A stretch of DNA of 64,000 bases. It comes from Thermaceae bacterium (GTDB lineage Bacteria; Deinococcota; Deinococci; Deinococcales; Marinithermaceae). The translations under genes and the position numbers were made by a program. The stretch lies in NCBI GenBank assembly GCA_027067955.1, contig JAMOUW010000063.1, positions 1 through 64,000 on the forward strand. The letters are read 5' to 3'. This document shows, one piece after another, positions 1 to 64,000 of this stretch (position 1 is the first letter of the stretch; the number at the start of each line of letters is the position of its first letter). The notes beneath the pieces were generated by a model. It saw only the letters and a program-made list of their open reading frames with translations. It was not told the origin of the DNA and searched no databases.

Positions 1-227
1 AGTTACAGGCGGATAAGCATCACACTTTTTGGAGCGGGTGAGTGTCTAAGATTGGGGGCGCAGTTCCGGATACGGACAAAAGCAGGAGGTAGGGGGTGGG
101 GTGTGGGAGGTGGGTTTTTGAAAAACGACGCAAAACAAGCCGAGGACTGCTTGGCAGGTGATAAAAACAGTGTTTCCTGCGTCCCGCTCCCGATACCGAA
201 CGCGAAGGCAAAGACGCCCGTACCCAT
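1..227. other. Intergenic sequence, no gene seen
   Basis: No ORF here looks real. The G-rich stretch near 90-115 (runs of GGTGGG and GGGGTG) resembles the text inside the long repeats at 54059 and 58582, so this may be decayed repeat sequence. The missing 5' part of the transposase remnant that follows would have lain here. Confidence 0.5.
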
Positions 228-560
228 CATTGAGTGACAGCACCGTCTATACTGGCAGCTTTACCAGCCATGACGTACTGGACGTTTCCAGCTTTCATCA
301 CCGTCGCATAGACCGCGGCAAAGGCTTTGCTGGTGGAGAAGAGAACAAACACCACATCAACGCCACCCTAAAACTTCTGGAACCGGGCGAAGCGACACCT
401 ACGCAGATACAACGGCATCCCGCGCAAGCACTTCTACTACTTCCTCGGGGGAATGCAATGCGAATGGCGCTTCAACGGAGGGAACCGCAAAGAGCTTTAC
501 CGCCAGCTGTTGGGGTGGGCCAGGAGGGAGGGGTTGGTTAAGCAGGCCAGCCCCCATTTT
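228..560 (+). pseudogene. IS1595-type transposase remnant, frameshifted
   Basis: Two reading frames together give the C-terminal part of a DDE transposase of the IS1595 type. The first frame (about 232-368) reads DSTVYTGSFTSHDVLD and later GKGFAGGEENKHHIN, matching the region before the last catalytic residue. Near 362-372 the frame shifts, and the second frame continues NFWNRAKRHLRRYNGIPRK and then FLGGMQCEWRFNGGN, the usual family C-terminus. The N-terminal half is absent and I see no intact inverted repeats, so the copy is dead. The family call rests on motif memory, not on an alignment. Confidence 0.65.
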
Positions 561-720
561 CTTTACAAAACCCTACCTACGGGCGGCTTGAAAATCAACA
601 GGTCCGATGTGCGGCCCGGTTTTCCTTTCGCTTCCTCCGGCTCCACCCCAATAATCCGCGCTCCCAACAAGCGGGCCTGGGGAGCTGGTGCCAGGTTGTA
701 GACTTAGCTACCATGAAGCC

Positions 721-951
721 ATGAAGCGCAAGCTCATCCGTATCGACGACTCGCGGGGCGTCGCGCTGCCGCCAGATATTCTGGACCTCCTAGGTCTTAA
801 TCCTGGCGGAGAGGTAGAGATTCTGGTGGTGGGGAGCACCATGATAATGGCCGCCAGTGACGCTGATCCGGCGGAGCTGGAAGCAGCGCTTGCCTATCTA
901 AAGTCCAAACGCGAGCGCGAAGCGCTATACCGCAGGCTGACCGATGCCTAG
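721..951 (+). CDS. AbrB/MazE-type antitoxin
   Basis: This 76-residue protein has the short swapped-hairpin AbrB/SpoVT fold signature at its N-terminus (MKRKLIRIDDSRGVALPPDIL, followed by LGLNPGGEVEILV). A charged C-terminal tail with KSKREREALYRRL would bind and neutralise the toxin. I chose the ATG at 721 over a GTG 33 bases upstream because the fold starts right after it. It overlaps the following Doc gene by 8 bases, the classic antitoxin-first toxin-antitoxin layout. It probably represses its own operon through the AbrB domain. Doc is more usually paired with Phd, so an AbrB partner is a less common pairing. Confidence 0.85.
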   Translation: MKRKLIRIDDSRGVALPPDILDLLGLNPGGEVEILVVGSTMIMAASDADPAELEAALAYLKSKREREALYRRLTDA

Positions 952-1333
952 GTATGTCACCCGGCGGCTGGCGCTGGCCATTCACCATGACCTAATCGAA
1001 ACCTTCGGCGGTGGGCGCGGACTGCGCGATCCAGGAAGGCTGGAGGCCGCAATCGAGGCGCCCAGGGCCGCCTTTGGAGATGAGGAGCTCTACCCGGATC
1101 TGGCCGACAAGGCGGCGGCATACCTGATGAGTCTGTCTCGCGGTCACCCTTTCGTAGACGGAAACAAGCGCACCGCCTTTGCTGTTGCAGACGTGTTCTT
1201 GCGCTTGAACGGCAGGAGGCTGGCGCTCGGTGACGACGACCTCTTTGAGCTGGTGCTGGCTGTGGCCCAGGGTAAAGCGGACGTTCCCGAGGTGGCAAGG
1301 ATTTTTCGGGCAGCTTGCGAGCTGTGCGATTAG
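944..1333 (+). CDS. doc: Doc-family toxin (Fic fold)
   Basis: This 129-residue protein carries the Fic/Doc core HPFVDGNKRTAF (about residues 66-77), with the catalytic His and the Asn, Lys and Arg of the family. Doc proteins are kinases that phosphorylate EF-Tu and so stop translation. The length fits Doc (about 125-130 residues) rather than the longer Fic AMP transferases. The start codon lies inside the end of the antitoxin gene, so the two are co-translated. The motif is intact and the toxin looks functional. Confidence 0.9.
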   Translation: MPRYVTRRLALAIHHDLIETFGGGRGLRDPGRLEAAIEAPRAAFGDEELYPDLADKAAAYLMSLSRGHPFVDGNKRTAFAVADVFLRLNGRRLALGDDDLFELVLAVAQGKADVPEVARIFRAACELCD

Positions 1334-1378
1334 GCTGTTTCGGTATACTGTCCCCAACGCGAAAGGAGGCGGTCGGTC

Positions 1379-1726
1379 ATGAGGTTGGGTTTCACCATTC
1401 TCTTCGCGCGCGATCTCGGTCCGCTGCTGGCGTTCTACAAGGACAGCGTGGGGCTGCCCGCCAGCGCCGAGCACCCCGGCTGGGTAGAGTTCGATACCGG
1501 CAGCGCCAAGCTGGCGTTGCACCGGACCGGGACCGATGGTGTGGAAACCAGGGGTATGGGACTATTCTTCACAGTTGACAACGTTGACGCCCTGGTGCGG
1601 CGACTGGCCGAGCGGGGCCTGCAACCGAAGGCGCCACCGGTGGGCCAGGATTTCGGCTTTCGCACCGTCGCCTACACCGACCCCCTGGGTAACCAGGTGG
1701 AGTTTGGCGAACCGCTCGCGCCGTAG
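1379..1726 (+). CDS. VOC-family protein (glyoxalase/bleomycin resistance fold)
   Basis: The 115-residue product has the vicinal oxygen chelate pattern: an N-terminal strand and helix (FTILFARDLGPLLAFYKDSVGLP), a central VDNVDALVRRLAERG, and the C-terminal FRTVAYTDPLGNQVEFGEP. That C-terminus is typical of glyoxalase, dioxygenase or antibiotic-binding members. Single-domain VOC proteins act as dimers and the substrate cannot be read from sequence. A strong ribosome site (AAAGGAGG, 1361-1368) precedes the ATG, and a TATACT box at 1344-1349 may be its -10 element. Confidence 0.85.
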   Translation: MRLGFTILFARDLGPLLAFYKDSVGLPASAEHPGWVEFDTGSAKLALHRTGTDGVETRGMGLFFTVDNVDALVRRLAERGLQPKAPPVGQDFGFRTVAYTDPLGNQVEFGEPLAP

Positions 1727-1738
1727 CCGGGAGAGACC

Positions 1739-2113
1739 ATGCACCGTGGACTGGCGTTTGCGATCTTGCTGGTCGGCTGGGTGCTAGCCCAGCATGCCAC
1801 CACCCTCAGCCGCATAGAGTTTCACCCGGCCGCCTACGCCGGTCGCGAGGTAGTGCTGGTGGGCTATATGTGGAGCTGGTACGACCCGCAGCTGCCGGCC
1901 GTTTGCGAAGGGCTGCCGTTGCCGGCCGGCAACCTGATGCGCACCCGCTCCGACGGTAGCTTTTGCGACGGAACCCGCATAGCCTTCCTGCCGCCCGGAG
2001 GCGACGCAAGAATACCCGGCCATGGCAGTCCTGCGCAGGTGGTGCAGCTGGTGGCCCGGGTGCATATCGGGCTCGAGGGCTGGTGGCTGGAGCCGCTGGA
2101 GATCAGGTACTAG
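1739..2113 (+). CDS. Small secreted protein of unknown function
   Basis: The 124-residue product starts with a signal peptide (MHRGLAFAILLVGWVLAQH, with probable cleavage after VLA). The rest looks like a small beta-rich domain: REVVLVGYMWSWYDPQLPAVCEGLP, then VVQLVARVHIGLEGWWLEPLEIRY. The shape recalls OB-fold proteins of the NirD/DUF4131 sort, but I do not recognise a family. It contains two cysteines that could pair outside the cell. The gene starts 12 bases after the VOC gene and probably shares its mRNA. Confidence 0.65.
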   Translation: MHRGLAFAILLVGWVLAQHATTLSRIEFHPAAYAGREVVLVGYMWSWYDPQLPAVCEGLPLPAGNLMRTRSDGSFCDGTRIAFLPPGGDARIPGHGSPAQVVQLVARVHIGLEGWWLEPLEIRY

Positions 2114-2341
2114 AAAAGCGGGGTACGTGCTCGCGACCGCAACCGGCAGCGAGGGTCGTCCGCGCACGCCCTAAAGCGCGCGGGTTTCCCATCTGGGGCT
2201 GGACGGCCGATAGGGGCCCTGACCCACCACTCTCCTGTACGCCTGATCCGCCAGCGCCGTGACGGGCGTCCCGGCTACGTTCCGGGCGGAATCCGCGGGC
2301 GGCGGCCGGATCACCCGGCCCTTTTTCCGGGGAACCGGCCG

Positions 2342-4423
2342 TCACGAACCGGGGCCCGGGTACGCGCCGGCGCCCCGGGAGACCGGCCGGGAGTCGGCAG
2401 GCTTGTCCTGAGCGGCAGAACGGGTGTTGCAGGCTGCCCTCCCGTGCCCGTCTAGATAGACCAGGGCCTGCTCGAGTGGCATGGCGGGCGCAAACAGGAA
2501 GCCCTGCGAGTAGTCCACGCCAATTTCGCACAGGTGCGCCAGTTGCCTGCGTTCCTCCACACCCTCGGCCACCACCTGGGTGCCGATGCCGTGACATATC
2601 TCGACGATCTTCCTGCTTACCAGCCGCCCCTTGCTGTTGCCGATTTCGGAAACCAGGCCGCGATCCATTTTGAGCTCGTAAAACTGATGCCTGACTATGG
2701 TGTCCAGGCTGGAGTAGCCGGTGCCAAAATCGTCTATCGAAATGTGAAAACCAACCTCGTTGAGTCGGTGGAGGTTCACCAGGGCTCTATGCCCCGCGAG
2801 GAAGCTTTTTTCGACGATCTCAAAGATTACTTCATAGCCGCGGAGCGTCTGGATTATTACCGTTACCGCTTCGTCGTTTACCAGGGTGTCCGGGTGCAGG
2901 TTGATCCTGACCGGCGGCGGTTGCCGTAGTTCTCGCAGCCGCTCCAGATCCTGCTGCACCTTCTTGCAGACCCAGATATCTATGAGAGGCGCCATGCCGG
3001 CATCCTCCACCAGCCCCAGAAAGCTGGGTGCGCGGGTTTCGCTTTCCTCGCGGTAACGGAGCAGCGACTCCAGGCCGGCGCGTTTCTCCCCGGTCATGGG
3101 CAGAACCGGCTGGTAGTAAACGGCCAGACTTTCTTCGCGCAAGCCCTGTAGCAACTGGTCTAGTTTGGCATGAGCCTTGATTACCTTGGTGTGGGCCACG
3201 AAGGCGTTCAGGCCGCCCTTGCCTTCTAGTTCGCCCAGCAAACGGAGACTGCTTTTTAGGCGGCGGAAGTGCTTTTCTGTAGACTGGACGCGCAGATACC
3301 AGCTTATGAAGTAGTAGTACACGGCGGTGTTGGCTGCCACCAGCAGCATTTGAAAGGCGACCAGGCGCCAGTCACCGCCGGTCTTCAGGTACCCGTTAAG
3401 AAAAGCAGGAGTATTCCAGGGAATGTAGTGATCGGTAAATTTAATCCCGGCGGTGTGTATGAATACGTAAGCTGCTGAAAAGTTTAGTAGTGGCAACATG
3501 ACGAAGGGAAAGAGAAGATAGCGATTGAAGACCACGATGGCATAGATGATCAGCGTATTTATGTTAAAGATGACGAAAGGAGCTGAAACTAAGGCGATGT
3601 AACGCATGGTTCTGTTCTTCGCGTGCAGCAGCAGGGCCAGCAACATACTCAGTCCGATTCCCGATCCGCCCAGAACCACAAAGAGCCGGTTGAACTCGGC
3701 AAAGGAAAGATTGGGAACAATGGGGACATCCAGTATTGCCGTACCCATCAAGGAGTTGACGACGCGGGGGCCGTGGATTCCCAGGAACCAGAAGAGCGGC
3801 ACCAGGAAGTCGTAAAGGGCGAGCAGCGTGTTTTCGGGAACGTGCAGCAGCCCGCCGCTGAACAGCCGGGCCAGCCCGGGCGCCAGGTGGTTTCCGCCAA
3901 GGAGCAGCAGGATGGTGGTGGCCGCATAGGCAAATACGAACACGAAAAGATAGTTCAGGTGCCGGTAAATGTGCCCCTTGCCGCCATCTTCCGGGAGCTG
4001 CAGGGTCAGACGCGGGGAAAACAGTTTCAGCAGATAGGTTGCCAGAACGGGGACCACCAGGGTAACCGGGGCGAACCCGTAGGGGAATGTAATTGTGTCC
4101 TCGGGGCTCCTCAGGGCCAGGTAGGTTACCAGTGCGGTAATCGACAGAACGGTGGAAACCATCGGTGAGGCGCTGATACGGCGGGCGTAGAAATAGGCGA
4201 TGGTAGCCACCGCCATGAATGATGAAAACCGGTAGAGCGCATTCTGCAGCTGCCAGAGCTGCTGCCCGTCGAGAACGTATATCTGAAGGTGATACTGGCC
4301 CACCAGGAACCGCGTCAGGGAAACCAGCGAAGTGAGGAAGAAAAAGGGAACCGTAGCCGCAAACGCTTCTTGCAGGGCGACGATCAACAGCGTTGCTCCC
4401 TTGCCGCGCAACATCCTCCACAC
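2342..4423 (-). CDS. PTS EIIC-like membrane protein with C-terminal EAL domain
   Basis: The N-terminal half (about residues 5-380) is a polytopic membrane domain resembling the EIIC sugar channel of phosphotransferase systems (LSFAEFNRLFVVLGGSGIG, FPFVMLPLLNFSAAYVFIHTAGI). The C-terminal 250 residues are an EAL cyclic di-GMP phosphodiesterase: YYQPVL, ESLLRY in place of EAL, INLHPDTL, FEIVEKSF, SIDDFGTGYSSLD, VVAEGVEE and SQGFLF. The metal-binding Glu, Asn, Asp-Asp and Lys positions all look intact. It may couple sugar sensing to c-di-GMP breakdown. The ORF extends to an ATG at 4624. I prefer the GTG at 4423 (GGGGAGGA upstream) or the ATG at 4414, because an extended -10 box covers the 4624 ATG. 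Confidence 0.85.
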   Translation of the reverse strand: MWRMLRGKGATLLIVALQEAFAATVPFFFLTSLVSLTRFLVGQYHLQIYVLDGQQLWQLQNALYRFSSFMAVATIAYFYARRISASPMVSTVLSITALVTYLALRSPEDTITFPYGFAPVTLVVPVLATYLLKLFSPRLTLQLPEDGGKGHIYRHLNYLFVFVFAYAATTILLLLGGNHLAPGLARLFSGGLLHVPENTLLALYDFLVPLFWFLGIHGPRVVNSLMGTAILDVPIVPNLSFAEFNRLFVVLGGSGIGLSMLLALLLHAKNRTMRYIALVSAPFVIFNINTLIIYAIVVFNRYLLFPFVMLPLLNFSAAYVFIHTAGIKFTDHYIPWNTPAFLNGYLKTGGDWRLVAFQMLLVAANTAVYYYFISWYLRVQSTEKHFRRLKSSLRLLGELEGKGGLNAFVAHTKVIKAHAKLDQLLQGLREESLAVYYQPVLPMTGEKRAGLESLLRYREESETRAPSFLGLVEDAGMAPLIDIWVCKKVQQDLERLRELRQPPPVRINLHPDTLVNDEAVTVIIQTLRGYEVIFEIVEKSFLAGHRALVNLHRLNEVGFHISIDDFGTGYSSLDTIVRHQFYELKMDRGLVSEIGNSKGRLVSRKIVEICHGIGTQVVAEGVEERRQLAHLCEIGVDYSQGFLFAPAMPLEQALVYLDGHGRAACNTRSAAQDKPADSRPVSRGAGAYPGPGS

Positions 4424-4614
4424 GCCCGTATCCTCCCCAGGAAGCTGCTTGCTGCGATGAAGCGCTCTCTCCTTTGCCTTTGCGGCCGCGCAAAAACGCA
4501 AGGCGTGGTCGTTGGCAGAGCTATCCGGCAGCAGAGAAGCAATTGCAGCGTAACGGCACCTGGTCTGAGCTGGTGAATTGCCGCTTTCAAAATCGCAGCT
4601 TCGTATCAATGTAT

Positions 4615-4623
4615 ATTGTAGCA
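4615..4623 (-). promoter_or_regulatory. Extended -10 promoter element for the EAL gene
   Basis: The minus strand reads TGCTACAAT, an extended -10 (TG-N-TACAAT), inside an AT-rich stretch. It would start transcription near 4607. That rules out the ATG at 4624 as start codon and gives a leader of nearly 200 bases. Confidence 0.5.
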
Positions 4624-4805
4624 TTAATTTCCTTTACATGCTGGTTTTCTATGAATGATTGCATTCTCCTTTGCATCTATGGTCATCGCGAAAAGTACAG
4701 GTGCCAGGGCTGGGCCGGACGCCCGGCCAGGAAAAGGGCCCGTGGGTGCGGTGGAATGGCTAACCCTGCTCCAGGCGCCGCGAGGGTATTCTGGAGGACA
4801 GTGTC

Positions 4806-6590
4806 ATGACCGGTACTAAAAAGCCTGCCCCTACGCAGGCGCTTGCTTGGAACGTCGCCCGGGCGCTCGAGTTGCTTTGGGGTGTGAGCCCCGCGGGTGT
4901 GGGCGTTCTGGCGCTGTTGATCGCCATGCAAGGGGCACTGCCGGTGGCGACAATCGTTATCAGCCAGCGGTTGATCGACGAGTTGGCGGGGGGCGGCCAA
5001 AACCCGCTCTTCTGGGTGGCCGCCTGGGCGGGCGTGCAGCTCCTGGGCGGTTTGCTGGGTCCCCTAGACCGTATGCTGCGCGGCGAACTGGCCGACCGCT
5101 TTACCGCGACCGTCAATCTGCGCCTGATGGAGAAAGCCGGCGAGCTTGCCGGGCTGGGCATAGTCGAAAACCCGGCCTACCACGACGACCTGGAAGTTCT
5201 CAGCCAGGGCGCGCGCAGCTACCCGCTCAACCTGATTGTCAACCTGGTCTTTCTTGCCCGCGATGCCGTCACGCTGATCGCGCTGGCGCTTTTACTGGCC
5301 GTTTACGCGCCCTGGATGCCCTTCTTGCTCCTCGCGGCGGCGCTGCCCCTGGCGCGCTCGCTGGTGGCGCAGCGTGAGGCCAGCTACCGGGCTTTGGTGG
5401 GGGCCAGCCCCGACGCACGCGAGATGAACTACCACGGCCGGGTGGCGCTGGGGCTCGAGCACGCCGCCGAGGTGCGGCTTTGGAACCTGGCGGGCTGGCT
5501 GGCGGACCGCTACCGCCAGCGCTTCGGGCGCGTCTTCGCGCGCATGCAGCGGGTGCGGCGCGAGGCGCTCTGGCGTTCGCTGCTCCCGCTCGCGCTTTTT
5601 TACCTGGCCGCCGGCTTCTCCCTCGGCTGGGCGGTGCGGGCGGCCGCCGCCGGAGCACTCAGCGTGGGCGCGGTGGTGCTGGTGCTCCAGGGCATCGCCC
5701 GCATGCAAAACAGCGCCCAGGGGGTGGTCGAGTCGCTGGGCTACCTCTTCGAGCGCTCGCTCTTCTTCGGTCACCTTTTCCGCTTCCTCGAGGCCGAGCC
5801 GCAGGTGCGACCGCCGGCACGCTCCCGGCCGGTGCCCGAGCGTCCGGAGATCGTCTTCGAAAACGTTGGTTTCGTTTACCCGGGTGGCCTGCGGGCGCTC
5901 GAAGGCGTTAGTTTTCGCATTCCCTACGGCCAGACCGTGGCCCTGGTGGGCGAGAACGGTGCTGGCAAGACCACGCTGGTCAAGCTGCTGTTACGCTTTT
6001 ACGACCCCGGCGAGGGCCGGATCCTGGTCGGCGGGGTGGACCTGCGCGAGCTCGACTTAGCCGACTGGAGGCGGCGGGTGGGCGCGGTATTCCAGAACTT
6101 CGGCCACTACGCCTTCACCCTGGGCGAGAACGTCGGCCTGGCGGACCTGGCGCGGCTGGACGACGAAAAAGCGATAACCGAAGCGGCCAGGGCCGCCGGG
6201 CTCGGCGAGCTGCTGGACCACCTGCCCGCAGGGCTGAAGACTCCCCTGGGCCGTGAGTTTGGCGGCGGCGAGCTTTCGGGCGGCGAGTGGCAGAAGCTGG
6301 CCATTGCCCGGGCGCTCTTTCGCCGGGCGGAGGTGCTGGTGCTCGACGAACCGACCGCCGCCCTCGACGCCCGCGCCGAACACCGGCTCTTCAGCAGCTT
6401 TGCCAAGCTAGCCCGCGGCCGCACGGCGCTGCTCATCAGCCACCGCCTGGCCTCGGTGCGCGAGGCTGACCGGATCCTCGTCCTCAAGGCCGGCCGCCTG
6501 GTCGAGGGCGGCAGCCACGACGAGCTCCTCGCCAAAGGCGGCGAATACGCCGAGCTGTGGCGGTTGCAGGCAGAGCGTTACGGGGAGTAA
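4806..6590 (+). CDS. ABC exporter half-transporter (membrane domain fused to ATPase)
   Basis: This 594-residue protein has a six-helix membrane domain (residues 1-320) followed by a nucleotide-binding domain with Walker A GENGAGKTTLV, Q-loop AVFQNFGHY, signature LSGGEWQK, Walker B VLVLDEPTAALD and H-loop ISHRLAS. It is a complete half-transporter that should dimerise to export an unknown substrate such as a lipid, peptide or drug. The signature with GEWQK and the long helices recall exporters placed near peptide clusters, but no partner gene is adjacent. It starts 6 bases after GGAGGACA and runs convergently into the next operon, with 38 bases between stops. Confidence 0.9.
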   Translation: MTGTKKPAPTQALAWNVARALELLWGVSPAGVGVLALLIAMQGALPVATIVISQRLIDELAGGGQNPLFWVAAWAGVQLLGGLLGPLDRMLRGELADRFTATVNLRLMEKAGELAGLGIVENPAYHDDLEVLSQGARSYPLNLIVNLVFLARDAVTLIALALLLAVYAPWMPFLLLAAALPLARSLVAQREASYRALVGASPDAREMNYHGRVALGLEHAAEVRLWNLAGWLADRYRQRFGRVFARMQRVRREALWRSLLPLALFYLAAGFSLGWAVRAAAAGALSVGAVVLVLQGIARMQNSAQGVVESLGYLFERSLFFGHLFRFLEAEPQVRPPARSRPVPERPEIVFENVGFVYPGGLRALEGVSFRIPYGQTVALVGENGAGKTTLVKLLLRFYDPGEGRILVGGVDLRELDLADWRRRVGAVFQNFGHYAFTLGENVGLADLARLDDEKAITEAARAAGLGELLDHLPAGLKTPLGREFGGGELSGGEWQKLAIARALFRRAEVLVLDEPTAALDARAEHRLFSSFAKLARGRTALLISHRLASVREADRILVLKAGRLVEGGSHDELLAKGGEYAELWRLQAERYGE

Positions 6591-6628
6591 AAGTGGCCTG
6601 CTAAATTACCGGTGGAATCCTCGGGCTT

Positions 6629-8269
6629 TCAACCTCCGCCTGACAAAAACTTTCCCACACCTACGCCAGCCCGAAAAGCCTGCTTCCAGTCAATTTCGGG
6701 AGGTAAAGTTTTTATATCAGGCGCACCATCGGGCTGAAGCTCAACCTTAACTTCTGCCGGCAGCAAGTGGTCGACCTGGAAGCTGGCTGAATACTCACCC
6801 GATTCACTAAAGCCCAGCTCTGTTTGCCGCAAGTCCTTTGGCGTGCGAACTTGCAACAAAATTACGCCATCTTTAGGCAGCTCAGCCTTTACGTGCACTT
6901 CAACTCCATGGGGGTTACGAAACGCTTCCCAGGAAACCAGGCGCGGCGTAAATCGCAGCGGCACTCTTTCAATTTCGAACGCGTCCCCTTGGTAAACATA
7001 ATCAATTAACAAAGTGTCATTTGAGTTTGGTACTAAATCGTCAAGGCTTTTACTGGCGTCTTCTTGGGACACTAAACGAAACTGTAAGTAACCAGCTTGT
7101 AAACCACGAGTTTTCTTCGCGCTGAACCGGCTTCGTTCGGTCCATTCAAGAATATCCTGGTAGCCATTAAGCTCTAGGTGGAGCACATTTTTAGGCAGAA
7201 GCTCAAACTCAACGCGTACTTCATCGTCCCCTAACCCCAGCGATACTCCTTCATCCTCGGGGCGAACCCAAACCGGCCCACCATTTTCGTCAAGCTTGGG
7301 CTTCCATCTAAAACGGTCCCGCGCGCCAGAAGCCAAACGAGCCTCACCAGTAACCCAACGGTTTTCTAGCAATACAGTTCTGTGTTTTATATCAGGTATT
7401 ATTTCCAAGCCTTCCAAGCCAGAAAGTCTAGTTAGACTTTCCTGGGACACTAAACGCACTTTTACACGCCTGCGCCTAGTAGCGTGTTTAGGTTTTTTCT
7501 CGCGCACCTTTGAGATTGTTTCATAGCTTCCAAACCCTACGTAAGACGTTAAGAGATCGCGCAACAATTTCTCTGACTTTTTGCGGAGATATCTGAATGG
7601 ATGCGGTTTCGAGAAGAATAACCCCATGCTTTGCAATTCACCTATAAACTCCTCTTCACTTGTTTTTTCTCTTAAATATCTCCAAGCAAGGTCAGGCTCA
7701 TCTTTCAAAGCTGATAACAGGTTGTATACCCCCTCGAAGATGCGTTTATACGTTTCTGAGTGGTGAGCCACATGCCGATATTCAGATTTTGCTGCAAACA
7801 TTGCCCATGCATCGGGCTCCCTACCCGATTCCCGCTCCCGCAAGTACTCGCTGAGCAGTTCAGCCAATGCTTTTGCCCGTAGCCCTTTAACGCCCCATAT
7901 ATTGTTTATAGTTTCTACAAGCATACGGTTGTTATTCTTTTCTACTAGATATTTCCTAGTTTCAGGATGCGTGCTAAAAGCTTCCCACAACTCATCGAAA
8001 CAAAATGGGTTTGGTTGTGTTTGTTTTACATTTAATTCAGAAAAGAATGGACCCCAAAACTCCTTGGGATTTTCTGGCACTTCGCGATATAGCGTGTAAC
8101 CCCTTAAATAGCCGAGTGCAACAAGACGCTCGTCATCGCTCCATGACTTACAACCATCTTTAAGCCAAAGTCTTTTAAAGACGCTTTTTAAATACGCATA
8201 TTCATCTTCATTGACAAAAAAATTGATCGGACCGTGGGTTTTCAATCGTCGTATCACCACATGCCACAT
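6629..8269 (-). CDS. Unknown protein, last gene of the helicase operon
   Basis: I do not recognise this 546-residue protein. The first 250 residues look helical and charged (YAYLKSVFKRLWLKDG, RIFEGVYNLLSALKDEP). A basic patch follows (KVREKKPKHATRRRRVKVRL). The last 280 residues are beta-rich, with repeated RLVS, RVEFELLPKNVLHLEL and VEVHVKAELPKDGVILLQV strands like tandem beta-sandwich domains. The phrase VRLVSQESL returns later as FRLVSQEDAS, which suggests an internal domain repeat. There is no signal peptide and no catalytic motif that I can name. The start is 2 bases after the stop of the previous gene, with GGAG 8 bases upstream, so it is co-translated with it. Confidence 0.85.
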   Translation of the reverse strand: MWHVVIRRLKTHGPINFFVNEDEYAYLKSVFKRLWLKDGCKSWSDDERLVALGYLRGYTLYREVPENPKEFWGPFFSELNVKQTQPNPFCFDELWEAFSTHPETRKYLVEKNNNRMLVETINNIWGVKGLRAKALAELLSEYLRERESGREPDAWAMFAAKSEYRHVAHHSETYKRIFEGVYNLLSALKDEPDLAWRYLREKTSEEEFIGELQSMGLFFSKPHPFRYLRKKSEKLLRDLLTSYVGFGSYETISKVREKKPKHATRRRRVKVRLVSQESLTRLSGLEGLEIIPDIKHRTVLLENRWVTGEARLASGARDRFRWKPKLDENGGPVWVRPEDEGVSLGLGDDEVRVEFELLPKNVLHLELNGYQDILEWTERSRFSAKKTRGLQAGYLQFRLVSQEDASKSLDDLVPNSNDTLLIDYVYQGDAFEIERVPLRFTPRLVSWEAFRNPHGVEVHVKAELPKDGVILLQVRTPKDLRQTELGFSESGEYSASFQVDHLLPAEVKVELQPDGAPDIKTLPPEIDWKQAFRAGVGVGKFLSGGG

Positions 8270-8271
8270 TA

Positions 8272-8781
8272 TTATTCTCCGTCAAATCTTGCAATTATTT
8301 CTTCGAGTCTGACCCAATGCCACAAGGCGATGAGATAAATTTCCGCTTTTTTTCTTTCTTCTCCACCAAGATGCAGACTTAATAGCTGATATAACTTGTA
8401 TGCCCATTCATGCACCAATTTAACAGAGTCTTCAAGCTCGCTCTGGCGGCTGCTTTGGGCTTCTGTACCCAATAAGTCATGAAACTCGCTCAAAGACTTT
8501 GCCAATGGATACAACGCATTCTCGATCCAGACGTTGGGGTGTCTGATATATTTTTTAAATGCTAGCAGTTCCTTGCACTCTTTTTTTAATCTGTTAATTT
8601 GTTCATATGCCTCTTCTAATTCAAGGCGACAGGCGTCATACTTTTTGCGTATGTAGGCGTCCTCGTTTAACCTCCTTTCCGCATCGCTTAGGTGGTCGTT
8701 GCATTCATCAAAACGGGTTTTGAGTTTCTCCCACTCCTTTTCAGCATGCCTCAGGCTTTCCTGGCAGCCCTGTTTATTCAT
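8272..8781 (-). CDS. Small coiled-coil protein of the helicase operon
   Basis: The 169-residue product is mostly a charged helix. Residues 5-75 form a likely coiled coil (AEKEWEKLKTRFDECNDHL, LELEEAYEQINRLKKECKEL), and a helical C-terminal part ends in AEIYLIALWHWVRLEEIIARF. I recognise no family. The ORF opens at 8814, but the ATG at 8781 has GGAGAGAGG just upstream and overlaps the end of the previous gene by 8 bases, so I take that start. Its role is probably structural, bridging the proteins encoded on either side; this is inference from context. Confidence 0.75.
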   Translation of the reverse strand: MNKQGCQESLRHAEKEWEKLKTRFDECNDHLSDAERRLNEDAYIRKKYDACRLELEEAYEQINRLKKECKELLAFKKYIRHPNVWIENALYPLAKSLSEFHDLLGTEAQSSRQSELEDSVKLVHEWAYKLYQLLSLHLGGEERKKAEIYLIALWHWVRLEEIIARFDGE

Positions 8782-9970
8782 CGCCTCTCTCCAGTAATGG
8801 CTTTGTGTTCTCATTTACAAGCTTGCGAAGCCTGTAAAGGTAAGTTTCTGTATCAAAAAGTGATGTTTCAACCCAGCGTGCAAGGGGAATGCTTATCATG
8901 TCGTGCAAGAGTTTGTCAATATCTGTCAAGATGACGCCTGAAGGCCTACCTGCCAAACTTGCCCAGTTTGTTTTGCTTAGCATTGGTTCGTCTTTATCTG
9001 TCAAAGCTGCTTCATACAGCCTAATTAATGCAACCAGCCGGCGCTTTGGCTCCTCAGCAAGTGATGCATAGGGCACAATCCAAACGCCGCTTAGCTCTTC
9101 TGGCTTAAAGGGCAATTGCAGCTCAGCCCTTTTCGGTACCGGTTGGGGCGGCGGTATTTTTGGGCAGGGTTCTCTTGCCTCCTTTTGCGTTTGCTTGAGT
9201 AACATCTGGCAATCAATGAGCTTATTGTGTAAGTTAATGATTTTCGCTTCGAGCTTCGCGAGTCTCCGAGTCGAACTTGCAAGGCGTTGTTTTGCGTTCT
9301 CGTATTCGATATCACGGACTGCTTTTGTACGTCGCATGGATTCAAGATGTTGCGTTTGATTTTTTAGCTCTTGTCGCAGTTTTTTAATCTGTCCTCGATC
9401 CACCTCGTTAGTAGCCCGCTCCCTGCGAAGGGTTTCTTTGCACGCCTGAAATTCGCGGCGCAATTTCTCAACTTCCCGCTTTAGCGCTTTATTTTGCTGC
9501 CTAAAAACGCCCTCTTCAGACTCAGGGGTGCTGCCGACCCGATGCGGCTCCACAGCTTGGGCAAACCACTCCCAGCGAGGCAACGCTTTTGCTCTCTCTA
9601 AAAACAACGAAGCTGCTTCCCACCACTTTTTGTGAGGGATGGGCCGCTTAGTAAATGGCCAGCTTCCTTCCGCCAACTGCCGTAAATATTCTTCGGACGA
9701 TTCTAGCCATGTTTTGGCTATACCCCGAATCACCTCAGGGCGTTCTTTAAATATATTTTCTAATCTTTCCAGAATCCTCTCATCTGTTAGGTCAGCCAAC
9801 TTCGCCACCACCAAACGAGCAGCGATTTTACTGTGACGCGGAAAGTGTGTTATATATTGCCTAGCCAGTTCGTCGGGCTCAAGAAATCCAGAGAGCACTA
9901 TGCGCAGGCTCGCTATATCTCCCTCGGCAATAATTTGGCCTAACACCTCGTCAAAATTCAGCTTGATCAC
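8774..9970 (-). CDS. Helical-repeat and coiled-coil protein of the helicase operon
   Basis: This 398-residue protein has three parts. Residues 1-150 are helical-repeat-like (LGQIIAEGDIASLRIVLSGFL, KLADLTDERILERLENIF). Residues about 155-275 form a long coiled coil rich in Lys, Arg and Glu. After a Pro-rich linker (PKIPPPQPVPKR) comes a compact C-terminal domain of about 110 residues (LSGVWIVPYASLAEEPKRRL to LYRLRKLVNENTK). I know no family for it. It begins with GTG and overlaps the stop of the helicase gene by 4 bases (GTGA), strong evidence of translational coupling. The layout suggests a scaffold or DNA-bridging partner of the helicase. Confidence 0.85.
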   Translation of the reverse strand: MIKLNFDEVLGQIIAEGDIASLRIVLSGFLEPDELARQYITHFPRHSKIAARLVVAKLADLTDERILERLENIFKERPEVIRGIAKTWLESSEEYLRQLAEGSWPFTKRPIPHKKWWEAASLFLERAKALPRWEWFAQAVEPHRVGSTPESEEGVFRQQNKALKREVEKLRREFQACKETLRRERATNEVDRGQIKKLRQELKNQTQHLESMRRTKAVRDIEYENAKQRLASSTRRLAKLEAKIINLHNKLIDCQMLLKQTQKEAREPCPKIPPPQPVPKRAELQLPFKPEELSGVWIVPYASLAEEPKRRLVALIRLYEAALTDKDEPMLSKTNWASLAGRPSGVILTDIDKLLHDMISIPLARWVETSLFDTETYLYRLRKLVNENTKPLLERGDE

Positions 9971-12900
9971 TCCCTAGCGGCTCTTCTTGTAAGCCGTGAC
10001 AGCTCCCTCCGCCCAGTTTCATTGATGCGATATACATATCCGGACAAGTAACTTTCCGCGTCGATCAGACCGGCTTTGGCCAGCTCTTCAAGCTGTTTCT
10101 TTATTTCCTTCCACGTAACGAATGCCAGCCTGCCAAAAAAACGGTTGTTCATGAGCCATTTGGGAACAGTTCGCTGCTCACTGCCCGACCAGAACTTTTG
10201 TTTGCCTATAAGCGCGTTGGCTATAACAGCAGAACCGTAGCCGTTAAAGCGCTTTTCTTCGCCGCGCTGTTCCTGCCACGCCTCGAAAGCGTCTTGCATC
10301 CACTGTAAAAAATCAAGAATAACCTCTTTAGGCCTATACGCATCGCGGATTATGTTAATATTTAATTTTTCAACTGCCCACCAAGGTGGGTCGCCGTCAT
10401 GGTATCCACAACCAGAGCATTGCCCTAACTCGGCATCTTGATAGTGAAGTAAATACTTACGAAAACACCCAGGGTGTTCGGCATATTTCCTAACCTGTCT
10501 TACTCGTTCTTCAGCCAACTTATGCTGCTTTCGTGTTTGATTGCGTAGACGAATACTGCTGCGGCGATTGATCAACTGAATTCGCAATGCGGGTTGATAC
10601 GAGCGAAAAACGCGTAAATACCCCGATCTCCATTTGTCGTATAACCAATCATATTTGCGCGCCGCCTCGATAAAATCTTTTAAACTAGCAAAGTCCAGCA
10701 AACACCGATCGCCTTCAACCTTTGCAATGCCCGGACATTCAACTTCAACTATGCCACAGTCATCTGCAAGCATGGCTGCTTTACCTGGAAAGTGCTCGTA
10801 AGTTAACACATCTAAACTGGCAGCTCTGCTTAGAATTAGCTTCAGGTCATTTTCGCCGATATCCCCATAGCCATCTTCGTCGCCCCCTTCATTTGCTAGA
10901 GCATTTATTTCCTTAACAAGATCTTCGGCATAACCCAGCCAATCCTCATCACTAGCCAAGATTTCCAGGAGTGCTGTAACGTGATTTTCGTCATACGACC
11001 AACGTGTAGCCATCCACTCAAGCAGTTTCCAATCACTGGGTGAATGGCTCAAAAGAGCATATGCCTCCTTTCCGTCTCGGCCAGCGCGGCCTGAGCCCTG
11101 TAGGTAAGCCTCTAGGCTTTCGGGTGGCTCAAAATGAACTACTGCCCGCACATTGGACTTGTCGATCCCCATCCCGAAAGCTTTGGTTGCCACGACAATT
11201 GGTGTTTCACCCTCCTCAAAGCGCGATTGTACCTCAGCTCTAACAAGGTCTCCCAACCCAGCATGATAGGCTTCGGCCTTGAACCCCAATCTGCCTAGAG
11301 CCCAAGCAAGTCGTTCTGATTGCCGCTTGGTAAGTACGTAAGCAATAACACTCCAAGCACCTTCTTCATACTGGTTGCTCAAATGAGACAGGAGTTGTGT
11401 TAGTTCACTGAGTTTTTGAATGGGCGCGGCTTCTCCGCGGGCCTTATGTACGTAATATTTAATTTCGGGGCGATCTGGATGCGCTTCAATAACCTCAACG
11501 TCCTCGTCCGAGAGCCCGAATATCTCATAGAGCTCGCTACGCACCCTAGGAATAGCCGTTGCAGTTAGAGCAGTAATCGGAACACCAGGAGCCAGCTCGC
11601 TGCGAATGAGTTTAACAGCGTCTAGATAGTCTGGCCGAAAGTCGTGCCCCCATTCCGAAACGCTGTGGGCTTCGTCAAACACAAAGCGCTTCAAATGTTT
11701 GCTGATAATCTTTTCTTTGATTAGCGAGCGGAGATTGAGGTCGCGGACTATCCTCTCCGGGCTCAGGTAAAGAAGGTTTATGTTCCCCTTGCGCACTTCT
11801 TCATATACGGCCCCGCGCGCCGCAGCGAACATAGAAGAATCAACCTTGGCCGCCGGCAGGCCGCGGTCTTGCAACCCGCTGACTTGATCGGCCATCAGCG
11901 CTTTGAGTGGGGAAACGACAATGGTAAGCCCTTCCTCGACAAAGGCGGGGAGCTGAAAGACCAGGCTCTTTCCGTAGCCCGTTGGCAGGAAAACGAAAAC
12001 GTTTTGCCCAGAAAAAGCGGCGCTCATAGCCTCGCGTTGTTTTTTCTCGCGCTCGGCCTCTTTTGCCAAGTCAATGCCCTCCCAGAAAACTCGGGCAATT
12101 TCAACGGCCTTTTCAAGTGGCCCAGTCTCAGACTCCCTAATTTCGTAAAGGCGTCTAAGGGCACCGTCCAGGAGCTCCTCACTCGGTAGTTCTTTGCGCT
12201 CAACATCCAGAATCGGCGCTAGCGCGTTATAGAATTCTTCTCGAGTCTTGGGAAAGTGTTTATTTACACCTTTGGGTAAAGCATCAAGAAACCTGGTTTG
12301 GTAAAAAGCGTTTACGATGCGTTTATCCCACAGAACAAATACGCCTTCACCTGCTCCGACCCTGCTATCGCGAATGAGGCGGCCAAAGGCCTGCACGAAA
12401 AAAAGGGTTGCCTTGGGCATGTACACGTCTTCCCAGAGATTGAGGCCCTGCAGTTCGGCCAGCTGGCCACGCGCCTCGAGCAGGCGGTTAGGTACCGGAA
12501 AAGGTATACGTTCTAGCCCAACCAGTTTTAAGTTGGGCAGGTCAACACCCTCCATAAACGAGCGCGAGCCAAAAGTATGCCCCGGTGCCTCGGGTTGCGC
12601 TCGCATTCGCTGTACGGCGTCTTCCCGCTCCTTGCGAGTTAACGGAAGAAGTATATCGCTGCTGAGCTCCTTTGACTTTTTCAGCTTCGAACCGGCTTCT
12701 TTGAGGCGCGCGGTAGAGGTAAAAAGATTCAGGCTACGCTTGGCGTAGGGGAGAATCTGCTTTAGCTCTTCGTGCAAAAGGCGCGAAAACCGCTTTTGTA
12801 AGTCGCCACGCGCCTCCGGCAGGTGACCCGGAACGATCAAATGCGCCTTGTTGTACGGCAAAACCCCTGGCAGCTTTTTGGCAGCAACTTTCTTGAACGT

Positions 12901-14973
12901 TTCTTCTACACCCAGCGCACGCTTGATATAGGCAAAATCGTCCCCTAGGTCTAGGGTTGCACTGGTAAAAACGGCCCCTCTAGTTTTCCGCCAGAGCGGC
13001 GCCAGGTGTTCTACTAAGTCCACCGGCTGGGCCAGAATAGTCCAAGCATCGCTCGCGTACACGAGCTCCGCTACCCACTCCTTTTCGTCTAAGCGGCCGC
13101 CTACAGCTTGTTGCATTAATCTGGTAAGTTCGAGAAAGCGGTCTAGGGCGTCAAAAAGCGGGTCGAGCCTATAGTACAGGCGGCTGTCTTCCGGAATGAC
13201 TTCTCTTAATTTATTGAGCAGTTGTATCACCTGGTTACGGACCGACCCAACGGTGCCCGCGATTTGCGGCCACTCTTTTTTGCTGTTTGCTACTGGCATC
13301 AAGTCGAGCCGAATGTCGTACCTCGGATCGCCGTGTCCGTAGTTTTTCGCTAAAAATATCAAACCTTTATCTAGCTCTTTTAAAGCGGCCAATAGCTTGG
13401 GTGCGTAGTCTTCACGTAATTTCTTAGAGAATTGAAGCAGCGGTTCTGATGGCTCACTCCCCAGAAGCTTGGTTAAGCGGCCACGATCGCGAAAAAGGCC
13501 TATGCCCCGTTTTGGGTCATAAAGTCGCCTTATCCGAGCCGACAGCTCTTCGCCCGAAACTTGGCGCGCAAAACTAGCCGTAGCCTGACCCTCGAGATTG
13601 TGTGCCTCATCTACAACCAAACTGCAGCAGGCATCTTCTTCGCTTTGCGTGAAGGCGGCTTGATGGGCGAGCAACCATGCTTGGTTAGTAACCCAAACCT
13701 TAGCCCTCTTTTTGCGGCTTGTGACCCGAGTGAAGGCACAATGGCGATGCTCCAGCCCCTGACCGCAACGCTTGGCATTCGTTTCTACGCGGTAAAGTAC
13801 CTCACGAAAGCCGGGGCGGCTACGCCAGTATGCCGGTAAAGACTCAAGGTCATAGCCCCCTATGGAAGCATAGTAAATTAGCGCGCCCGTAACCGCGCGC
13901 CCATCTTCGCTCAGATGTTCGCGTTCGTTAAAGGCTTCTTTTAGGGCATCGAGGCATAGATAGTCGCGCGGGCTCTTAAGATTGACGGCGCTGACAGCGT
14001 AGCCTTCGTCGGCGATCTTTTGTAACTCCTCGATGGCTTGTGTTTGCAACACCTTGGTATGCGTGGCGACTATATACGGCTTGCTTTGCGGCTTTTCTTT
14101 GGAGGCCTTGTGGAGTATCGGGAAAAGGTAGCCGCGCGTTTTGCCGGTACCGGTGGGCGCTTCGATAAGCAGGGCATGACCCTTTTCTCCAAGGGTTTCG
14201 AATACAAGCTTCATCATTTCAAGCTGGGCTTCGCGCTTGTCTCCTAGCAAATTTGCGTGCTCATCGGGATTTGACCATGTTGCTGGGAAAGGCTTCCCTT
14301 CCGAGTGCACCCAAGGGATGTTTGCATCCCTACCCAAAGTTTTTTGTAGAGCTTCAATTAGCTGTTCTGGTTTCTTGGGTGTTTGCAGCCCTAAAAATTC
14401 TGCTTCTTCAATCTCCAACGCTGACCAGACGGTGGTTACATTGGGATCTACCTTCCCGGCCGCATCCTTTAGGTATTTGGCCACCTCAATATTTGTACGC
14501 ACGTCTGCTAGTGCCTCATGGGCAGACGCCGGTTTTTGTCGAGAAAAGAACTGATATAAGTCCGAAAGCCCATACCCAATCAAGTTATGCGGGGGCGTCG
14601 GAAGAATAAGATGAGCGAGGCGCAGCGTATCTAAAGCACGGTTATCCAACCGCTTCAATTCGTGCATCTTTAGCTGGCGGTTAATGACTGGTAGATCAAA
14701 ACCTAGGATGTTGTGACCTGCTAGAGCCTCGCTGCCTACATAATTTAGGAATTCTTGGAGAACGACTTTGGCGTCTCTGGCGTTATTGATATAGGTGTTA
14801 TGGCTAAAACCAACTAATTCCCAAAACTCATCATCTTCGGTTGGGAGGCTTTCGACGCTCAAGAAGGCATTGAAGGGTTCTCGGTTTTTGGCGGCGGCAG
14901 CTATCTGCAGGATCTCCGCCTCTTCTGGGTTGGCGGAGGTCGCTTCTAGATCGAAAAAGATGTATATGCTCAC
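9967..14973 (-). CDS. Triple fusion: DnaQ-like exonuclease, DinG/XPD helicase, RecQ helicase
   Basis: Residues are numbered from the upstream GTG at 15015. The exonuclease (15-190) has FDLEAT (D22, E24), GFD (D107) and HEALAD (H166, D171), a full DEDDh set. The DinG/XPD-like helicase (255-930) has Walker A APTGTGKT at 286-293, VVDEAH at 468-472 and QAFGRLIRD near 875. Its iron-sulfur region shows only three clear Cys (354, 417, 426). The RecQ-like part (985-1682) has PTGYGKS at 1011-1017, FDEAH at 1113-1117, QGSGRAGRDG at 1306-1315, a zinc site C1517, C1533, C1536 and H1539 with His replacing the usual last Cys, and a winged-helix tail. Exonuclease-DinG fusions exist in Firmicutes DinG; adding RecQ is unusual. 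The GTG at 14973 (GGAG 6 bases upstream) is the better start. It heads a four-gene coupled operon. Confidence 0.9.
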   Translation of the reverse strand: MSIYIFFDLEATSANPEEAEILQIAAAAKNREPFNAFLSVESLPTEDDEFWELVGFSHNTYINNARDAKVVLQEFLNYVGSEALAGHNILGFDLPVINRQLKMHELKRLDNRALDTLRLAHLILPTPPHNLIGYGLSDLYQFFSRQKPASAHEALADVRTNIEVAKYLKDAAGKVDPNVTTVWSALEIEEAEFLGLQTPKKPEQLIEALQKTLGRDANIPWVHSEGKPFPATWSNPDEHANLLGDKREAQLEMMKLVFETLGEKGHALLIEAPTGTGKTRGYLFPILHKASKEKPQSKPYIVATHTKVLQTQAIEELQKIADEGYAVSAVNLKSPRDYLCLDALKEAFNEREHLSEDGRAVTGALIYYASIGGYDLESLPAYWRSRPGFREVLYRVETNAKRCGQGLEHRHCAFTRVTSRKKRAKVWVTNQAWLLAHQAAFTQSEEDACCSLVVDEAHNLEGQATASFARQVSGEELSARIRRLYDPKRGIGLFRDRGRLTKLLGSEPSEPLLQFSKKLREDYAPKLLAALKELDKGLIFLAKNYGHGDPRYDIRLDLMPVANSKKEWPQIAGTVGSVRNQVIQLLNKLREVIPEDSRLYYRLDPLFDALDRFLELTRLMQQAVGGRLDEKEWVAELVYASDAWTILAQPVDLVEHLAPLWRKTRGAVFTSATLDLGDDFAYIKRALGVEETFKKVAAKKLPGVLPYNKAHLIVPGHLPEARGDLQKRFSRLLHEELKQILPYAKRSLNLFTSTARLKEAGSKLKKSKELSSDILLPLTRKEREDAVQRMRAQPEAPGHTFGSRSFMEGVDLPNLKLVGLERIPFPVPNRLLEARGQLAELQGLNLWEDVYMPKATLFFVQAFGRLIRDSRVGAGEGVFVLWDKRIVNAFYQTRFLDALPKGVNKHFPKTREEFYNALAPILDVERKELPSEELLDGALRRLYEIRESETGPLEKAVEIARVFWEGIDLAKEAEREKKQREAMSAAFSGQNVFVFLPTGYGKSLVFQLPAFVEEGLTIVVSPLKALMADQVSGLQDRGLPAAKVDSSMFAAARGAVYEEVRKGNINLLYLSPERIVRDLNLRSLIKEKIISKHLKRFVFDEAHSVSEWGHDFRPDYLDAVKLIRSELAPGVPITALTATAIPRVRSELYEIFGLSDEDVEVIEAHPDRPEIKYYVHKARGEAAPIQKLSELTQLLSHLSNQYEEGAWSVIAYVLTKRQSERLAWALGRLGFKAEAYHAGLGDLVRAEVQSRFEEGETPIVVATKAFGMGIDKSNVRAVVHFEPPESLEAYLQGSGRAGRDGKEAYALLSHSPSDWKLLEWMATRWSYDENHVTALLEILASDEDWLGYAEDLVKEINALANEGGDEDGYGDIGENDLKLILSRAASLDVLTYEHFPGKAAMLADDCGIVEVECPGIAKVEGDRCLLDFASLKDFIEAARKYDWLYDKWRSGYLRVFRSYQPALRIQLINRRSSIRLRNQTRKQHKLAEERVRQVRKYAEHPGCFRKYLLHYQDAELGQCSGCGYHDGDPPWWAVEKLNINIIRDAYRPKEVILDFLQWMQDAFEAWQEQRGEEKRFNGYGSAVIANALIGKQKFWSGSEQRTVPKWLMNNRFFGRLAFVTWKEIKKQLEELAKAGLIDAESYLSGYVYRINETGRRELSRLTRRAARE

Positions 14974-15126
14974 CCCGAGCTCCATTTGCAATGTAGAGTT
15001 GCTGCTAACGGGCACTGACCACTTTGAATCATATTGACGTATGGGCGATGTTAGGAAATCTATCTAAATAATACTACTAAAGTTTTGGTTTGTCAGCACC
15101 GTGCGCTTGCTGACCTCGCTGGCACG

Positions 15127-15471
15127 GTGCCCCCTGTGAGCGCCCGGCCTGTAGAGCCGCGGGGCGATTTGGAAGGTTACCAGTGGGTGCGGGCCGCTTT
15201 GGGTGGAGCCGTGTATGGCGAGAGGGTTCGGTTTGCCCACGGTCGCTGGCACACGCGCCACCAGGGCCGCTACCTGATCTACGCTGCGGAGCATCCAGCG
15301 CTGGTGCTCTGTGGGCTGCTGGTTCACGACGACGGGCTGGCCGAGGTGGTGCTGGTCGGTTTTGTGCTGCGTGCGCCGGGTTTGGACGAAATACCCCGCC
15401 GGCAGAACTTTTTAATCAGGCCACACGACCTGCTGGTTTCGCTTCGCGTGGTTAGCAAAGAGCGCATCTAG
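15127..15471 (+). CDS. Small protein of unknown function
   Basis: The product is about 114 residues with alternating strands (LGGAVYGERVRFAHGRWHTRH, YLIYAAEHPALVLCGLLVHDD, LAEVVLVGFVLRAPG) and an EIPRRQNFLIRP segment. I know no family. The ORF opens with TTG at 15085. I favour the GTG at 15127, or the one at 15136, because the residues before it lack structure, but no strong ribosome site decides it. Base composition fits the GC-rich core, unlike the operon to its left, so it lies just outside the putative insertion. It ends in a GC-rich hairpin. Confidence 0.5.
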   Translation: MPPVSARPVEPRGDLEGYQWVRAALGGAVYGERVRFAHGRWHTRHQGRYLIYAAEHPALVLCGLLVHDDGLAEVVLVGFVLRAPGLDEIPRRQNFLIRPHDLLVSLRVVSKERI

Positions 15472-15520
15472 GTGGACGAGCGGCTGTGCTGTACCTGAGC
15501 TGACTTCTCCCCAAAGCGCA

Positions 15521-15542
15521 CACCGGCCCCGTGGGGCCGGTG
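15521..15542. terminator. GC-rich hairpin between convergent genes
   Basis: The arms CACCGGCCCC and GGGGCCGGTG form a perfect 10-bp stem with a 2-base loop. It lies between the end of the small plus-strand gene and the end of rny on the minus strand. The following T-run is weak (TTGCGTTG), so it may work by structure or in both directions. Confidence 0.55.
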
Positions 15543-15563
15543 TTGCGTTGAATAGTCGGAAGC

Positions 15564-17312
15564 CTACTTGGCGTAGTCCACCGCCCGGGTTTCGCGCACC
15601 ACGGTTACCTGCACCTGGCCGGGGTAGTCCATGTCGCGCTCGATGCGCTGGGCGATCTCGCGGGCCAATAGGGTGGCCTTGGCGTCGTTGACCTTGCCTG
15701 GCTTGACCAGCACCCGCACTTCGCGGCCGGCCTGGACGGCGAAGGCCTGCTCCACGCCGGGGAAGCTGGTGGCGATCTGCTCGAGCTGCTCCAGCCGCTT
15801 GATGTAGTCTTCCATGCTTTCGCGGCGCGCGCCCGGGCGGGCGGCGCTGATGGCATCGGCGGCGGCCACCAACACGGCGTAGGTGGTCTCGGCGTTCTCC
15901 GGGTCGTGGTGGTGGGCGATGGCGTCGAGCACCTCGGGCGGCTCGCCGAAGCGCTTGGCCAGGGCGATGCCGATGTCGACGTGGGTGCCCTCGATCTCGC
16001 GGTCCACGCTCTTGCCGATGTCGTGCATCAGCCCGGCCCGGCGCGCCAGGTTGACGTCGAGGCCCAGCTCGGCGGCCAGGATGCCCGAGAGGTGGGCCAC
16101 CTGGATCGAGTGTTTGAGCACGTTCTGACCGTAGCTGCTGCGGAAATGCAGCCGGCCCAAAAGCTGCACCAGGCCGGGCTTGAGCCCCACCACGCCGGCC
16201 TCGAGGGCGGCCTCCTCGCCGCGCTCGTAAAGGTAGTGCTTCATCTCCTCCTTGGCCTTTTCCACCACCTCTTCGATACGGCTGGGGTGGATGCGGCCGT
16301 CGGTGACGAGCTGCTCGAGCGCCATCTTGGCGATCTCGCGGCGCACCGGGTTGAAGGAGCTGAGGATGACCGCTTCGGGGGTGTCGTCGATGATCAGGTC
16401 CACCCCGGTCAGCGACTCGAAGGTGCGGATGTTGCGCCCTTCGCGGCCGATTATCCGGCCCTTCATTGCGTCGGAGGGAATGGGCACCACGCTTACCGCC
16501 AGCTGGGCGGCGGTTTCCGAGGCCTGGCGCTGGACCGCCTGGGCGATCAGGTGAGCAGCCTGCTTTTTGGCGTCAAGCCGGGCCCGCTCCAGAGCGGCCT
16601 TGACGTGGATAGCCTTCTCTTCTTCCAGCTCTTCGTCGAGTCGCGAGAGTAACAGTTGCCTGGCCTCCTCGCGGGTCAGGCCGGCTATCTCTTCCAGTTT
16701 GAGGTCTATCTCGCGGACCCGCTTTTCCAGACTTTCGGCCAGTTGCGCCAGGCGGCGCTCCTCGGCCACCAGCTTTTTTTCCTGTTCATCCAGGCGGGAG
16801 GCGCGGGCATCGAGCTGCTCGCCGCGGCGGGCCAGGCGCTCGTCCTGCCTTTTGAGCTCCTCGCGCTCACGGCGAATGGCTTCCAGGTCGCGCTCAATGC
16901 GTTCGCGTTCGCGGCCCAGGTCGGCTTCGAGTCGCTGGCGCTCCTCGGCCAGGCGACTTTTCATCTCGGCTTCCAGCTTGGCGCGCAGGCGATCGGTTTC
17001 GGCTTCGGCGCGCTCGCGCAGCTGCCGCGCCTCGGCGCGGGCCTCCTCCAGCTCGCGGCGGGCCTGCTCGCTGATACGGGCCGCCTCCTCGCGGGCGCTG
17101 GCGCGAAGCGCTTCCGCCTCGCGCTGCGTTTCCTCGATCAAGCGACGGCGCTCGGCCTGCAAGCGACGGCGTTCCTCCTCGGCGGTCTGGCGCAGCTTTT
17201 CGATCTCTTCGATCAGCGGTGCGCTTCCCGCGTCGCCAGCGCGGCGGCTGGCCAGCAGCGCGCCGCCACCAGCGAGAAGGGCGGTGAGGACAATGATGAC
17301 GATGGTTTCCAT
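15564..17312 (-). CDS. rny: Ribonuclease Y
   Basis: The 582-residue product has the standard RNase Y layout. An N-terminal membrane anchor ([18 protein letters not shown]) is followed by a coiled coil of some 170 residues rich in Glu, Arg and Ala. A KH RNA-binding domain with [15 protein letters not shown] comes next, then an HD domain with MHDIGKSVD and HHHDPEN. It is a membrane-tethered endonuclease that starts mRNA decay. The length is somewhat above the usual 510-520 because of the long coiled coil. It lies 11 bases downstream of recA on the same strand, with GGAGGGCTCC before the ATG, so it is probably the last gene of the cinA-thpR-recA operon. Confidence 0.95.
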
Positions 17313-17323
17313 GGAGCCCTCCT

Positions 17324-18331
17324 CTAGGCTTTGGTATCTTCTGTGGTTTCCAGACTCAGCACCCGGTTACGGATCTCGTCTATCATTTCGGGGTTCGCGC
17401 GCAGGTAGTCGGCGGCCTTTTCCTTACCCTGGCCCAGGCGGATGTCGTTGTACGAGAACCAGGATCCCGATTTCTTTATCACGCCCCGGTCCACCGCTGC
17501 GGTTACCAGATCGGCTACCGGGTCGATGCCGCGCCCGAAGTAGAGCTCCAGCTCCGCCTCGCGAAAGGGGGGCGCCAGCTTGTTCTTGGTCACCTTGACC
17601 CGCACCACGTTGGCTATGGGCTGATCACCTTTCTTAATGGGCTGTCCCTTGCGGCGCACGTCCAGGCGGATCGAACTGTAAAACTTCAGGGCCCGGCCGC
17701 CGGTGGTCACCTCGGGGTTGCCGTACATGACGCCCACCTTCTCGCGAATCTGATTTATGAAGATGGCCGAGGTGTTGCTCTTAGACAGCACGCCGGTCAG
17801 CTTGCGCAGCGCCTGGCTCATAAGCCGCGCCTGCAGCCCCACATGGGCGTCGCCCATGTCGCCTTCGATTTCCGCCCGCGGCACCAGCGCCGCCACCGAG
17901 TCGACCACGATCACGTCCACCGCCCCCGAACGCACCAGCAGTTCGACTATCTCGAGCGCCTGCTCACCGGTATCGGGCTGGCTGAGCAGCAGGTTGTCTA
18001 CGTCCACACCCAGCTGGCGCGCGTAGACCGGGTCCAGGGCGTGCTCGGCGTCTACAAAAGCCGCCACGCCCCCGGCCTTTTGCGCCTGGGCGATGACGTG
18101 CAGCGCCAGGGTGGTCTTGCCGCCCGACTCGGGGCCGTATATTTCAGTGATGCGCCCCCTGGGGATGCCGCCGATACCCAGGGCCAGATCCAGCGCCAGG
18201 CTGCCGGTGGGGATTACCTCCACCTCCTGACGGGGGCGTTCGCCGAGGCGCATAATGGCGCCGGTTCCAAAGCGCTTTTCAATCTGCTTCAGGGTACTTT
18301 GCAAGGCCTTTTGCCGTTCGCTGTTCTCCAC
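17324..18331 (-). CDS. recA: Recombinase RecA
   Basis: RecA forms ATP-dependent filaments on single-stranded DNA, drives strand exchange and triggers SOS-type cleavage. The Walker A reads GPESGGKTT, with Gly where E. coli has Ser, a form known from Thermus. [29 protein letters not shown] and the C-terminal lobe are intact. The ORF opens with a GTG at 18340, but that codon is one base after AAAGGAG. The GTG at 18331 is ten bases after it and gives an N-terminus like the Thermus protein ([10 protein letters not shown]), so I use it. The start overlaps the end of thpR by about 53 bases. There are no inteins. Confidence 0.95.
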
Positions 18332-18854
18332 GTTTGCCACGCTCCTTTAGGGAAAAGGTGTCTAAAACCGTGTAGCGGGGGCCTGCGGGCGCAAGCCGGC
18401 TCTCGACGAGCGCGAAGGCCTCCACGGGGAACTCGATGTCGAAGACCACCGGCGCAACGCGGGGTGCGGGCCCCTTGCGCCGGGCCAGGGTGAGGTGGGC
18501 CTTGAAGGGTCGTTCTTCGTCCAAAAATTCGGGAAGTTCCTCACGCAGTGCCCGGGCGATGGGTTCGAACCCCGCGCCCTCGGCACGGGCGAACCATACG
18601 CGCGGCCGCCCTTCGTTTGGAAAAAATCCGGTACCGCGCACCCGCGCCAGGAAGGGTCCGCTGGCGCCCGCAGCGCTACGGGCGGCGGCGCGCACCCGGT
18701 CCAGCTCGCGGCCGGGAACCTCGCCCAAAAATCCCAGGGTAACGTGGATCTGGTCTTCCCGCACGGGTTTCCAGTGTCCGCGCAAAGACTGTTGCGCCGC
18801 AGCCAGCGCGCGCTGGACGGAGCGTGGTGGGAAAACCGCGAAAAAAAGTCTCAT
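18279..18854 (-). CDS. thpR: RNA 2',3'-cyclic phosphodiesterase (LigT/ThpR family)
   Basis: The protein has the two HxTx motifs of the 2H phosphoesterase family: HVTLGFLG (near residue 36) and HLTLARRK (near 124). The family opens 2',3'-cyclic phosphates on RNA and can ligate tRNA halves in reverse. I take the ATG at 18854 ([10 protein letters not shown]), which overlaps the cinA stop in ATGA, over the ORF opening 15 bases upstream. The last 17 codons run into recA. This tail ([22 protein letters not shown]) looks unlike the family core and may exist only because of the overlap. The cinA-thpR-recA order is known from Thermus relatives. Confidence 0.92.
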
Positions 18855-20047
18855 TGCAATTGGCTCCAAAATAGCGCCAGAGCCGCGTAAGCGGCGCGCA
18901 GACGCACAGCCTCGCGCCCCAGCGGGGGAAAGCGGTGGAGCTTCGTTCGGGTGCCCTCCGGGCCGGCCAGCCCGACGTAAACGGTGCCGACCGGGTGTCC
19001 CTCCAGTTCGTCAGGTCCGGCCACACCGGTGGTGGCCAGGCCGTAAGTGGCGTTTAGCTCGCGCCGGGCGGCTTGCGCCATGGCGGCGGCGGTCCCGGCG
19101 GATACGGCCCCCTGGGCCGTGAGGGTATCGGCAGGCACGCCAAAACGAGCCTTTGCGCCCATGGAATAGGATACCATGCCCCCCAGGAAGCTCTGGCTGG
19201 AGCCGGGGAGGGTGGTCAGCAAAGAGGCCAGCAACCCGCCGGTCAGCGATTCCATGGCGGCCACGGTGGCCGCCCGCCGCTGCAGACGATCCTGAACCAG
19301 CCCCGGAAGGGTGTCGGCGTCGTAGCCCCATACGTATTCCGCCAGGCGGTGTGACACCTCCGCTATCCAGCGGTTCACGGGTTCGGGGTGGCCCGCCGCG
19401 GTCAGGTATACCCCGTCGGGGTGTGCGTAGATGCCGCTCGTCACACCCTCGTTCCAAATACCGGCTATCCGCTCCATTATCTGCGATTCGCCCAGACCGA
19501 AGGTCTTGATCTGTCGGCGCACCTTGCCGCTTTCGGGCAGGTCCAGTTGCGGCAGCAGCCGTTCCCACATCGGCTTCCACTCGGCGGGCGGACCGGGGAG
19601 CACCACCAGATCGCGTCCTTCTTCGCGCAGCCACCAGCCGGGGGCGGTGCCGCGGGGGTTATCCAGCCAGCGGGCGCGATCTGGCTTTTGGGCCTGTTTG
19701 CGGTTGTGGTCGTTCATTCGCCGGCCCAGCCGTTCGAAGCGGCGGGCGATCCGGGCCAGCATTTGCGGGTCTTCTGCAAGCTCCAGCCCGAGCCCGCCGG
19801 CCACCGCAGCGGTGGTTACGTCGTCGGGGGTGGGCCCCAGGCCGCCCAAAAAAACCAGCAGGCGGGTGTCCGCCCACAGTTCGCGGGCGGTTTCGGCGAT
19901 GCGGTCTGGGTTGTCGGCCACGCGCAGCGTGCGCCAGACATCGAGCGCGTAGGGGCGCAGGCTGCGGGCCACATCAGCGGTGTTGGTGTCGAGCGTCTCG
20001 CCGCTGATCAGCTCGCTGCCGACGCCGACAATTTCGGCGGTATCCAT
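18851..20047 (-). CDS. cinA: CinA-family protein
   Basis: This 398-residue protein joins an N-terminal molybdopterin-binding-like (COG1058) domain, with [14 protein letters not shown] and [18 protein letters not shown], to a C-terminal nicotinamide mononucleotide amidohydrolase domain, with [19 protein letters not shown] and [20 protein letters not shown]. CinA members recycle pyridine nucleotides (ADP-ribose pyrophosphatase and NMN deamidase activities) and are often co-transcribed with recA and competence genes. That is the case here: its stop overlaps the thpR start. It is the first gene of the operon, and no convincing -35/-10 pair was found upstream. Confidence 0.93.
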
Positions 20048-20463
20048 CCGTCCCTTCCCCTTTGGGGGCGGCCCCCCGCATTCAGTCTACCGGCTCGAGC
20101 TGGAACCGGATGGGCATGCAGCCGCTGGGAAGGCGGGCACAAAGCGTGCCGCCGGGCCGTCGTTTTGCCAGAGGCCGGTTCAACAATCCGGCCGCCGCCT
20201 TGCAAACCCTCCGGCGGGGCGAATGACACCCGCCGGTTCGCCCGTGAACCTGCGAAAAGGCGTTTTTTGGGTCGCTTACGATTCGAGCCGGTTTGCGATC
20301 TTCCGGTGGCCGGGCGAGGAAAGGTGCAGCGTGGAACGAGCCCGGGCGGTTGCGGCATGTTCGCCGGGGCTTCTATTCGGGTCCGCTCGAAAAATCGGGA
20401 CCCGGATGAGCGTCTGCGGTTACGGATCCGCGGATCTGGGCGGCAGCGGGGATGACGGCCGGA
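20048..20463. other. Intergenic region without a recognisable gene
   Basis: The 416 bases between cinA and mgsA are GC-rich, with no ORF that resembles a protein family. A GGGGGCGGCCCCC-type hairpin near 20064-20077 sits just before cinA. As both neighbours are on the minus strand, this stretch holds the end of the mgsA transcript and the cinA promoter region. I cannot pin either down. Confidence 0.5.
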
Positions 20464-20841
20464 CTAGCTCATCTCCTCCAGCCAGGCCACCACCGCCTCC
20501 GCCGCGGCCAGGTTGGTGGCCAGGGGAACTTCGTGCACATCGCAGATGCGCATGAGGGCGCTTACGTCGGGTTCGTGCGGCTGGGCTGTTAAGGGGTCGC
20601 GGAAGAAGATGACGGCCAGAATGCGGTCTTCGGCGATGCGAGCGCCGATTTGCAGGTCGCCGCCGAGCGGGCCCGACTGCACCCGCTCCACCTCGAGCCC
20701 CGCCTTTTGTTCCAGCATCCTGCCGGTCGTTCCGGTGGCAATGATGGGAAAGCGCGAGAGCAGCTCCCGGTGGTCCTTGGCGAAGGCGATCAGATCGGCC
20801 TTCTTCTTGTCGTGGGCGATCAGGGCCAGCGCCTTTTTCAT
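20464..20841 (-). CDS. mgsA: Methylglyoxal synthase
   Basis: The 125-residue protein converts dihydroxyacetone phosphate to methylglyoxal and phosphate, a bypass used when sugar phosphates pile up. The family signatures are all present: [14 protein letters not shown] at the N-terminus, ATGTTGRML for phosphate binding, [12 protein letters not shown] with the catalytic Asp, and [15 protein letters not shown] followed by [11 protein letters not shown]. Length and motifs are typical. It is transcribed away from the M42 peptidase gene, with only 31 bases between the two start codons. Confidence 0.96.
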
Positions 20842-20859
20842 TCTCCCAGCTTACCCGCC

Positions 20860-20865
20860 TATACT
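20860..20865 (+). promoter_or_regulatory. -10 box placed for a leaderless mRNA
   Basis: TATACT lies exactly 7 bases before the ATG of the M42 peptidase gene and no ribosome site is present. This spacing puts the transcription start at or next to the A of the start codon. Confidence 0.6.
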
Positions 20866-20872
20866 GGGGGCG

Positions 20873-21931
20873 ATGAAAACGGAACTGAACCTTAACTTCT
20901 TCGAGGAGCTCCTGGGAGCAGTGGGGCCGAGCGGCTTCGAGGACGAGGCCGCCCGCATCTGGGTGCGGGAGGCGGAGGGCTTCGCCTCCGAGGTCTGGCG
21001 CGACGCCCATGGCAACAGTTACGCGCGCATCCGCCCCGGCGGCAGGCCGCGCATCATGCTAGCCGGACACATAGACGAAATAGGCCTGATAGCCACCTAC
21101 GTATCCGATGAGGGCTTCGTGTACGTCGAACCCCTCGGGGGGTGGGATCCGCAGGTTCTCGTGGGCCAGCGGGTACGTTTCCTGGGCAAGAAGGGGCACG
21201 TGCTGGGGGTGGCCGGGCGCAAGCCCATCCACGCCATGGAAGAGGGCGACCGCGAGAAGGCGGTGAAGATCAAGGACGTGTGGGTGGACATCGGCGCCGC
21301 CGACAAGCAGGAGGCCTTGGAGGTGCTGGAGCCGGGCAGCGTGGGCGTGATCGACCAGCCGTTGCGTTACCTGCGGGGCCGCCGGGTCGTGAGCCGCGCC
21401 ATTGACAACCGCATCGGCGCTTTCATAGCCCTGGAGGCGCTGCGCCTGGCGCAGGAGCTGGGCGGCGAGGCCGAAGTGGTTGCCGTGGCTACGGTGCAGG
21501 AAGAGATAGGCGCCTGGGGCGCGCGCACGGCCGCTTTCCAGATAGAACCCGACACCGCCCTGGTTGTGGACGTGACTCACTGCACCAAGCAGCCCGGGGT
21601 GGACCCGAAGCAACACGGCGAGGTGGCGCTGGGCCGGGGCCCGAGCCTGGCGGTGGGGCCCTACGTTCATCCGGGGGTGCTGGCCCGTCTGCGCGCCCTG
21701 GCTGAGGAGCACGGGATCCCCTACGAGCTCGAGGCCCACGGCCGCACTTCGGGCACCGACGCCGACGAGATCGCCGTAACCCGTGCGGGTATCCCGGCGG
21801 CGGTGGTGGGCGTCCCCAACCGCTACATGCACTCGCCTTCCGAGATGATCGACCTCGGCGACGTGGAGAAGATAGTGGAGCTGATGGCCCGCTACGCCGC
21901 GGCCCCGCTGGCGGAGCTGGTGCGCAGGTGA
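20873..21931 (+). CDS. M42-family metallo-aminopeptidase (FrvX/TET type)
   Basis: The 352-residue protein has the co-catalytic metal ligands of M42 peptidases: AGHIDEIGLI, DNRIGAF, the catalytic pair in VQEEIGAWGA, DVTHCTK and the C-terminal YMHSPSEMID. Members build dodecameric tetrahedral shells that trim peptides released by proteases; some are annotated as endoglucanases. The ORF extends 360 bases further upstream antisense to mgsA, but the ATG at 20873 is favoured by the family N-terminus (FFEELLGAVGPSGFE) and the -10 box 7 bases before it. It is the first gene of a coupled run with the MazG-like and pgeF genes. Confidence 0.93.
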   Translation: MKTELNLNFFEELLGAVGPSGFEDEAARIWVREAEGFASEVWRDAHGNSYARIRPGGRPRIMLAGHIDEIGLIATYVSDEGFVYVEPLGGWDPQVLVGQRVRFLGKKGHVLGVAGRKPIHAMEEGDREKAVKIKDVWVDIGAADKQEALEVLEPGSVGVIDQPLRYLRGRRVVSRAIDNRIGAFIALEALRLAQELGGEAEVVAVATVQEEIGAWGARTAAFQIEPDTALVVDVTHCTKQPGVDPKQHGEVALGRGPSLAVGPYVHPGVLARLRALAEEHGIPYELEAHGRTSGTDADEIAVTRAGIPAAVVGVPNRYMHSPSEMIDLGDVEKIVELMARYAAAPLAELVRR

Positions 21932-22251
21932 ACCTTACCCTGCGGGAGGCCCAGGAGCGGGTGCACGCCTGGATCAGCCGCTTCGAGGAAGGTTACTTTC
22001 CGCCGCTGCTCATGCTGGCGCGCCTGACCGAAGAGACGGGCGAGGTGGCGCGGGTGGTTTCCCATGCCCACGGCAAGACGCCCAAGGCAGGCGAGGGCGA
22101 AGGCGAGCTCGCGGAGGAGCTGGCTGACCTGCTCTTTGTGCTCATCAGCATGGCCAACAGCCACGGAATAGATCTGGAAGAAGCGTTTTTGGCGGCGCTG
22201 GCCAAGTACGAGGCGCGCGACGCGCACCGCTGGACTCCCAGAAAGCCTTGA
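21928..22251 (+). CDS. MazG-like nucleotide pyrophosphohydrolase
   Basis: This 107-residue all-alpha protein has the MazG metal-binding helices EETGEVARV (residues 34-42) and EELADLLFVLISMANSHGIDLEEAF. Such single-domain members hydrolyse non-standard or excess NTPs to NMP and pyrophosphate. It starts with GTG overlapping the stop of the peptidase gene (GTGA), so it is translationally coupled. A second, unrelated-looking MazG-like gene lies at 62299-62649. Confidence 0.88.
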   Translation: MNLTLREAQERVHAWISRFEEGYFPPLLMLARLTEETGEVARVVSHAHGKTPKAGEGEGELAEELADLLFVLISMANSHGIDLEEAFLAALAKYEARDAHRWTPRKP

Positions 22252-22988
22252 AACTGCTGCGATCGAGCCTGATTACCGCCCCCCACGGGTTTACCTCCCG
22301 TGGGGGCGGCGTGAGCACCGGCCCCTTCGCGGCGCTCAACCTTTCCGCCGCTACCGGCGACGATCCGGAACTGGTGGCGGAGAACCGCCGCCGCGTGCTC
22401 GGGGTTTTTGGTGACCCGCCGCTGGCCAGGCTCGATCAGGTGCACGGCACGGTGGTGCACATCGTCAGCGGTCCCGGCGTCCGGGAGGGCGACGGGCTGC
22501 TGAGCGCCGAGCCGGGCCTGCTGCTCGCCGTGAGCGTAGCGGACTGCTACCCGCTCTTGCTGGAAGAGCCCGGGGCAGGAGCGGTGGCGGCGCTGCATGC
22601 CGGTTGGCGGGGGGTGCTGGGCAACATTCTGGCCGTTGCGGTGGAGCGCATGGAGGCCGCTTTCGCCGCCGCGCCGGAGCGGTTGCGCCTGGCGGTGGGT
22701 CCGGGCATCGCGGCGGACAGTTACCAGGTGGGCGAGGATCTGGCCGCGCGGTTCGCGGACGCCGGGTACGAAGCGGCGGTGCTGCCCGACCCCGAGCCGG
22801 GCAGGGCCCGGCTGGACCTGCCGGCGGTGATCCGGCGGCAGGCGCTGGATCTGGGCATCCCGCTGCAGCACATTGAGTTTGCGGGCCTGGACACCTACAC
22901 CCATCCGGAGCTGTTTTCATATCGTCGCGATGGTTCCAAAAGCGGGCGCATGTGGGGGCTCATACAGTTGCCACCGTTTGCGGGGTAA
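22248..22988 (+). CDS. pgeF: Peptidoglycan editing factor / YfiH-family oxidase
   Basis: The 246-residue protein carries the family signature ADCYPLLLEE with the metal-binding Cys, ALHAGWRGVLGNI with the metal-binding His, and VGPGIAADSYQVG. E. coli PgeF (YfiH) prevents wrong amino acids entering peptidoglycan, and homologues show copper-dependent phenol oxidase or purine nucleosidase activity. It begins with TTG overlapping the stop of the preceding gene (TTGA). The His of the usual RGGGVS/HG N-terminal segment is present (PHGFTSRGGGVSTGPF). Confidence 0.92.
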   Translation: MKLLRSSLITAPHGFTSRGGGVSTGPFAALNLSAATGDDPELVAENRRRVLGVFGDPPLARLDQVHGTVVHIVSGPGVREGDGLLSAEPGLLLAVSVADCYPLLLEEPGAGAVAALHAGWRGVLGNILAVAVERMEAAFAAAPERLRLAVGPGIAADSYQVGEDLAARFADAGYEAAVLPDPEPGRARLDLPAVIRRQALDLGIPLQHIEFAGLDTYTHPELFSYRRDGSKSGRMWGLIQLPPFAG

Positions 22989-22991
22989 TCT
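22986..22991 (+). promoter_or_regulatory. -10 box placed for a leaderless mRNA
   Basis: TAATCT overlaps the stop of pgeF and lies 7 bases before the ATG of the HAD phosphatase gene. That gene would thus have its own start site despite the 10-base gap. Confidence 0.5.
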
Positions 22992-22998
22992 GGGGTCT

Positions 22999-23532
22999 AT
23001 GATGGTCCTTCGCCCGCGGGAGCGCGTGCGGCGTATAACCGAGCTGACCCCCGAATGGCTGGCGCGGCGGGGGTTGCGGGGGCTGGTGGTGGACCTCGAC
23101 AACACCCTGGTGCCCTACGGCGTGAAGCCGCCCGCCCCCGACGAGCTGGACGCCTGGAACCGGGAGCTGGCGGCCGCCGGGGTGCCGGTGGTCATCGTGT
23201 CCAACGCCCGGACCGGGCGTACCCGTTCCTGGGCGAAATCGCTGGGTTTGACGGGGTGGGGGCTCGCGGGCAAACCCTTTCCCTGGGGTTTGCGGCGCGC
23301 TTTTGTGCAGATGGGGCTGCCGGCCAAAGAGGTGGCCGTTGCGGGAGACCAGCTTTTCACGGACGTTTTCGGGGCAAATTTGGTGGGCGCTTACTCGGTT
23401 CTGGTGGAACCCCTGGAGCCCAAGAAGGGGCTGCCCCACACGCGCTGGGTGCGGGCGCTGGAGCGGCGCATCCTGGAGCGGATACCGGCACCCCAAAACG
23501 GGGGTGCACAATTTCCGGGATCAGGTGAATAA
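22999..23532 (+). CDS. YqeG-type HAD phosphatase
   Basis: This 177-residue protein of the HAD superfamily has motif I VVDLDNTLVPYG (nucleophile and acid Asp), motif II VIVSNAR, the Lys of GKPFPWGLRRA and motif IV AGDQLFTDVFGA. It belongs to subfamily IIIA (YqeG/Gep4), whose mitochondrial member dephosphorylates phosphatidylglycerophosphate. Bacterial members sit near shikimate or ribosome genes and their substrate is uncertain. The start at 22999 is chosen because the family N-terminus (LRPRERVRRITELTPEWL) begins there. It precedes the pilus ATPase genes. Confidence 0.9.
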   Translation: MMVLRPRERVRRITELTPEWLARRGLRGLVVDLDNTLVPYGVKPPAPDELDAWNRELAAAGVPVVIVSNARTGRTRSWAKSLGLTGWGLAGKPFPWGLRRAFVQMGLPAKEVAVAGDQLFTDVFGANLVGAYSVLVEPLEPKKGLPHTRWVRALERRILERIPAPQNGGAQFPGSGE

Positions 23533-23612
23533 TATATGAACGCAGCGGAAACGGGCGTCTATACTAATGCAGGGGAGTATGAAGTCGACCCGATTCGGCT
23601 GGAGGAAAACAA

Positions 23613-26270
23613 ATGAGCGTATTAACGATAGGCGATAAGCGGCTAGGCGCCGCCTTAATTGAACTTGGCCACTTAAAGGACGAAGATTTACAGCGCGCCC
23701 TGGAGCGCCACCGCGAGATAGGGGGATCGCTCGCCGAGGTCATCGTGGACATGGGGCTGCTCTCCGAGCAACGCATGGCCCAGGTGATCGAGGGAGCTTT
23801 CGGGATTCCCCTGGTGAACCTGCACGAGGTGGAGATCCCGCCCGACGTACGCGCCAAGCTGCCCGCAGAGAAGGCGCGGGAGCTCGAGGCCATCCCCTTT
23901 GCGGTGGAGAGCGACACGTTGCGGGTGGCCTTTACCAACCCCCTGGACACGCTGCGCGTGGACGAGGTGGAGGACATCACCGAGATGCTGGTGGAACCCT
24001 ACCAGGTCCTCAGGCCCTCTTTTGAGTACGCGCTGGCGCAGAACTATCCGGAGCTGGGACTCGAGCCCCCGCCCCCGCCCGAGCCGGTCGTGGACCACGA
24101 TATGCGCCTGGGCGAGCTGCTTTTGCAAAAGGGCCTGGTAAGGAAGAAGGATCTCGAAAAGGCCATTATCGAGCACGAGCAGACGGGCGAGTTGCTGGGT
24201 CGCGTACTTATCAATAACGGCTGGGTAGACGAGAAAAAACTTTATGAAGCACTCGCCGAGCAGGAGGGCGCCGAGTTCGTCGCCCGAACCGACGATATTA
24301 AACTGGACCGCGATGCCGCGAACCTTTTCCTGCGCACCGATGCACTGCGCTATCACGCCATCCCCGTAGCCCAGAGCCGTAAGACCGTACGGGTCGTCGT
24401 TTCCGATCTGCGCCACAAGCAGTCCATAGAAGAAATGCTCGGCAAGAGGGTGAAGTTCGTCCTCACCACCCCGGACGAATGGGACAAGCTCTTCAACCGC
24501 GCCTACCCGGGCGCGGGGCGCCTGGGCGAGTCGCTGGTCCAGGAGGGAAAGCTCGACCGCGACAGCTTGAGGCAGGCGCTCAAGGTTCAGGAACGCCTGG
24601 GCAAGGCGCGCCCGCTGGGTGAGGTGCTCGTTGAGCTCGGCTACGTTTCCGCCGAGGACGTGGAGGACGCCCTCAAGAAGCAGCGGGCCGGCGGCGGGCG
24701 GCTTGAGGACACGCTGGTACAGTCGGGCAAGATTAACCCCGAGATGCTGGCCCAGAGCCTGGCCATCCAGCTTGGTTACGATTACATCGACCCCATCGAG
24801 TCGCCCCCTGATCCAAGCGTGGTCCACCTGGTGGGTGAAAATACGGTCCGCCGCTACACGGTGTTCCCGCACCACCTCGAGGGTGATTCCCTGGTCGTGC
24901 TAATGAAGGACCCGCGCAACATCTGGGCGATAGACGACCTGCGCGTCTTCACCAAGCGCGAGATCGTTCCCGCGGTGGCGGCCGAGGAACAGATCATCAA
25001 GCTGATAGAGCGCTTCTACGGGTCGCGCGGGGATCTCGACGAGCTTACCAAGGAGTTCGCCCAGAAGACCCGCGACGAAGAAGCCACCACCGTAGGTGGC
25101 GAGCTCGACGACAACGCGGTGGTGCGGCTCGTCAACACCATCATCCGTGAAGCCTATCTGCAGGACGCTTCGGACATCCACGTAGAGCCCCGCGAAACCG
25201 ACGTGGTCGTGCGCATCCGCATCGATGGCGCCTTGCGCGAGCACATGCGCCTCCCCAAGGGTGCGGGCCCGGCCATTGCCAGCCGCATCAAGATCATGGG
25301 TAACCTGGACATCGCCGAGCGCCGCCTGCCGCAAGACGGCCGCGTGCGCTTCAAGGACCGCAGCATCGACCTTGACCTCCGTCTCTCCACGCTGCCTACG
25401 GTCTACGGTGAAAAATCGGTGATGCGTCTCTTGCGTAAAGCCACCGACATTCCCGAGATCGAGGGTCTGGGTTTCGCTCCCGATGTTTTCGAACGCTTCC
25501 AGGACGTTATCAGCAAGCCCTATGGCATTTTCCTGATCACCGGTCCCACCGGTTCCGGTAAGTCGTTTACCACGTTCTCGATCCTTAAGCGGGTGGCCAC
25601 CCCGGACAAGAACACCACCACGATTGAAGACCCGGTCGAATACGAGATCCCGGGCATCAACCAGACCCAGGTGAACGTGGCCGCGGGCCTAGACTTCGCC
25701 CGGGCGCTCAGATCCTTCATGCGTCAGGACCCGGACATCATAATGGTCGGTGAGATTCGTGACTCGGAAACCGCGCAGATCGCGACCGAGGCGGCGCTCA
25801 CCGGTCACCTGGTCGTCGCCACGCTGCACACCAACGACGCCGCCGGGGCCATTACCCGCCTCGACGAGATGGGCGTCGAACTCTTTAACATCTCCGCCTC
25901 GCTGGTCGGGGTTTTGGCCCAGCGCCTGGTGCGCCGGGTTTGCGATCACTGCAAGGTCGAGGTGGAGCCGGATCCCTCGGTGCTACGCCGGCTCAATTTG
26001 AAAGAGGAGGATTTCAAAGACGTCACGCTGTACCGCGGTGTGGGTTGCGAGCGCTGCAACGGCACCGGCTACAAGGGTCGCTATGCGATCCACGAGCTCA
26101 TGGTCATCGACGACGATATTCGCCGCGCCATTGTTGAAGGTAAATCGGCCACCGACATTAAGGAACTTGCGCGCAAGAAGGGCATGAAGACGCTCCGCGA
26201 AGATGGTATCTACAAGGCCATGCAGGGTATCACTACGCTGGAAGAAGTCATGGCCCGCACAAATGAGTAA
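23613..26270 (+). CDS. pilF: Type IV pilus/competence assembly ATPase PilF (PilB type)
   Basis: The 885-residue length matches Thermus PilF (about 890) and is far longer than typical PilB. Three N-terminal MshEN-like modules (starting near residues 8, 165 and 310) repeat the pattern LGAALIELGHLKDEDL, MRLGELLLQKGLVRKKDLE and RLGESLVQEGKLDRDSLR; such modules bind c-di-GMP. The C-terminal motor has Walker A GPTGSGKSFTT, the Asp box IVRE-like region, Walker B ITMVGEIRD-like IIMVGEIRD and a zinc tetracysteine (CDHC, then CERC). It powers pilus extension and DNA uptake. A TATACT box at 23560-23565 may be its promoter, and GGAGG precedes the ATG. pilT follows after 11 bases. Confidence 0.96.
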   Translation: MSVLTIGDKRLGAALIELGHLKDEDLQRALERHREIGGSLAEVIVDMGLLSEQRMAQVIEGAFGIPLVNLHEVEIPPDVRAKLPAEKARELEAIPFAVESDTLRVAFTNPLDTLRVDEVEDITEMLVEPYQVLRPSFEYALAQNYPELGLEPPPPPEPVVDHDMRLGELLLQKGLVRKKDLEKAIIEHEQTGELLGRVLINNGWVDEKKLYEALAEQEGAEFVARTDDIKLDRDAANLFLRTDALRYHAIPVAQSRKTVRVVVSDLRHKQSIEEMLGKRVKFVLTTPDEWDKLFNRAYPGAGRLGESLVQEGKLDRDSLRQALKVQERLGKARPLGEVLVELGYVSAEDVEDALKKQRAGGGRLEDTLVQSGKINPEMLAQSLAIQLGYDYIDPIESPPDPSVVHLVGENTVRRYTVFPHHLEGDSLVVLMKDPRNIWAIDDLRVFTKREIVPAVAAEEQIIKLIERFYGSRGDLDELTKEFAQKTRDEEATTVGGELDDNAVVRLVNTIIREAYLQDASDIHVEPRETDVVVRIRIDGALREHMRLPKGAGPAIASRIKIMGNLDIAERRLPQDGRVRFKDRSIDLDLRLSTLPTVYGEKSVMRLLRKATDIPEIEGLGFAPDVFERFQDVISKPYGIFLITGPTGSGKSFTTFSILKRVATPDKNTTTIEDPVEYEIPGINQTQVNVAAGLDFARALRSFMRQDPDIIMVGEIRDSETAQIATEAALTGHLVVATLHTNDAAGAITRLDEMGVELFNISASLVGVLAQRLVRRVCDHCKVEVEPDPSVLRRLNLKEEDFKDVTLYRGVGCERCNGTGYKGRYAIHELMVIDDDIRRAIVEGKSATDIKELARKKGMKTLREDGIYKAMQGITTLEEVMARTNE

Positions 26271-26281
26271 GGGAGGCACAG

Positions 26282-27397
<1,116 letters not shown>

Positions 27398-27426
27398 CTG
27401 TACCTGGTGCAGATAATCAGCCCGGG

Positions 27427-27455
27427 TTGACGGGCCGGAGGGCTGCGGGAATAAT
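27427..27455 (+). promoter_or_regulatory. Probable promoter of the nucleoside transporter operon
   Basis: TTGACG (27427-27432), a 17-base spacer and AATAAT (27450-27455) fit a sigma-A promoter. Transcription would start near 27462, about 24 bases before the ATG. Confidence 0.55.
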
Positions 27456-27485
27456 TAGGCCATCCGGCGTTGCCGGTGGCGGCTT

Positions 27486-28982
27486 ATGACTGAGCCTGAC
27501 GCGCTGCTCACGCTAAAAAACGTTACCAAGCGCTTTCCCGGCGTGGTAGCAGTGGATGGCGTCAACCTGGAGATTCTGCCCGGCGAGGTGCACGCCCTGC
27601 TGGGCGAGAACGGCGCCGGCAAAACGACCCTCGTAAACATCCTTTACGGCCTTTATCCCCCCGACGCGGGGGATATTTACTGGCAGGGGCGACCCGTCAG
27701 GATCCGCTCGCCGCAGGAGGCGATCCGTCTGGGGATAGGGCTGGTGCCGCAGCATCCGCTGCTGGTGCGAGCGCATACCGTACTCGAGAACCTGGCCCTG
27801 GGCATGCCCCGGGGCTTCCTCTTGCCCACCCGCGGGCTCGCGGCCCGAATTGCCGAGCTTACCCGCCATTATGGTTTCCGCTTTGACCCCCGCGCGCCCG
27901 TTTGGCAGCTATCAGAAGGGGAAAAGCAGCGGGTGGAGATCGTGCGCGCCCTGCTTCAGGGTGCCAGGTTGCTGGTGCTCGACGAGCCAACATCGGTACT
28001 CACCCCTCAGGAGGCGCGCGAGCTTTTCAAGGTGATCAGGCGCATGCGCTCCGAGGGGGAGGCGGTGATCTTCATAAGCCACAAGCTGGACGAGGTGCTC
28101 GAGGTGGCCGACCGCATCAGCGTGCTGCGCAAGGGCAGGTTGGTGGGTCAGGTAACCCGCGCCGAGGCCGACAAGGCTGAGCTCGCGCGGATGATGGTGG
28201 GCAGGCAGGTAAGCTTTGAGCGCCGCAAGCCCCCGGTACGGCCCGGGGCGGTGGTGCTCGAACTTAAGGACATACATGCCCGCAGCGATCGGGGCCTGCC
28301 CGCCCTGCAGGGGGTGAGCCTGCGGGTGCGCGCGGGGGAGATACTGGGCTTGGCGGGTGTGGCGGGTAGCGGCCAGCGCGAGTTGATCGAGGTGGTTACC
28401 GGGCTGCGCCGTCCCGAGCGCGGTCTGGTGCGGGTGCTGGGGGCGGCGCCCTGGAGCGGCAAGCGCCCCCGCATCGCCCACATTCCCGAGGACCGTCGCC
28501 GCCAGGGGGTGGCCGGCGGTCTGGATTTGGCGGAGAACCTGCTGCTGCATGACTATGCCCGCCCCCCCTTCGCCCGCGGGCCCCTGATGGACCGGCGCGC
28601 CGTGTATGCCTTTGCTCGCGAGCAGATCGCTCGCTACCGCATCGACCCGCCCGACCCCCGCACGCCGGCGCGGTTGCTTTCGGGGGGTAATTTGCAGAAG
28701 TTGATCCTGGCCCGCGAACTTCACGGCGACCCGCCCCTGATAGTCGCCGCGCACCCCACCTACGGGCTGGATGTGGGTGCTACCGAGCTGGTGCACGAGC
28801 TGCTCATCGAGCGCGGCCGTACCGGTGCGGCGGTGTTGCTGGTGTCCGAGGACCTGGACGAGGTGCTGGCCCTCGCCGACCGGGTGGCGGTGATCCATGG
28901 CGGCCGCATAGTGGGAGAGGTACCGGTGGAGAAGGCCGATCGCGAGCAGATTGGATTGTGGATGGCGGGGGTGGAGGCTTGA
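27486..28982 (+). CDS. ABC importer ATPase, BmpA-type nucleoside system (two ATPase domains)
   Basis: This 498-residue protein contains two tandem nucleotide-binding domains. The first (to about residue 240) is complete: GENGAGKTTLV, LSEGEKQRVEI, LLVLDEPTSVL, ISHKLDEV. The second has a degenerate P-loop (GVAGSGQRELIEV) and a normal signature (LSGGNLQKLILAREL) with AAHPTYGLDVGA. This is the arrangement of sugar and purine-nucleoside importers (RbsA, YufO, RnsB). It heads an operon with two permeases and a BmpA-like binding protein, which points to nucleosides as substrate. The next gene starts inside its stop. Confidence 0.93.
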   Translation: MTEPDALLTLKNVTKRFPGVVAVDGVNLEILPGEVHALLGENGAGKTTLVNILYGLYPPDAGDIYWQGRPVRIRSPQEAIRLGIGLVPQHPLLVRAHTVLENLALGMPRGFLLPTRGLAARIAELTRHYGFRFDPRAPVWQLSEGEKQRVEIVRALLQGARLLVLDEPTSVLTPQEARELFKVIRRMRSEGEAVIFISHKLDEVLEVADRISVLRKGRLVGQVTRAEADKAELARMMVGRQVSFERRKPPVRPGAVVLELKDIHARSDRGLPALQGVSLRVRAGEILGLAGVAGSGQRELIEVVTGLRRPERGLVRVLGAAPWSGKRPRIAHIPEDRRRQGVAGGLDLAENLLLHDYARPPFARGPLMDRRAVYAFAREQIARYRIDPPDPRTPARLLSGGNLQKLILARELHGDPPLIVAAHPTYGLDVGATELVHELLIERGRTGAAVLLVSEDLDEVLALADRVAVIHGGRIVGEVPVEKADREQIGLWMAGVEA

Positions 28983-30067
28983 GACGGATCGGCCCCTTCC
29001 TCATCGAAAAAGATCTCGTGGCCCCGCCCATCAGGGTGTTGCTGGTTTCGGCGGCCGCACTGGCGCTGGCCTTTCTGACTGCCGCGCTGGTCTTCTGGGC
29101 CTACGGCGTTGACCCTGTACTGGCCTACCGCACGATATTCGTGGAAACCCTGCTGAGCTCCGGCGGCTTCGCCGAGGGAGTGCGGCGGGCGATTCCGCTG
29201 CTGCTTGCGGGCGTGGGGCTGGTGCTCGCTTTCCGGGCGCAGTTTTGGAACATCGGCGCCGAGGGCCAGTTGCTGCTTGGAGCGGTGGCCGCCGCCGGGG
29301 TAGCGCTTTTCGCGCCCCTGCCCGCCGCGCTGCTACTGCCCGCCATGTTCCTGGCTGGATTCGTGGCGGGTGGGTTGTGGGCGGTGCTCCCGGCGCTTCT
29401 GAAGCTGCGGCTGGGTGTTAATGACGTACTCACCACCCTGATGCTCAATTACGTCGCGGTCTATCTGGTGGAGTGGTTGATCCACGGACCCTGGCGCGGC
29501 CGCACCGCCTTCGGTTTCGCCTACAGCGACCGCTTCCCGGAGCCCGCTATGCTGCCTTTGATACCCGGAACCTACGTGCACTGGCCAACGCTGCTGCTGG
29601 CCCTCGCCGGCGCCCTGGCCGCCTGGTTCGTGCTCACGCACACCACCTGGGGGTACCCGGTGCGGGTCACCGGCGACAACCCCGAAGCGGCGCGTTACGC
29701 CCACATGCCCGTGTTCCGGGTGGTGTTCGCGGTCGCGCTGGCTTCGGGAGGCTTTGCCGGTCTGGCGGGTGTGGGTGAAGTGGCGGGGGTGCACGGCCGC
29801 CTGCTTGAGGCGTACCAGATTTCTCTCGGTTACGGCTACACCGCCATCATCGTGGCCTGGTTGGCTCGTGGGAATCCGCTGGGGGCGATGCTCACCGCGC
29901 TCTTCATGGGTCTGATCTTCGCCAGCGGCGATGTTATGAAAATCTCCCTGCAGATGCCCTTCCGGGTGACCGACGTCTTTAACGGGCTGATTCTCTTCTT
30001 CTTAATATCCAGCGAGCGGCTGCTCTACTACCGGGTGCGCTGGGCGCCTGTGCGAAAGGGGGATTGA
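28979..30067 (+). CDS. ABC importer permease 1, nucleoside type
   Basis: This polytopic membrane protein (362 residues, 9-10 segments) has the BPD_transp_2 family core: AFRAQFWNIGAEGQLLLGAVA and LMLNYVAVYLVEWL. TGDNPEAARYAHMPV is the cytoplasmic loop that touches the ATPase. It is the YufP/RnsC-type partner. The ORF allows a GTG at 28958, but the TTG at 28979 overlapping the ATPase stop (TTGA) fits the coupling seen elsewhere here; the choice is not certain. The next permease begins one base inside its stop. Confidence 0.92.
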   Translation: MRRIGPFLIEKDLVAPPIRVLLVSAAALALAFLTAALVFWAYGVDPVLAYRTIFVETLLSSGGFAEGVRRAIPLLLAGVGLVLAFRAQFWNIGAEGQLLLGAVAAAGVALFAPLPAALLLPAMFLAGFVAGGLWAVLPALLKLRLGVNDVLTTLMLNYVAVYLVEWLIHGPWRGRTAFGFAYSDRFPEPAMLPLIPGTYVHWPTLLLALAGALAAWFVLTHTTWGYPVRVTGDNPEAARYAHMPVFRVVFAVALASGGFAGLAGVGEVAGVHGRLLEAYQISLGYGYTAIIVAWLARGNPLGAMLTALFMGLIFASGDVMKISLQMPFRVTDVFNGLILFFLISSERLLYYRVRWAPVRKGD

Positions 30068-30927
30068 TGGACGACCTGGTGTTGGCGATGCTGGTACGTG
30101 CGCTGGCCTTCGGCACCCCGATACTGCTCGCCGGTCTGGGTGAGATCTATGCAGAGCGCAGCGGGGTTGTGAACCTGGGGGTGGAAGGCATGATGGCCGT
30201 GGGTGCACTGGCGGCCTTTGCGGTTGCGCAGTCCAGCGGCAGTCCCTACCTGGGGGTGCTGGCGGCGCTGCTGGCGGCGGCGCTTGTATCCTTGCCGTTT
30301 GCGCTGGCTTCCATTACCCTGCGTGCGAATCAGTACGTGGCCGGGCTGGCGCTGACCATGCTCGGCCTCGGTGTTTCGGGATTGCTGGGTAAGCCTTACG
30401 AGGGTGCGCCGCTGGCGCACCCTCTTCCCGAAGCTGGCTTCATCGTTACGGCGCTGTTGCTGGCCGTGCTGTTGTGGTTTTTCCTGCAGCACACCTACGG
30501 CGGCCTGGTGCTCAGGAGTGCCGGGGAGAACCCCGAAACCGTCGACGCCATGGGTATAGACGTTTACCGGGTGCGTTACGCCGCGGTTATCTTTGGCGGC
30601 GCCATGTCCGGGCTCGCGGGGGCCTTTCTTTCTCTCGCCTACCGGCCCAGCTGGGCCGACGGCATCACCTCGGGCCTGGGCTGGATAGCGGTGGCCCTGG
30701 CCATTTTTGCAGCCTGGCATCCGCTCAAAGCGGTGGGCGCAGCGCTCCTTTTCGGCGCGCTGTACCACCTTTCCTACCGGTTGCAGGCGGCCGTTTCGCC
30801 CGAGTTCCTGAAGGCGATGCCCTACCTGTTCGTGGTCGTGGTTCTGTCCCTGAGCGCGCTTCGTAAGGGTCCTTCGGGGGCCCCGGAGTCGTTGGGAATA
30901 CCCTATGTACGGGGGGAACGCAGGTAG
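30067..30927 (+). CDS. ABC importer permease 2, nucleoside type
   Basis: The 286-residue integral membrane protein is the second, shorter permease of the pair. It begins near a typical ALAFGTPILLAGLGEIYAE and shows GVVNLGVEGMMAVGA. A SAGENPETVDAMGIDVYRV coupling loop and a final helix before LRKG complete it. YufQ/RnsD proteins have the same layout and pair as a heterodimer with the permease upstream. The ATG overlaps the previous stop as TGATG. The BmpA gene follows after 17 bases. Confidence 0.93.
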   Translation: MDDLVLAMLVRALAFGTPILLAGLGEIYAERSGVVNLGVEGMMAVGALAAFAVAQSSGSPYLGVLAALLAAALVSLPFALASITLRANQYVAGLALTMLGLGVSGLLGKPYEGAPLAHPLPEAGFIVTALLLAVLLWFFLQHTYGGLVLRSAGENPETVDAMGIDVYRVRYAAVIFGGAMSGLAGAFLSLAYRPSWADGITSGLGWIAVALAIFAAWHPLKAVGAALLFGALYHLSYRLQAAVSPEFLKAMPYLFVVVVLSLSALRKGPSGAPESLGIPYVRGERR

Positions 30928-30944
30928 CAGGGGAGGTAAGGTAT

Positions 30945-32093
30945 ATGCGGAAAGGTTTGCTGGCGGTGCTGTTGGTGCTTCTGGTGGCGGCAGGGTTCGC
31001 CCAGGGAGACAAGCTCAAGGCGTGCTGGATCTACGTGGGACCGGTGGGCGACTACGGGTGGAGTCACGCCCACGACCAGGGCCGCATCGCAGCGGAAAAG
31101 GCGTTACCCTGGCTGGAAACGCAGTACGTGGAGAGCGTACCTGAGGCGCAGGCGGAGGCCTACATAGACCGGCTGGTCAAGCAGGGGTGTGAGGTGGTTT
31201 TCGCCACCAGCTTCGGTTACATGGACAGCGTGCTGGCGGCGGCGCGCAAGCATCCGGACGTAATATTCGCCCACGCCACCGGGTTCAAGCGCGCTCCCAA
31301 CGTGGCCACTTACATGGCCGATTTCTACCAGCTTTACTACCTGAACGGCCTGATGGCCGGGGCGCTCACCAAGAGCGGCAAGGTGGGTTACGTGGCGGCA
31401 TTCCCCATACCCGAGCTGAAGCGTCACATCAGTGCTTTCGCCCTAGGCGTGCGCGCGGTGAACCCCGACGCCGAGGTGCTGGTGCGTTGGATCTACGAGT
31501 GGTACAACCCCGCCGCCGCCAAGGAGGCCACCGAGGCATTGATCGCCGAAGGAGCCGATGTCTTTGCATTCACCGAGGATACCCCCACGGTTATCCAGGT
31601 AGCGGCCAAGAAGGGGCTGCCCAGCTTCAGCCACTACTCGCCGATGAAGCGCTTCGCCCCCGAACTGGTAGTCAGCGGGCAGCTGGTTCACTGGGAGAAG
31701 GTTTACATCGATTTCCTGGCCAAGGTCTACGCCGGGGTTTATACCAGCAAGAACCTTCAAGACGTGGACTACTGGTGGCTGCTGTCACAGGGCGCGGTGG
31801 AACTGGGCGGCGAGTATGGCGAGCCCGTCAATCCCAGGTTTGTGTCCGCGCTCAAGGCCAGGAAGGTGAACCACCCCGTTTTTGGCAAGGTCAGCGTCTA
31901 CGACCTGGTCGTGAAGGAACTGGCGCTCATGCGCGACGTGGAGCTTGCCTTCGACCCATTCCAGGGGCCGATCAAGGATCGCCGCGGCAAGATGCGCGTG
32001 CCCGCGGGGCTGCGGCTCACCAAGCACGAACTGGAAACCATGGAGTGGGCGGCGCCGGGGATCAAGGGCCCCTGGCCCAACGAGCCCAAGTAG
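30945..32093 (+). CDS. BmpA/Med-family substrate-binding protein
   Basis: The 382-residue exported protein has the PBP1-BMP fold: CWIYVGPVGDYGWSHAHDQG, FATSFGYMDSVLAAARKHPDVIFAHATG, and VFAFTEDTPTVIQVAAKKG. It should bind the nucleoside or related substrate and hand it to the permeases. The signal peptide ends AAGFAQGD and has no lipobox Cys, whereas Gram-positive BmpA proteins are lipoproteins. Here it is probably periplasmic and soluble, in keeping with an outer membrane. GGGAGGTAAGG precedes the ATG. It is the last gene, closed by a strong terminator. Confidence 0.93.
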   Translation: MRKGLLAVLLVLLVAAGFAQGDKLKACWIYVGPVGDYGWSHAHDQGRIAAEKALPWLETQYVESVPEAQAEAYIDRLVKQGCEVVFATSFGYMDSVLAAARKHPDVIFAHATGFKRAPNVATYMADFYQLYYLNGLMAGALTKSGKVGYVAAFPIPELKRHISAFALGVRAVNPDAEVLVRWIYEWYNPAAAKEATEALIAEGADVFAFTEDTPTVIQVAAKKGLPSFSHYSPMKRFAPELVVSGQLVHWEKVYIDFLAKVYAGVYTSKNLQDVDYWWLLSQGAVELGGEYGEPVNPRFVSALKARKVNHPVFGKVSVYDLVVKELALMRDVELAFDPFQGPIKDRRGKMRVPAGLRLTKHELETMEWAAPGIKGPWPNEPK

Positions 32094-32111
32094 CGACTTC
32101 CTGTTTCGCCG

Positions 32112-32136
32112 AGGCCGGGCGCTGCCCGGCCTTTTT
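32112..32136 (+). terminator. Rho-independent terminator of the nucleoside transporter operon
   Basis: The arms AGGCCGGGC and GCCCGGCCT enclose a 3-base loop and are followed at once by TTTT. It is a textbook intrinsic terminator 18 bases after the bmpA-type stop. Confidence 0.92.
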
Positions 32137-32137
32137 G

Positions 32138-32167
32138 TGGACAGCTGGCTGCGTGATTGCCTATACT
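32138..32167 (+). promoter_or_regulatory. Promoter of tRNA-Thr
   Basis: TGGACA (32138-32143), an 18-base gap and TATACT (32162-32167) lie between the terminator and the tRNA. Transcription would begin about 8 bases before the mature 5' end. Confidence 0.6.
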
Positions 32168-32181
32168 TAGGCTTGCTGCGC

Positions 32182-32256
32182 GCCAGCGTAGCTCAGCGGT
32201 AGAGCAACCGCCTCGTAAGCGGTAGGTCGCCGGTTCAAATCCGGCCGCTGGCTCCA
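32182..32256 (+). tRNA. tRNA-Thr (anticodon CGT)
   Basis: The 75-base sequence folds as a normal tRNA. The acceptor arms are GCCAGCG and CGCTGGC with encoded CCA. The D arm is AGCTCAGCGGTAGAGC and the T arm CCGGTTCAAATCCGG. The anticodon stem is ACCGC/GCGGT around loop CTCGTAA, giving anticodon CGT, which reads ACG (Thr). It is followed by a terminator and an AT-richer cassette. I looked for a second copy of its 3' end as an attachment site and found none in the window. Confidence 0.96.
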
Positions 32257-32260
32257 AAGC

Positions 32261-32307
32261 AAAACATGCTCGCCCCCTTGACGTTGTGAGAGGGCGAGCA
32301 TGTTTTT
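32261..32307 (+). terminator. Intrinsic terminator after tRNA-Thr
   Basis: AAAACATGCTCGCCC pairs with GGGCGAGCATGTTTT, giving about 15 bp, around a loop containing TTGACGTTGTG, and ends in T5. It begins 5 bases after CCA. Confidence 0.9.
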
Positions 32308-32464
32308 GCTGTTCGCTCACGGCGACGATAAATTCCGTTGATCTCAGCAATCTTAGTAGCCGTGAGTGCTAGGTAGGCTACGTGAGCAAGGCAAAGTTTC
32401 GTGCGGTCTGTGGGGCACAGTTGTCTTTCAAAAGCGTAGGTGCTCCCAGCACGTAATACTCATA

Positions 32465-32503
32465 TTTACAAAGTTACAAAAATATAATAGTGTACGATAC
32501 ACT
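32465..32503 (+). promoter_or_regulatory. Promoter with overlapping palindromic operator candidate
   Basis: TTTACA (32465-32470) and TAGTGT (32488-32493) are 17 bases apart; a TATAAT at 32483-32488 is too close to the -35 but adds AT-richness. The perfect inverted repeat AGTGTA-CGA-TACACT covers 32489-32503, on or just after the -10, where a repressor would block transcription of the three-Cys-motif partner gene. The region before it (32308-32464) holds no gene. Confidence 0.5.
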
Positions 32504-32531
32504 TTAAGCATAAAAGTTTGGAGGGGAGTGT

Positions 32532-33323
32532 ATGAATGAGCGGGGCAGAAAAGCGCACCAATGGACGGCAGACAAACTTGAATTCATCGAGAAATACATT
32601 CCTGCATTCGTCAAAGCTACGAAAGGCGCCACCAAGAGGTATTACGTAGATGGATTTGCAGGTCCGGGGATCAATGAGTTCGAGGACGGGTCTAAGATGC
32701 GCGGATCTCCTTTGATCGCCCTCGAGCAAAACGAGTTCACACATCTTTACTTCGTCGAGAAAGACCTCGATGCATTTAAGGCACTCAAACAGATAGTTCA
32801 GCAGCACCCGAATAAAGACAAGGCCACCCTCTATAACGCCGATTTCAACGAAATTCTGCCTGAGATACTTGTACAGATTGAAGAAAGATCACCAACTGTT
32901 TTCTTGCTCGATCCAGAAGGTCTCGAACTCGAGTGGCGATCTATAGAAGCCATTGCCAAAAGGGAAAAGGCGGACCTTTTCATTTTGGTATCCGCAAGTG
33001 GCGTTCTTCGCAACCTGGAAAATAATTTTGCCTACGATGCGTTAACCGCTTTCTTCGGTGACACCAGCTGGATGGAGATCGACAAGTACAAGAAGGTGGG
33101 GATGGACCGCTACCACGCCATCGTCGATTTGTATCTTGACAAACTAAAAGGCCTTGGATTGACCGTAGCAAGGCATAACATTACTGCACGGACAAGTAAA
33201 AAAGTAAAGCTTCATTCACTTGTGTTTGCCGCAAAAAATGACGTGGCTATCAAGATCGCAGAAGATGTTTTAAGAAGATTACAACCTCCTCCCGATAAAC
33301 GCGGCATGACCCCGTTGTTTTAA
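32532..33323 (+). CDS. tcmP: Three-Cys-motif partner protein TcmP
   Basis: The 263-residue protein matches the TcmP family: WTADKLEFIEKYIPAFVKA, the nucleotide-binding-like YYVDGFAGPGINEFEDGS, RGSPLIALEQ, and FLLDPEGLELEW. The order resembles a Rossmann methyltransferase core, with AGPG as the cofactor loop and DPEG in place of a catalytic DPPY. Family members lie next to genes for DUF5131 proteins with three cysteines, as here. The function is not established, though such pairs occur in mobile and defence-rich regions. Its base composition is AT-richer than its neighbours. GGAGGGGAG precedes the ATG. The 3' end overlaps the convergent partner by 45 bases. Confidence 0.85.
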   Translation: MNERGRKAHQWTADKLEFIEKYIPAFVKATKGATKRYYVDGFAGPGINEFEDGSKMRGSPLIALEQNEFTHLYFVEKDLDAFKALKQIVQQHPNKDKATLYNADFNEILPEILVQIEERSPTVFLLDPEGLELEWRSIEAIAKREKADLFILVSASGVLRNLENNFAYDALTAFFGDTSWMEIDKYKKVGMDRYHAIVDLYLDKLKGLGLTVARHNITARTSKKVKLHSLVFAAKNDVAIKIAEDVLRRLQPPPDKRGMTPLF

Positions 33324-34037
33324 ATGTTGATGGTGTCGATTTGGCATCTCATCCCACGTCCTCCCCTCCAGCAGTCGCCCTCCAGCCTTGGGCGTGTACC
33401 CGCCCCACTGCTTGAAGAAGAACGCAACCCCCTGGGCGAGTGCCTCGTCTCTAAGTTCGATCACCCACTCCTCGCGGATCGGCCGCCTGCCAGGCCCCGA
33501 CTCCCCGCCCACGATGATCCAGTGGATGCCTCCGAGATCGACCTTTCCTACAGGTCCAATCAAGGGCTCGAAGGAGATGAAGCGCACGACCGCGGGGACC
33601 TGCCGCAGGTAGTCGATGCGGTGCTTGTAGTCGGCGTTCTCTACCGACACCCCAATCCAGACGTTCTCCGGCCACGGGCTCAGCTCCTGCGCCAGCTCGG
33701 CCAGGCGCTCGTGGCGCTTCGTGAGCACCTGGTAGACGTGCCGCGGCGTCTCGCGCATCACCTCGAAGACCTGCTTCAGGAAGTCGAGCGGCATTTCTTC
33801 GTGGAAGAGGTCGCTCATCGAGTTGACGAAGATCAGGCTCGGTTTGCGCCAGCGCCGAGGCTCGTTCAGGCGGTCCGGGTGCAGGGTGAAAGCGAAGCCG
33901 TTGGGGAAGTGTCCAGGGAAACGCTTGGTGATCCGCTCGGCGTAGCAGTTCTTGCAGCCCTGGCTGATCTTCGTACACCCCGTGGTGGGATTCCAGGTCT
34001 TTTCGGTCCACTCGATGGACGTGTTGGCGCTGGCCAT
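33279..34037 (-). CDS. DUF5131 (phage Gp37/Gp68-like) three-Cys-motif protein
   Basis: The 252-residue protein shows the hallmark SIEWTEKTWNPTTGCTKIS followed by GCKNCY, giving Cys 21, 28 and 31 in a C-x6-C-x2-C pattern like a variant radical SAM cluster. VNSMSDLFHE, VLTKRHERL, WIGVSVEN and IVGGESGPGRRPI are further family marks, and the C-terminus ends near TWDEMP as usual plus about 20 residues. It is the usual partner of TcmP, but here the two genes converge and overlap instead of forming an operon. I take the ATG at 34037 with GGGGGT upstream. The biochemical role is unknown. Confidence 0.88.
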   Translation of the reverse strand: MASANTSIEWTEKTWNPTTGCTKISQGCKNCYAERITKRFPGHFPNGFAFTLHPDRLNEPRRWRKPSLIFVNSMSDLFHEEMPLDFLKQVFEVMRETPRHVYQVLTKRHERLAELAQELSPWPENVWIGVSVENADYKHRIDYLRQVPAVVRFISFEPLIGPVGKVDLGGIHWIIVGGESGPGRRPIREEWVIELRDEALAQGVAFFFKQWGGYTPKAGGRLLEGRTWDEMPNRHHQHLKQRGHAAFIGRRL

Positions 34038-34177
34038 AGGCACCCCCTTGTGGGCAGTTTACCCTACCGTAGAATTGGCAGAAAGAAATCCAAATTGCAT
34101 AATCCCAATGTGCTTACGCGCAGCAAAAATAGGTTGATTGGCGAGCTTTAAGCGGGTAGAGAAATCCCTGTCAAGAT

Positions 34178-34651
34178 GTGTATGTGAAACCCACGGTGCG
34201 CATCCTCGTGCTCTGTACCCACAACTCCGCCCGGAGCCAGATGATGGAGGGCTGGCTGCGGCGGGACCTGGCCGGGGCGGGGGTGGCGGCCGAGGTTTGG
34301 TCGGCGGGCACCGAGCGCACCCGGGTCAAGTCCGAGGCGGTGCGGGTGATGGCCGAGGCGGGCGTGGACCTCACCGGCCACCGCTCCAAGGCGCTCTTCG
34401 AGCTGCCCGACCCCTGGAACTTCGACCTGGTGCTCACCGTCTGCGACGCCGCCGCGGAGGTCTGCCCCGCCTACCCGGCGCGCACGCGGCGGCTGCACGT
34501 GGGCCTGCCCGACCCGTCGGGCCGGGAGCTGGACGAGTGGCGGCGGGTGCGCGACGCCGTGGGGCGCGTGAGCGCTGCGCTGGCGCGGGCGCTGGCGGCG
34601 GGGCGCTGGCCCGAAGAGGCCGAGCTGCGGCGCGCGGCGGGCGTAGAATAG
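34178..34651 (+). CDS. arsC: Arsenate reductase ArsC (low-molecular-weight phosphatase fold)
   Basis: The P-loop VLCTHNSARSQMMEG (C-x5-R-S), the Ser-Ala-Gly-Thr segment VWSAGTERTRV, VDLTGHRSKAL and VLTVCDAAAEVCP are those of thioredoxin-coupled arsenate reductases. Cys in the P-loop and the Cys pair in VCDAAAEVC would form the disulfide relay. Related protein tyrosine phosphatases lack the second cysteines, which favours arsenate reductase. Three GTG codons (34178, 34184, 34196) could be the start; the first is given. No arsR or arsB is nearby. Confidence 0.85.
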   Translation: MYVKPTVRILVLCTHNSARSQMMEGWLRRDLAGAGVAAEVWSAGTERTRVKSEAVRVMAEAGVDLTGHRSKALFELPDPWNFDLVLTVCDAAAEVCPAYPARTRRLHVGLPDPSGRELDEWRRVRDAVGRVSAALARALAAGRWPEEAELRRAAGVE

Positions 34652-34669
34652 GTGGGAGGATCCGCTACC

Positions 34670-35479
34670 GTGCACCAGGACCCGCTGTTTCCCGAGTGGA
34701 ACCCGGCGCCGCGTGAGGATGAAGAGCGTCTGGCGGAGTTGCGCGCTTTCGACCAGCTGGGCCGCCTTGCCGAGCGTTACCGCTCGAGTCCCGACTTCGG
34801 AGCTTTGCTCGATTTCGTGATCCGGATGCGCAGCCTTTCCCCGTACAACGCAGCTTTATTGCATCTGCAAAAACCGGAGGCGAAGCAGGTTCTTACCGCC
34901 GCCGAATGGCGCGAGCGGGGCCGGCGGGTGCTGCCGGGAGCGCGCCCGGCGTTTTTGCTTCACCCTGGCGGTCCCCTGCGTTTCGTTTTCGACGTCGGCG
35001 AGACCGAGGGGGCCCCCTGGTCCGCCGGCGCCGGGAATGTGCCGCCGGCGACGGTCATGCTGGCTAACTTGATGCAGCGGGCGCGGCAGGCCGGGGTGGC
35101 GGTAATGGGGCCGCTTTTCGGCCCCGAGCCGGCCGGGCGGCTGCGCCGCGGCGATGGCCCGGCGACCTTCGCCATCCGCCTGGAGGGAGCGGATGATGCG
35201 GAGCGCTATGCCATGCTCGTTTACGAACTGGCCCGCTTCTTTTTGGGCCACCTCGGCGGGTGCGACGGTTGTGGCCGGGAAGACCGCCCCCCGCCGGACG
35301 AGATCAGCGGCCGTTTCGAGGCGGGGTCGGTGACGGCCATCGTCTGCGGCCGAGCTGGCGTTCCCGCCGAGGAGGGGGAGTTCGTGCGCGGCTACCTTCA
35401 TAACTTCGGCGAGGCGCCCGAATTGAGTCTGGACCGGGTGTTGCGGGCGGCGGGCCGGATAGAGCGCCTGAGCAGGTAA
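34670..35479 (+). CDS. ArdC-like protein with degenerate metallopeptidase motif
   Basis: The 269-residue protein resembles the ArdC/ImmA group. The N-terminal half has SPYNAALLHLQKPEAKQVL and a WRERGRRVLPGARPAFLL strand pattern like the ArdC DNA-binding domain. The C-terminal half aligns with the zinc peptidase domain, but the expected HELAHxxLGH reads YELARFFLGH, so both His zinc ligands are lost. SVTAIVCGRAGV and GYLHNFGEAPELSLDRVL match what normally follows the motif. It therefore probably binds without cutting. A GGGAGGA site 10 bases upstream supports the GTG at 34670. It stands alone beside arsC with no mobile genes around it. Confidence 0.7.
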   Translation: MHQDPLFPEWNPAPREDEERLAELRAFDQLGRLAERYRSSPDFGALLDFVIRMRSLSPYNAALLHLQKPEAKQVLTAAEWRERGRRVLPGARPAFLLHPGGPLRFVFDVGETEGAPWSAGAGNVPPATVMLANLMQRARQAGVAVMGPLFGPEPAGRLRRGDGPATFAIRLEGADDAERYAMLVYELARFFLGHLGGCDGCGREDRPPPDEISGRFEAGSVTAIVCGRAGVPAEEGEFVRGYLHNFGEAPELSLDRVLRAAGRIERLSR

Positions 35480-35482
35480 TGG

Positions 35483-36163
35483 CTAATCGAGTTTTTTCAG
35501 CAATTCACGCGCCTTTTCCTGGTTAGCGCGGTCCACCCAGGTTTTTGCGGGCAGAGCCAGCGCCTTCTCGAGCTGGACCCGCGCCACATCCGGCTTCTTC
35601 AGGCGGATCAGGGCGCCGCCGTACTCGAGCCGGTGGGCGATGGCCTCGGGATTGATCTTGATAGCCTGCTCGAAGAGCGGCTCCACCCGTTTGAGGCTGG
35701 CGCCGTACATCCAGCCCACGCCCTTCTGGGCCAGTTCCAGGTTCCAAAGAGCCAGCGCCACCAGGGCGGCGTCATGTTTGGGGTCGATACTGAGCGCTTT
35801 CTTGAGATTGTCGCGCACCGAACTGGCCAGATTGAGACTGGCGAGGATTCCCCGGAACTGTGAAAGCCGCCCCTGGGCGCGCGCCAGCTCGAAGTACCCC
35901 TCCGGATAATCGGGGTCGGCCTCGATGGCCTTTTTGGCTGCAGCTTCCGCCTTGGAGTACCAGACTTCCTTTTCTTTGGCCTGGGCGGCCTTGAAACCGG
36001 CGTAGTAGCTGGCTGCCTGGGCGGCGAGGGCGTAACCAGCGGCGGTTTCCAGGGAAAGGGCCTCCTCGTAGGCCTCCTGGAAGCGGCCCGCGTCGATGAG
36101 AGCGCCGGGGCTAGCCCAGGCGAGGGTGGCTATGAGCGCAATAATGACAAGTGGTTTTTTCAT
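35483..36163 (-). CDS. Exported TPR-repeat protein
   Basis: The 226-residue product begins with a signal peptide (KKPLVIIALIATLAWASPG). The remainder is tetratricopeptide-like helical pairs: AEAAAKKAIEADPDYPEGYFELAR, LKKALSIDPKHDAALVALALWNLEL and FEQAIKINPEAIAHRLEYGGALI. It is probably a periplasmic scaffold for protein contacts. It converges with the ArdC-like gene, 3 bases between stops, and diverges from another TPR protein gene at 36260. A TACAAT -10 box for it lies at 36196-36201. Confidence 0.85.
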   Translation of the reverse strand: MKKPLVIIALIATLAWASPGALIDAGRFQEAYEEALSLETAAGYALAAQAASYYAGFKAAQAKEKEVWYSKAEAAAKKAIEADPDYPEGYFELARAQGRLSQFRGILASLNLASSVRDNLKKALSIDPKHDAALVALALWNLELAQKGVGWMYGASLKRVEPLFEQAIKINPEAIAHRLEYGGALIRLKKPDVARVQLEKALALPAKTWVDRANQEKARELLKKLD

Positions 36164-36196
36164 AGGGGGCCTCCGTGTATGGCACGAACGGTTTTA

Positions 36197-36214
36197 TTGT
36201 ACAGGTTGTACAGG
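36197..36214 (+). repeat. Tandem TTGTACAGG pair between divergent TPR genes
   Basis: TTGTACAGG occurs twice head to tail with no gap. Each unit holds the palindrome TGTACA. The first unit overlaps the -10 box of the minus-strand TPR gene, so a regulator bound here could affect both genes. Confidence 0.4.
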
Positions 36215-36246
36215 CGAGTATACGGGTGTGCGTGAGGGGGGCATGC

Positions 36247-36252
36247 TAAAGT
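36247..36252 (+). promoter_or_regulatory. -10 box placed for a leaderless mRNA
   Basis: TAAAGT lies 7 bases before the ATG at 36260 and there is no ribosome site between them. Confidence 0.5.
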
Positions 36253-36259
36253 TAATAGT

Positions 36260-37780
36260 ATGCGTTGGTTCCTTGGATTTGCGGGGCTGTTTCTTTCCCT
36301 TGCCTTGGCGCAGTTCAACCCCGGTACCGCGGAATACTATGCACAATGCCGTGCACTTTACGAAAAACAGGCGCTAGCGGGGGCGCGCGACGCCTGCGAA
36401 CTTTCGCTGGTTGCCAATCCCAACTACGTTCCCGCCTTGAAGCTGCTGGCGCGGGTGCATCTGGACGAGGGCAACTATGACAACGCCCTGGAGCTGATAG
36501 AGCGCCTCAAGCAGCTTGCCCCCGACGATCTCATCACCCGCACTCTTGAGGCACGCTACCTGCTGTATGAGGAGAAGCCGGCGGAGGCGCTGAGTCTGGT
36601 CATGCACGTGCCCGGAGCCGAGGCGGCCTGGGTGCGGGGCCGCGCCCTGGAGGCCCTGGGGCGTTTTCAGGAGGCGCTCGAGGCCTATCGCGAGGCGGCG
36701 ATTCTGGGTGAAGAACGGGCGCTGATAGATGCGGCGGTCCTGCTCGAGCGCATGGGCAAACCCGAGCTCGCCCTCAAACTCCTCAGGGGCAAGAGCGACC
36801 CCCACCTGCTCCCCTTGCAGGGTCGGCTGCTGTGGAGTGCCGGGAGGCTCCAGGAGGCGGCCATCACCCTGGAGCGGGCGCTCAAGTTGCTGCCCCGGAA
36901 CGACCCCCATTACACCGAGGCCCTGCGCATCCTCACGCGCGTCTACTACGGCATGGGTGACACCCGCCGGGGTGCACGCGCCCTCCAGCAGTTGTCGGGC
37001 AGGGTGAACCTGGCCGCGGAGATGCTGCGCGCAGGGTGGCTGTGGCTTTTGGGTTTGGTGGCCTTCGTGGGACTGCACCTGTTTGGCGAAAGCCGCATTG
37101 AGCCGATAAGCACGCTCGAAATACGCACCGGTAACGCCTGGGGGCTGGGCCGCGTGTATGGAGCGATGCTGCTTGCCTGGCTGGTGGGCGCGGTCGTCGC
37201 CGTGCAGCTGGGGTTGCACCTGTACCATAACTGGTTAGCGGCGTTCACGCCGGTCCAGGCGCAGGTGGTGCGGCCGGCGTTTTTCATTGCGGCGGCCCTG
37301 ACCCTCGGGGTGCTGGGCCGCAGCTCGCTGAAGCCCGAAAAGAATGGGGGGTCGGTTCTGGGTCGCCCCGAGAGCTGGGCGGAGGGGCTTTGGGTGGGGG
37401 TGTTGCTGGCGGCGCTGCTGATTGGCTACGCCTGGTTCAGCGGACGAACCGAGTGGCTCGAGCCGGTGCCCTTCAGCCCGCTGCGCCCGCTCGGGGCCGC
37501 TGCCCTGGCTTCGCTGGCGCTCATGGAGCCGATTTTGCGTGTGCGCCTACCCGATTCGCTGCGACTGCGCTATGGAAATGAGATGGTGCCCTTCTTCGCT
37601 ACGGTGGTGGCGGGGATGTTCCTGATTTCGCCGGTGTTGCTCTGGTGGGTTGCCAGCGCGGTACTGCTGGCCGTCTTTTTCCGTCTGCGCGGGCTTTTGC
37701 CTCTGATGACCAGCTGGGTGGTCATGGCCGCTTTGCTGTTGGGGGCCGGGTACTTCCCTCTGGCACGCGCGCTCTTCTGA
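36260..37780 (+). CDS. TPR-repeat protein with C-terminal membrane domain
   Basis: The 506-residue protein has a signal-like N-terminus (MRWFLGFAGLFLSLALAQF) and then about 230 residues of TPR units (LARVHLDEGNYDNALELIERL, RALEALGRFQEALEAYREAA). The last 250 residues hold six or seven membrane segments (WLWLLGLVAFVGLHLFG to SWVVMAALLLGAGY). The TPR part would lie outside the cytoplasm. No enzymatic motif is visible and I know no named family. It may assist envelope assembly. The SAM hydrolase gene follows after 2 bases and is probably co-transcribed. Confidence 0.8.
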   Translation: MRWFLGFAGLFLSLALAQFNPGTAEYYAQCRALYEKQALAGARDACELSLVANPNYVPALKLLARVHLDEGNYDNALELIERLKQLAPDDLITRTLEARYLLYEEKPAEALSLVMHVPGAEAAWVRGRALEALGRFQEALEAYREAAILGEERALIDAAVLLERMGKPELALKLLRGKSDPHLLPLQGRLLWSAGRLQEAAITLERALKLLPRNDPHYTEALRILTRVYYGMGDTRRGARALQQLSGRVNLAAEMLRAGWLWLLGLVAFVGLHLFGESRIEPISTLEIRTGNAWGLGRVYGAMLLAWLVGAVVAVQLGLHLYHNWLAAFTPVQAQVVRPAFFIAAALTLGVLGRSSLKPEKNGGSVLGRPESWAEGLWVGVLLAALLIGYAWFSGRTEWLEPVPFSPLRPLGAAALASLALMEPILRVRLPDSLRLRYGNEMVPFFATVVAGMFLISPVLLWWVASAVLLAVFFRLRGLLPLMTSWVVMAALLLGAGYFPLARALF

Positions 37781-37782
37781 CG

Positions 37783-38565
37783 ATGCCGATCTACTTCTTA
37801 TCCGATTTCGGGTCCGCCGACGTTTACGCCGGGGTGGTACGCGCCGTGCTCCGCCGCCGGGCGCCTGACGTGACCGTGGTGGACCTGGCGCACGACCTGC
37901 CCCCCGGCGACGTCCGCCACGCCGCCTTGCAGCTCTACGCTGCGGTGCCGTACCTGGAGGAGGGGGGCGTGGTGCTCGCGGTCGTGGATCCCGGGGTGGG
38001 GTCGCAGCGACGCGCTCTGGCGCTGCGGGGCAAGCGCCTTTGGTACGTGCTGCCCGACAATGGAATCTTCACCCTGGTTCGCGAGCTCGACCCGCCGCGG
38101 GCCGCCTGGGAGCTGGATCCCGCGCTCTACGCGCCGGGGCCGGTGAGCGCCACCTTCCATGGTCGCGACGTCTTTGCGCCCGCGGCGGCGCACCTGGCGC
38201 AGGGGCTGCCCCCGGCCGCCCTGGGTGAGGAAATAGACGTCGAGAGTCCGTTCCGGCTGCCGCTTTGGACGGTCGAGGGCAGTGAAGGGGAGGTCATAGG
38301 TTTCGACCGCTTCGGCAACGCCATTACCAACCTGCGCCCGCGGGAGCGGCCCGAGGCGGTTCACGTAGTGGGGCGCCGGGTGCCTTTCAAGAACACCTAT
38401 GCCGACGTGTCCGAGGGCGAGGCGGTGGCTTATCTGGGATCGTCGGGGCTGGTGGAGATAGCCATAAGAGGCGGCTCGCTGCGCGAGAAGTTCCGTCTCC
38501 ACGAAGGCGCGGCGGCGCACTTGCACGGGCAGGAAACCGAACCGCCGCCGCTCGAGCTCGACTAG
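37783..38565 (+). CDS. S-adenosylmethionine hydrolase (SAM hydroxide adenosyltransferase, DUF62)
   Basis: The 260-residue protein belongs to the duf62/fluorinase fold. It begins IYFLSDFGSADVYAGVV, then VVDLAHDLPPGDVRHAALQL, VVDPGVGSQRRALAL, LPDNGIFTLV, FHGRDVFAPAAAHLA and FDRFGNAITNL. Members split SAM with water into adenosine and methionine; halogenating relatives use a Ser-rich site absent here. It begins 2 bases after the TPR gene. Its stop shares the palindrome CTAG with the convergent surE gene. Making adenosine, it sits in plausible company with a nucleotidase, but that may be chance. Confidence 0.92.
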   Translation: MPIYFLSDFGSADVYAGVVRAVLRRRAPDVTVVDLAHDLPPGDVRHAALQLYAAVPYLEEGGVVLAVVDPGVGSQRRALALRGKRLWYVLPDNGIFTLVRELDPPRAAWELDPALYAPGPVSATFHGRDVFAPAAAHLAQGLPPAALGEEIDVESPFRLPLWTVEGSEGEVIGFDRFGNAITNLRPRERPEAVHVVGRRVPFKNTYADVSEGEAVAYLGSSGLVEIAIRGGSLREKFRLHEGAAAHLHGQETEPPPLELD

Positions 38566-39314
38566 GTCCGTTCAAACGCGCGCCGCAGTTCCGGCATGAA
38601 ATCGTGCGCCGCCAGATCCAGGCTGATGGGCGTGATCGAGGTATACCCCTGGCGTACCGCCCAGAGGTCGGTGCCCGGGTCCTCGCTGCCCGTAGGTTTG
38701 CCGGCGATCCAGTAATAGGGCACGCCGTTCGGGTCTAGGCGCTCGACCACCGAGTCTTCGTAGTGATGGGTGGAGAGCTCGGTGATGCGCACCCCCCGGG
38801 GTTCCTTTGCGGGGAAATTGACGTTCAGGAACACTTTCTCGGGCAGACCGTGTTCCACCGCCCAGCGGGCTATGCTCACCGCCGCCTGCGCTCCGGGGCC
38901 GAAGTCCATTTCTTCGCGGCTGCCCACGTCGAGGCTGAAGGCGAGCGAGGGGATGCCTATTGAGGTGCCCTCGATGGCCCCCGCCACCGTGCCCGAGTGG
39001 GTGAGGTCGAGACCCAGATTTACCCCGATGTTTATGCCGCTTACCACCAGGTCGGGGCGGCCCAGCAGGTGCACGCCCAGCACCACGCAGTCGGCGGGCG
39101 TGCCGTCTACGCGGTAGGCGGGGATGGGGTCCAGTCCTGCAGCAGCGGTGTGCTTGAAACGCAGCGGTCTGCGCACGGTGATGCCGTGCCCCACCGCCGA
39201 CTGCTCCACGTCCGGGGCCACCACGTATACCTCCCCCAGCGCGCTCATGGCCCGGGCCAGGGCCTTTATTCCCGGGGAAAATATGCCGTCGTCGTTGGTG
39301 ACGAGAATCTTCAT
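38562..39314 (-). CDS. surE: 5'/3'-nucleotidase SurE
   Basis: SurE dephosphorylates nucleoside monophosphates and helps stationary-phase survival. The metal site ILVTNDDGIFSPGI at the N-terminus, VVAPDVEQSAVGHGIT and LVVSGINIGVNLG are all intact, and the length of 250 is standard. The ORF opens at 39401, but the ATG at 39314 places the TNDDG motif at residue 5-9 as in the family and lies 7 bases from a TAGGCT box. It diverges from the rhomboid gene and converges with the SAM hydrolase gene. Confidence 0.95.
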   Translation of the reverse strand: MKILVTNDDGIFSPGIKALARAMSALGEVYVVAPDVEQSAVGHGITVRRPLRFKHTAAAGLDPIPAYRVDGTPADCVVLGVHLLGRPDLVVSGINIGVNLGLDLTHSGTVAGAIEGTSIGIPSLAFSLDVGSREEMDFGPGAQAAVSIARWAVEHGLPEKVFLNVNFPAKEPRGVRITELSTHHYEDSVVERLDPNGVPYYWIAGKPTGSEDPGTDLWAVRQGYTSITPISLDLAAHDFMPELRRAFERT

Positions 39315-39321
39315 ACCCCTA

Positions 39322-39342
39322 AGCCTACACCCGGGGTAAGCT
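39322..39342. promoter_or_regulatory. Back-to-back -10 boxes of surE and the rhomboid gene
   Basis: The minus strand has TAGGCT (39327-39322) 7 bases before surE. The plus strand has TAAGCT (39337-39342) 6 bases before the rhomboid ATG. The start codons are 34 bases apart, so each promoter's -35 region must overlap the other gene's start region. Confidence 0.5.
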
Positions 39343-39348
39343 CGGTAC

Positions 39349-40005
39349 ATGTTTCCACTGGGCGACGTGAACCGGCCGTTGCGGCCCCCCGTAGTGGTCA
39401 AAGCGCTGGTGGTGGTGAACGCGGCGGTGTTCTTGATCGAGCTGCTCGCGAGCCCCCGGGCGCGGGAGCTGATGTTCAGCAGCTACGGGTTCATCCCCAG
39501 CGTTTTTTGGGACGACCCCCTGGGTGAGGGGTACCGGCTCGTTACCAGCCAGTTCCTGCACGGGGGGTTCGGGCACGTCCTCGGAAACCTCTGGTTTCTC
39601 TGGGTATTCGGTGACAACGTGGAGGACAGGCTGGGGCGCGTCCGCTTCCTGCTCTTCTACCTGGTGGGCGGGGTCATCGCCGCGCTTGCCCAGGGCGCTT
39701 TCAACGCCGACTCCACGGCTCCCATGATTGGTGCTTCGGGCGCCATCTCCGCGGTAATGGGGGCTTACTGGCTGATGTTCCCGGGCGCGCAGGTGCTTAC
39801 CCTGGCCTGGTTTGTTCTCCCGCTCACTTTTTACCTGCCCGCCGGGTTCTACCTTGGTTACTGGGCTTTGATCCAGCTCGTTTCCGCCCTTTTCGGCGGC
39901 GGGCACGTCGCATTCTGGGCGCATCTGGGAGGGTTCGTATGGGGATGGGCAGCGGTAAAATATGGACTGTTCTCCCCCGTCGCGCCCCCCTGGCGGCGCC
40001 GCTAG
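39349..40005 (+). CDS. Rhomboid-family intramembrane serine protease
   Basis: This 218-residue membrane protein has about six hydrophobic segments. The catalytic Ser lies in GASGAISAVMGAY and the partner His in AHLGGFVWGW. FLHGGFGHVLGNLWFLWVFG is the conserved HxxxHxxxN-type helix. Rhomboids cleave other membrane proteins within the bilayer; the substrates are unknown. It is monocistronic and probably leaderless. Confidence 0.93.
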   Translation: MFPLGDVNRPLRPPVVVKALVVVNAAVFLIELLASPRARELMFSSYGFIPSVFWDDPLGEGYRLVTSQFLHGGFGHVLGNLWFLWVFGDNVEDRLGRVRFLLFYLVGGVIAALAQGAFNADSTAPMIGASGAISAVMGAYWLMFPGAQVLTLAWFVLPLTFYLPAGFYLGYWALIQLVSALFGGGHVAFWAHLGGFVWGWAAVKYGLFSPVAPPWRRR

Positions 40006-40068
40006 CCGCCGGAATGACCGAATCTTGATGGAGGCCGGTGCTAGTCTAAAGTTTGCGAGGTAGACCTG

Positions 40069-40737
40069 GTGAGCGAACCGCTGTACCAACGCCAACTGAT
40101 GGAGTACGCCCAGGACCTGGCGCGCGCCTACCGGGAGATACGCGAGTCCCGCGACGACTTCCTGAAGCTCCTGGTCACCCTGGTGGAGCTCAAGGCGCCC
40201 GCGGTGCGCGGCCATGCCCGGCGGGTGGCGTTCTGGTCGCTACGCCTCAACGAAGCGCTGGGTCGCCCGCTCGAGCCCGCAGCCCTCAAGGCGGCGGCGC
40301 TCGCCCACGACGTGGGCAAGCTGGGCCTGCCCGACCGGCTCATTTCCTCGTGGGTGGGGGAGGGTGATGAAGACCGCGAGCTGATCGAAGCGCACCCGCT
40401 GCTGGGGGCTTCGCTGCTCGAGCACGTGGCGGCATTTTCGACCTGGATTCCCTGGGTGCGGCATCACCACGAGCGCTGGGACGGCCGGGGCTTCCCGGCC
40501 CACCTGGCGGGCGAAGCGGTTCCCCTGGGGGCGCGCATGATAGCGATAGCCAATGGTTTCGATCACCGCATGCACGGTTACGGTGGCGAGCCGGCTTACA
40601 CCCTGGCGGGAACCACCGCCTGGATGGAGCAGAATTCCGGGGCTGGTTTTGACCCCGAACTGGTGCGGACCTTCCTGTCCATGCCGCTGGAGGCGCTGTG
40701 GGCTAATCGCCTCTGGCTCGAGGAGGTGCAGGGATGA
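40069..40737 (+). CDS. HD-GYP-type phosphodiesterase domain protein
   Basis: The 222-residue protein shows the HD-GYP layout: KAPAVRGHARRVAFWSLRL, ALAHDVGKLGLPDRLI with the HD pair, HPLLGASLLEHV and HHHERWDGRGFP, then ARMIAIANGFD. The GYP-like stretch reads GRGFP and is near-canonical, so it may cleave cyclic di-GMP. The usual N-terminal receiver is missing, but a single-domain receiver protein is encoded next with overlapping start and stop, so the two may act together in trans. The start is a GTG. Confidence 0.85.
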   Translation: MSEPLYQRQLMEYAQDLARAYREIRESRDDFLKLLVTLVELKAPAVRGHARRVAFWSLRLNEALGRPLEPAALKAAALAHDVGKLGLPDRLISSWVGEGDEDRELIEAHPLLGASLLEHVAAFSTWIPWVRHHHERWDGRGFPAHLAGEAVPLGARMIAIANGFDHRMHGYGGEPAYTLAGTTAWMEQNSGAGFDPELVRTFLSMPLEALWANRLWLEEVQG

Positions 40738-41108
40738 AGGTCTTGCTCATTGAAGACGAACCCGACATGGTGGCGTTGCTGGAGGCCACGCTCACCCCGG
40801 CGGGTTTCGAAGTTCACGCCGAGCGCAGCGGCGACGACATCGAGGCGCTGCTGGAACGCCACGACCCCCAGGTGGTGATCGTGGACGTGATGCTGTTTGG
40901 CAGCCGCGCCGACGGTTTCGAGGTGGTGGAGCGGATCCGGCGCGTGGCGGGGCACGAGCGCACGCTGGTAGTGGTGCTGACGGCCCTGGCCGGGGACGTC
41001 TACGCCCGCAAGGCGGAGGCCGCGGGGGCCGACCTTTACCTGAGCAAACCCTTCAGCCCGCTGGAGCTGCTGGGGCAGCTACAGAGCGCCGAATTGCTCG
41101 CCGATTAA
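40734..41108 (+). CDS. Single-domain response regulator
   Basis: The 124-residue protein is a receiver domain only: LLIEDEPDMVALL with the acidic pair, VIVDVMLFG with the phosphorylated Asp, VVVLTALAG with the Thr, and YLSKPFSPLELL with the Lys. No output domain is attached. The ATG overlaps the stop of the HD-GYP gene, and the histidine kinase gene converges on it sharing a TTAA stop, so all three are likely one signalling circuit. Confidence 0.92.
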   Translation: MKVLLIEDEPDMVALLEATLTPAGFEVHAERSGDDIEALLERHDPQVVIVDVMLFGSRADGFEVVERIRRVAGHERTLVVVLTALAGDVYARKAEAAGADLYLSKPFSPLELLGQLQSAELLAD

Positions 41109-42361
41109 TCCTGCAAACAGGGCAGCTCGAACCAGAACACCTGGCCCGGGGGGCGGGCTTCCCAGCCGATACTGCCGCCCAGCTGGGAGATCACTTCCCG
41201 TGCCACCGCCAGACCCAGTCCGTAGCCCTCGTGATGGCGGTGGCGCGTCAGCCGCGCCCAGGGGCGGAAGACCGCTTCCGCTTCGGCGGCGCTGAGCGGG
41301 GGGCCGCCGTCCTCGACCTCCAGGCGGGCGATGCCGTCCCGACAGGACAGGCGCACCAGCACCGGGGCGTCTGCGGGCCCGTACTTCGCGGCATTGCTGA
41401 GCAGGTTCAGGATGGTGGAAAAGAGGCGACCCTCGTCGCCCTCGACGTGCACGTCCTCCCCTCCTGTTTCTATCTGGATCCGATTGGGGTACTGCACCTG
41501 CAGCATTGCCACCGCCTCTTCTATGAGCGGGCGCAGGAGCACCGGTCTACGGGAGAGTTCGAGCGGCTTTCCCGACTCGAGCCGGTAGAGATCCAGATAG
41601 GTAGCAAGTGTTTCCCCCAGGCGCCGCGCGGCGCTGCGGATGCGCGCCAGGTAGGACTCGCGGTTGGCCGCGGGCCCGCTAAGCAGTTCACTGAAGCCGA
41701 CGATGGTGGCGACGGGGGTGCGCAATTCGTGGGCTATCATTCCCAGCAGGCGGGTTTTGAAGTCTCCCTCGCTTTCCAGGTCGGCTATGCGGCGGCGCTG
41801 GCCCAGAACCTCCCTGGTCTGGTAGTACAGATAGGCGAAGGCGAATATCATGACCAGCGCGAAGCCGAGGAGGATGTTGCGGCGGTACTCCCGCAGCTGG
41901 ACGAGCAGGTTGGAGCGCACGGTGCTGGAAACCCTGGTGGCGGCGATGACCACCGGGTGCACCCGGTCGGCCCAGCCTTCCAGGCTTTTGCAAGGCCAGG
42001 TCCGCGGCGGGCTCTGCTCCAGCTGCTGCATGAGCAGGCTGAGGATTCGACGGTGGCGCTTTTCCAGCAGGGGGAAACTGTAGCTTTCGCTGGCCAGCCG
42101 GGCCCGCTGTTCCAGGTTGGCTTCGCGCACCGGCGTGAACTCGCCGCGCTGGCAGAGCAGCGCCGCCTTGAGCAGATCGCGCTCCAGCTGCGAGTACTGA
42201 TAAGCGGAGTTGGCGGCGCGCACGTTGGCGATGGTCGTCTCCAGCAGCGCTTGCTCATAGAAGAGCTGCCCCGCAAGCAGCAGCAGGGCCACTATCAGCC
42301 CGACCGCCAGCAGGCTGGTGTTCAGTAGTGGAACTCGATCACGCGGACCTGCCACACCCAC
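41105..42361 (-). CDS. Membrane-bound sensor histidine kinase
   Basis: The 418-residue protein has a first membrane helix (LLAVGLIVALLLLAG), an extracytoplasmic helical sensor of about 110 residues containing one Cys pair, and a second helix (NILLGFALVMIFAFAYLYY). The kinase core has the H-box HELRTPVATIVGFSELL, N-box LNLLSNAAKYGP and G-box YGLGLAVAREV. Its start (GTG 42361 or 42355) lies inside the 3' end of the lipoprotein gene, so the two are co-expressed. The likely partner is the receiver protein encoded convergently. Confidence 0.9.
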   Translation of the reverse strand: MGVAGPRDRVPLLNTSLLAVGLIVALLLLAGQLFYEQALLETTIANVRAANSAYQYSQLERDLLKAALLCQRGEFTPVREANLEQRARLASESYSFPLLEKRHRRILSLLMQQLEQSPPRTWPCKSLEGWADRVHPVVIAATRVSSTVRSNLLVQLREYRRNILLGFALVMIFAFAYLYYQTREVLGQRRRIADLESEGDFKTRLLGMIAHELRTPVATIVGFSELLSGPAANRESYLARIRSAARRLGETLATYLDLYRLESGKPLELSRRPVLLRPLIEEAVAMLQVQYPNRIQIETGGEDVHVEGDEGRLFSTILNLLSNAAKYGPADAPVLVRLSCRDGIARLEVEDGGPPLSAAEAEAVFRPWARLTRHRHHEGYGLGLAVAREVISQLGGSIGWEARPPGQVFWFELPCLQD

Positions 42362-42855
42362 AGGGCATTGTACCGGGTAGGGTCGGGTCGCAGGCGCTCG
42401 TAGGGCAGGACCACCCGAACCGGACCGTAATTTTTCACCGTGAGCGGGCTGCCGTCCTGCACCAGGGCCAGCACCGGCTCGAGCGGAGCCAGCTCCGCCC
42501 AGGGGCGGTCTATGCGGTAGTCGTCCAGGGCCGTGAAGCGAACCAGCAGGCCGTCCGTGTCGATGCCGAGCTCCCGAACTAGCTGGGAAAGCAACACCCC
42601 TTCGAAGACGGCCGGAGGGTCGTTTTCGCGGGGGTGATGGCGGGTGATGCGGCGCACCCAGGTGAGGCGTTCGATGCCGGCGCGGTCGAGGTCGTAGCTT
42701 TGGCCGCCGGGCGCAATCAGTGTGAGCAGTACCGCGGCCGCGGGCGCTGGGGGCGTTCCGCCCCAGCCGCCCTCGCGGATCACGCTGTAGCTGGCGCGCT
42801 CCCGGCAGCCGGCGAGTAGCGCGGCGACCACCAGGATGGGGGCGAGGAGGCGCAT
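42322..42855 (-). CDS. Lipoprotein with sulfite-oxidase-like fold, partner of the kinase
   Basis: The 177-residue product has a lipoprotein signal (LLAPILVVAALLAGC), so it should be anchored outside the cytoplasm. The rest resembles cofactor-free members of the molybdopterin-binding oxidoreductase family: GVLLSQLVRELGI, RFTALDDYRIDRPWAEL, PVLALVQDGSPLTVKNYGPVRVVLP and the final YNALWVWQVRVIEFH. The usual active-site Cys is not seen, so it is probably a ligand-binding protein feeding the kinase. I take the ATG at 42855, 7 bases after TAGAAT, over upstream ATGs at 42864 and 42921. Confidence 0.75.
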   Translation of the reverse strand: MRLLAPILVVAALLAGCRERASYSVIREGGWGGTPPAPAAAVLLTLIAPGGQSYDLDRAGIERLTWVRRITRHHPRENDPPAVFEGVLLSQLVRELGIDTDGLLVRFTALDDYRIDRPWAELAPLEPVLALVQDGSPLTVKNYGPVRVVLPYERLRPDPTRYNALWVWQVRVIEFHY

Positions 42856-42862
42856 CACCTGC

Positions 42863-42868
42863 ATTCTA
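42863..42868 (-). promoter_or_regulatory. -10 box placed for a leaderless mRNA
   Basis: TAGAAT on the minus strand lies 7 bases before the ATG at 42855 and supports that start. Confidence 0.5.
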
Positions 42869-42897
42869 GTAGCCCGCGAGCCGCGGCCGGATATTAC

Positions 42898-42926
42898 TTT
42901 ACAGTTATATTTGTTGAGCATATAAT
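42898..42926 (+). promoter_or_regulatory. Consensus-like sigma-A promoter
   Basis: TTTACA, 17 bases, TATAAT, ending 19 bases before the ATG at 42946. It is one of the best-matching housekeeping promoters in the window and is followed by a strong GGAGG ribosome site. Confidence 0.8.
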
Positions 42927-42945
42927 ACTCAATGTGGAGGTGGGC

Positions 42946-43302
42946 ATGTTACCGGGATTTTCCGCCAAACGCAAAGGTGAAGAGATCGAACTAACGCTTT
43001 CCGACGGCGTTTCCGAGGAGCGCCTGCGCATGCCGGCGCTGGAGCTGGCGGAGGCGCTGGCCCGCCTCGAGGCCCCCGGTTATCCGACCATGGACCCCGA
43101 GGAGCTGGAAGACGAGCCCGATGACGCGCCCAACTACACCACCGCCACGGTGGAGCTGAGCGAGCCCGAGGGCCTGCTCACGCTGCGCAAGGTGCGGGTG
43201 CCGGGTCCCGATCTGCTCGAGCTCACCACCCCCGCGGGCAGCGTTTACGAGTTCGAGTGGCGCCGGGCGCTTGACTACCTGGAGCCCCTGCTTCCGCGCT
43301 AG
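42946..43302 (+). CDS. Conserved-looking small protein of unknown function
   Basis: The 118-residue acidic protein has a beta-rich start (FSAKRKGEEIELTLSDGV), a helix (ALELAEALARLE), an acidic stretch (DPEELEDEPDDAP) and a beta-rich end (SVYEFEWRRALDYLEPLL). I do not know the family. The ATG at 42946 follows GGAGG by 5 bases. The strong promoter suggests substantial expression. It shares a CTAG stop with the convergent deacetylase gene. Confidence 0.75.
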   Translation: MLPGFSAKRKGEEIELTLSDGVSEERLRMPALELAEALARLEAPGYPTMDPEELEDEPDDAPNYTTATVELSEPEGLLTLRKVRVPGPDLLELTTPAGSVYEFEWRRALDYLEPLLPR

Positions 43303-44348
43303 GAGCCTTCCAGGTCCTCCGGGAGTACCCGCACCGGAATGGGCAGCGGGCTGGCAAGCTCGGTGCGGCGCACGAAGGCGAGCATGAAGTTGCCGATCAG
43401 CCGCAGCTGCGAGGCGTGGGCGCGGGTTGCGTCCAGCTTGCGCTGGATCCAGGCGTCCCTGAGATCGAGCCTGTGCCAGGGCAGGCGCCGCCCCCGGGGT
43501 GCCGGGTATAGCGGCAGGCGCGGATGCAGACCCTTGGGCAGGGGATACTCGTAGCCACCGTGGATTATGTAGTAGCGCAACTGCTCCTCGCGGCCCAGCT
43601 TTCCCATGATGCGCATCGCGAAGTATGCCGTTGCCTGGTGGTCGGGATGGGCGTCCAGGGGGCTTGGCGCCAGGATGCGGGTGGGGTCGAAACCGCGCAC
43701 CACCGATTCCAGATCTGCCTCCAGCTCGCGGCCGGTGTAGGCGGCCCCCGGCCGCAGGCTGCCCGGATAGCTCACCGCAGAGAGCCGCGTGTGCGGGCTG
43801 GTGTAGGGCAGGTAGTAGTGGGTGAGGAATAGCCGCAGCAGCCCCTGGTCGGGGTAGCCCAAAAAGACGCGGTCCTCCTCCTGTAGCCCCAGCAGATTCG
43901 TGGCCGCGCGCGCCTCCTCCATGCGTTTGCGGGCCAGCTCGCGCATGGCCTCGGGTTTCGGCACGGGCCGGCCCGAAGCCAGGTCGAAGGCGTCGCCGGC
44001 GGTGAGCCAGACCACGCGCACTGCCGCTCCCGCCTCCCGTGCCTGCAGTATCTGCCCCGCCGCGGCCAGCGTTTCGTCGTCGGGGTGGGGGGCCAGCACC
44101 AGCAGACGATCGTTCCCGCCCAGCTCTGCGAGCGCGGGCAGGCGCCGGCTCAACAGCGCGGCGCGCAGGGCGTGGAGGTGGGCAAATATCCAGCGGCCGT
44201 TGATGAACGCCCAGACCGCCAGCGCCAGCAGGGTGGCCAGCAGACGCTCGAGCAGATCCAGCCGCCACCACAACCGCAGCGCCTCGCCCAGCCCCACGAA
44301 GACTACCAGCAGCGCCGCCAGCCAGATCCACCGCGGAGAGGGGTTCAC
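43299..44348 (-). CDS. Membrane-anchored PIG-L family deacetylase
   Basis: The 349-residue protein starts with two membrane segments (IWLAALLVVFVGLGEAL and LLATLLALAVWAFI). A PIG-L/LmbE domain follows with the zinc motif APHPDDE near residue 86, VVWLTAGDAFD and the third-ligand motif SPLDAHPDHQAT. Members remove N-acetyl groups from GlcNAc-containing substrates such as bacillithiol precursors or cell-wall glycans. Membrane attachment favours a lipid- or wall-linked substrate. This is inferred from family and topology. Confidence 0.88.
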   Translation of the reverse strand: MNPSPRWIWLAALLVVFVGLGEALRLWWRLDLLERLLATLLALAVWAFINGRWIFAHLHALRAALLSRRLPALAELGGNDRLLVLAPHPDDETLAAAGQILQAREAGAAVRVVWLTAGDAFDLASGRPVPKPEAMRELARKRMEEARAATNLLGLQEEDRVFLGYPDQGLLRLFLTHYYLPYTSPHTRLSAVSYPGSLRPGAAYTGRELEADLESVVRGFDPTRILAPSPLDAHPDHQATAYFAMRIMGKLGREEQLRYYIIHGGYEYPLPKGLHPRLPLYPAPRGRRLPWHRLDLRDAWIQRKLDATRAHASQLRLIGNFMLAFVRRTELASPLPIPVRVLPEDLEGS

Positions 44349-44375
44349 GGACCTATACTAAGCTTGGAAAGCGCC

Positions 44376-45017
44376 ATGACCCAAGAGTCTCCCAAGCTCC
44401 GCCCCGCCCGCCTCGACGACCTGGAGGAGATCGGGTACATTTCCCACCAGACCGGGCTCCTTGGCGACCCCATCGGCCGTTTCTTCCCCGACCAGGCGCT
44501 CTGGGCCGATGTTTTCATTCGCCCCTACCTGGAGGCGGGTTGTTGCAATTTCGTAATCGAAAACAAAGGGCACGTCGCCGGTTATATCATCGGCTCCTGC
44601 AGTCCCGGGGAACTGCCGCGCTGGCTCGTAACCCGGCTGCCCGCCGTTTTGCTGGACGGTTTTAGACAGGGCCGCTACTCCCGCCTGGCCGGCTGCCTTC
44701 CCTACCTGGCGCGGTTCCTGGTGCGCGGCGGGGCACGCGCCCCTGGAACGGACTACCCGGCGGAGCTGCACATCGGCGCACTGCCCGGTGCCCGGGGCAG
44801 GGGACTGGGAGCCGCCCTGATGGGGCGTTTCCTCGACTGTTTGCACGAGCGCGGCGTGCGCGGGGTGCAGCTGGCCACCAGCGAGCGCAACGCCGCGGCG
44901 TTGCGGCTCTACGAACGTTTTGGATTCCGGGTGTACGCCCGCTGGCGCTCGCGGTTCTGGGAGCCCTACCTGGGCATACCCGTGGAGCATCTGCGCTTGG
45001 TGAAGGAGCTCGCCTAG
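44376..45017 (+). CDS. GNAT-family acetyltransferase
   Basis: The 213-residue protein has the acetyl-CoA-binding signature [21 protein letters not shown] (R-G-R-G-L-G loop) and the C-terminal [18 protein letters not shown]. The N-terminal [20 protein letters not shown] is the usual GNAT opening. The substrate is not evident. A TATACT box lies 16 bases before the ATG. It converges with the CDGSH gene through a shared CTAG stop. Confidence 0.9.
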
Positions 45018-45223
45018 TCCTCGATTTCCAGCAGACCTGCGGGGGCGCGGAAGCCCGTGCGCTTGTGAGTGCCGTCGCAAAAGGGCTTGTTGCCCGAAAG
45101 ACCGCAGCGGCAGAGGGCCAGCTTGGGGCGCTCGAGCTCGTGTTCTTCGCCGTTCAGCACGAAATGGCTGCCGGCGGGCAGGTCGATGACCAGAGGACCG
45201 TCTTCGCGGAAACGCAGCTTCAC
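45014..45223 (-). CDS. CDGSH-type iron-sulfur protein
   Basis: The 69-residue protein holds one CDGSH domain: [21 protein letters not shown] gives the Cys-Cys-Cys-His set that binds a 2Fe-2S cluster with one His ligand (the Ser of the name is Thr here). Such small proteins take part in electron transfer or cluster handling. It starts with GTG inside the stop of the hydrolase gene, so it is the last gene of a pgi-hydrolase-CDGSH operon. Confidence 0.93.
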
Positions 45224-46074
45224 CGTTCACCTCCCAGGGACGTCAGGAACTCGCGCAGGCGCGCGGCGTACTCGGGGTGACGCCAGGCGGAAACGTGGGG
45301 GTAACCCTCCAGCAGCCAGTAACGGGCCTCGGGGTATGCCGTGTGGATCCGCCGGGCATGATCTACGGGCACGGTGCGGTCGGCGGTCCCGTGCAACAGG
45401 TAGAGGGGGGTGCCGGTCGTGCGCAGCCGGGCCGCCGCCTTTTCCGGGGCCAGCGTCGCCGGATCCACGCCCAGCAGCCAGTGGCTGGCCAGTGCCGCGC
45501 CGGGATAGAGCCAGGGCCCTACCCGCTGGCGCAACAGGTAGCTTAGGCGGGCGTATCCCGAATCGGCCACCAGCGCCCGCGGCGGTTCTTGGGCGGCGGC
45601 GCGCAGCACGGTGGCCGCGCCCATGCTCCAGCCGTGCAGCACCACCCTCTCGCGCGGATGGCCGTGCGCGGCAAGCCAGTCGAGCCCGCCCAGCACGTCG
45701 TTCACCTCGCGTGCGCCCAGGGTGGTGCGCGTCCCCGGGGAAGCGCCGTGGGCGCGCAGGTCCAGGAGCAGCACGTCGTAGCCCAGGCCGGCGTATACCG
45801 GCAGTGCCGGGAGCACGTAGGGGCTGGCCTTGCTGGCGTTCAGCCCGTGCACCAGCAGCGCCGCCCGTGCCCCGCTGCCGGGAACCCACCAGGCGGCCAG
45901 CTCCAGGCCGTCGCGGCTCGTCACGGTCGTATCCGTGAAATCGAGGCCGTAGAGAGCAGGTGTGAGACCGGTATTTTCGCGCCCCGGGCGGCTCTGGCGC
46001 CAGACGAGCTGCAGCGACGAGCCCAGATAACCGAGCAGCAGCGCCGCGATCCCGAGCAGATCTGCGCCGCTCAC
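45220..46074 (-). CDS. Alpha/beta hydrolase
   Basis: The 284-residue protein has one N-terminal membrane helix ([19 protein letters not shown]). The fold includes [15 protein letters not shown] (oxyanion region), the nucleophile elbow [28 protein letters not shown] with the acid and GYPHVSAW with the His. It resembles YqjL/BAAT-like or prolyl-oligopeptidase-like esterases anchored in the membrane. The substrate is unknown. The GTG start overlaps the pgi stop (GTGA). Confidence 0.9.
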
Positions 46075-47414
46075 ACTTCCACTCCCGCGCGCCGGAGCTC
46101 GGCGGCCAGATCTTCATAGCCGGGGCGGCCCAGCAGCGCGTAGGTGTAACGCTTGCCCAGTTCCACTCCGGGCTGGTCGAAGGCGTTTACGTTGAAGAGC
46201 TCGCCCAGGAACGCGGTCTGCCACATCAGGTGTTGCAGCAGCCAGCCGAGGTTGTAGGCGTCGAGGCGCTCGAGCCAGATCGTGTAGCTGGGGCGGCGTG
46301 CTTCTGCCAGGGCGTGGGCGGTGGCGGCCGCCTCGGCGCTGAGGAGCCGGAAGAGACTCTTGCCGAAGAGGTAGCCGAGTTCTTCGAGCTCGTCTTCCGC
46401 GGGCAGGACGAGGTCGCGGTCGCTTTCGCGGTGGCGCACGAAGACCACGACCTTGTCGTGGGGCCCTTCGCGGAAGAGCTGCACCTGGGAATGCTGGTCG
46501 CTGGCTCCCACCGCCGGCAGAGGGGTGGGCCCGACGTGGACGCGGCTGCCCGCGCGGTCGCGCGCCTTGCCCAGGCTCTCGGCGTGAAGCTGCACGAACC
46601 AGGCGGGCAGGAGCGAGAGGCGGCTCGAGTAGGGCATGAGCACGCTTATGTGCCGCCCTTCGCGCCAGGCCAGATATTGCGCCAGCGCCGTTTGCGCCGG
46701 TGTGTTAGCGGCGATTTCGTCTGCGGCGGCCGCGTTGGCCTTGCGCGCCCCTGCGAGCAGGGCCTCCACCTCGACGCCGGCAAGAGCCAGCGGCACCAGC
46801 CCGACCGGGCTGAAGACGCTGAAGCGCCCGCCCACGTCGGGCGGGATTTCGAACGCGGTGAGGCCGTGCCGCGCGGCGAACGGGCGCAGCAGGCCCGCGC
46901 TGGGATCGGTGGTGACTACCGTCCGCCGCCGCCAGTCCTCCCCCAGGCTGCGGCGCAGCCAGCCCAGGGCCAGCAGGAAGGCGGCCATGGTTTCGGCGGT
47001 GGTGCCCGACTTGCTGATCACGTTTACCAGGGTGGTGCGGGGGTCGAGCCGGTCCAGGAGCGCCGCCACCGGCTCGGGCTCCACGTTGTCTATGAAGTGA
47101 AGCCGCGCGCCCGCCCCGCCCAGCGCTGCGTCCAGCGCCCGGGCACCCAGCGCGGAGCCGCCTATGCCGAGCACCAGCACGTCCGTCACGTCGGAACGCT
47201 GCGTTGCGAACCGCTGGATGGTGCGCAGTATGTCGGTGGCCTCGGGCAGGCTCACCCAGCCGAGCATCGCAGCGGGATCGCCGGCTCGCTGCCAGAGGGA
47301 GTCGCGCGCGGCGGCCAGTTTGGGTGCGGCCGCCTCCAGCTCCCGCTCCCACTCCACGCCCCGGTCGGGGCCGATGCGGGCGACGTCGATGTTGGTGAAG
47401 TCCACCTGAAGCAT
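46071..47414 (-). CDS. pgi: Glucose-6-phosphate isomerase
   Basis: The 447-residue enzyme interconverts glucose 6-phosphate and fructose 6-phosphate. VLGIGGSALGARAL, INVISKSGTTAETMAAF (phosphate-binding), DVGGRFSVFSPVGLVPLALAG, SDQHSQVQLFREGPHD and the C-terminal FNVNAFDQPGVELGKR with the catalytic Lys region are intact. Its length fits the shorter bacterial type (about 415-450) of Thermus and Bacillus. It leads the operon to the hydrolase and CDGSH genes. Confidence 0.96.
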   Translation of the reverse strand: MLQVDFTNIDVARIGPDRGVEWERELEAAAPKLAAARDSLWQRAGDPAAMLGWVSLPEATDILRTIQRFATQRSDVTDVLVLGIGGSALGARALDAALGGAGARLHFIDNVEPEPVAALLDRLDPRTTLVNVISKSGTTAETMAAFLLALGWLRRSLGEDWRRRTVVTTDPSAGLLRPFAARHGLTAFEIPPDVGGRFSVFSPVGLVPLALAGVEVEALLAGARKANAAAADEIAANTPAQTALAQYLAWREGRHISVLMPYSSRLSLLPAWFVQLHAESLGKARDRAGSRVHVGPTPLPAVGASDQHSQVQLFREGPHDKVVVFVRHRESDRDLVLPAEDELEELGYLFGKSLFRLLSAEAAATAHALAEARRPSYTIWLERLDAYNLGWLLQHLMWQTAFLGELFNVNAFDQPGVELGKRYTYALLGRPGYEDLAAELRRAGVEV

Positions 47415-47428
47415 GTTTCCATGCTAAA

Positions 47429-47452
47429 CCCCCGCCGGCGCAGCGGCGGGGG
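47429..47452 (-). terminator. Hairpin terminator after the ABC operon
   Basis: CCCCCGCCG and CGGCGGGGG form a 9-bp stem with a 6-base loop between pgi and the minus-strand operon above it. On the minus strand it is followed by TTTAGC. It should end the GntR-ABC transcript before pgi. Confidence 0.65.
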
Positions 47453-47467
47453 CATTGCGCACGGCGC

Positions 47468-47968
47468 TCAGTGGCAGCCGGCGTTTTTACCCAGCTCGAG
47501 GCGCAACTTTTGTGCTTCGGCGATCTCCAGTATGTCCCCCGGAGCCCCCGTGCCGATGTAGCAACCGGGTTTCAAGTCCTTGCCGTTGAGGCGGACGGCG
47601 CCGGACGAGAAGCGGAGCGAGTAGCGAACCCTGCGGTTGAAGGTGTAATGGCCGTTACGGGCACGCCCGGCGGCAACCACGTAAACGTCTCCCGCCGGTC
47701 CTTCGTAGCAGAACGAACAGATGCCGGCGGAGCCGCTGACGGGGGTGTCTAAGTTTCCGCTTATTATCTCTGCCACGCCGGTTGTGCCGAAAGACTCATA
47801 CGAGTTCCAGGCGTCGGCGATTGTGAAACCGGCCCAGACCAGCGCCATGCTCACCACGAGATAGCGGGCGGTGGGGCTCTTGCTGCGGGTCCAGCCCAGC
47901 CAGGCGCCCCAGAGCGCCAGCGCCACCAGCACCGCATAAAAGACTGCAATTGGGAAGAAGATACTCAT
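47468..47968 (-). CDS. Membrane protein of the GntR-ABC operon, unknown function
   Basis: The 166-residue protein has two N-terminal membrane segments (IFFPIAVFYAVLVALALWGA and YLVVSMALVWAGFTIADAW) and an outer domain of about 110 residues with Cys pairs GICSFC, GCY and a terminal GCH. It has strands DVYVVAAGRARNGHYTF and YSLRFSSGAVRLNG. I know no family. The ATG overlaps the permease stop (ATGA), so it is part of the same operon. It could be an accessory or sensor of the exporter. Confidence 0.75.
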   Translation of the reverse strand: MSIFFPIAVFYAVLVALALWGAWLGWTRSKSPTARYLVVSMALVWAGFTIADAWNSYESFGTTGVAEIISGNLDTPVSGSAGICSFCYEGPAGDVYVVAAGRARNGHYTFNRRVRYSLRFSSGAVRLNGKDLKPGCYIGTGAPGDILEIAEAQKLRLELGKNAGCH

Positions 47969-48741
47969 GCCCACTCCACCTCCTCCCAAAGGTGGGCGGC
48001 GACCAGGAAGAGCGCCACCGTCAGCAGCAGCCCCACGAAGGCTGGCGCCGTAGGGATGCCGTCTATTATGGTCTGCAGAGCCGCTGTCAGGTCAATGTCG
48101 CCCCTGGCGAGGCCCAGGTAAGGGGCGATCTCTGCGGGAACGTTCACCCGCGGGATGGGCAGCTGCGGCAAAAAGGCCAGGTATTCACCGGCCCGCCAGG
48201 TAAGCCAGCCCCAAATCTTGAACAGACCAAAAGCCGCCGACACCGCCACGATCTGGCCCCCGCGGCCCGGCCGGTAGGCCGCCACCACCAAGCCGTAGAC
48301 GATGCCCGCCAGGACCGCCGGCGCCGCCCAGGCGGCCAGGAAGTAGGCCCAGGCCGCGAGCGGCAGCCAGACGTCGTATTTGACTCCTACGCTGCTGGCG
48401 ACCCAGGAGCTCATGCCCACCAGAACCGCGTAATAGATTGCCAGTGTCGCCAGGGCGACGCCGAAGCGGGCGGCAACGTGAGCGAGGCCGCGGCGGGGGC
48501 TGGTGAGCAAGAACGCCAGCGGCCCGGTCGCCTCGCCACTAAGGGTGCGGGCCAGGACTACGGGCACCAGCAGTCCCACCGGCGCCAGCGCGAAGAGGAA
48601 GCCGATGTTGATCGCCAGGGTGACCAGCGGTTCGCTGGCCAGCAGCTGCCGGGCCATCCAGGCCGCCCACAGGAATGCCACCAGCAGCATTCCCCCGATC
48701 AAGACCCGGTGTTTGCGTAGCTCCAGAGCGAACAGGCTCAT
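47965..48741 (-). CDS. ABC-2 type permease
   Basis: The 258-residue membrane protein has about six segments and the ABC-2 pattern with FALELRKHRVLIGGMLLVAFLW at the start and GEATGPLAFLLTSPRRGLAHVAAR as coupling region. The ATG at 48741 overlaps the ATPase stop (ATGA); the ORF runs further upstream only as antisense-like sequence. With the ATPase it forms an exporter of unknown substrate, under a GntR regulator as in the ytr operon of Bacillus. Confidence 0.88.
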   Translation of the reverse strand: MSLFALELRKHRVLIGGMLLVAFLWAAWMARQLLASEPLVTLAINIGFLFALAPVGLLVPVVLARTLSGEATGPLAFLLTSPRRGLAHVAARFGVALATLAIYYAVLVGMSSWVASSVGVKYDVWLPLAAWAYFLAAWAAPAVLAGIVYGLVVAAYRPGRGGQIVAVSAAFGLFKIWGWLTWRAGEYLAFLPQLPIPRVNVPAEIAPYLGLARGDIDLTAALQTIIDGIPTAPAFVGLLLTVALFLVAAHLWEEVEWA

Positions 48742-49418
48742 GCCAGCACCTCCCGGAACGCCTGGGCCACGCTCTGGCCGCGCTCGCGCAGCTCCTCGGC
48801 CGAGGCGCTGAGCACCACCCGCCCCTCCTTCATAAAGACGGCGCGGTCGAAAATGCCTTCGGCCTCGGCCACCTCGTGGGTCGAGAGCAGGTAGGTGGCG
48901 TCTTCGCGCCACTCGCTGGCCAAAGCCGCCAGTATGCGGTCGCGGGTAATCAGGTCAACCCCGCCCAGCGGTTCGTCTAACAGGTAGAGCCGCGCCTTGC
49001 GGGCCAGCGTAGCGGCGAGCAAAAAGCGCGCCCGCTGCCCCTTGGACATCTGGTTGAGGGCCCGGTTCGGCACCTCCAGCTGTTCCAGTAGCTCGAAGAA
49101 GCGCCGCGGCCGGAAGTTCGGGTACAGGGTCGAGAACAAACCGGCTGCCCCTTTGGGGTCGAGCCAGTCGTACATCTGCCCGCGCTCGGGCAAAAACGCT
49201 AGCTGTCCACGGGTGACCCGCGGCGGCCGACCGTTCAGGCGCACCACGCCGGCGTCGGGGTAGAGCAGACCGGCCATAAGCTTGAGGGTGGTCGACTTTC
49301 CGGCGCCGTTGGTGCCGAGGAGCCCCACCACCTCGCCCGACGGCAGCTCCAGCGAAAGTCCGTCGACCGCTACGGTCCTGCCAAAGCGGCGGGTTACCTC
49401 CCTGAGTTCAACCAGCAT
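48738..49418 (-). CDS. ABC transporter ATPase
   Basis: The 226-residue single ATPase domain has Walker A GLLGTNGAGKSTTLKL, Q-loop AFLPERGQMYD, signature MSKGQRARFLLA, Walker B RLYLLDEPLGGVD and H-loop LSTHEV. The signature MSKGQ replaces LSGGQ, common among ABC-2 exporters. The ATG at 49418 overlaps the GntR gene by 11 bases and has GAGGAGG before it. Confidence 0.93.
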   Translation of the reverse strand: MLVELREVTRRFGRTVAVDGLSLELPSGEVVGLLGTNGAGKSTTLKLMAGLLYPDAGVVRLNGRPPRVTRGQLAFLPERGQMYDWLDPKGAAGLFSTLYPNFRPRRFFELLEQLEVPNRALNQMSKGQRARFLLAATLARKARLYLLDEPLGGVDLITRDRILAALASEWREDATYLLSTHEVAEAEGIFDRAVFMKEGRVVLSASAEELRERGQSVAQAFREVLA

Positions 49419-49770
49419 CACTGACCTCCTCAAGCGCCTTCTTTGCTTCTTCGAGCCTCATCCCCAGCGCCCGCACTGCCCGGGCGTAGTCACGCGCGGC
49501 CTTCTCCAGCAGCGCCCGCCGGACGGCGGTTACGTCTACGTCTTCGCGAACAAAGGTGCCGAGCCCGCGGCGGGTTTCGGTTATGCCCTCGCGTTCCAGC
49601 TCGGCGTAAGCGTGCACCACCGTGTTGGGGTTGACCAGCGCCTCCTCGGCCAGCGCCCGAGCCGAGGGCAGCTTGCCGCCCGGGGCCAGCTCACCGCGGG
49701 CCAGCATGCGCTTTACCTCCGCGGCTATCTGGGCGTAAATCGGTCCCTTTTCCGGTTCTATCTTCCACAA
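49408..49770 (-). CDS. GntR-family regulator (YtrA type)
   Basis: The 120-residue protein has a GntR winged helix (PIYAQIAAEVKRMLARGEL, KLPSARALAEEALVNPNTVVHAYAELEREGI, GLGTFV) and a short helical tail for dimerisation, the hallmark of the YtrA subfamily. These regulators repress the ABC operon they belong to. The ORF opens far upstream at 50040. I take the TTG at 49770, which follows AGGTGA by 5 bases; a GTG at 49779 is possible. An inverted repeat just upstream is a likely operator. Confidence 0.88.
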   Translation of the reverse strand: MWKIEPEKGPIYAQIAAEVKRMLARGELAPGGKLPSARALAEEALVNPNTVVHAYAELEREGITETRRGLGTFVREDVDVTAVRRALLEKAARDYARAVRALGMRLEEAKKALEEVSDAG

Positions 49771-49790
49771 GTAGCTCACCTCGCATTCCG

Positions 49791-49806
49791 AGTGTACTAA
49801 AACACT
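49791..49806. promoter_or_regulatory. Inverted repeat, candidate GntR operator
   Basis: AGTGT-N6-ACACT lies about 20 bases upstream of the GntR gene. YtrA-type regulators bind GTGTA/TACAC-like half sites, so autoregulation is likely. It also lies 47 bases from the divergent peptidase ATG. Confidence 0.5.
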
Positions 49807-49841
49807 AGTTAACCATGTAACCTCTTTTTGATCCCGGGCGC

Positions 49842-49847
49842 TAAACT
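49842..49847 (+). promoter_or_regulatory. -10 box placed for a leaderless mRNA
   Basis: TAAACT lies 5 bases before the ATG at 49853 with no ribosome site. Confidence 0.45.
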
Positions 49848-49852
49848 TGGGT

Positions 49853-51661
49853 ATGTCCGCAAAGAAGATTCCGCTGGAGGTTCTGTTCGGCGACCCGGAG
49901 CTGAGCCAGGTACAGGTTTCCCCTGACGGAAACCGGATAGCCTTCGTTTCCCCATGGGAAGGGGTCAAGAATCTTTGGCTTGAAGACCTGGAAACCGGCG
50001 AGCGCCGCCGCCTGACCGCCGATCGCGGTCGCGGCGTCATGGGTTACGGCTGGCTGCCTTCGGGGTTGCTGGTTTACCTGCAAGACACCGGCGGCGACGA
50101 AAACTGGCGTTTTTACTCCCTGGATCCGGCAGGCGGCGAGCCCAGGTTGCTAACGCCGGGCGAGGGGGTGCAGGCGCAGTTTTTGGCCGCCCACCCCGAC
50201 TATCCCGACGAGATGCTGCTCCTGCTCAATGACCGCGACCCGGCGCTGCACGACGCCTGGCGCGTCAACGCCCGCACGGGCGAAAGGCGGCGGGTAGTTG
50301 AAAACCCCGGATACCTGCAGCTCTTCGCCGACGACAAGCTGCAGGTGCGGGCCGGCCTGCGCCAGACCGATGCCGGCGGTGCCGAACTGCACCTTTACCA
50401 AAACGGCGAGTGGCGGCCCTTCATGAGCTGGGGCCTGGAAGACAGCCTGGGCACCATGCCCTTGCAGATCCGTGGCGACACCCTCTACATGCTTTCGTCC
50501 ATCGGGCGCAACACCGCCGCTTTGGTGGCGGTGGACCTGAAATCGGGCTCGCAGGAGGTGCTGGCCGCCGACCCGGGCTACGACCTCGACAGCTCTTCGC
50601 TGCTCTTCCATCACCAGGCCAAGGAGCCGGAGGCGATCGGGGTAATGCGCGACCGGATGGGCTGGATCGTGCTAGACGACAGTCTAAAACCCGACTTCGA
50701 ACGCCTGGGAGAACTGGAGGGCGATGTCTACGTCACGAGCCGCGACCTGGCCGACCGCGTCTGGGTGATTCACGAAGACCTGGACCTGGCCGGCCCCCGC
50801 TTCTGGCTCTACAACCGCCAAAGCGGCGAGCTGGGGCTGGTGGGCGAGGCCATCCCGGCGCTGGCCGAATACACCCTGGCTCCAATGCAGCCGGTGCGCT
50901 ACAGCGCCCGCGACGGACTGGAGATCGAGGCCTACCTGACGCTGCCGCCGGATCGCGAGCCGCGCGGCCTGCCGGCGGTCATCCTGCCCCACGGCGGCCC
51001 CTGGAGCCGCGACACCTGGGGCTACAACCCCTGGGCGCAGTGGCTGGCCAACCGTGGCTACACCGTGTTGCAGCCGAACTTTCGCGGCTCGACCGGTTAC
51101 GGCAAGGCGTTGCTGAACGCTGGCAACAAAGAATGGGGGCGGGCGATGCAAGATGACCTGACAGACGCCGTGCAATGGCTGGTGGAGCGGGGAATCGCCG
51201 ACCCCGAGCGGGTGGCTATCATGGGTGGTTCCTACGGAGGCTACGCCACCCTGGCCGGGCTGGCCTTTACTCCCGACCTCTACGCCGCCGGGGTCGACAT
51301 CGTTGGGCCTTCCAACCTGTTTACCCTGCTGGAAACGATACCCCCCTACTGGAAACCGATGGTCGCCCTCTTCCACACCCGTATGGGCCATCCCGAGCAC
51401 GACGCCGAGTTGCTCAGGGCTGCCTCGCCCCTCTTCAGCGCCGACAAGATCCGCGCCCCGCTGCTGATCGGCCAGGGCGCCAACGATCCGCGGGTCAAAC
51501 GAGCCGAAAGCCTGCAGATAGTCGAGGCTCTGCGTGAAAAGGGCAAGCCGGTGGAGTACGTCGAATACGCCGACGAGGGCCACGGTTTCATGAAACCGGA
51601 AAACCGGCTCGACTTCTTCGGCAGGGCCGAGGAGTTTTTGGAGCGACATCTGCACCCCTAG
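49853..51661 (+). CDS. S9-family prolyl oligopeptidase-like peptidase
   Basis: The 602-residue enzyme has an N-terminal beta-propeller (SPDGNRIAFVSPWEGVKNLW and further blades) that gates access. The C-terminal alpha/beta hydrolase contains the nucleophile elbow MGGSYGGYATLAG (Ser near residue 460), Asp in GANDPRVKR and His in DEGHGFM. It probably cleaves short peptides, as acylaminoacyl peptidases or dipeptidyl peptidases do. There is no signal peptide, so it is cytoplasmic. The ATG at 49853 is chosen for its -10 box. The M48 peptidase gene follows after 9 bases. Confidence 0.94.
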   Translation: MSAKKIPLEVLFGDPELSQVQVSPDGNRIAFVSPWEGVKNLWLEDLETGERRRLTADRGRGVMGYGWLPSGLLVYLQDTGGDENWRFYSLDPAGGEPRLLTPGEGVQAQFLAAHPDYPDEMLLLLNDRDPALHDAWRVNARTGERRRVVENPGYLQLFADDKLQVRAGLRQTDAGGAELHLYQNGEWRPFMSWGLEDSLGTMPLQIRGDTLYMLSSIGRNTAALVAVDLKSGSQEVLAADPGYDLDSSSLLFHHQAKEPEAIGVMRDRMGWIVLDDSLKPDFERLGELEGDVYVTSRDLADRVWVIHEDLDLAGPRFWLYNRQSGELGLVGEAIPALAEYTLAPMQPVRYSARDGLEIEAYLTLPPDREPRGLPAVILPHGGPWSRDTWGYNPWAQWLANRGYTVLQPNFRGSTGYGKALLNAGNKEWGRAMQDDLTDAVQWLVERGIADPERVAIMGGSYGGYATLAGLAFTPDLYAAGVDIVGPSNLFTLLETIPPYWKPMVALFHTRMGHPEHDAELLRAASPLFSADKIRAPLLIGQGANDPRVKRAESLQIVEALREKGKPVEYVEYADEGHGFMKPENRLDFFGRAEEFLERHLHP

Positions 51662-51670
51662 GAGGCGGTC

Positions 51671-52813
51671 ATGGCGAACGCGGCACTGCAAGAGATTTAC
51701 GAAGCACTGGGAGAAGACGGACTGCGCAAGGCCCGCTGGCAGGAGAAGATGCACATAGCGGCCATGATTACGCAGATACTCTGGACCGCGGTCTTCGCAC
51801 TGGCGATGATCCCCACCGGCTGGGCGGCGGCGCTGCGCGACGCCCTGGGGGGCGACACCACCTTTGGGGCGCTGCTGGTAATACTGGCGATAATGCTGCT
51901 GAACAGCGTCTTTATGCTGCCCCACGCCTGGTTTTTCGGCTACCGGGTCGAGCAGATTCTGGGCACCAACCGGCAGTCGCTGGCCGGCTGGCTGCTCGAC
52001 TACTTCAAGCAAGGGCTGATCAGTCTCGTCATTTTTGGTTTCTTCTTCTGGGGCGTATACCTGGTCTTCCGCGCCTGGCCTGTCGCCTGGCTGCCGGCGC
52101 TGGTAGCGGTGGTGGCGCTCTTGGCGCTCGCCATCTACCTAGCGCAGCCGCTAATGATCCGGGCCCAGGTGGGGGTCGGACCGCTTGAAGACGACGAGCT
52201 GAACTCGCGGCTGGCGCGGATCTTCGAAAAGGCCGGTTTCCCCTTCGGGGGCGTGGGCGTTCTCAAGGCCGGCGAGAAGACCTCCAAGGGCAACGCCATG
52301 CTCTCGCCCAAAGGAGGCAAGCTGGAGGTGCTGATCTTCGACACCCTGCTGGAAGAAGTAGACCCCGAAGGCATCGAGTTCGTCGTCGCCCACGAGCTGG
52401 GCCACCGGGCCCACAGGGACTGGCCGGCGATGCTGGGGCTCATCAGTCTGCTCTTCGTCGTCGGCATCGCCCTGGCGCACGCGGTGCTGGTGTGGGCGGA
52501 CGGCCGCTGGGGGCTTGCCGGTCCTGGCGATCCCGCCACGCTGCCGATCCTGATGCTGGTGCTGAGCTTCTGGATGCTGGCGGGGCAGGTGGTCACCAAC
52601 ACCTTCATGCGCTCGCGCGAGTATGCCGCCGACCGCTACGCGCTGGAGCTGACCGGCAACCTGCCCGCCTTCGAGCGCGCCTTCGTGGTGCTGGCCAAAC
52701 AAAACCTCGCAGACCCCGAGCCGCCGGAGTGGGTGGAGTTCTGGCTGCACAATCATCCCTCGATTGCCCGGCGGCTGGAGGCGGCAAGGAGAGTGGTTGA
52801 GGAAAAGGGCTAA
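51671..52813 (+). CDS. M48-family membrane zinc metallopeptidase
   Basis: The 380-residue protein has four or more membrane segments (ILWTAVFALAMIPTGWAAAL, AWFFGYRVEQILGTNR) and the zinc site FVVAHELGHRAHRDW near residue 240, with the third ligand Glu in RSREYAADRYALEL. It resembles Ste24/HtpX proteases that remove damaged membrane proteins. It has GGAGG before the ATG and lies 9 bases after the S9 peptidase gene, so the two are probably one operon. Confidence 0.93.
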   Translation: MANAALQEIYEALGEDGLRKARWQEKMHIAAMITQILWTAVFALAMIPTGWAAALRDALGGDTTFGALLVILAIMLLNSVFMLPHAWFFGYRVEQILGTNRQSLAGWLLDYFKQGLISLVIFGFFFWGVYLVFRAWPVAWLPALVAVVALLALAIYLAQPLMIRAQVGVGPLEDDELNSRLARIFEKAGFPFGGVGVLKAGEKTSKGNAMLSPKGGKLEVLIFDTLLEEVDPEGIEFVVAHELGHRAHRDWPAMLGLISLLFVVGIALAHAVLVWADGRWGLAGPGDPATLPILMLVLSFWMLAGQVVTNTFMRSREYAADRYALELTGNLPAFERAFVVLAKQNLADPEPPEWVEFWLHNHPSIARRLEAARRVVEEKG

Positions 52814-52861
52814 GCCAAAGCCCGTAATGTATGTAGTAAACGGACCGGTAGGGGGTGAGTC

Positions 52862-53692
52862 GTGGGGTGCGGCGACGATAAGCCGAAGAGTGAGGCCGTG
52901 AACCCGGTTCAGTCCTTCTACGATGCCAACGCCGAGGCCGAGTGGGTGCGGCTGGAGCGCCACCGGACCGAGTTCGCGGTGACGCTGCGGGCGCTGGAGG
53001 ACCACCTGCCCCCGCCCCCGGCGGCGGTGCTCGACGTGGGCGGGGGGCCCGGGCGCTACGCCATCGAGCTGGCGCGACGGGGTTACCGGGTCACGCTGGT
53101 GGACCTTTCCGCGGCCAGCCTTCAGCTGGCCCGCCGCAAGGCGGAGGAGGCGAGCGTCCGGCTCGAAGGCGCGGTCCGGGCGAACGCCCTCGACCTCGGC
53201 CGCCTTCCCGACGCCGCCTACGACGCCGTTCTCCTCATGGGCCCTCTCTACCACCTCACGGACGAGGATGCCCGCCGGCGGGCGGTCCGCCAGGCCGCGC
53301 GCAAGCTGCGCGCGGGCGGCGTGATCTTCGCCGCCTTCATCACCCGCTTCGCGCCCCTGCGCGACCTGGCGGCGCGCGACCCCGGCTGGGCGGAGGGGCG
53401 CTGGGACTATCTGGAGCGCCTTTTGCAGACCGGCGTGCACGACTCCGGCGAGGGCTTCACCGTGGCCTACTTCGCGCACCCGGACGAGGTCGCGCCCTTC
53501 ATGGAGGCAGAGGGGTTCGCCACGCTGGGGGTGGTGGGCTGCGAAGGGATAGTGGCTGGGCACGAGGAGAAGATCAACATCCTCGCGGGCGAGACCTGGG
53601 CGCGCTGGGTGGACCTCAACTACCGCCTGGGCCGGGACCCGGCGCTTTGGGGCGCGAGCGACCATCTGCTTTACGTTGGGCGTAAAGGTTAG
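52862..53692 (+). CDS. Class I SAM-dependent methyltransferase
   Basis: The 276-residue protein has motif I VLDVGGGPGRYAIELAR, the acidic motif II VTLVDLSAASL and motif IV DAVLLMGPLYHL, then a PLYHL-type post-motif. It resembles UbiE/SmtA-like small-molecule methyltransferases; the substrate is unknown. GTG at 52862 has GGGGGTGA 3 bases upstream; a GTG at 52898 is possible. It is the last intact gene before the accessory region. Confidence 0.9.
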   Translation: MGCGDDKPKSEAVNPVQSFYDANAEAEWVRLERHRTEFAVTLRALEDHLPPPPAAVLDVGGGPGRYAIELARRGYRVTLVDLSAASLQLARRKAEEASVRLEGAVRANALDLGRLPDAAYDAVLLMGPLYHLTDEDARRRAVRQAARKLRAGGVIFAAFITRFAPLRDLAARDPGWAEGRWDYLERLLQTGVHDSGEGFTVAYFAHPDEVAPFMEAEGFATLGVVGCEGIVAGHEEKINILAGETWARWVDLNYRLGRDPALWGASDHLLYVGRKG

Positions 53693-53798
53693 CGAGCGGA
53701 TAACATCAGCCAGTCGACGTAAAATCCGCCCCCCACTCCCCCTCAAGTGGGAAGACCGTCAGGCGGCAAAATCTGGTTGCGGGTTGGTGAGCCGGTTT

Positions 53799-54013
53799 GG
53801 ACCCAGCTTTCGCTGGGGTGACGGAGTTTTGTCGTGGGTGGTTTTTATCGTGAATGCTTTTGTTGGGAACTGATGAATTGGCTATTGCAAGCATTACGAA
53901 TCAGCTTCATCATCCCAATCAATCTCGCTCGTCACCAATCTCGTCATTCCAGCCAAGCAGGCGGTTGCCTGCGCGAGCTGGACCTGCCCTCGCGAAAGCG
54001 GGGGACCCAGAGC
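53799..54013. repeat. Two small palindromic intergenic repeats of the GTCATTCC type
   Basis: GGACCCAGCTTTCGCTGGGG followed by TGACG (53799-53823) is one half of the familiar mini-palindrome (in other genomes GGATCCCGGCTTTCGCCGGGATGACG). Opposite halves lie at 53943-53951 (GTCATTCCA) and 53989-54013 (TCGCGAAAGCGGGGGACCCAG). These look like remains of REP or miniature-transposon elements. Confidence 0.45.
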
Positions 54014-54058
54014 CTAAAGCATAGTGACCGCTTCGTCTTCGTCTAATGGCGTCTTAAA

Positions 54059-54390
54059 TAAGCCCTCCCCTCGGGGAGGTGGCTGCGAAGCAGCCGGAGG
54101 GGGTTTTATTCAGGGTGTAGGAGGTGGGGCGTAGGGTGTGGGACGGCCATGCATTGGCAACCGACTTTTGGAGTTCGCATCGCCTAAAACCCCCACCCCC
54201 AACCCTCCCCCAGGGGAGGGAGCGTTTTTTGCAGTGACCGAACCGTGGAGTTTGGGCGCGGCATGGTCCCCGGATCTCGTTCGCTGGTAGCTCACTCGTC
54301 CGGGAACACAGTTTAGTTTCTGCAACCTGGCCGATGTTGTACCACCGGGCGAGCCCGCGAAGAGGGTGAGACCCGGGGTCCATGCTGTAC
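54059..54390 (+). repeat. Long direct repeat, copy 1 (332 bp)
   Basis: This stretch is base-for-base identical to 58582-58913. It begins with a C-rich hairpin (CCCTCCCCTCGGGGAGG then GCTGCGAAGCAGC and a run ending GGGGGTTTT), has a second one (CCCTCCCCCAGGGGAGGG) and ends GGGTCCATGCTGTAC. It contains no convincing gene. With its twin it flanks the peptide cassette, so it may be a recombination site or a duplication scar. Confidence 0.95.
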
Positions 54391-54479
54391 AGAAAGCCGA
54401 AATTGCGTTGTCGTTGACATACCCGCCACCACAAGCCGCTTTTATCCGTATCCCCGGACGAGGCAACCAAGTGGTTGCC

Positions 54480-54512
54480 GAGATCCGGGGTCCATGCTGT
54501 ACGCGAAGCCGA
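54480..54512 (+). repeat. Extra copy of the 33-base end of the long repeat
   Basis: GAGATCCGGGGTCCATGCTG and the following TACGCGAAGCCGA closely match 54368-54400 and 58891-58923. Three copies in all suggest that this end is an element in its own right. Confidence 0.7.
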
Positions 54513-54588
54513 CGTTTCACTGCTGTAGCAAAACCAACGAGTGTAGGAGAGGATTTCAAGCCTTCCCCTACAGCGAAATACTATTTAC

Positions 54589-54680
54589 TCAGCTCTTCAG
54601 CAAGTCCACGAAGACCTGCGGCTGCTGGCGCTCGCTGGTGCGCTCGAGCACCCAGGCCGTTTCCATGAGCGTCCGCTCCC
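54589..54680 (-). pseudogene. Amidase C-terminal fragment
   Basis: On the minus strand this reads the last 30 or so codons of an amidase: METAWVLERTSERQQPQVF then VDLLKS and stop. It differs from the intact amidase at 60559-62289 at a few bases and ends differently (DLLKS against DLLADGGRSEA). It is therefore the tail of a related, not identical, gene. Homology stops abruptly near 54680. The rest of that gene has been lost, presumably when the cassette region was rearranged. Confidence 0.75.
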
Positions 54681-55096
54681 TGGCCCCAGAGATTCCCTTT
54701 GGCGACGGTTTGTGGTCGCTTCCTGTTCAAGCAGTATGGCGTTGGGGAGCGGAATAGAGATGCGCGGCTCGGCTGTCTGAGCCAGAGTTATTTTTACAAA
54801 GTAAATTTGTCTGTACTTTTCAATAAGTTAAGTGTTGTTGTTATAAGAAAACTGCGCGCTCACCTGATTACTTCCTTACCGGCTCGAAGGTGTAAATGCC
54901 CTCACGGGTCGGAATGTAACGTAGCAGCTGCTGTTGTAGATGGAAATCGACGCCCCATCGCCTTATATGTTTTCTGAAGCGCCAAGCGGCAGGCCCAACT
55001 TTTATTTTATGAACATTTTGACTTACTTGTTTTTGAAGGCTTTAAGAAACTACTATGACAACCGGTCTACTGGCTTTTTGCACGCCAAGCGCTACT

Positions 55097-56011
55097 TCAG
55101 GTGGTTGTTGGAGTCTGGTCCGCTCGCTCCTTCCCAACGAGGTCAATGAAGAGTGTTTCGAGGCTCGGCGCCCCGCGGGAGATTTCCAGTACCTCCCCCT
55201 CAAGCTCGGAGAGAAAAGGTTTCAGCTCCTCCCAGCTACCTAAAAAAACTACCTGATCCGATGTTTCCAGCACAAACCGTGGGTCCAGCTGTGCAACCTG
55301 CTTTCCGTAATGCTCCCCTAGCTTTATTACGTACCCCTCACCAGACCGCTCAGAAAGCAAAGTCCTCGTCCTTCCTTTCTTGACGAGTGACCCTTTGTGG
55401 ATGAATGCCACCCGGTCGCTTACGCGCTCCACCGTTTTCAGGTCGTGAGAAGTCAGCAGGATTCCCCAACCCCCTGCCTTGAGCTCTAGAAGGATCTCCT
55501 CAAACTCCCTCCGACTCACGGGGTCAAGACCCAGTGTGGGCTCGTCCAGAAGCAGCAATCGTGGCTCTAGGGTGAGAGCCAGGGCCAGGGCCCCCTTTTG
55601 CTGCATTCCCCGAGAGAGGGTGGCGAGGGAGGCATGAAGCCGGTCTGATAAACCGAACCGTCCAAGCCACTCCTTGAATCGGGGTTGCACGAATCCGGGG
55701 GCAAGCCCCCGGATTCCCCCAAAGTAAAGGGCGTTTTCCAAAAGGCTTAGATTCATGTAAAGGTTCCGGCTGCCCTCAAGCAATACCCCGAACTCGTGCC
55801 CCCGGGGAGGACGCTCCCCTGTCTCCCCCACAAAAAGAACCTTTCCCTTATCGGGGAGAAGCAGGCCGAGAATAACCTTGATAAGCGTAGTCTTGCCGGC
55901 GCCGTTTGGCCCTAAAAGGGCCAGAATTTCCCCGGAGCGAACGGTGAGAGAAACCCCTTTTAAAGCATCAACGTTGCCAAAACGTTTATGAACATCTTGA
56001 ATTTGAAGCAC
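55097..56011 (-). CDS. ABC exporter ATPase of the peptide cassette
   Basis: The 304-residue ATPase has Walker A LLGPNGAGKTTLIKV, signature LSRGMQQKGALALA, Walker B LLLLDEPTLGLD and H-loop LTSHDL. The C-terminal 85 residues (GEGYVIKLGEHYGKQVAQL onward) are the extension usual in CcmA/bacteriocin-immunity-like ATPases. GTG start one base after the permease stop, with GGGAGG 7 bases upstream. With the permease it should export, or give immunity to, the cassette's modified peptide. It is the last gene of the operon. Confidence 0.9.
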   Translation of the reverse strand: MLQIQDVHKRFGNVDALKGVSLTVRSGEILALLGPNGAGKTTLIKVILGLLLPDKGKVLFVGETGERPPRGHEFGVLLEGSRNLYMNLSLLENALYFGGIRGLAPGFVQPRFKEWLGRFGLSDRLHASLATLSRGMQQKGALALALTLEPRLLLLDEPTLGLDPVSRREFEEILLELKAGGWGILLTSHDLKTVERVSDRVAFIHKGSLVKKGRTRTLLSERSGEGYVIKLGEHYGKQVAQLDPRFVLETSDQVVFLGSWEELKPFLSELEGEVLEISRGAPSLETLFIDLVGKERADQTPTTT

Positions 56012-56764
56012 TCAATACCTCCCGAGGACACCTTTATGCCTAACCTGGACGTAGACCCAGGCCATGGCGCCGAGGCCAGCAGCCAGAAACAGAAAGCTCT
56101 GAACAAGGGCGATTGCCGCTAGGTCAGGAGGCAGGCTTTTCCCCGTAAAACTGAGCCTGAGAAGCTGGACCGCGGGGGCGAAGGGCAGATATGCCTTCCA
56201 GGGGTCGAACCGGACTAAAGAAAAAAAGTACGGGAGAAAAAGGAACTGGACAATTGTGAACAATCCTTCCACGCGCTTGAAGTAAAGGGCGATCGCCCCC
56301 ATCCCCAAAGCAAAGCCAAGTGAGGACAAAAACAGGGGGAGGAGGCCCAGGGGCCACCAAGAAGCTGGCCTCAGCTCAACGTCGAGCAAAAGCGCCAAAG
56401 GAAGCAGCGTAAGAAAGGCCCACAGCAGGCCGGAAAGGCCTTCCACGAAAGCCCTGATTAAAAGTTGCCGGAGGAGGCCGCCCCGGGCTAAGGCCAGGTG
56501 TTCCAAAGTTCCCTGGCTAACCTCAGACTGTATTGTGTACGCGATGGATTGGAAGGTGGCGACGGTAAGGTTAAACGCGACGAAAACCAGGAGTAGAGGG
56601 CCCAGGTCAAGGCCCAGGTCGTCCCCCGGGGAGAGGCTTTTTAAACCTAGAATGATCGCGTAAAAATAGAGAATACTACCCAGCAGACCTGCCAGTTCGT
56701 TGAACCAGTAGCGCTTTCTCAGCACCCAGTTTAAGAGCGCCTCGCTCCATAGCTGCCAAAACAC
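56012..56764 (-). CDS. ABC-2 permease of the peptide cassette
   Basis: The 250-residue membrane protein has six segments (GLLGSILYFYAIILGLKSL, LLLVFVAFNLTVATFQSIAY, LLWAFLTLLPLALLL and others) and the ABC-2 coupling pattern SEVSQGTLEHLALARGGLLRQL. It lacks peptidase or other domains, so any leader removal needs another enzyme. It starts with GTG, with AGGAG 8 bases upstream. A hairpin separates it from the small peptide gene. Confidence 0.88.
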   Translation of the reverse strand: MFWQLWSEALLNWVLRKRYWFNELAGLLGSILYFYAIILGLKSLSPGDDLGLDLGPLLLVFVAFNLTVATFQSIAYTIQSEVSQGTLEHLALARGGLLRQLLIRAFVEGLSGLLWAFLTLLPLALLLDVELRPASWWPLGLLPLFLSSLGFALGMGAIALYFKRVEGLFTIVQFLFLPYFFSLVRFDPWKAYLPFAPAVQLLRLSFTGKSLPPDLAAIALVQSFLFLAAGLGAMAWVYVQVRHKGVLGRY

Positions 56765-56789
56765 AATAAACTCCTAAGGTGTGGTAAAC

Positions 56790-56818
56790 GGCGGTGGAAC
56801 CCCATACGATCCACCGCC
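56790..56818 (-). promoter_or_regulatory. Hairpin between the small peptide gene and the exporter genes
   Basis: GGCGGTGGA and TCCACCGCC form a perfect 9-bp stem with an 11-base loop, 18 bases after the peptide stop and about 26 before the permease start. There is no T-run, so it is more likely an RNA-stabilising or partial-attenuation element, as found after many RiPP precursor genes, than a full terminator. Confidence 0.55.
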
Positions 56819-56835
56819 ATACTACATCCTGCCGA

Positions 56836-56934
56836 TTACGTTAGAACCGGTGGATACTTAGTGGGACAAGGACGTCTTGCGCCGCACTCCCCCATGGGCT
56901 GTACCGCTCGCGAAGGTTTCACGACCCACTTCAT
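56836..56934 (-). CDS. Candidate RiPP precursor peptide (32 residues, two Cys)
   Basis: This short ORF lies between the radical SAM gene and the exporter on the same strand. It starts with ATG, 6 bases after AAGGGGGTGA, one of the strongest ribosome sites in the window, and begins 19 bases after the radical SAM stop. The peptide has a basic leader-like half (MKWVVKPSRAVQPM) and a tail with Cys 17 and Cys 23 (C-x5-C), CGARRPCPTKYPP, then VLT. Small size, Cys/Pro/Tyr-rich tail, site and ribosome signal fit a substrate of the maturase; the cross-link type cannot be predicted. No leader cleavage motif (GG) is obvious. Confidence 0.65.
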   Translation of the reverse strand: MKWVVKPSRAVQPMGECGARRPCPTKYPPVLT

Positions 56935-56953
56935 CCTTCTTCACCCCCTTCCT

Positions 56954-58351
56954 CTAGCCTGTGCAGGAGCGTGGTATGGGCTCCGCCCCGTTCGCACGTT
57001 CAGCTAGCAACGTAAAGGTGCGCTTCCAATTCCACTTAAAAGTGGTGCACTCCAGTTCTAACTTCCCCTCGGGCATGGTCTCGGGGAAAGCTACTCTCAA
57101 AGGACATCCCCCCATGCAAGTTGGCAGCCAAGAACAGCTGGAACAAGCTAGGTCTTTGGCAAATGGATCCCACGACATCCAACGCTGGTAGATGGGATTC
57201 TCCGCTATTCTTGACGGGTCGTATTCTAAAATATTGCCCACTGCGTATTCGGGCTGACCAACCGTGTCCCAGCACTTTTGCAAACTACCGTCGGGTTCCA
57301 CTACAAAGCCTTCAGGACGTGTCGCGATACAACCTCCAAGCTGAAGCGAGGGATAGGGTATGGTACCCAAGCCTAAACTTTCCGCCAAAGAGAAATACTC
57401 AGGTTCTAGCTGGGCAAAGTCTTTGGGGGTGAAGCAGAATCCGTTTACGCCATGACTCGGTGGGGTTGTAGAGGTCACCGGGGCAAAATAGACCCGGATA
57501 TTTTCCAGGTGGGCCAAACCCTCTTCGGCCAAGCGCTTCAGAAGAACCGGTACGCCCTCACGGTTGCGAGCATCTACGTTAATACGAATTTGAACAAAAA
57601 TAGGCTGATCGCGAAAAAGGTGCAGGTTGGCCAAAATTTGTTCAAAAGTTCCTTCTCCAGAAAGAAGGTGCCGCCGTTGGTCGTGGTAAGCAACGTCTCC
57701 GTCCAAGGTGATCTGGACTAGGTGGATCCGGTGGCTAATCATATCCGCCACCTTCTCCTCGTCCAGCAGATAGCCGTTGGTGACCAAGCTTGCACCGTAC
57801 TCCACGCCGTGATTTCTGGCGATATCAAGAAAGCCCTGGGATAGCTTTTGAACGACGTCCCAGGCTAGAGCAGGTTCGCCACCGAACCAGGTAACGTCGA
57901 ACCGCGACAGATGGGGCGCTTTCTGGGCAAAAAGCTCGAGGAGCTTGGCCTGGACCGGCTGACCCATGCGACTCTTTTGGTGCAACTGGAAGCAGTAGTC
58001 ACAGCCAAAGTTGCAGTCAATCGTAGGGCAGATGGTCAAGTTCCAGTTATCTGTGGCATATCGATCGCGCAAATGGAGGGTCTTGAGGTAGGCAAGCTCA
58101 TTGAATTTCTCGGGGATGATGAAGCGGCCCTCTAAAAGTCCGCGGTCCACAGGGTGGTCGAGTTGTGGCTGAGTGCCCTCAACTAGGGCGGCGTAGCGAG
58201 CCCGCCCCTCCTCATCCAGGACAGCCAAACCGTTGGAGAGGGAGTTATATGCCAATTTCTCTCCTGTTGGTAAGGTATGGAAGTGATTGAATAGGCTAGG
58301 CTTATATCGCTTTGCCTTATGGACTTCCAGAGGAACTAGCTTTGATGACAT
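56954..58351 (-). CDS. Radical SAM/SPASM peptide maturase
   Basis: The 465-residue enzyme has an N-terminal 90-residue region (FNHFHTLPTGEKLAYNSLS) typical of peptide-modifying radical SAM proteins and likely to bind the leader. The radical SAM motif is CNFGCDYC (Cys 113, 117, 120), with WFGGEPAL following. A SPASM domain at the C-terminus has QKCWD, LACSSCSWLPTCMGGCP and LECTTFK, which would hold two auxiliary 4Fe-4S clusters. Such enzymes form C-S, C-C or related cross-links in ribosomal peptides. The ATG at 58351 is preceded by TATAAT 9 bases upstream and by tandem 22-bp repeats. Its candidate substrate follows immediately. Confidence 0.93.
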   Translation of the reverse strand: MSSKLVPLEVHKAKRYKPSLFNHFHTLPTGEKLAYNSLSNGLAVLDEEGRARYAALVEGTQPQLDHPVDRGLLEGRFIIPEKFNELAYLKTLHLRDRYATDNWNLTICPTIDCNFGCDYCFQLHQKSRMGQPVQAKLLELFAQKAPHLSRFDVTWFGGEPALAWDVVQKLSQGFLDIARNHGVEYGASLVTNGYLLDEEKVADMISHRIHLVQITLDGDVAYHDQRRHLLSGEGTFEQILANLHLFRDQPIFVQIRINVDARNREGVPVLLKRLAEEGLAHLENIRVYFAPVTSTTPPSHGVNGFCFTPKDFAQLEPEYFSLAESLGLGTIPYPSLQLGGCIATRPEGFVVEPDGSLQKCWDTVGQPEYAVGNILEYDPSRIAENPIYQRWMSWDPFAKDLACSSCSWLPTCMGGCPLRVAFPETMPEGKLELECTTFKWNWKRTFTLLAERANGAEPIPRSCTG

Positions 58352-58373
58352 TACGAAAGGATTATATATATAT

Positions 58374-58416
58374 TATTTGTCAATATATGTAATCGTATTT
58401 GTCAATATATGTAATC
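58374..58416 (-). repeat. Tandem 22-bp repeats upstream of the radical SAM gene
   Basis: A 21-base AT-rich unit occurs twice without mismatch at 58374-58394 and 58396-58416 with one base between (period 22, two helix turns). On the minus strand each unit runs GATTACATATATTGAC then AAATA. They stand 8-50 bases before the TATAAT box of the gene, where an activator or repressor would bind side by side on one DNA face. Confidence 0.8.
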
Positions 58417-58442
58417 GGCCAACACATCTGAGGCTTTCCGCC

Positions 58443-58561
58443 CTAGGGGGCCGACTCCTTTTCTGGTTCAGCCAGATGCTTGAAGGTAACCAGGTCAACC
58501 ATGGCCTTATAGATCCTCTTGTAGTGGTGGTAGTTGTAATAAGCATAGTGGGTGATTCATT
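58443..58561 (-). pseudogene. Tail of a Tyr-rich protein, start lost
   Basis: On the minus strand an open frame without a start reads THYAYYNYHHYKRIYKAMV, then DLVTFKHLAEPEKES and a stop. The Tyr-rich end recalls the tyrosine tails of bacterial BY-kinases (Wzc type) but the fragment is too short to be sure. It lies between the second long repeat and the cassette promoter. Confidence 0.3.
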
Positions 58562-58581
58562 GGAAACTAAACAGCCGGTGT

Positions 58582-58913
58582 TAAGCCCTCCCCTCGGGGA
58601 GGTGGCTGCGAAGCAGCCGGAGGGGGTTTTATTCAGGGTGTAGGAGGTGGGGCGTAGGGTGTGGGACGGCCATGCATTGGCAACCGACTTTTGGAGTTCG
58701 CATCGCCTAAAACCCCCACCCCCAACCCTCCCCCAGGGGAGGGAGCGTTTTTTGCAGTGACCGAACCGTGGAGTTTGGGCGCGGCATGGTCCCCGGATCT
58801 CGTTCGCTGGTAGCTCACTCGTCCGGGAACACAGTTTAGTTTCTGCAACCTGGCCGATGTTGTACCACCGGGCGAGCCCGCGAAGAGGGTGAGACCCGGG
58901 GTCCATGCTGTAC
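58582..58913 (+). repeat. Long direct repeat, copy 2 (332 bp)
   Basis: Identical to 54059-54390 over the whole 332 bases and in the same orientation, 4523 bases apart. The lack of any difference means the duplication is recent or kept alike by recombination. Recombination between copies would excise the maturase-peptide-exporter cassette as a 4.5-kb circle. Confidence 0.95.
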
Positions 58914-59079
58914 GCGAAGCCGAGATTAGGTTGCCATTGACTGACCAACTACAAGCTACGGGCTACAGGCAATGTAGTTACAACGAACTACGCATCACAA
59001 ACTATGTGCCAATCAGGGCGGGCCCACCCCTACAACGCCCCATAAACCATACACGACTTGACGGACACACGGTCCACCC

Positions 59080-59490
59080 CTACGCGAATACAACGTATTG
59101 CGCACCTGATGCGAGGAACGGGCCCCGCGCCCGCCAGGGCCCCGTGTGCTCGCGTAGCCGCTCGCCGGCGGGCTTGAGGCTGCCGTCTTCGCGGTGGAGG
59201 CCGAACCGGTCTTCGCCTTCGTCATCGAGGCGGTACCAGATCGCGGCGGCCACGTCGAGGTCGTCTGGCCTGGCCCCGAGTCGGGGCCAGCAGCACCACG
59301 ACCTCCAGCCCACGCCTGCGGGCGTCCGCGACCCGGCGCTTCAGCTCGTTCAGGTAGGCGGGGTCAAAGACACCGGCCTCGTCGAGCTCCAGCTGCGCTC
59401 AGTCTACCGGCACCCGCACTACCCCACCCCCAGCGCCGCGGCCCGGTCCAGCCTGGCGGCGTACCCGGCGGCGGTGTCGGTCCAAGACAT
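59080..59490 (-). pseudogene. Glycoside hydrolase (cellulase-like) remnant
   Basis: The minus strand from the ATG at 59490 reads MSWTDTAAGYAARLDRAAA, LGVG, then in another frame VRVPVD-stop-AQLELDEAGVF and LNELKRRVADARRRGLEVVV, as at the start of GH5/GH39-like barrels. Near 59270 it jumps to a third frame with AAAIWYRLDDEGEDRFGL and HREDGSLKPAGERL, the end of such enzymes. At least two frameshifts, one in-frame stop and the loss of the middle of the gene show that it is dead. The stretch between 58914 and 59080 holds nothing else I can name. Confidence 0.65.
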
Positions 59491-59517
59491 ATTTGACTCT
59501 TTAGCGGCCTGCAGGGT

Positions 59518-60549
59518 TTAACCGTGCGGTTCGGTCCGCAGCACTTCGCCGACACTCACCGTTTCGACGTCTACGAGCGTATGGAAATACGCGTCTAGGA
59601 AATGCTTGTGACTCGCACCCACGAGCGCCAAAAACTGCCCGCCAGGACAGTTGGCCATGGCCACACGGGCGTTCTTGGCCATCCCCAGGTTCCGCGCCTC
59701 CCACATCGCTACCCGGGCACGGTCGAGGCCGCTCTCGTGGTGCGTTTCGAAAAGGATCTGCCACTGTGCCAGTAGCTGACGAAGCCGTGCCGTTTCATTG
59801 GTGGTTCGGAAAACGGGGCGTAGGTCGCCGGTCTGCACCGAAGCCTCGAGCTCATCTCGCAACCCGGCCATGAGCGCCTCGTATGCGGTCAGCAGTTTTT
59901 GGAACGCGGGATGCCCTTGGAGATCGGCATACAATCCGCCGGTTTTCGCCTCCCGGCCCGGCGGCAGGTCGCCATGGGTGCTGTCGTCGATGGCGAAGAC
60001 GCGGCGGTGGCCCAGGCGCAGGGCGAGCCGGACGCCGATCCGCACCGCCTCGCTGCGGGACGCGGCGAGGCGGCCCAGCAGGCGGCGGACACCGTCGGGT
60101 GCCGCCTTCCGCTCCGCCCTGTCCGCACGTGCCCACCACAACACCGCGGAGGGCAGGTCGTAGGCGGCGAGGGCTAGCAGGGCGAGCTCCGGGGGCGACT
60201 GCGTATGTCCAGCTAGAAAACGGTCGCGCGCCTCCAGGAAGCCCAGGTCCAGCTCGGTCTGGGCGCTACGGGCCGCCGGGAGCCAGGGGTAACGCGCCGT
60301 CGCCGTTTCCCCATCGCCGGCCCCCGCCCAGTAGGCCACCGACTCGGGGGCGTCGAGCTCGACCATCACCCCGTCCCGAGCGTAGAGAGCGAGCGCGTCG
60401 AGCAATGGCTCGAAGGCGGCATCGGGTATTTCGGGAGCCTGCAATTTGAGGTCGTCGCTCGTTTCGCCCAGGTGCAGGGTGCCGAGCACCAGCACCTTCG
60501 TCGGTTCGCTCGGGGCCCGGAACGGTGCGCAGGAACTTGGCGTCGCCAT
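59518..60549 (-). CDS. DUF5694 protein (TraB/GumN-like)
   Basis: The 343-residue protein begins with KVLVLGTLHLGE and ends with FLALVGASHKHFLDAYF, the paired motifs that suggest relation to TraB/PrgY/GumN proteins with metal-binding GxxH ends (GTLH and GASH). The middle is helical (ETARLRQLLAQWQILF). No signal peptide is visible. Function is unknown; metallopeptidase-like activity has been proposed for the wider group. It lies 9 bases downstream of the amidase gene on the same strand, probably in one transcript. Confidence 0.75.
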   Translation of the reverse strand: MATPSSCAPFRAPSEPTKVLVLGTLHLGETSDDLKLQAPEIPDAAFEPLLDALALYARDGVMVELDAPESVAYWAGAGDGETATARYPWLPAARSAQTELDLGFLEARDRFLAGHTQSPPELALLALAAYDLPSAVLWWARADRAERKAAPDGVRRLLGRLAASRSEAVRIGVRLALRLGHRRVFAIDDSTHGDLPPGREAKTGGLYADLQGHPAFQKLLTAYEALMAGLRDELEASVQTGDLRPVFRTTNETARLRQLLAQWQILFETHHESGLDRARVAMWEARNLGMAKNARVAMANCPGGQFLALVGASHKHFLDAYFHTLVDVETVSVGEVLRTEPHG

Positions 60550-60558
60550 TCTTCCGTC

Positions 60559-62289
60559 TCAGGCTTCGCTCCGGCCGCCATCCGCCAGCAAGTCCACGAA
60601 AACCTGCGGCTGCTGGCGCTCGGTGGTGCGCTCGAGCACCCAGGCCGTTTCCATGAGCGTCCGCTCGCCCCAGGCGCGGCCGGTGAGTTGCAGGCCAACC
60701 GGCAGACCTTCAGCGGTGTAACCCGCCGGCAGTGAGAGCGAGGGGTGGCCGGTGAGGTTGGTCAGGAAGATGAAGCGCATCAGCTTGGTGACCGTGCCCA
60801 GGTCGCTGATGCCGCCTTCCTCGGCGGCCTTGGGGATGAGCGGCGCGGGAATGGCGGTGGTGGGGGTGGCGATCAGGCCCACCCGCCCGAGCACCTCGTC
60901 GAGCGCCGCCACCATCCGTGCGCGCACCTGCTGGGCGGCTACGTAGTCGGTGCCGGCGGCGCTCTGGCCGATCTTGAGGTTGATGCGGGTGGCCGGGGCC
61001 AGCTCGCGCCAGTGCTCCTGGGTGCGCTGGAAGCTGCGCCCCATCTCCACCAGCACCGTTACCGCGTGGGCGACTCGGGCGTTGTCGAGGCCGGGCAGCT
61101 CGAACTCGACGATCTCGGCCCCCGCCTCCTCCATACGCGTGAGCGCGGCGCGGCCCACCTCGACCACGCCCGGCTCGGCGTGGTCGAACCAGGCGGGCCA
61201 GATGCCGACCTTGAGGCCGCTCAGGTCCTGGCGGTTCCAGCCGGGCTCTTCGGGCACCGGCGCCGAGGCGGTGTGGGGGTCGGCCGGGTCGGGCCCGGCG
61301 ATCAGGCGGTGCGCCAGGGCGATGTCGTAAACGCTCGCTCCCAGCGGCCCCACGTGGGCAACGCTCCAGCAGATCGGGTAGGCACCATGTTCGCTGACGC
61401 CGCCGTAGGTTGCCTTGAGGCCGTAAATGCCAGTTAGCGCCGCCGGCACGCGGATGGAGCCGCCGGCGTCGGCCCCCAGGGCCAGGGGCACCAGGCCGCT
61501 GGCGACGGCCGTGGCCGGGCCTGAAGAGCTGCCGCCGCTGTCGCGGGACGGGTCGTAGGGGTTACGAACGTGGCCGTGGTGGGGGTTGTAGCCGGTGGGG
61601 TTGGCCCCCAGCTCGTGCATGTTGGCCTTGCCGACGATCAGCGCCCCGGCCGCCCGCAAGCGGGCGACGGCGGTGGCGTCTTCGCTGGCCAGGTCTTTCA
61701 AGAAAGCGGTGCCGACGGTCGTCGGGTAACCGGTTACGTCTAGCTCGTCTTTGATGGCCACGGGCACGCCGTCGAGAGGCCCCAGCGGCTCGCCGCGACG
61801 CCAGCGCTCGGCGGAGGCCGCCGCCTGCCGGCGGACGTCGTCGGGGTTGACGGCGATGAAGGCGTGGATCCGCGGGTTGAGCTTGGCGTAGGCCGCCAGA
61901 AAACGCTCGGCCACCTCTGTCGGGGTGGTGCGGCTGCTGCGATAGGCGGTTACGAAGTCGGTCACGTTGCGAAAGGGGGCCGGCCCGGCGGGTGGCTTGG
62001 CGGCGGCCGTTTTGGCCGCCGGCTCACGGCGGAAGATGGCCACCAGGCGCGAGGCGAGACGCGGCTTCTTCTCGCTTGTCTCGGGCGGCGGTTCGGGCGC
62101 CGGTGCCAGCGGCAGGAAGAGCGGGGCGGGCAGGTCTTTGAGTTCAGCCAGCCGGGGCACGCCGGCATCAGCCATCAGTTTTTTGACCAGGCCGGGGCCG
62201 GTAAGGCGGCCATCGAGGGCGGCGGCAAACGTGCGCAGTGCCCGGCCGGTGAGTACCGGCATTTTTACGTCTTTCAGGTCGTAGCTCAT
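60559..62289 (-). CDS. Amidase (amidase signature family)
   Basis: The 576-residue enzyme has the Ser-cisSer-Lys triad: Lys 180 in PVAIKDELDV, Ser near 255 in GGSSSG and Ser 278 in DAGGSIRVPA. An extra N-terminal part of about 110 residues with a Pro/Ala/Lys linker precedes the catalytic domain. It hydrolyses amide bonds of small or aryl amides; it is not clearly GatA, as no gatB or gatC is near. The MazG-like gene lies 9 bases upstream. A fragment of a related gene lies at 54589-54680. Confidence 0.92.
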   Translation of the reverse strand: MSYDLKDVKMPVLTGRALRTFAAALDGRLTGPGLVKKLMADAGVPRLAELKDLPAPLFLPLAPAPEPPPETSEKKPRLASRLVAIFRREPAAKTAAAKPPAGPAPFRNVTDFVTAYRSSRTTPTEVAERFLAAYAKLNPRIHAFIAVNPDDVRRQAAASAERWRRGEPLGPLDGVPVAIKDELDVTGYPTTVGTAFLKDLASEDATAVARLRAAGALIVGKANMHELGANPTGYNPHHGHVRNPYDPSRDSGGSSSGPATAVASGLVPLALGADAGGSIRVPAALTGIYGLKATYGGVSEHGAYPICWSVAHVGPLGASVYDIALAHRLIAGPDPADPHTASAPVPEEPGWNRQDLSGLKVGIWPAWFDHAEPGVVEVGRAALTRMEEAGAEIVEFELPGLDNARVAHAVTVLVEMGRSFQRTQEHWRELAPATRINLKIGQSAAGTDYVAAQQVRARMVAALDEVLGRVGLIATPTTAIPAPLIPKAAEEGGISDLGTVTKLMRFIFLTNLTGHPSLSLPAGYTAEGLPVGLQLTGRAWGERTLMETAWVLERTTERQQPQVFVDLLADGGRSEA

Positions 62290-62298
62290 GGCTGCCTC

Positions 62299-62649
62299 CT
62301 AGCGTTTGTCCCCTTCGCCCTGGATTACGCCACGCTCGAGCCGGTCGAAAAGCTTCTCCAGGTTGGCCTCGGCTACCTCGCGCAGGCTCAGGTCCAGCTC
62401 GGTGGCGATCTGGGCCAGGTACCACAGCACGTCGCCCAGCTCGTACTTGAGCGCCTCGCGGTCTTCGGGGCCGATGACCCCGCCCTTGTCGCGAAAGATC
62501 TTCTTGACCTTGCCGGCCAGCTCGCCGGCCTCGTTGACCAGACCCAGGGTGGGGTAGGTGATGGGGTGGTCGGTGTGGATCAGGCTCCAGGTTTTGCGCG
62601 ACTTCTTCTGGTAGGTATCCAGGTCGGCTGCGGTCGGGTCGAGGGGCAT
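62299..62649 (-). CDS. MazG-like nucleotide pyrophosphohydrolase
   Basis: The 116-residue protein has the all-alpha NTP pyrophosphatase helices GLVNEAGELAGKVKKIFRDK and YELGDVLWYLAQIATELDLSL, with the E-x2-E and E-x2-D metal ligands. It closely follows the YpjD/MazG-like small type. It is upstream of the amidase gene with a 9-base gap. No clear promoter was found. Confidence 0.88.
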   Translation of the reverse strand: MPLDPTAADLDTYQKKSRKTWSLIHTDHPITYPTLGLVNEAGELAGKVKKIFRDKGGVIGPEDREALKYELGDVLWYLAQIATELDLSLREVAEANLEKLFDRLERGVIQGEGDKR

Positions 62650-62716
62650 GCTTCATTTTAGGCGCAGAGTGCACCGTACTGATAAGAGCGGTGTCGGAAC
62701 GGCCCCGGCGCGCGGG

Positions 62717-63382
62717 TTACTTTTCCGCCAGCAGCTCCACCTTGTAGTTCCCGCGGGTGGTGCGACCAATGATGCGCACCAGCGTTACCTGACCCAGTCC
62801 CTCAGCCATCAGGGTGTCGCCCTCGCGCACCTCGTCCTTGGCGCCGGCGGCGCGGCCGCGCAGGCGCACCTTGCCCGCCTTGACGCCTTTGGCGAAGTAG
62901 CTGCGGCTCACGCCCAGCCCCTTGGCCCCCACCACGTCCACCCGCAGCGAGGGAACGACCAGGGTGCGGGTCTTGCTGCGTGCCCGGGGCCGGGTTTTTT
63001 CGGGGGGGTCACCTGCTTCCAGACCGGCTGCCCGAAGGCGCTTGCGGGCCGCGCTTCGGGCCGCAAAGATAACGCCGTCCGGCAGCAGGCGCACGTCGCC
63101 CAGCTCGGAGGGGTCGAGGGTCCGGCGCAGGGCGGCGGCGCTTTTTTCCGGGTCGGCGGACTCCAGCCAGCCGGTCCAGGTGGGATCGTCGACCTGCGGC
63201 ACCTCGGGGGGGTAGAGCACCCCCAGCCTGCGCTCGGCGGCGGGCAGGCCGCCGAACCAGGTCAGGGAAACGCCGGCGCGGGCGGCCAGGATCCGCAAGG
63301 TTTCCTGTTCTTCGGGGTCCAGAAAACCGCTGGTCACGACCCGTCCGCCACGGGCTTGTTTGACAAGGTCGCTGAGCTCCAT
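62717..63382 (-). CDS. S4-domain RNA-binding protein (YlmH type)
   Basis: The 221-residue protein has an N-terminal YlmH-like region (LVKQARGGRVVTSGFLDPEE) and a C-terminal S4 domain (RSYFAKGVKAGKVRLRGRAAGAKDEVREGDTL). YlmH relatives bind stalled large ribosomal subunits and help rescue peptidyl-tRNA; others act in cell division clusters. I take the ATG at 63382, 7 bases after TAAGCT; the upstream ATG at 63412 would put that box inside the gene. The gene overlaps nothing. Confidence 0.88.
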   Translation of the reverse strand: MELSDLVKQARGGRVVTSGFLDPEEQETLRILAARAGVSLTWFGGLPAAERRLGVLYPPEVPQVDDPTWTGWLESADPEKSAAALRRTLDPSELGDVRLLPDGVIFAARSAARKRLRAAGLEAGDPPEKTRPRARSKTRTLVVPSLRVDVVGAKGLGVSRSYFAKGVKAGKVRLRGRAAGAKDEVREGDTLMAEGLGQVTLVRIIGRTTRGNYKVELLAEK

Positions 63383-63387
63383 CCCCC

Positions 63388-64000
63388 CTAGCTTACCCGC
63401 CGCGCCGTCCATGCCATGAGCGGGCTCTTTTCCGAAAACGGCTGGCCCTGAAATCCGCCCGCGACCCTCCCGACGAGACCCGCTCCCGCCAGCCAGCGCT
63501 CGATTTCATAGCGGGTGAAGTAGCGCTGGTCGAGCCGGTTGTGGCGGCGTTTGAGTACGCCGTCGGGGCCGGCTTCGTCTATCACGTAGTAGGTAGTCAG
63601 CCGCTGGCTGGCGGGGTGGTGTTCCTGGCGGTAGTAAACCTCGATTCGCCCGTAGCGCCCCTCGAGCCGTAGCGCCCCGTCCGCCTTGATCTGCAGCGGG
63701 TTGTAGAGGTCGAAGGCGAAGACCCCGCCCGTGTTCAGATGGCTTGCTACCCGCTCCAGGGTAGCGTTTTGGTCGGTCAGGGTATAGAGGTGCATCAAAG
63801 CGTTGAAGGGGGCGATGACGAGCGGAAAGTGGCGGTTCAGCTCGAAGTCGCGCATGTCGCCTGCGATCCAGCGCACCGGCAGGCCGCGGGTTGACGCCTC
63901 GCCGCGGCGGCGCATGGCGGCGCTGGGCTCGAGCGCCCAGACCTCGGTCCCGCGCCGCGCCAGGTGGGCGGCTACCCGCCCCTGCCCCGCGCCCAGCTCG
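63388..64000 (-). CDS. Class I SAM-dependent methyltransferase, 5' end outside the window
   Basis: The frame is open to the window edge. The visible part begins ELGAGQGRVAAHLARRG (motif I), then VWALEPSAAMRRRG (motif II), IAGDMRDFEL, VIAPFNALMHLYTL (motif IV) and FAFDLYNPL. It resembles small-molecule methyltransferases with a DLYNP post-motif. The ATG at 63915 sits after motif I, so it cannot be the start. The substrate is unknown. Confidence 0.88.
   Translation of the reverse strand, partial: ELGAGQGRVAAHLARRGTEVWALEPSAAMRRRGEASTRGLPVRWIAGDMRDFELNRHFPLVIAPFNALMHLYTLTDQNATLERVASHLNTGGVFAFDLYNPLQIKADGALRLEGRYGRIEVYYRQEHHPASQRLTTYYVIDEAGPDGVLKRRHNRLDQRYFTRYEIERWLAGAGLVGRVAGGFQGQPFSEKSPLMAWTARRVS
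63390..63395 (-). promoter_or_regulatory. -10 box placed for a leaderless mRNA
   Basis: TAAGCT on the minus strand lies 7 bases before the ATG at 63382, inside the 3' end of the upstream methyltransferase gene. Confidence 0.45.

Follow-up and report, generated by a model that had tools for sequence, protein, structure and literature searches.

Within a 64,000-nucleotide stretch of DNA from a Thermaceae bacterium (contig JAMOUW010000063.1; referred to here as the window), four minus-strand genes, which we call A to D, form an operon led by a fusion of a DEDDh exonuclease with two different helicases, one related to DinG/XPD and one to RecQ. Taken together with its relatives, this operon is probably a DNA-processing system of the Thermales that is dispensable and passes horizontally between hosts, and whose most likely role is in defence against foreign DNA, be it phage, plasmid or transforming DNA; we put the probability of this reading at roughly 0.58.

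The features on which the analysis is based are collected in Table 1. A first-pass annotation, made from the DNA letters alone, had described a block of four genes with coupled starts and stops, and both the frames and their junctions were found to be as claimed: A and B overlap within the tetranucleotide GTGA, B and C overlap by 8 bp, and C and D are separated by 2 bp. For two of the genes the longest frame begins further upstream (9967-15015 for A and 8272-8814 for C); in each case the internal start given in the table is favoured by the sequence of the start region and by the N-termini of homologues. The insert that carries the operon also holds a 128-aa plus-strand open reading frame upstream of A (window positions 15085-15471), which has no relative in the other loci compared.

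Table 1 Coordinates of the inserted block, the four genes and the domains of gene A in the window.
Feature	Position	Strand	Details
Inserted accessory block	6582-15519		Absent from congener G001; bounded by blastn against L172
Gene A, DEDDh exonuclease + DinG/XPD helicase + RecQ helicase fusion	9967-14973	minus	1668 aa from GTG 14973
DEDDh 3'-5' exonuclease domain of A	14482-14961	minus	PF00929 RNase_T, E 3.3e-12, residues 19-178
DinG/XPD-like helicase domain of A	12256-14238	minus	Helicase_C_2, E 2.3e-24; TIGR01407 dinG_rel and DinG models
RecQ helicase core of A	10954-12057	minus	TIGR00614 recQ_fam; Pfam DEAD and Helicase_C
RecQ-like zinc-binding stretch of A	10396-10551	minus	PF16124 RecQ_Zn, E 0.002, below cut-off
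Gene B, helical protein with coiled coil (~153-265) and conserved small C-terminal domain (~290-385)	8774-9970	minus	398 aa
Gene C, small coiled-coil protein	8272-8781	minus	169 aa from ATG 8781
Gene D, all-helical N-terminal half (~1-246) and beta-rich C-terminal half, orphan family	6629-8269	minus	546 aa

Gene A had been credited with an intact DEDDh exonuclease and two complete helicase engines. Pfam places DEAD and Helicase_C_2 domains of the DinG type at residues ~260-920, DEAD and Helicase_C domains of the RecQ type at ~990-1320, and a weak RecQ_Zn match at 1489-1536 (residues of A are numbered throughout along its longest frame, of 1682 aa). In an alignment of 16 sequences, reaching down to 30% identity, the DEDDh residues D22, E24, D107, H166 and D171 are invariant in all 16, as are the Walker lysines K292 and K1016 and both DE motifs. 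The domains and their motifs therefore stand as described, and it is the word “complete” that is weakened, since the iron-sulphur motif of the DinG half retains only three of its four cysteines in the window copy and in its nearest homologue, L056, as against four of four in the other 14 sequences; any Fe-S cluster in that branch may thus be altered. The zinc-binding stretch is made up of three cysteines and a histidine in the window copy and of four cysteines in homologues, with C1517, C1533 and C1536 invariant in the motif table.

Scored against curated families, A falls outside TIGR01407, which groups DnaQ exonuclease/DinG helicase proteins, with 225.7 bits against a cut-off of 547.7 and its domains in order over residues 18-919. 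It is a member of the RecQ family TIGR00614 (313.8 bits against a cut-off of 219.8; residues 991-1337) and lies below the cut-off of the RecQ equivalog TIGR01389 (318 of 640 bits). The end of the protein gives a weak Pfam match to ABC-3C MC2 (E 0.17). None of the libraries searched lists, as a family, a protein that unites a nuclease with two distinct SF2 motors in this way.

The partners of A had been characterised as a helical or coiled-coil protein, a small coiled-coil protein and a 546-residue protein with a beta-rich C-terminus, a description that was upheld. The AlphaFold2 model of B has a mean pLDDT of 62 and is confident in the coil and the C-terminus only, while that of D reaches pLDDT values of ~70-90 in the N-terminal half and is low elsewhere; both models were built on 6-7 sequences and are partly of low confidence. 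No family above cut-off was found for B, C or D in Pfam, PADLOC or NCBIfam. D likewise had no match in PHROG, neither B nor D had a match in fold searches at E<=0.001, and profile searches of both against solved structures returned only chance or coiled-coil matches. The name “transcription antiterminator BglG”, which RefSeq gives to D in several Thermus records (for example L021:15317-16861), was set aside, as Pfam gives it no support. B, C and D represent orphan families, to which the operon is the sole clue.

The association of these four genes is consistent across the Thermales. The order A-B-C-D is kept at every locus examined that has an uncut A (C being identified in one of them, L066, by position and size alone, at 141 aa), so that in the Thermales sampled the fusion is not a protein found mostly without its partners. 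The same holds in a collection of plasmids: 21 records carry at least 80% of A, 21 carry D, and the two sets are identical. Mantel correlations are 0.975 for A with B, 0.979 for A with D and 0.957 for B with D, as compared with 0.54-0.57 against RNase Y of the same hosts. Furthermore, five Thermus rows that form a clade in the RNase Y tree (100/99 support) are rejected as a clade by A (AU p 9e-54). A, B and D share one history, in conflict with that of their hosts, and A-B-C-D is a conserved unit that moves between hosts. The one exception to the linkage is found on a plasmid of Deinococcus actinosclerus (L024:6189-16739), which encodes a divergent A-like DEDDh-DinG-RecQ fusion (70% covered, 34% identity) preceded by a UvrD-type helicase and followed by an 886-aa orphan, without B, C or D; this locus is perhaps a sister system.

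The distribution of the operon is that of an accessory element. Full-length A is present in 14 of the 111 genomes of the phylum; truncated or contig-edge pieces are found in three more, and in a fourth D lies beside a cut A, giving about 18 of 111 (~16%) when fragments are counted, and two of six within the genus. Seven of the 22 RNR-bearing Thermus megaplasmids, that of HB8 among them, lack A-D. Within the genus an empty site was identified in G001, where the ABC-transporter and rny (RNase Y) genes lie 109 bp apart, as opposed to ~8.9 kb in the window; by blastn, window positions 4874-6581 and 15520-19036 correspond to the adjacent stretches 11664-13371 and 13480-17001 of L172. In G003 the same site holds a contig-edge fragment of A whose protein is 57% identical to that of the window, alongside an rny that is 93-95% identical, which implies either that different alleles have come to occupy the site or that A evolves very fast. 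The suggestion that the operon is a housekeeping repair locus, conserved in all close relatives, was rejected on the grounds of this patchy distribution, the clean empty site and the megaplasmids without A-D.

Base composition tells a similar story. The block had been noted as richer in AT than the core genes on both sides and hence as a candidate for transfer, a view that is upheld by the empty site, by the conflict between the A and RNase Y trees and by the composition itself: the operon has a GC content of 0.43-0.51 and a GC3 of 0.44-0.52, compared with 0.63-0.69 and 0.81-0.86 in the adjoining ABC transporter, rny and recA. The four A homologues measured have a GC3 of 0.77-0.89, so that the operon lies far below both its neighbours and its measured relatives, which points to a donor that has not been sampled. 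The operon is also repeatedly broken. B is split in L065 and L073 by an insertion with TnpB-like and serine-recombinase-like open reading frames, which from its gene content reads as an element of the IS607 type; A is truncated in L069 and L070 and lies in pieces in T. thermophilus SG0.5JP17-16. A supposed inactivation of A in G061 by two TGA stops was dropped, as an open frame of 1658 aa exists there. Accessory distribution and lateral transfer, as expected of the class of anti-phage defence systems, are thus both seen. A phage origin of the operon was rejected on the sequences searched: no full-length fusion was found in 50,697 phage records, and viral contigs yielded no relative of D and, among the 80 loci listed for A, no full-length fusion.

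The genes found next to the operon suggest a defence-like neighbourhood, although these are strong single cases and not a rate measured against random loci. In L066, A-D lies between DrmA (929 bits) and DrmB of DISARM on one side and a type I HsdM (813 bits) with HsdS on the other (L066:601-6359 and 15646-19381); DrmA and DrmB are divergent genes there, separate from A-D. Within ~10 kb of A-D, we found BrxL in T. oshimai, Cas1, Cas2 and Cas4 in A. silvanus, Cas3 and Cmr genes in HB27, a CARF-RelE protein in L060, a RES domain in L062 and VapC in T. aquaticus; Thermus megaplasmids, though, abound in CRISPR and toxin genes in any case, which weakens the argument from neighbours. In other relatives the position directly after rny is taken by different genes: in congener G005 it is occupied by a gene for a NACHT-HEAT protein of 1126 aa (L173:660-4037), likely another defence gene, and in G011, of another genus, rny is directly followed by a SocA/Panacea antitoxin gene and its small, unassigned partner (L197:11605-12539). 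In most other relatives from the family, ordinary genes are found at this site.

The operon was also compared with named systems. HMM searches of all four proteins (PADLOC, Pfam and NCBIfam) give no match to any named system as a whole, in line with the first-pass annotation, which knew of none with this composition. DISARM, BREX and other multi-gene helicase defence systems resemble the operon in outline, joining a large SF2 helicase to partners in defence islands; they differ in that none of the Drm or Brx proteins is matched by B, C or D, and in that A matches other helicase models through its motors only. A-D is not itself a DISARM system: in PADLOC, no Drm match was found for B-D, nor for A among the matches listed. 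The PADLOC models for type IV-A CasDinG, DpdF and PsyrT are each scored by one helicase half of A, near the scores of generic DinG or RecQ models. A does not qualify as a Dpd protein, since NCBIfam DpdF reaches 215.6 of 550 bits through the helicase core only and B, C and D have no dpd match. Nor does the operon represent a type IV-A CRISPR system (CasDinG/Csf4), its DinG being fused to RecQ and DEDDh and B, C and D giving no csf match, or PsyrTA, the PsyrT match being confined to the RecQ core (residues 987-1371) with no PsyrA match in B, C or D. A RecQ helicase shares with A the RecQ core and the zinc-like motif, and A differs by its fusion to DEDDh-DinG. Firmicutes DinG, as in B. subtilis, has a DEDDh nuclease followed by an XPD/DinG helicase, but lacks both the RecQ half and the partners B-D (PMC12525004).

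The claim that the system was undescribed stands for the four genes and falls for the fusion. In the open-licence literature, preprints excluded, we found nothing published on the operon, on its spread or on the partners of A. The DnaQ-DinG-RecQ three-domain fusion of T. thermophilus HB27, however, was reported in 2005 together with its absence from HB8 (Omelchenko et al., PMC1274311), and it belongs to the same family as gene A of the window (38.6% identity over 99% of the length) and is followed on pTT27 by B, C and D. The accessible part of that paper covers the fusion and its absence from HB8, and not the operon, its spread, its transfer or a role in defence.

How such a system might operate can be proposed from the families of its parts. 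DinG/XPD helicases move 5'-3' and RecQ helicases 3'-5'. A, which unites the two motors and a 3'-5' exonuclease in a single polypeptide, could therefore travel along a duplex on both strands, digesting the 3' strand. In this scheme, DNA ends, forks or loops would be the loading sites of A. Its two motors, both of SF2 and expected by analogy with their families to have opposite polarity, could each follow one strand and still advance together in one net direction, and the 3' strand would be removed by the DEDDh domain during opening, the whole acting as a RecBCD-like bipolar engine made of SF2 parts. B and C, with their coiled coils, and D, with its helical and beta-rich halves, may provide the scaffold, target recognition and control. 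RecBCD and AddAB combine SF1 motors with a PD-(D/E)XK nuclease. The proposed likeness to them lies in two motors and a nuclease on one duplex, and A stands apart from them in having SF2 DinG and RecQ motors and a DEDDh domain, all in one chain. The first-pass annotation had likewise proposed that the four proteins form one complex, which unwinds and degrades foreign or damaged DNA; complex formation, DNA degradation, polarity, substrate, the rule separating self from non-self and the defence function are all parts of the scheme that we infer. A bolder version, in which A is a single-chain SF2 counterpart of RecBCD within a mobile innate immunity of the Thermales, with the orphan D recognising foreign as opposed to own DNA, is unlikely.

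Against a role in defence, B, C and D match nothing of known defence role among the families and folds searched, and the domains of A are those of repair-type helicases. The latter would suit an accessory module that serves DNA repair or the response to replication stress at high temperature, in which A would clear R-loops, cross-links or stalled forks, and B-D would tether A to the fork. Such a role would be in keeping with the B. subtilis DEDD-DinG protein, which degrades ssDNA 3'-5' and R-loops and acts in replication stress (PMC12525004), and with the HB27 fusion having first been listed in a study that compared megaplasmid genes related to thermophily (PMC1274311). A reverse gyrase that adjoins the operon in several T. 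thermophilus megaplasmids would also fit a function in genome maintenance. We nevertheless consider this module unlikely, because A-D is patchy within genus and species, is exchanged between genera and is repeatedly broken, and because transposon insertion is tolerated in HB27, where Tn-seq classes the recQ of pTT27 as a highly permissive shell gene (PMC13140390); we infer that this recQ is A, since searching the plasmids with A gives a single match on pTT27 of HB27.

Less probable still is a gate on DNA uptake or conjugation, at which single strands or joint molecules from natural transformation or transjugation are processed and their integration limited or promoted. The known hosts include highly competent Thermus, and a 3'-5' exonuclease with two helicases might well suit the processing of incoming strands; yet the annotated loci show no consistent linkage of the operon to genes for transfer or competence. 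A selfish module for megaplasmid maintenance or incompatibility, removing competing replicons, is very improbable: the 21 plasmid records in which A is nearly full length all come from Thermaceae and are mostly large, and ParA/ParB genes lie ~2-5 kb from the operon in M. taiwanensis and L065, but the copy in the window has core genes beside it, its insertion point being between the ABC transporter and rny-recA, and the copy of G007 sits on a single 2.27-Mb contig.

If the preferred reading of A-D as a mobile system acting on foreign DNA is true, T. thermophilus HB27, a laboratory workhorse, has carried an overlooked four-gene defence or DNA-processing system, with possible effects on transformation, on the stability of plasmids and on the host range of phages.

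Several further features were noted in passing. A pair of genes for a vWA and a Tubulin_2 (tubulin-like) protein recurs near the operon (L061:12230-16667, L025 and L080), sometimes with TROVE-domain genes, and on HB27 pTT27 an orphan of ~1,795 aa, with no match in Pfam or PADLOC, lies beside it (L021:2155-7542). Elsewhere in the window, a second AT-rich block (54059-58941) is bounded by 360-bp direct repeats that are 97.8% identical (54059-54418 and 58582-58941) and contains, on the minus strand, a gene for a radical-SAM/SPASM-looking protein (56954-58351) and an ABC transporter pair (55097-56011 and 56012-56764); judged by these genes, it looks like a cassette for peptide modification carried by a mobile element. 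Finally, a gene of the Fic/Doc family lies at window positions 944-1330 (PF02661, E 1.3e-18).
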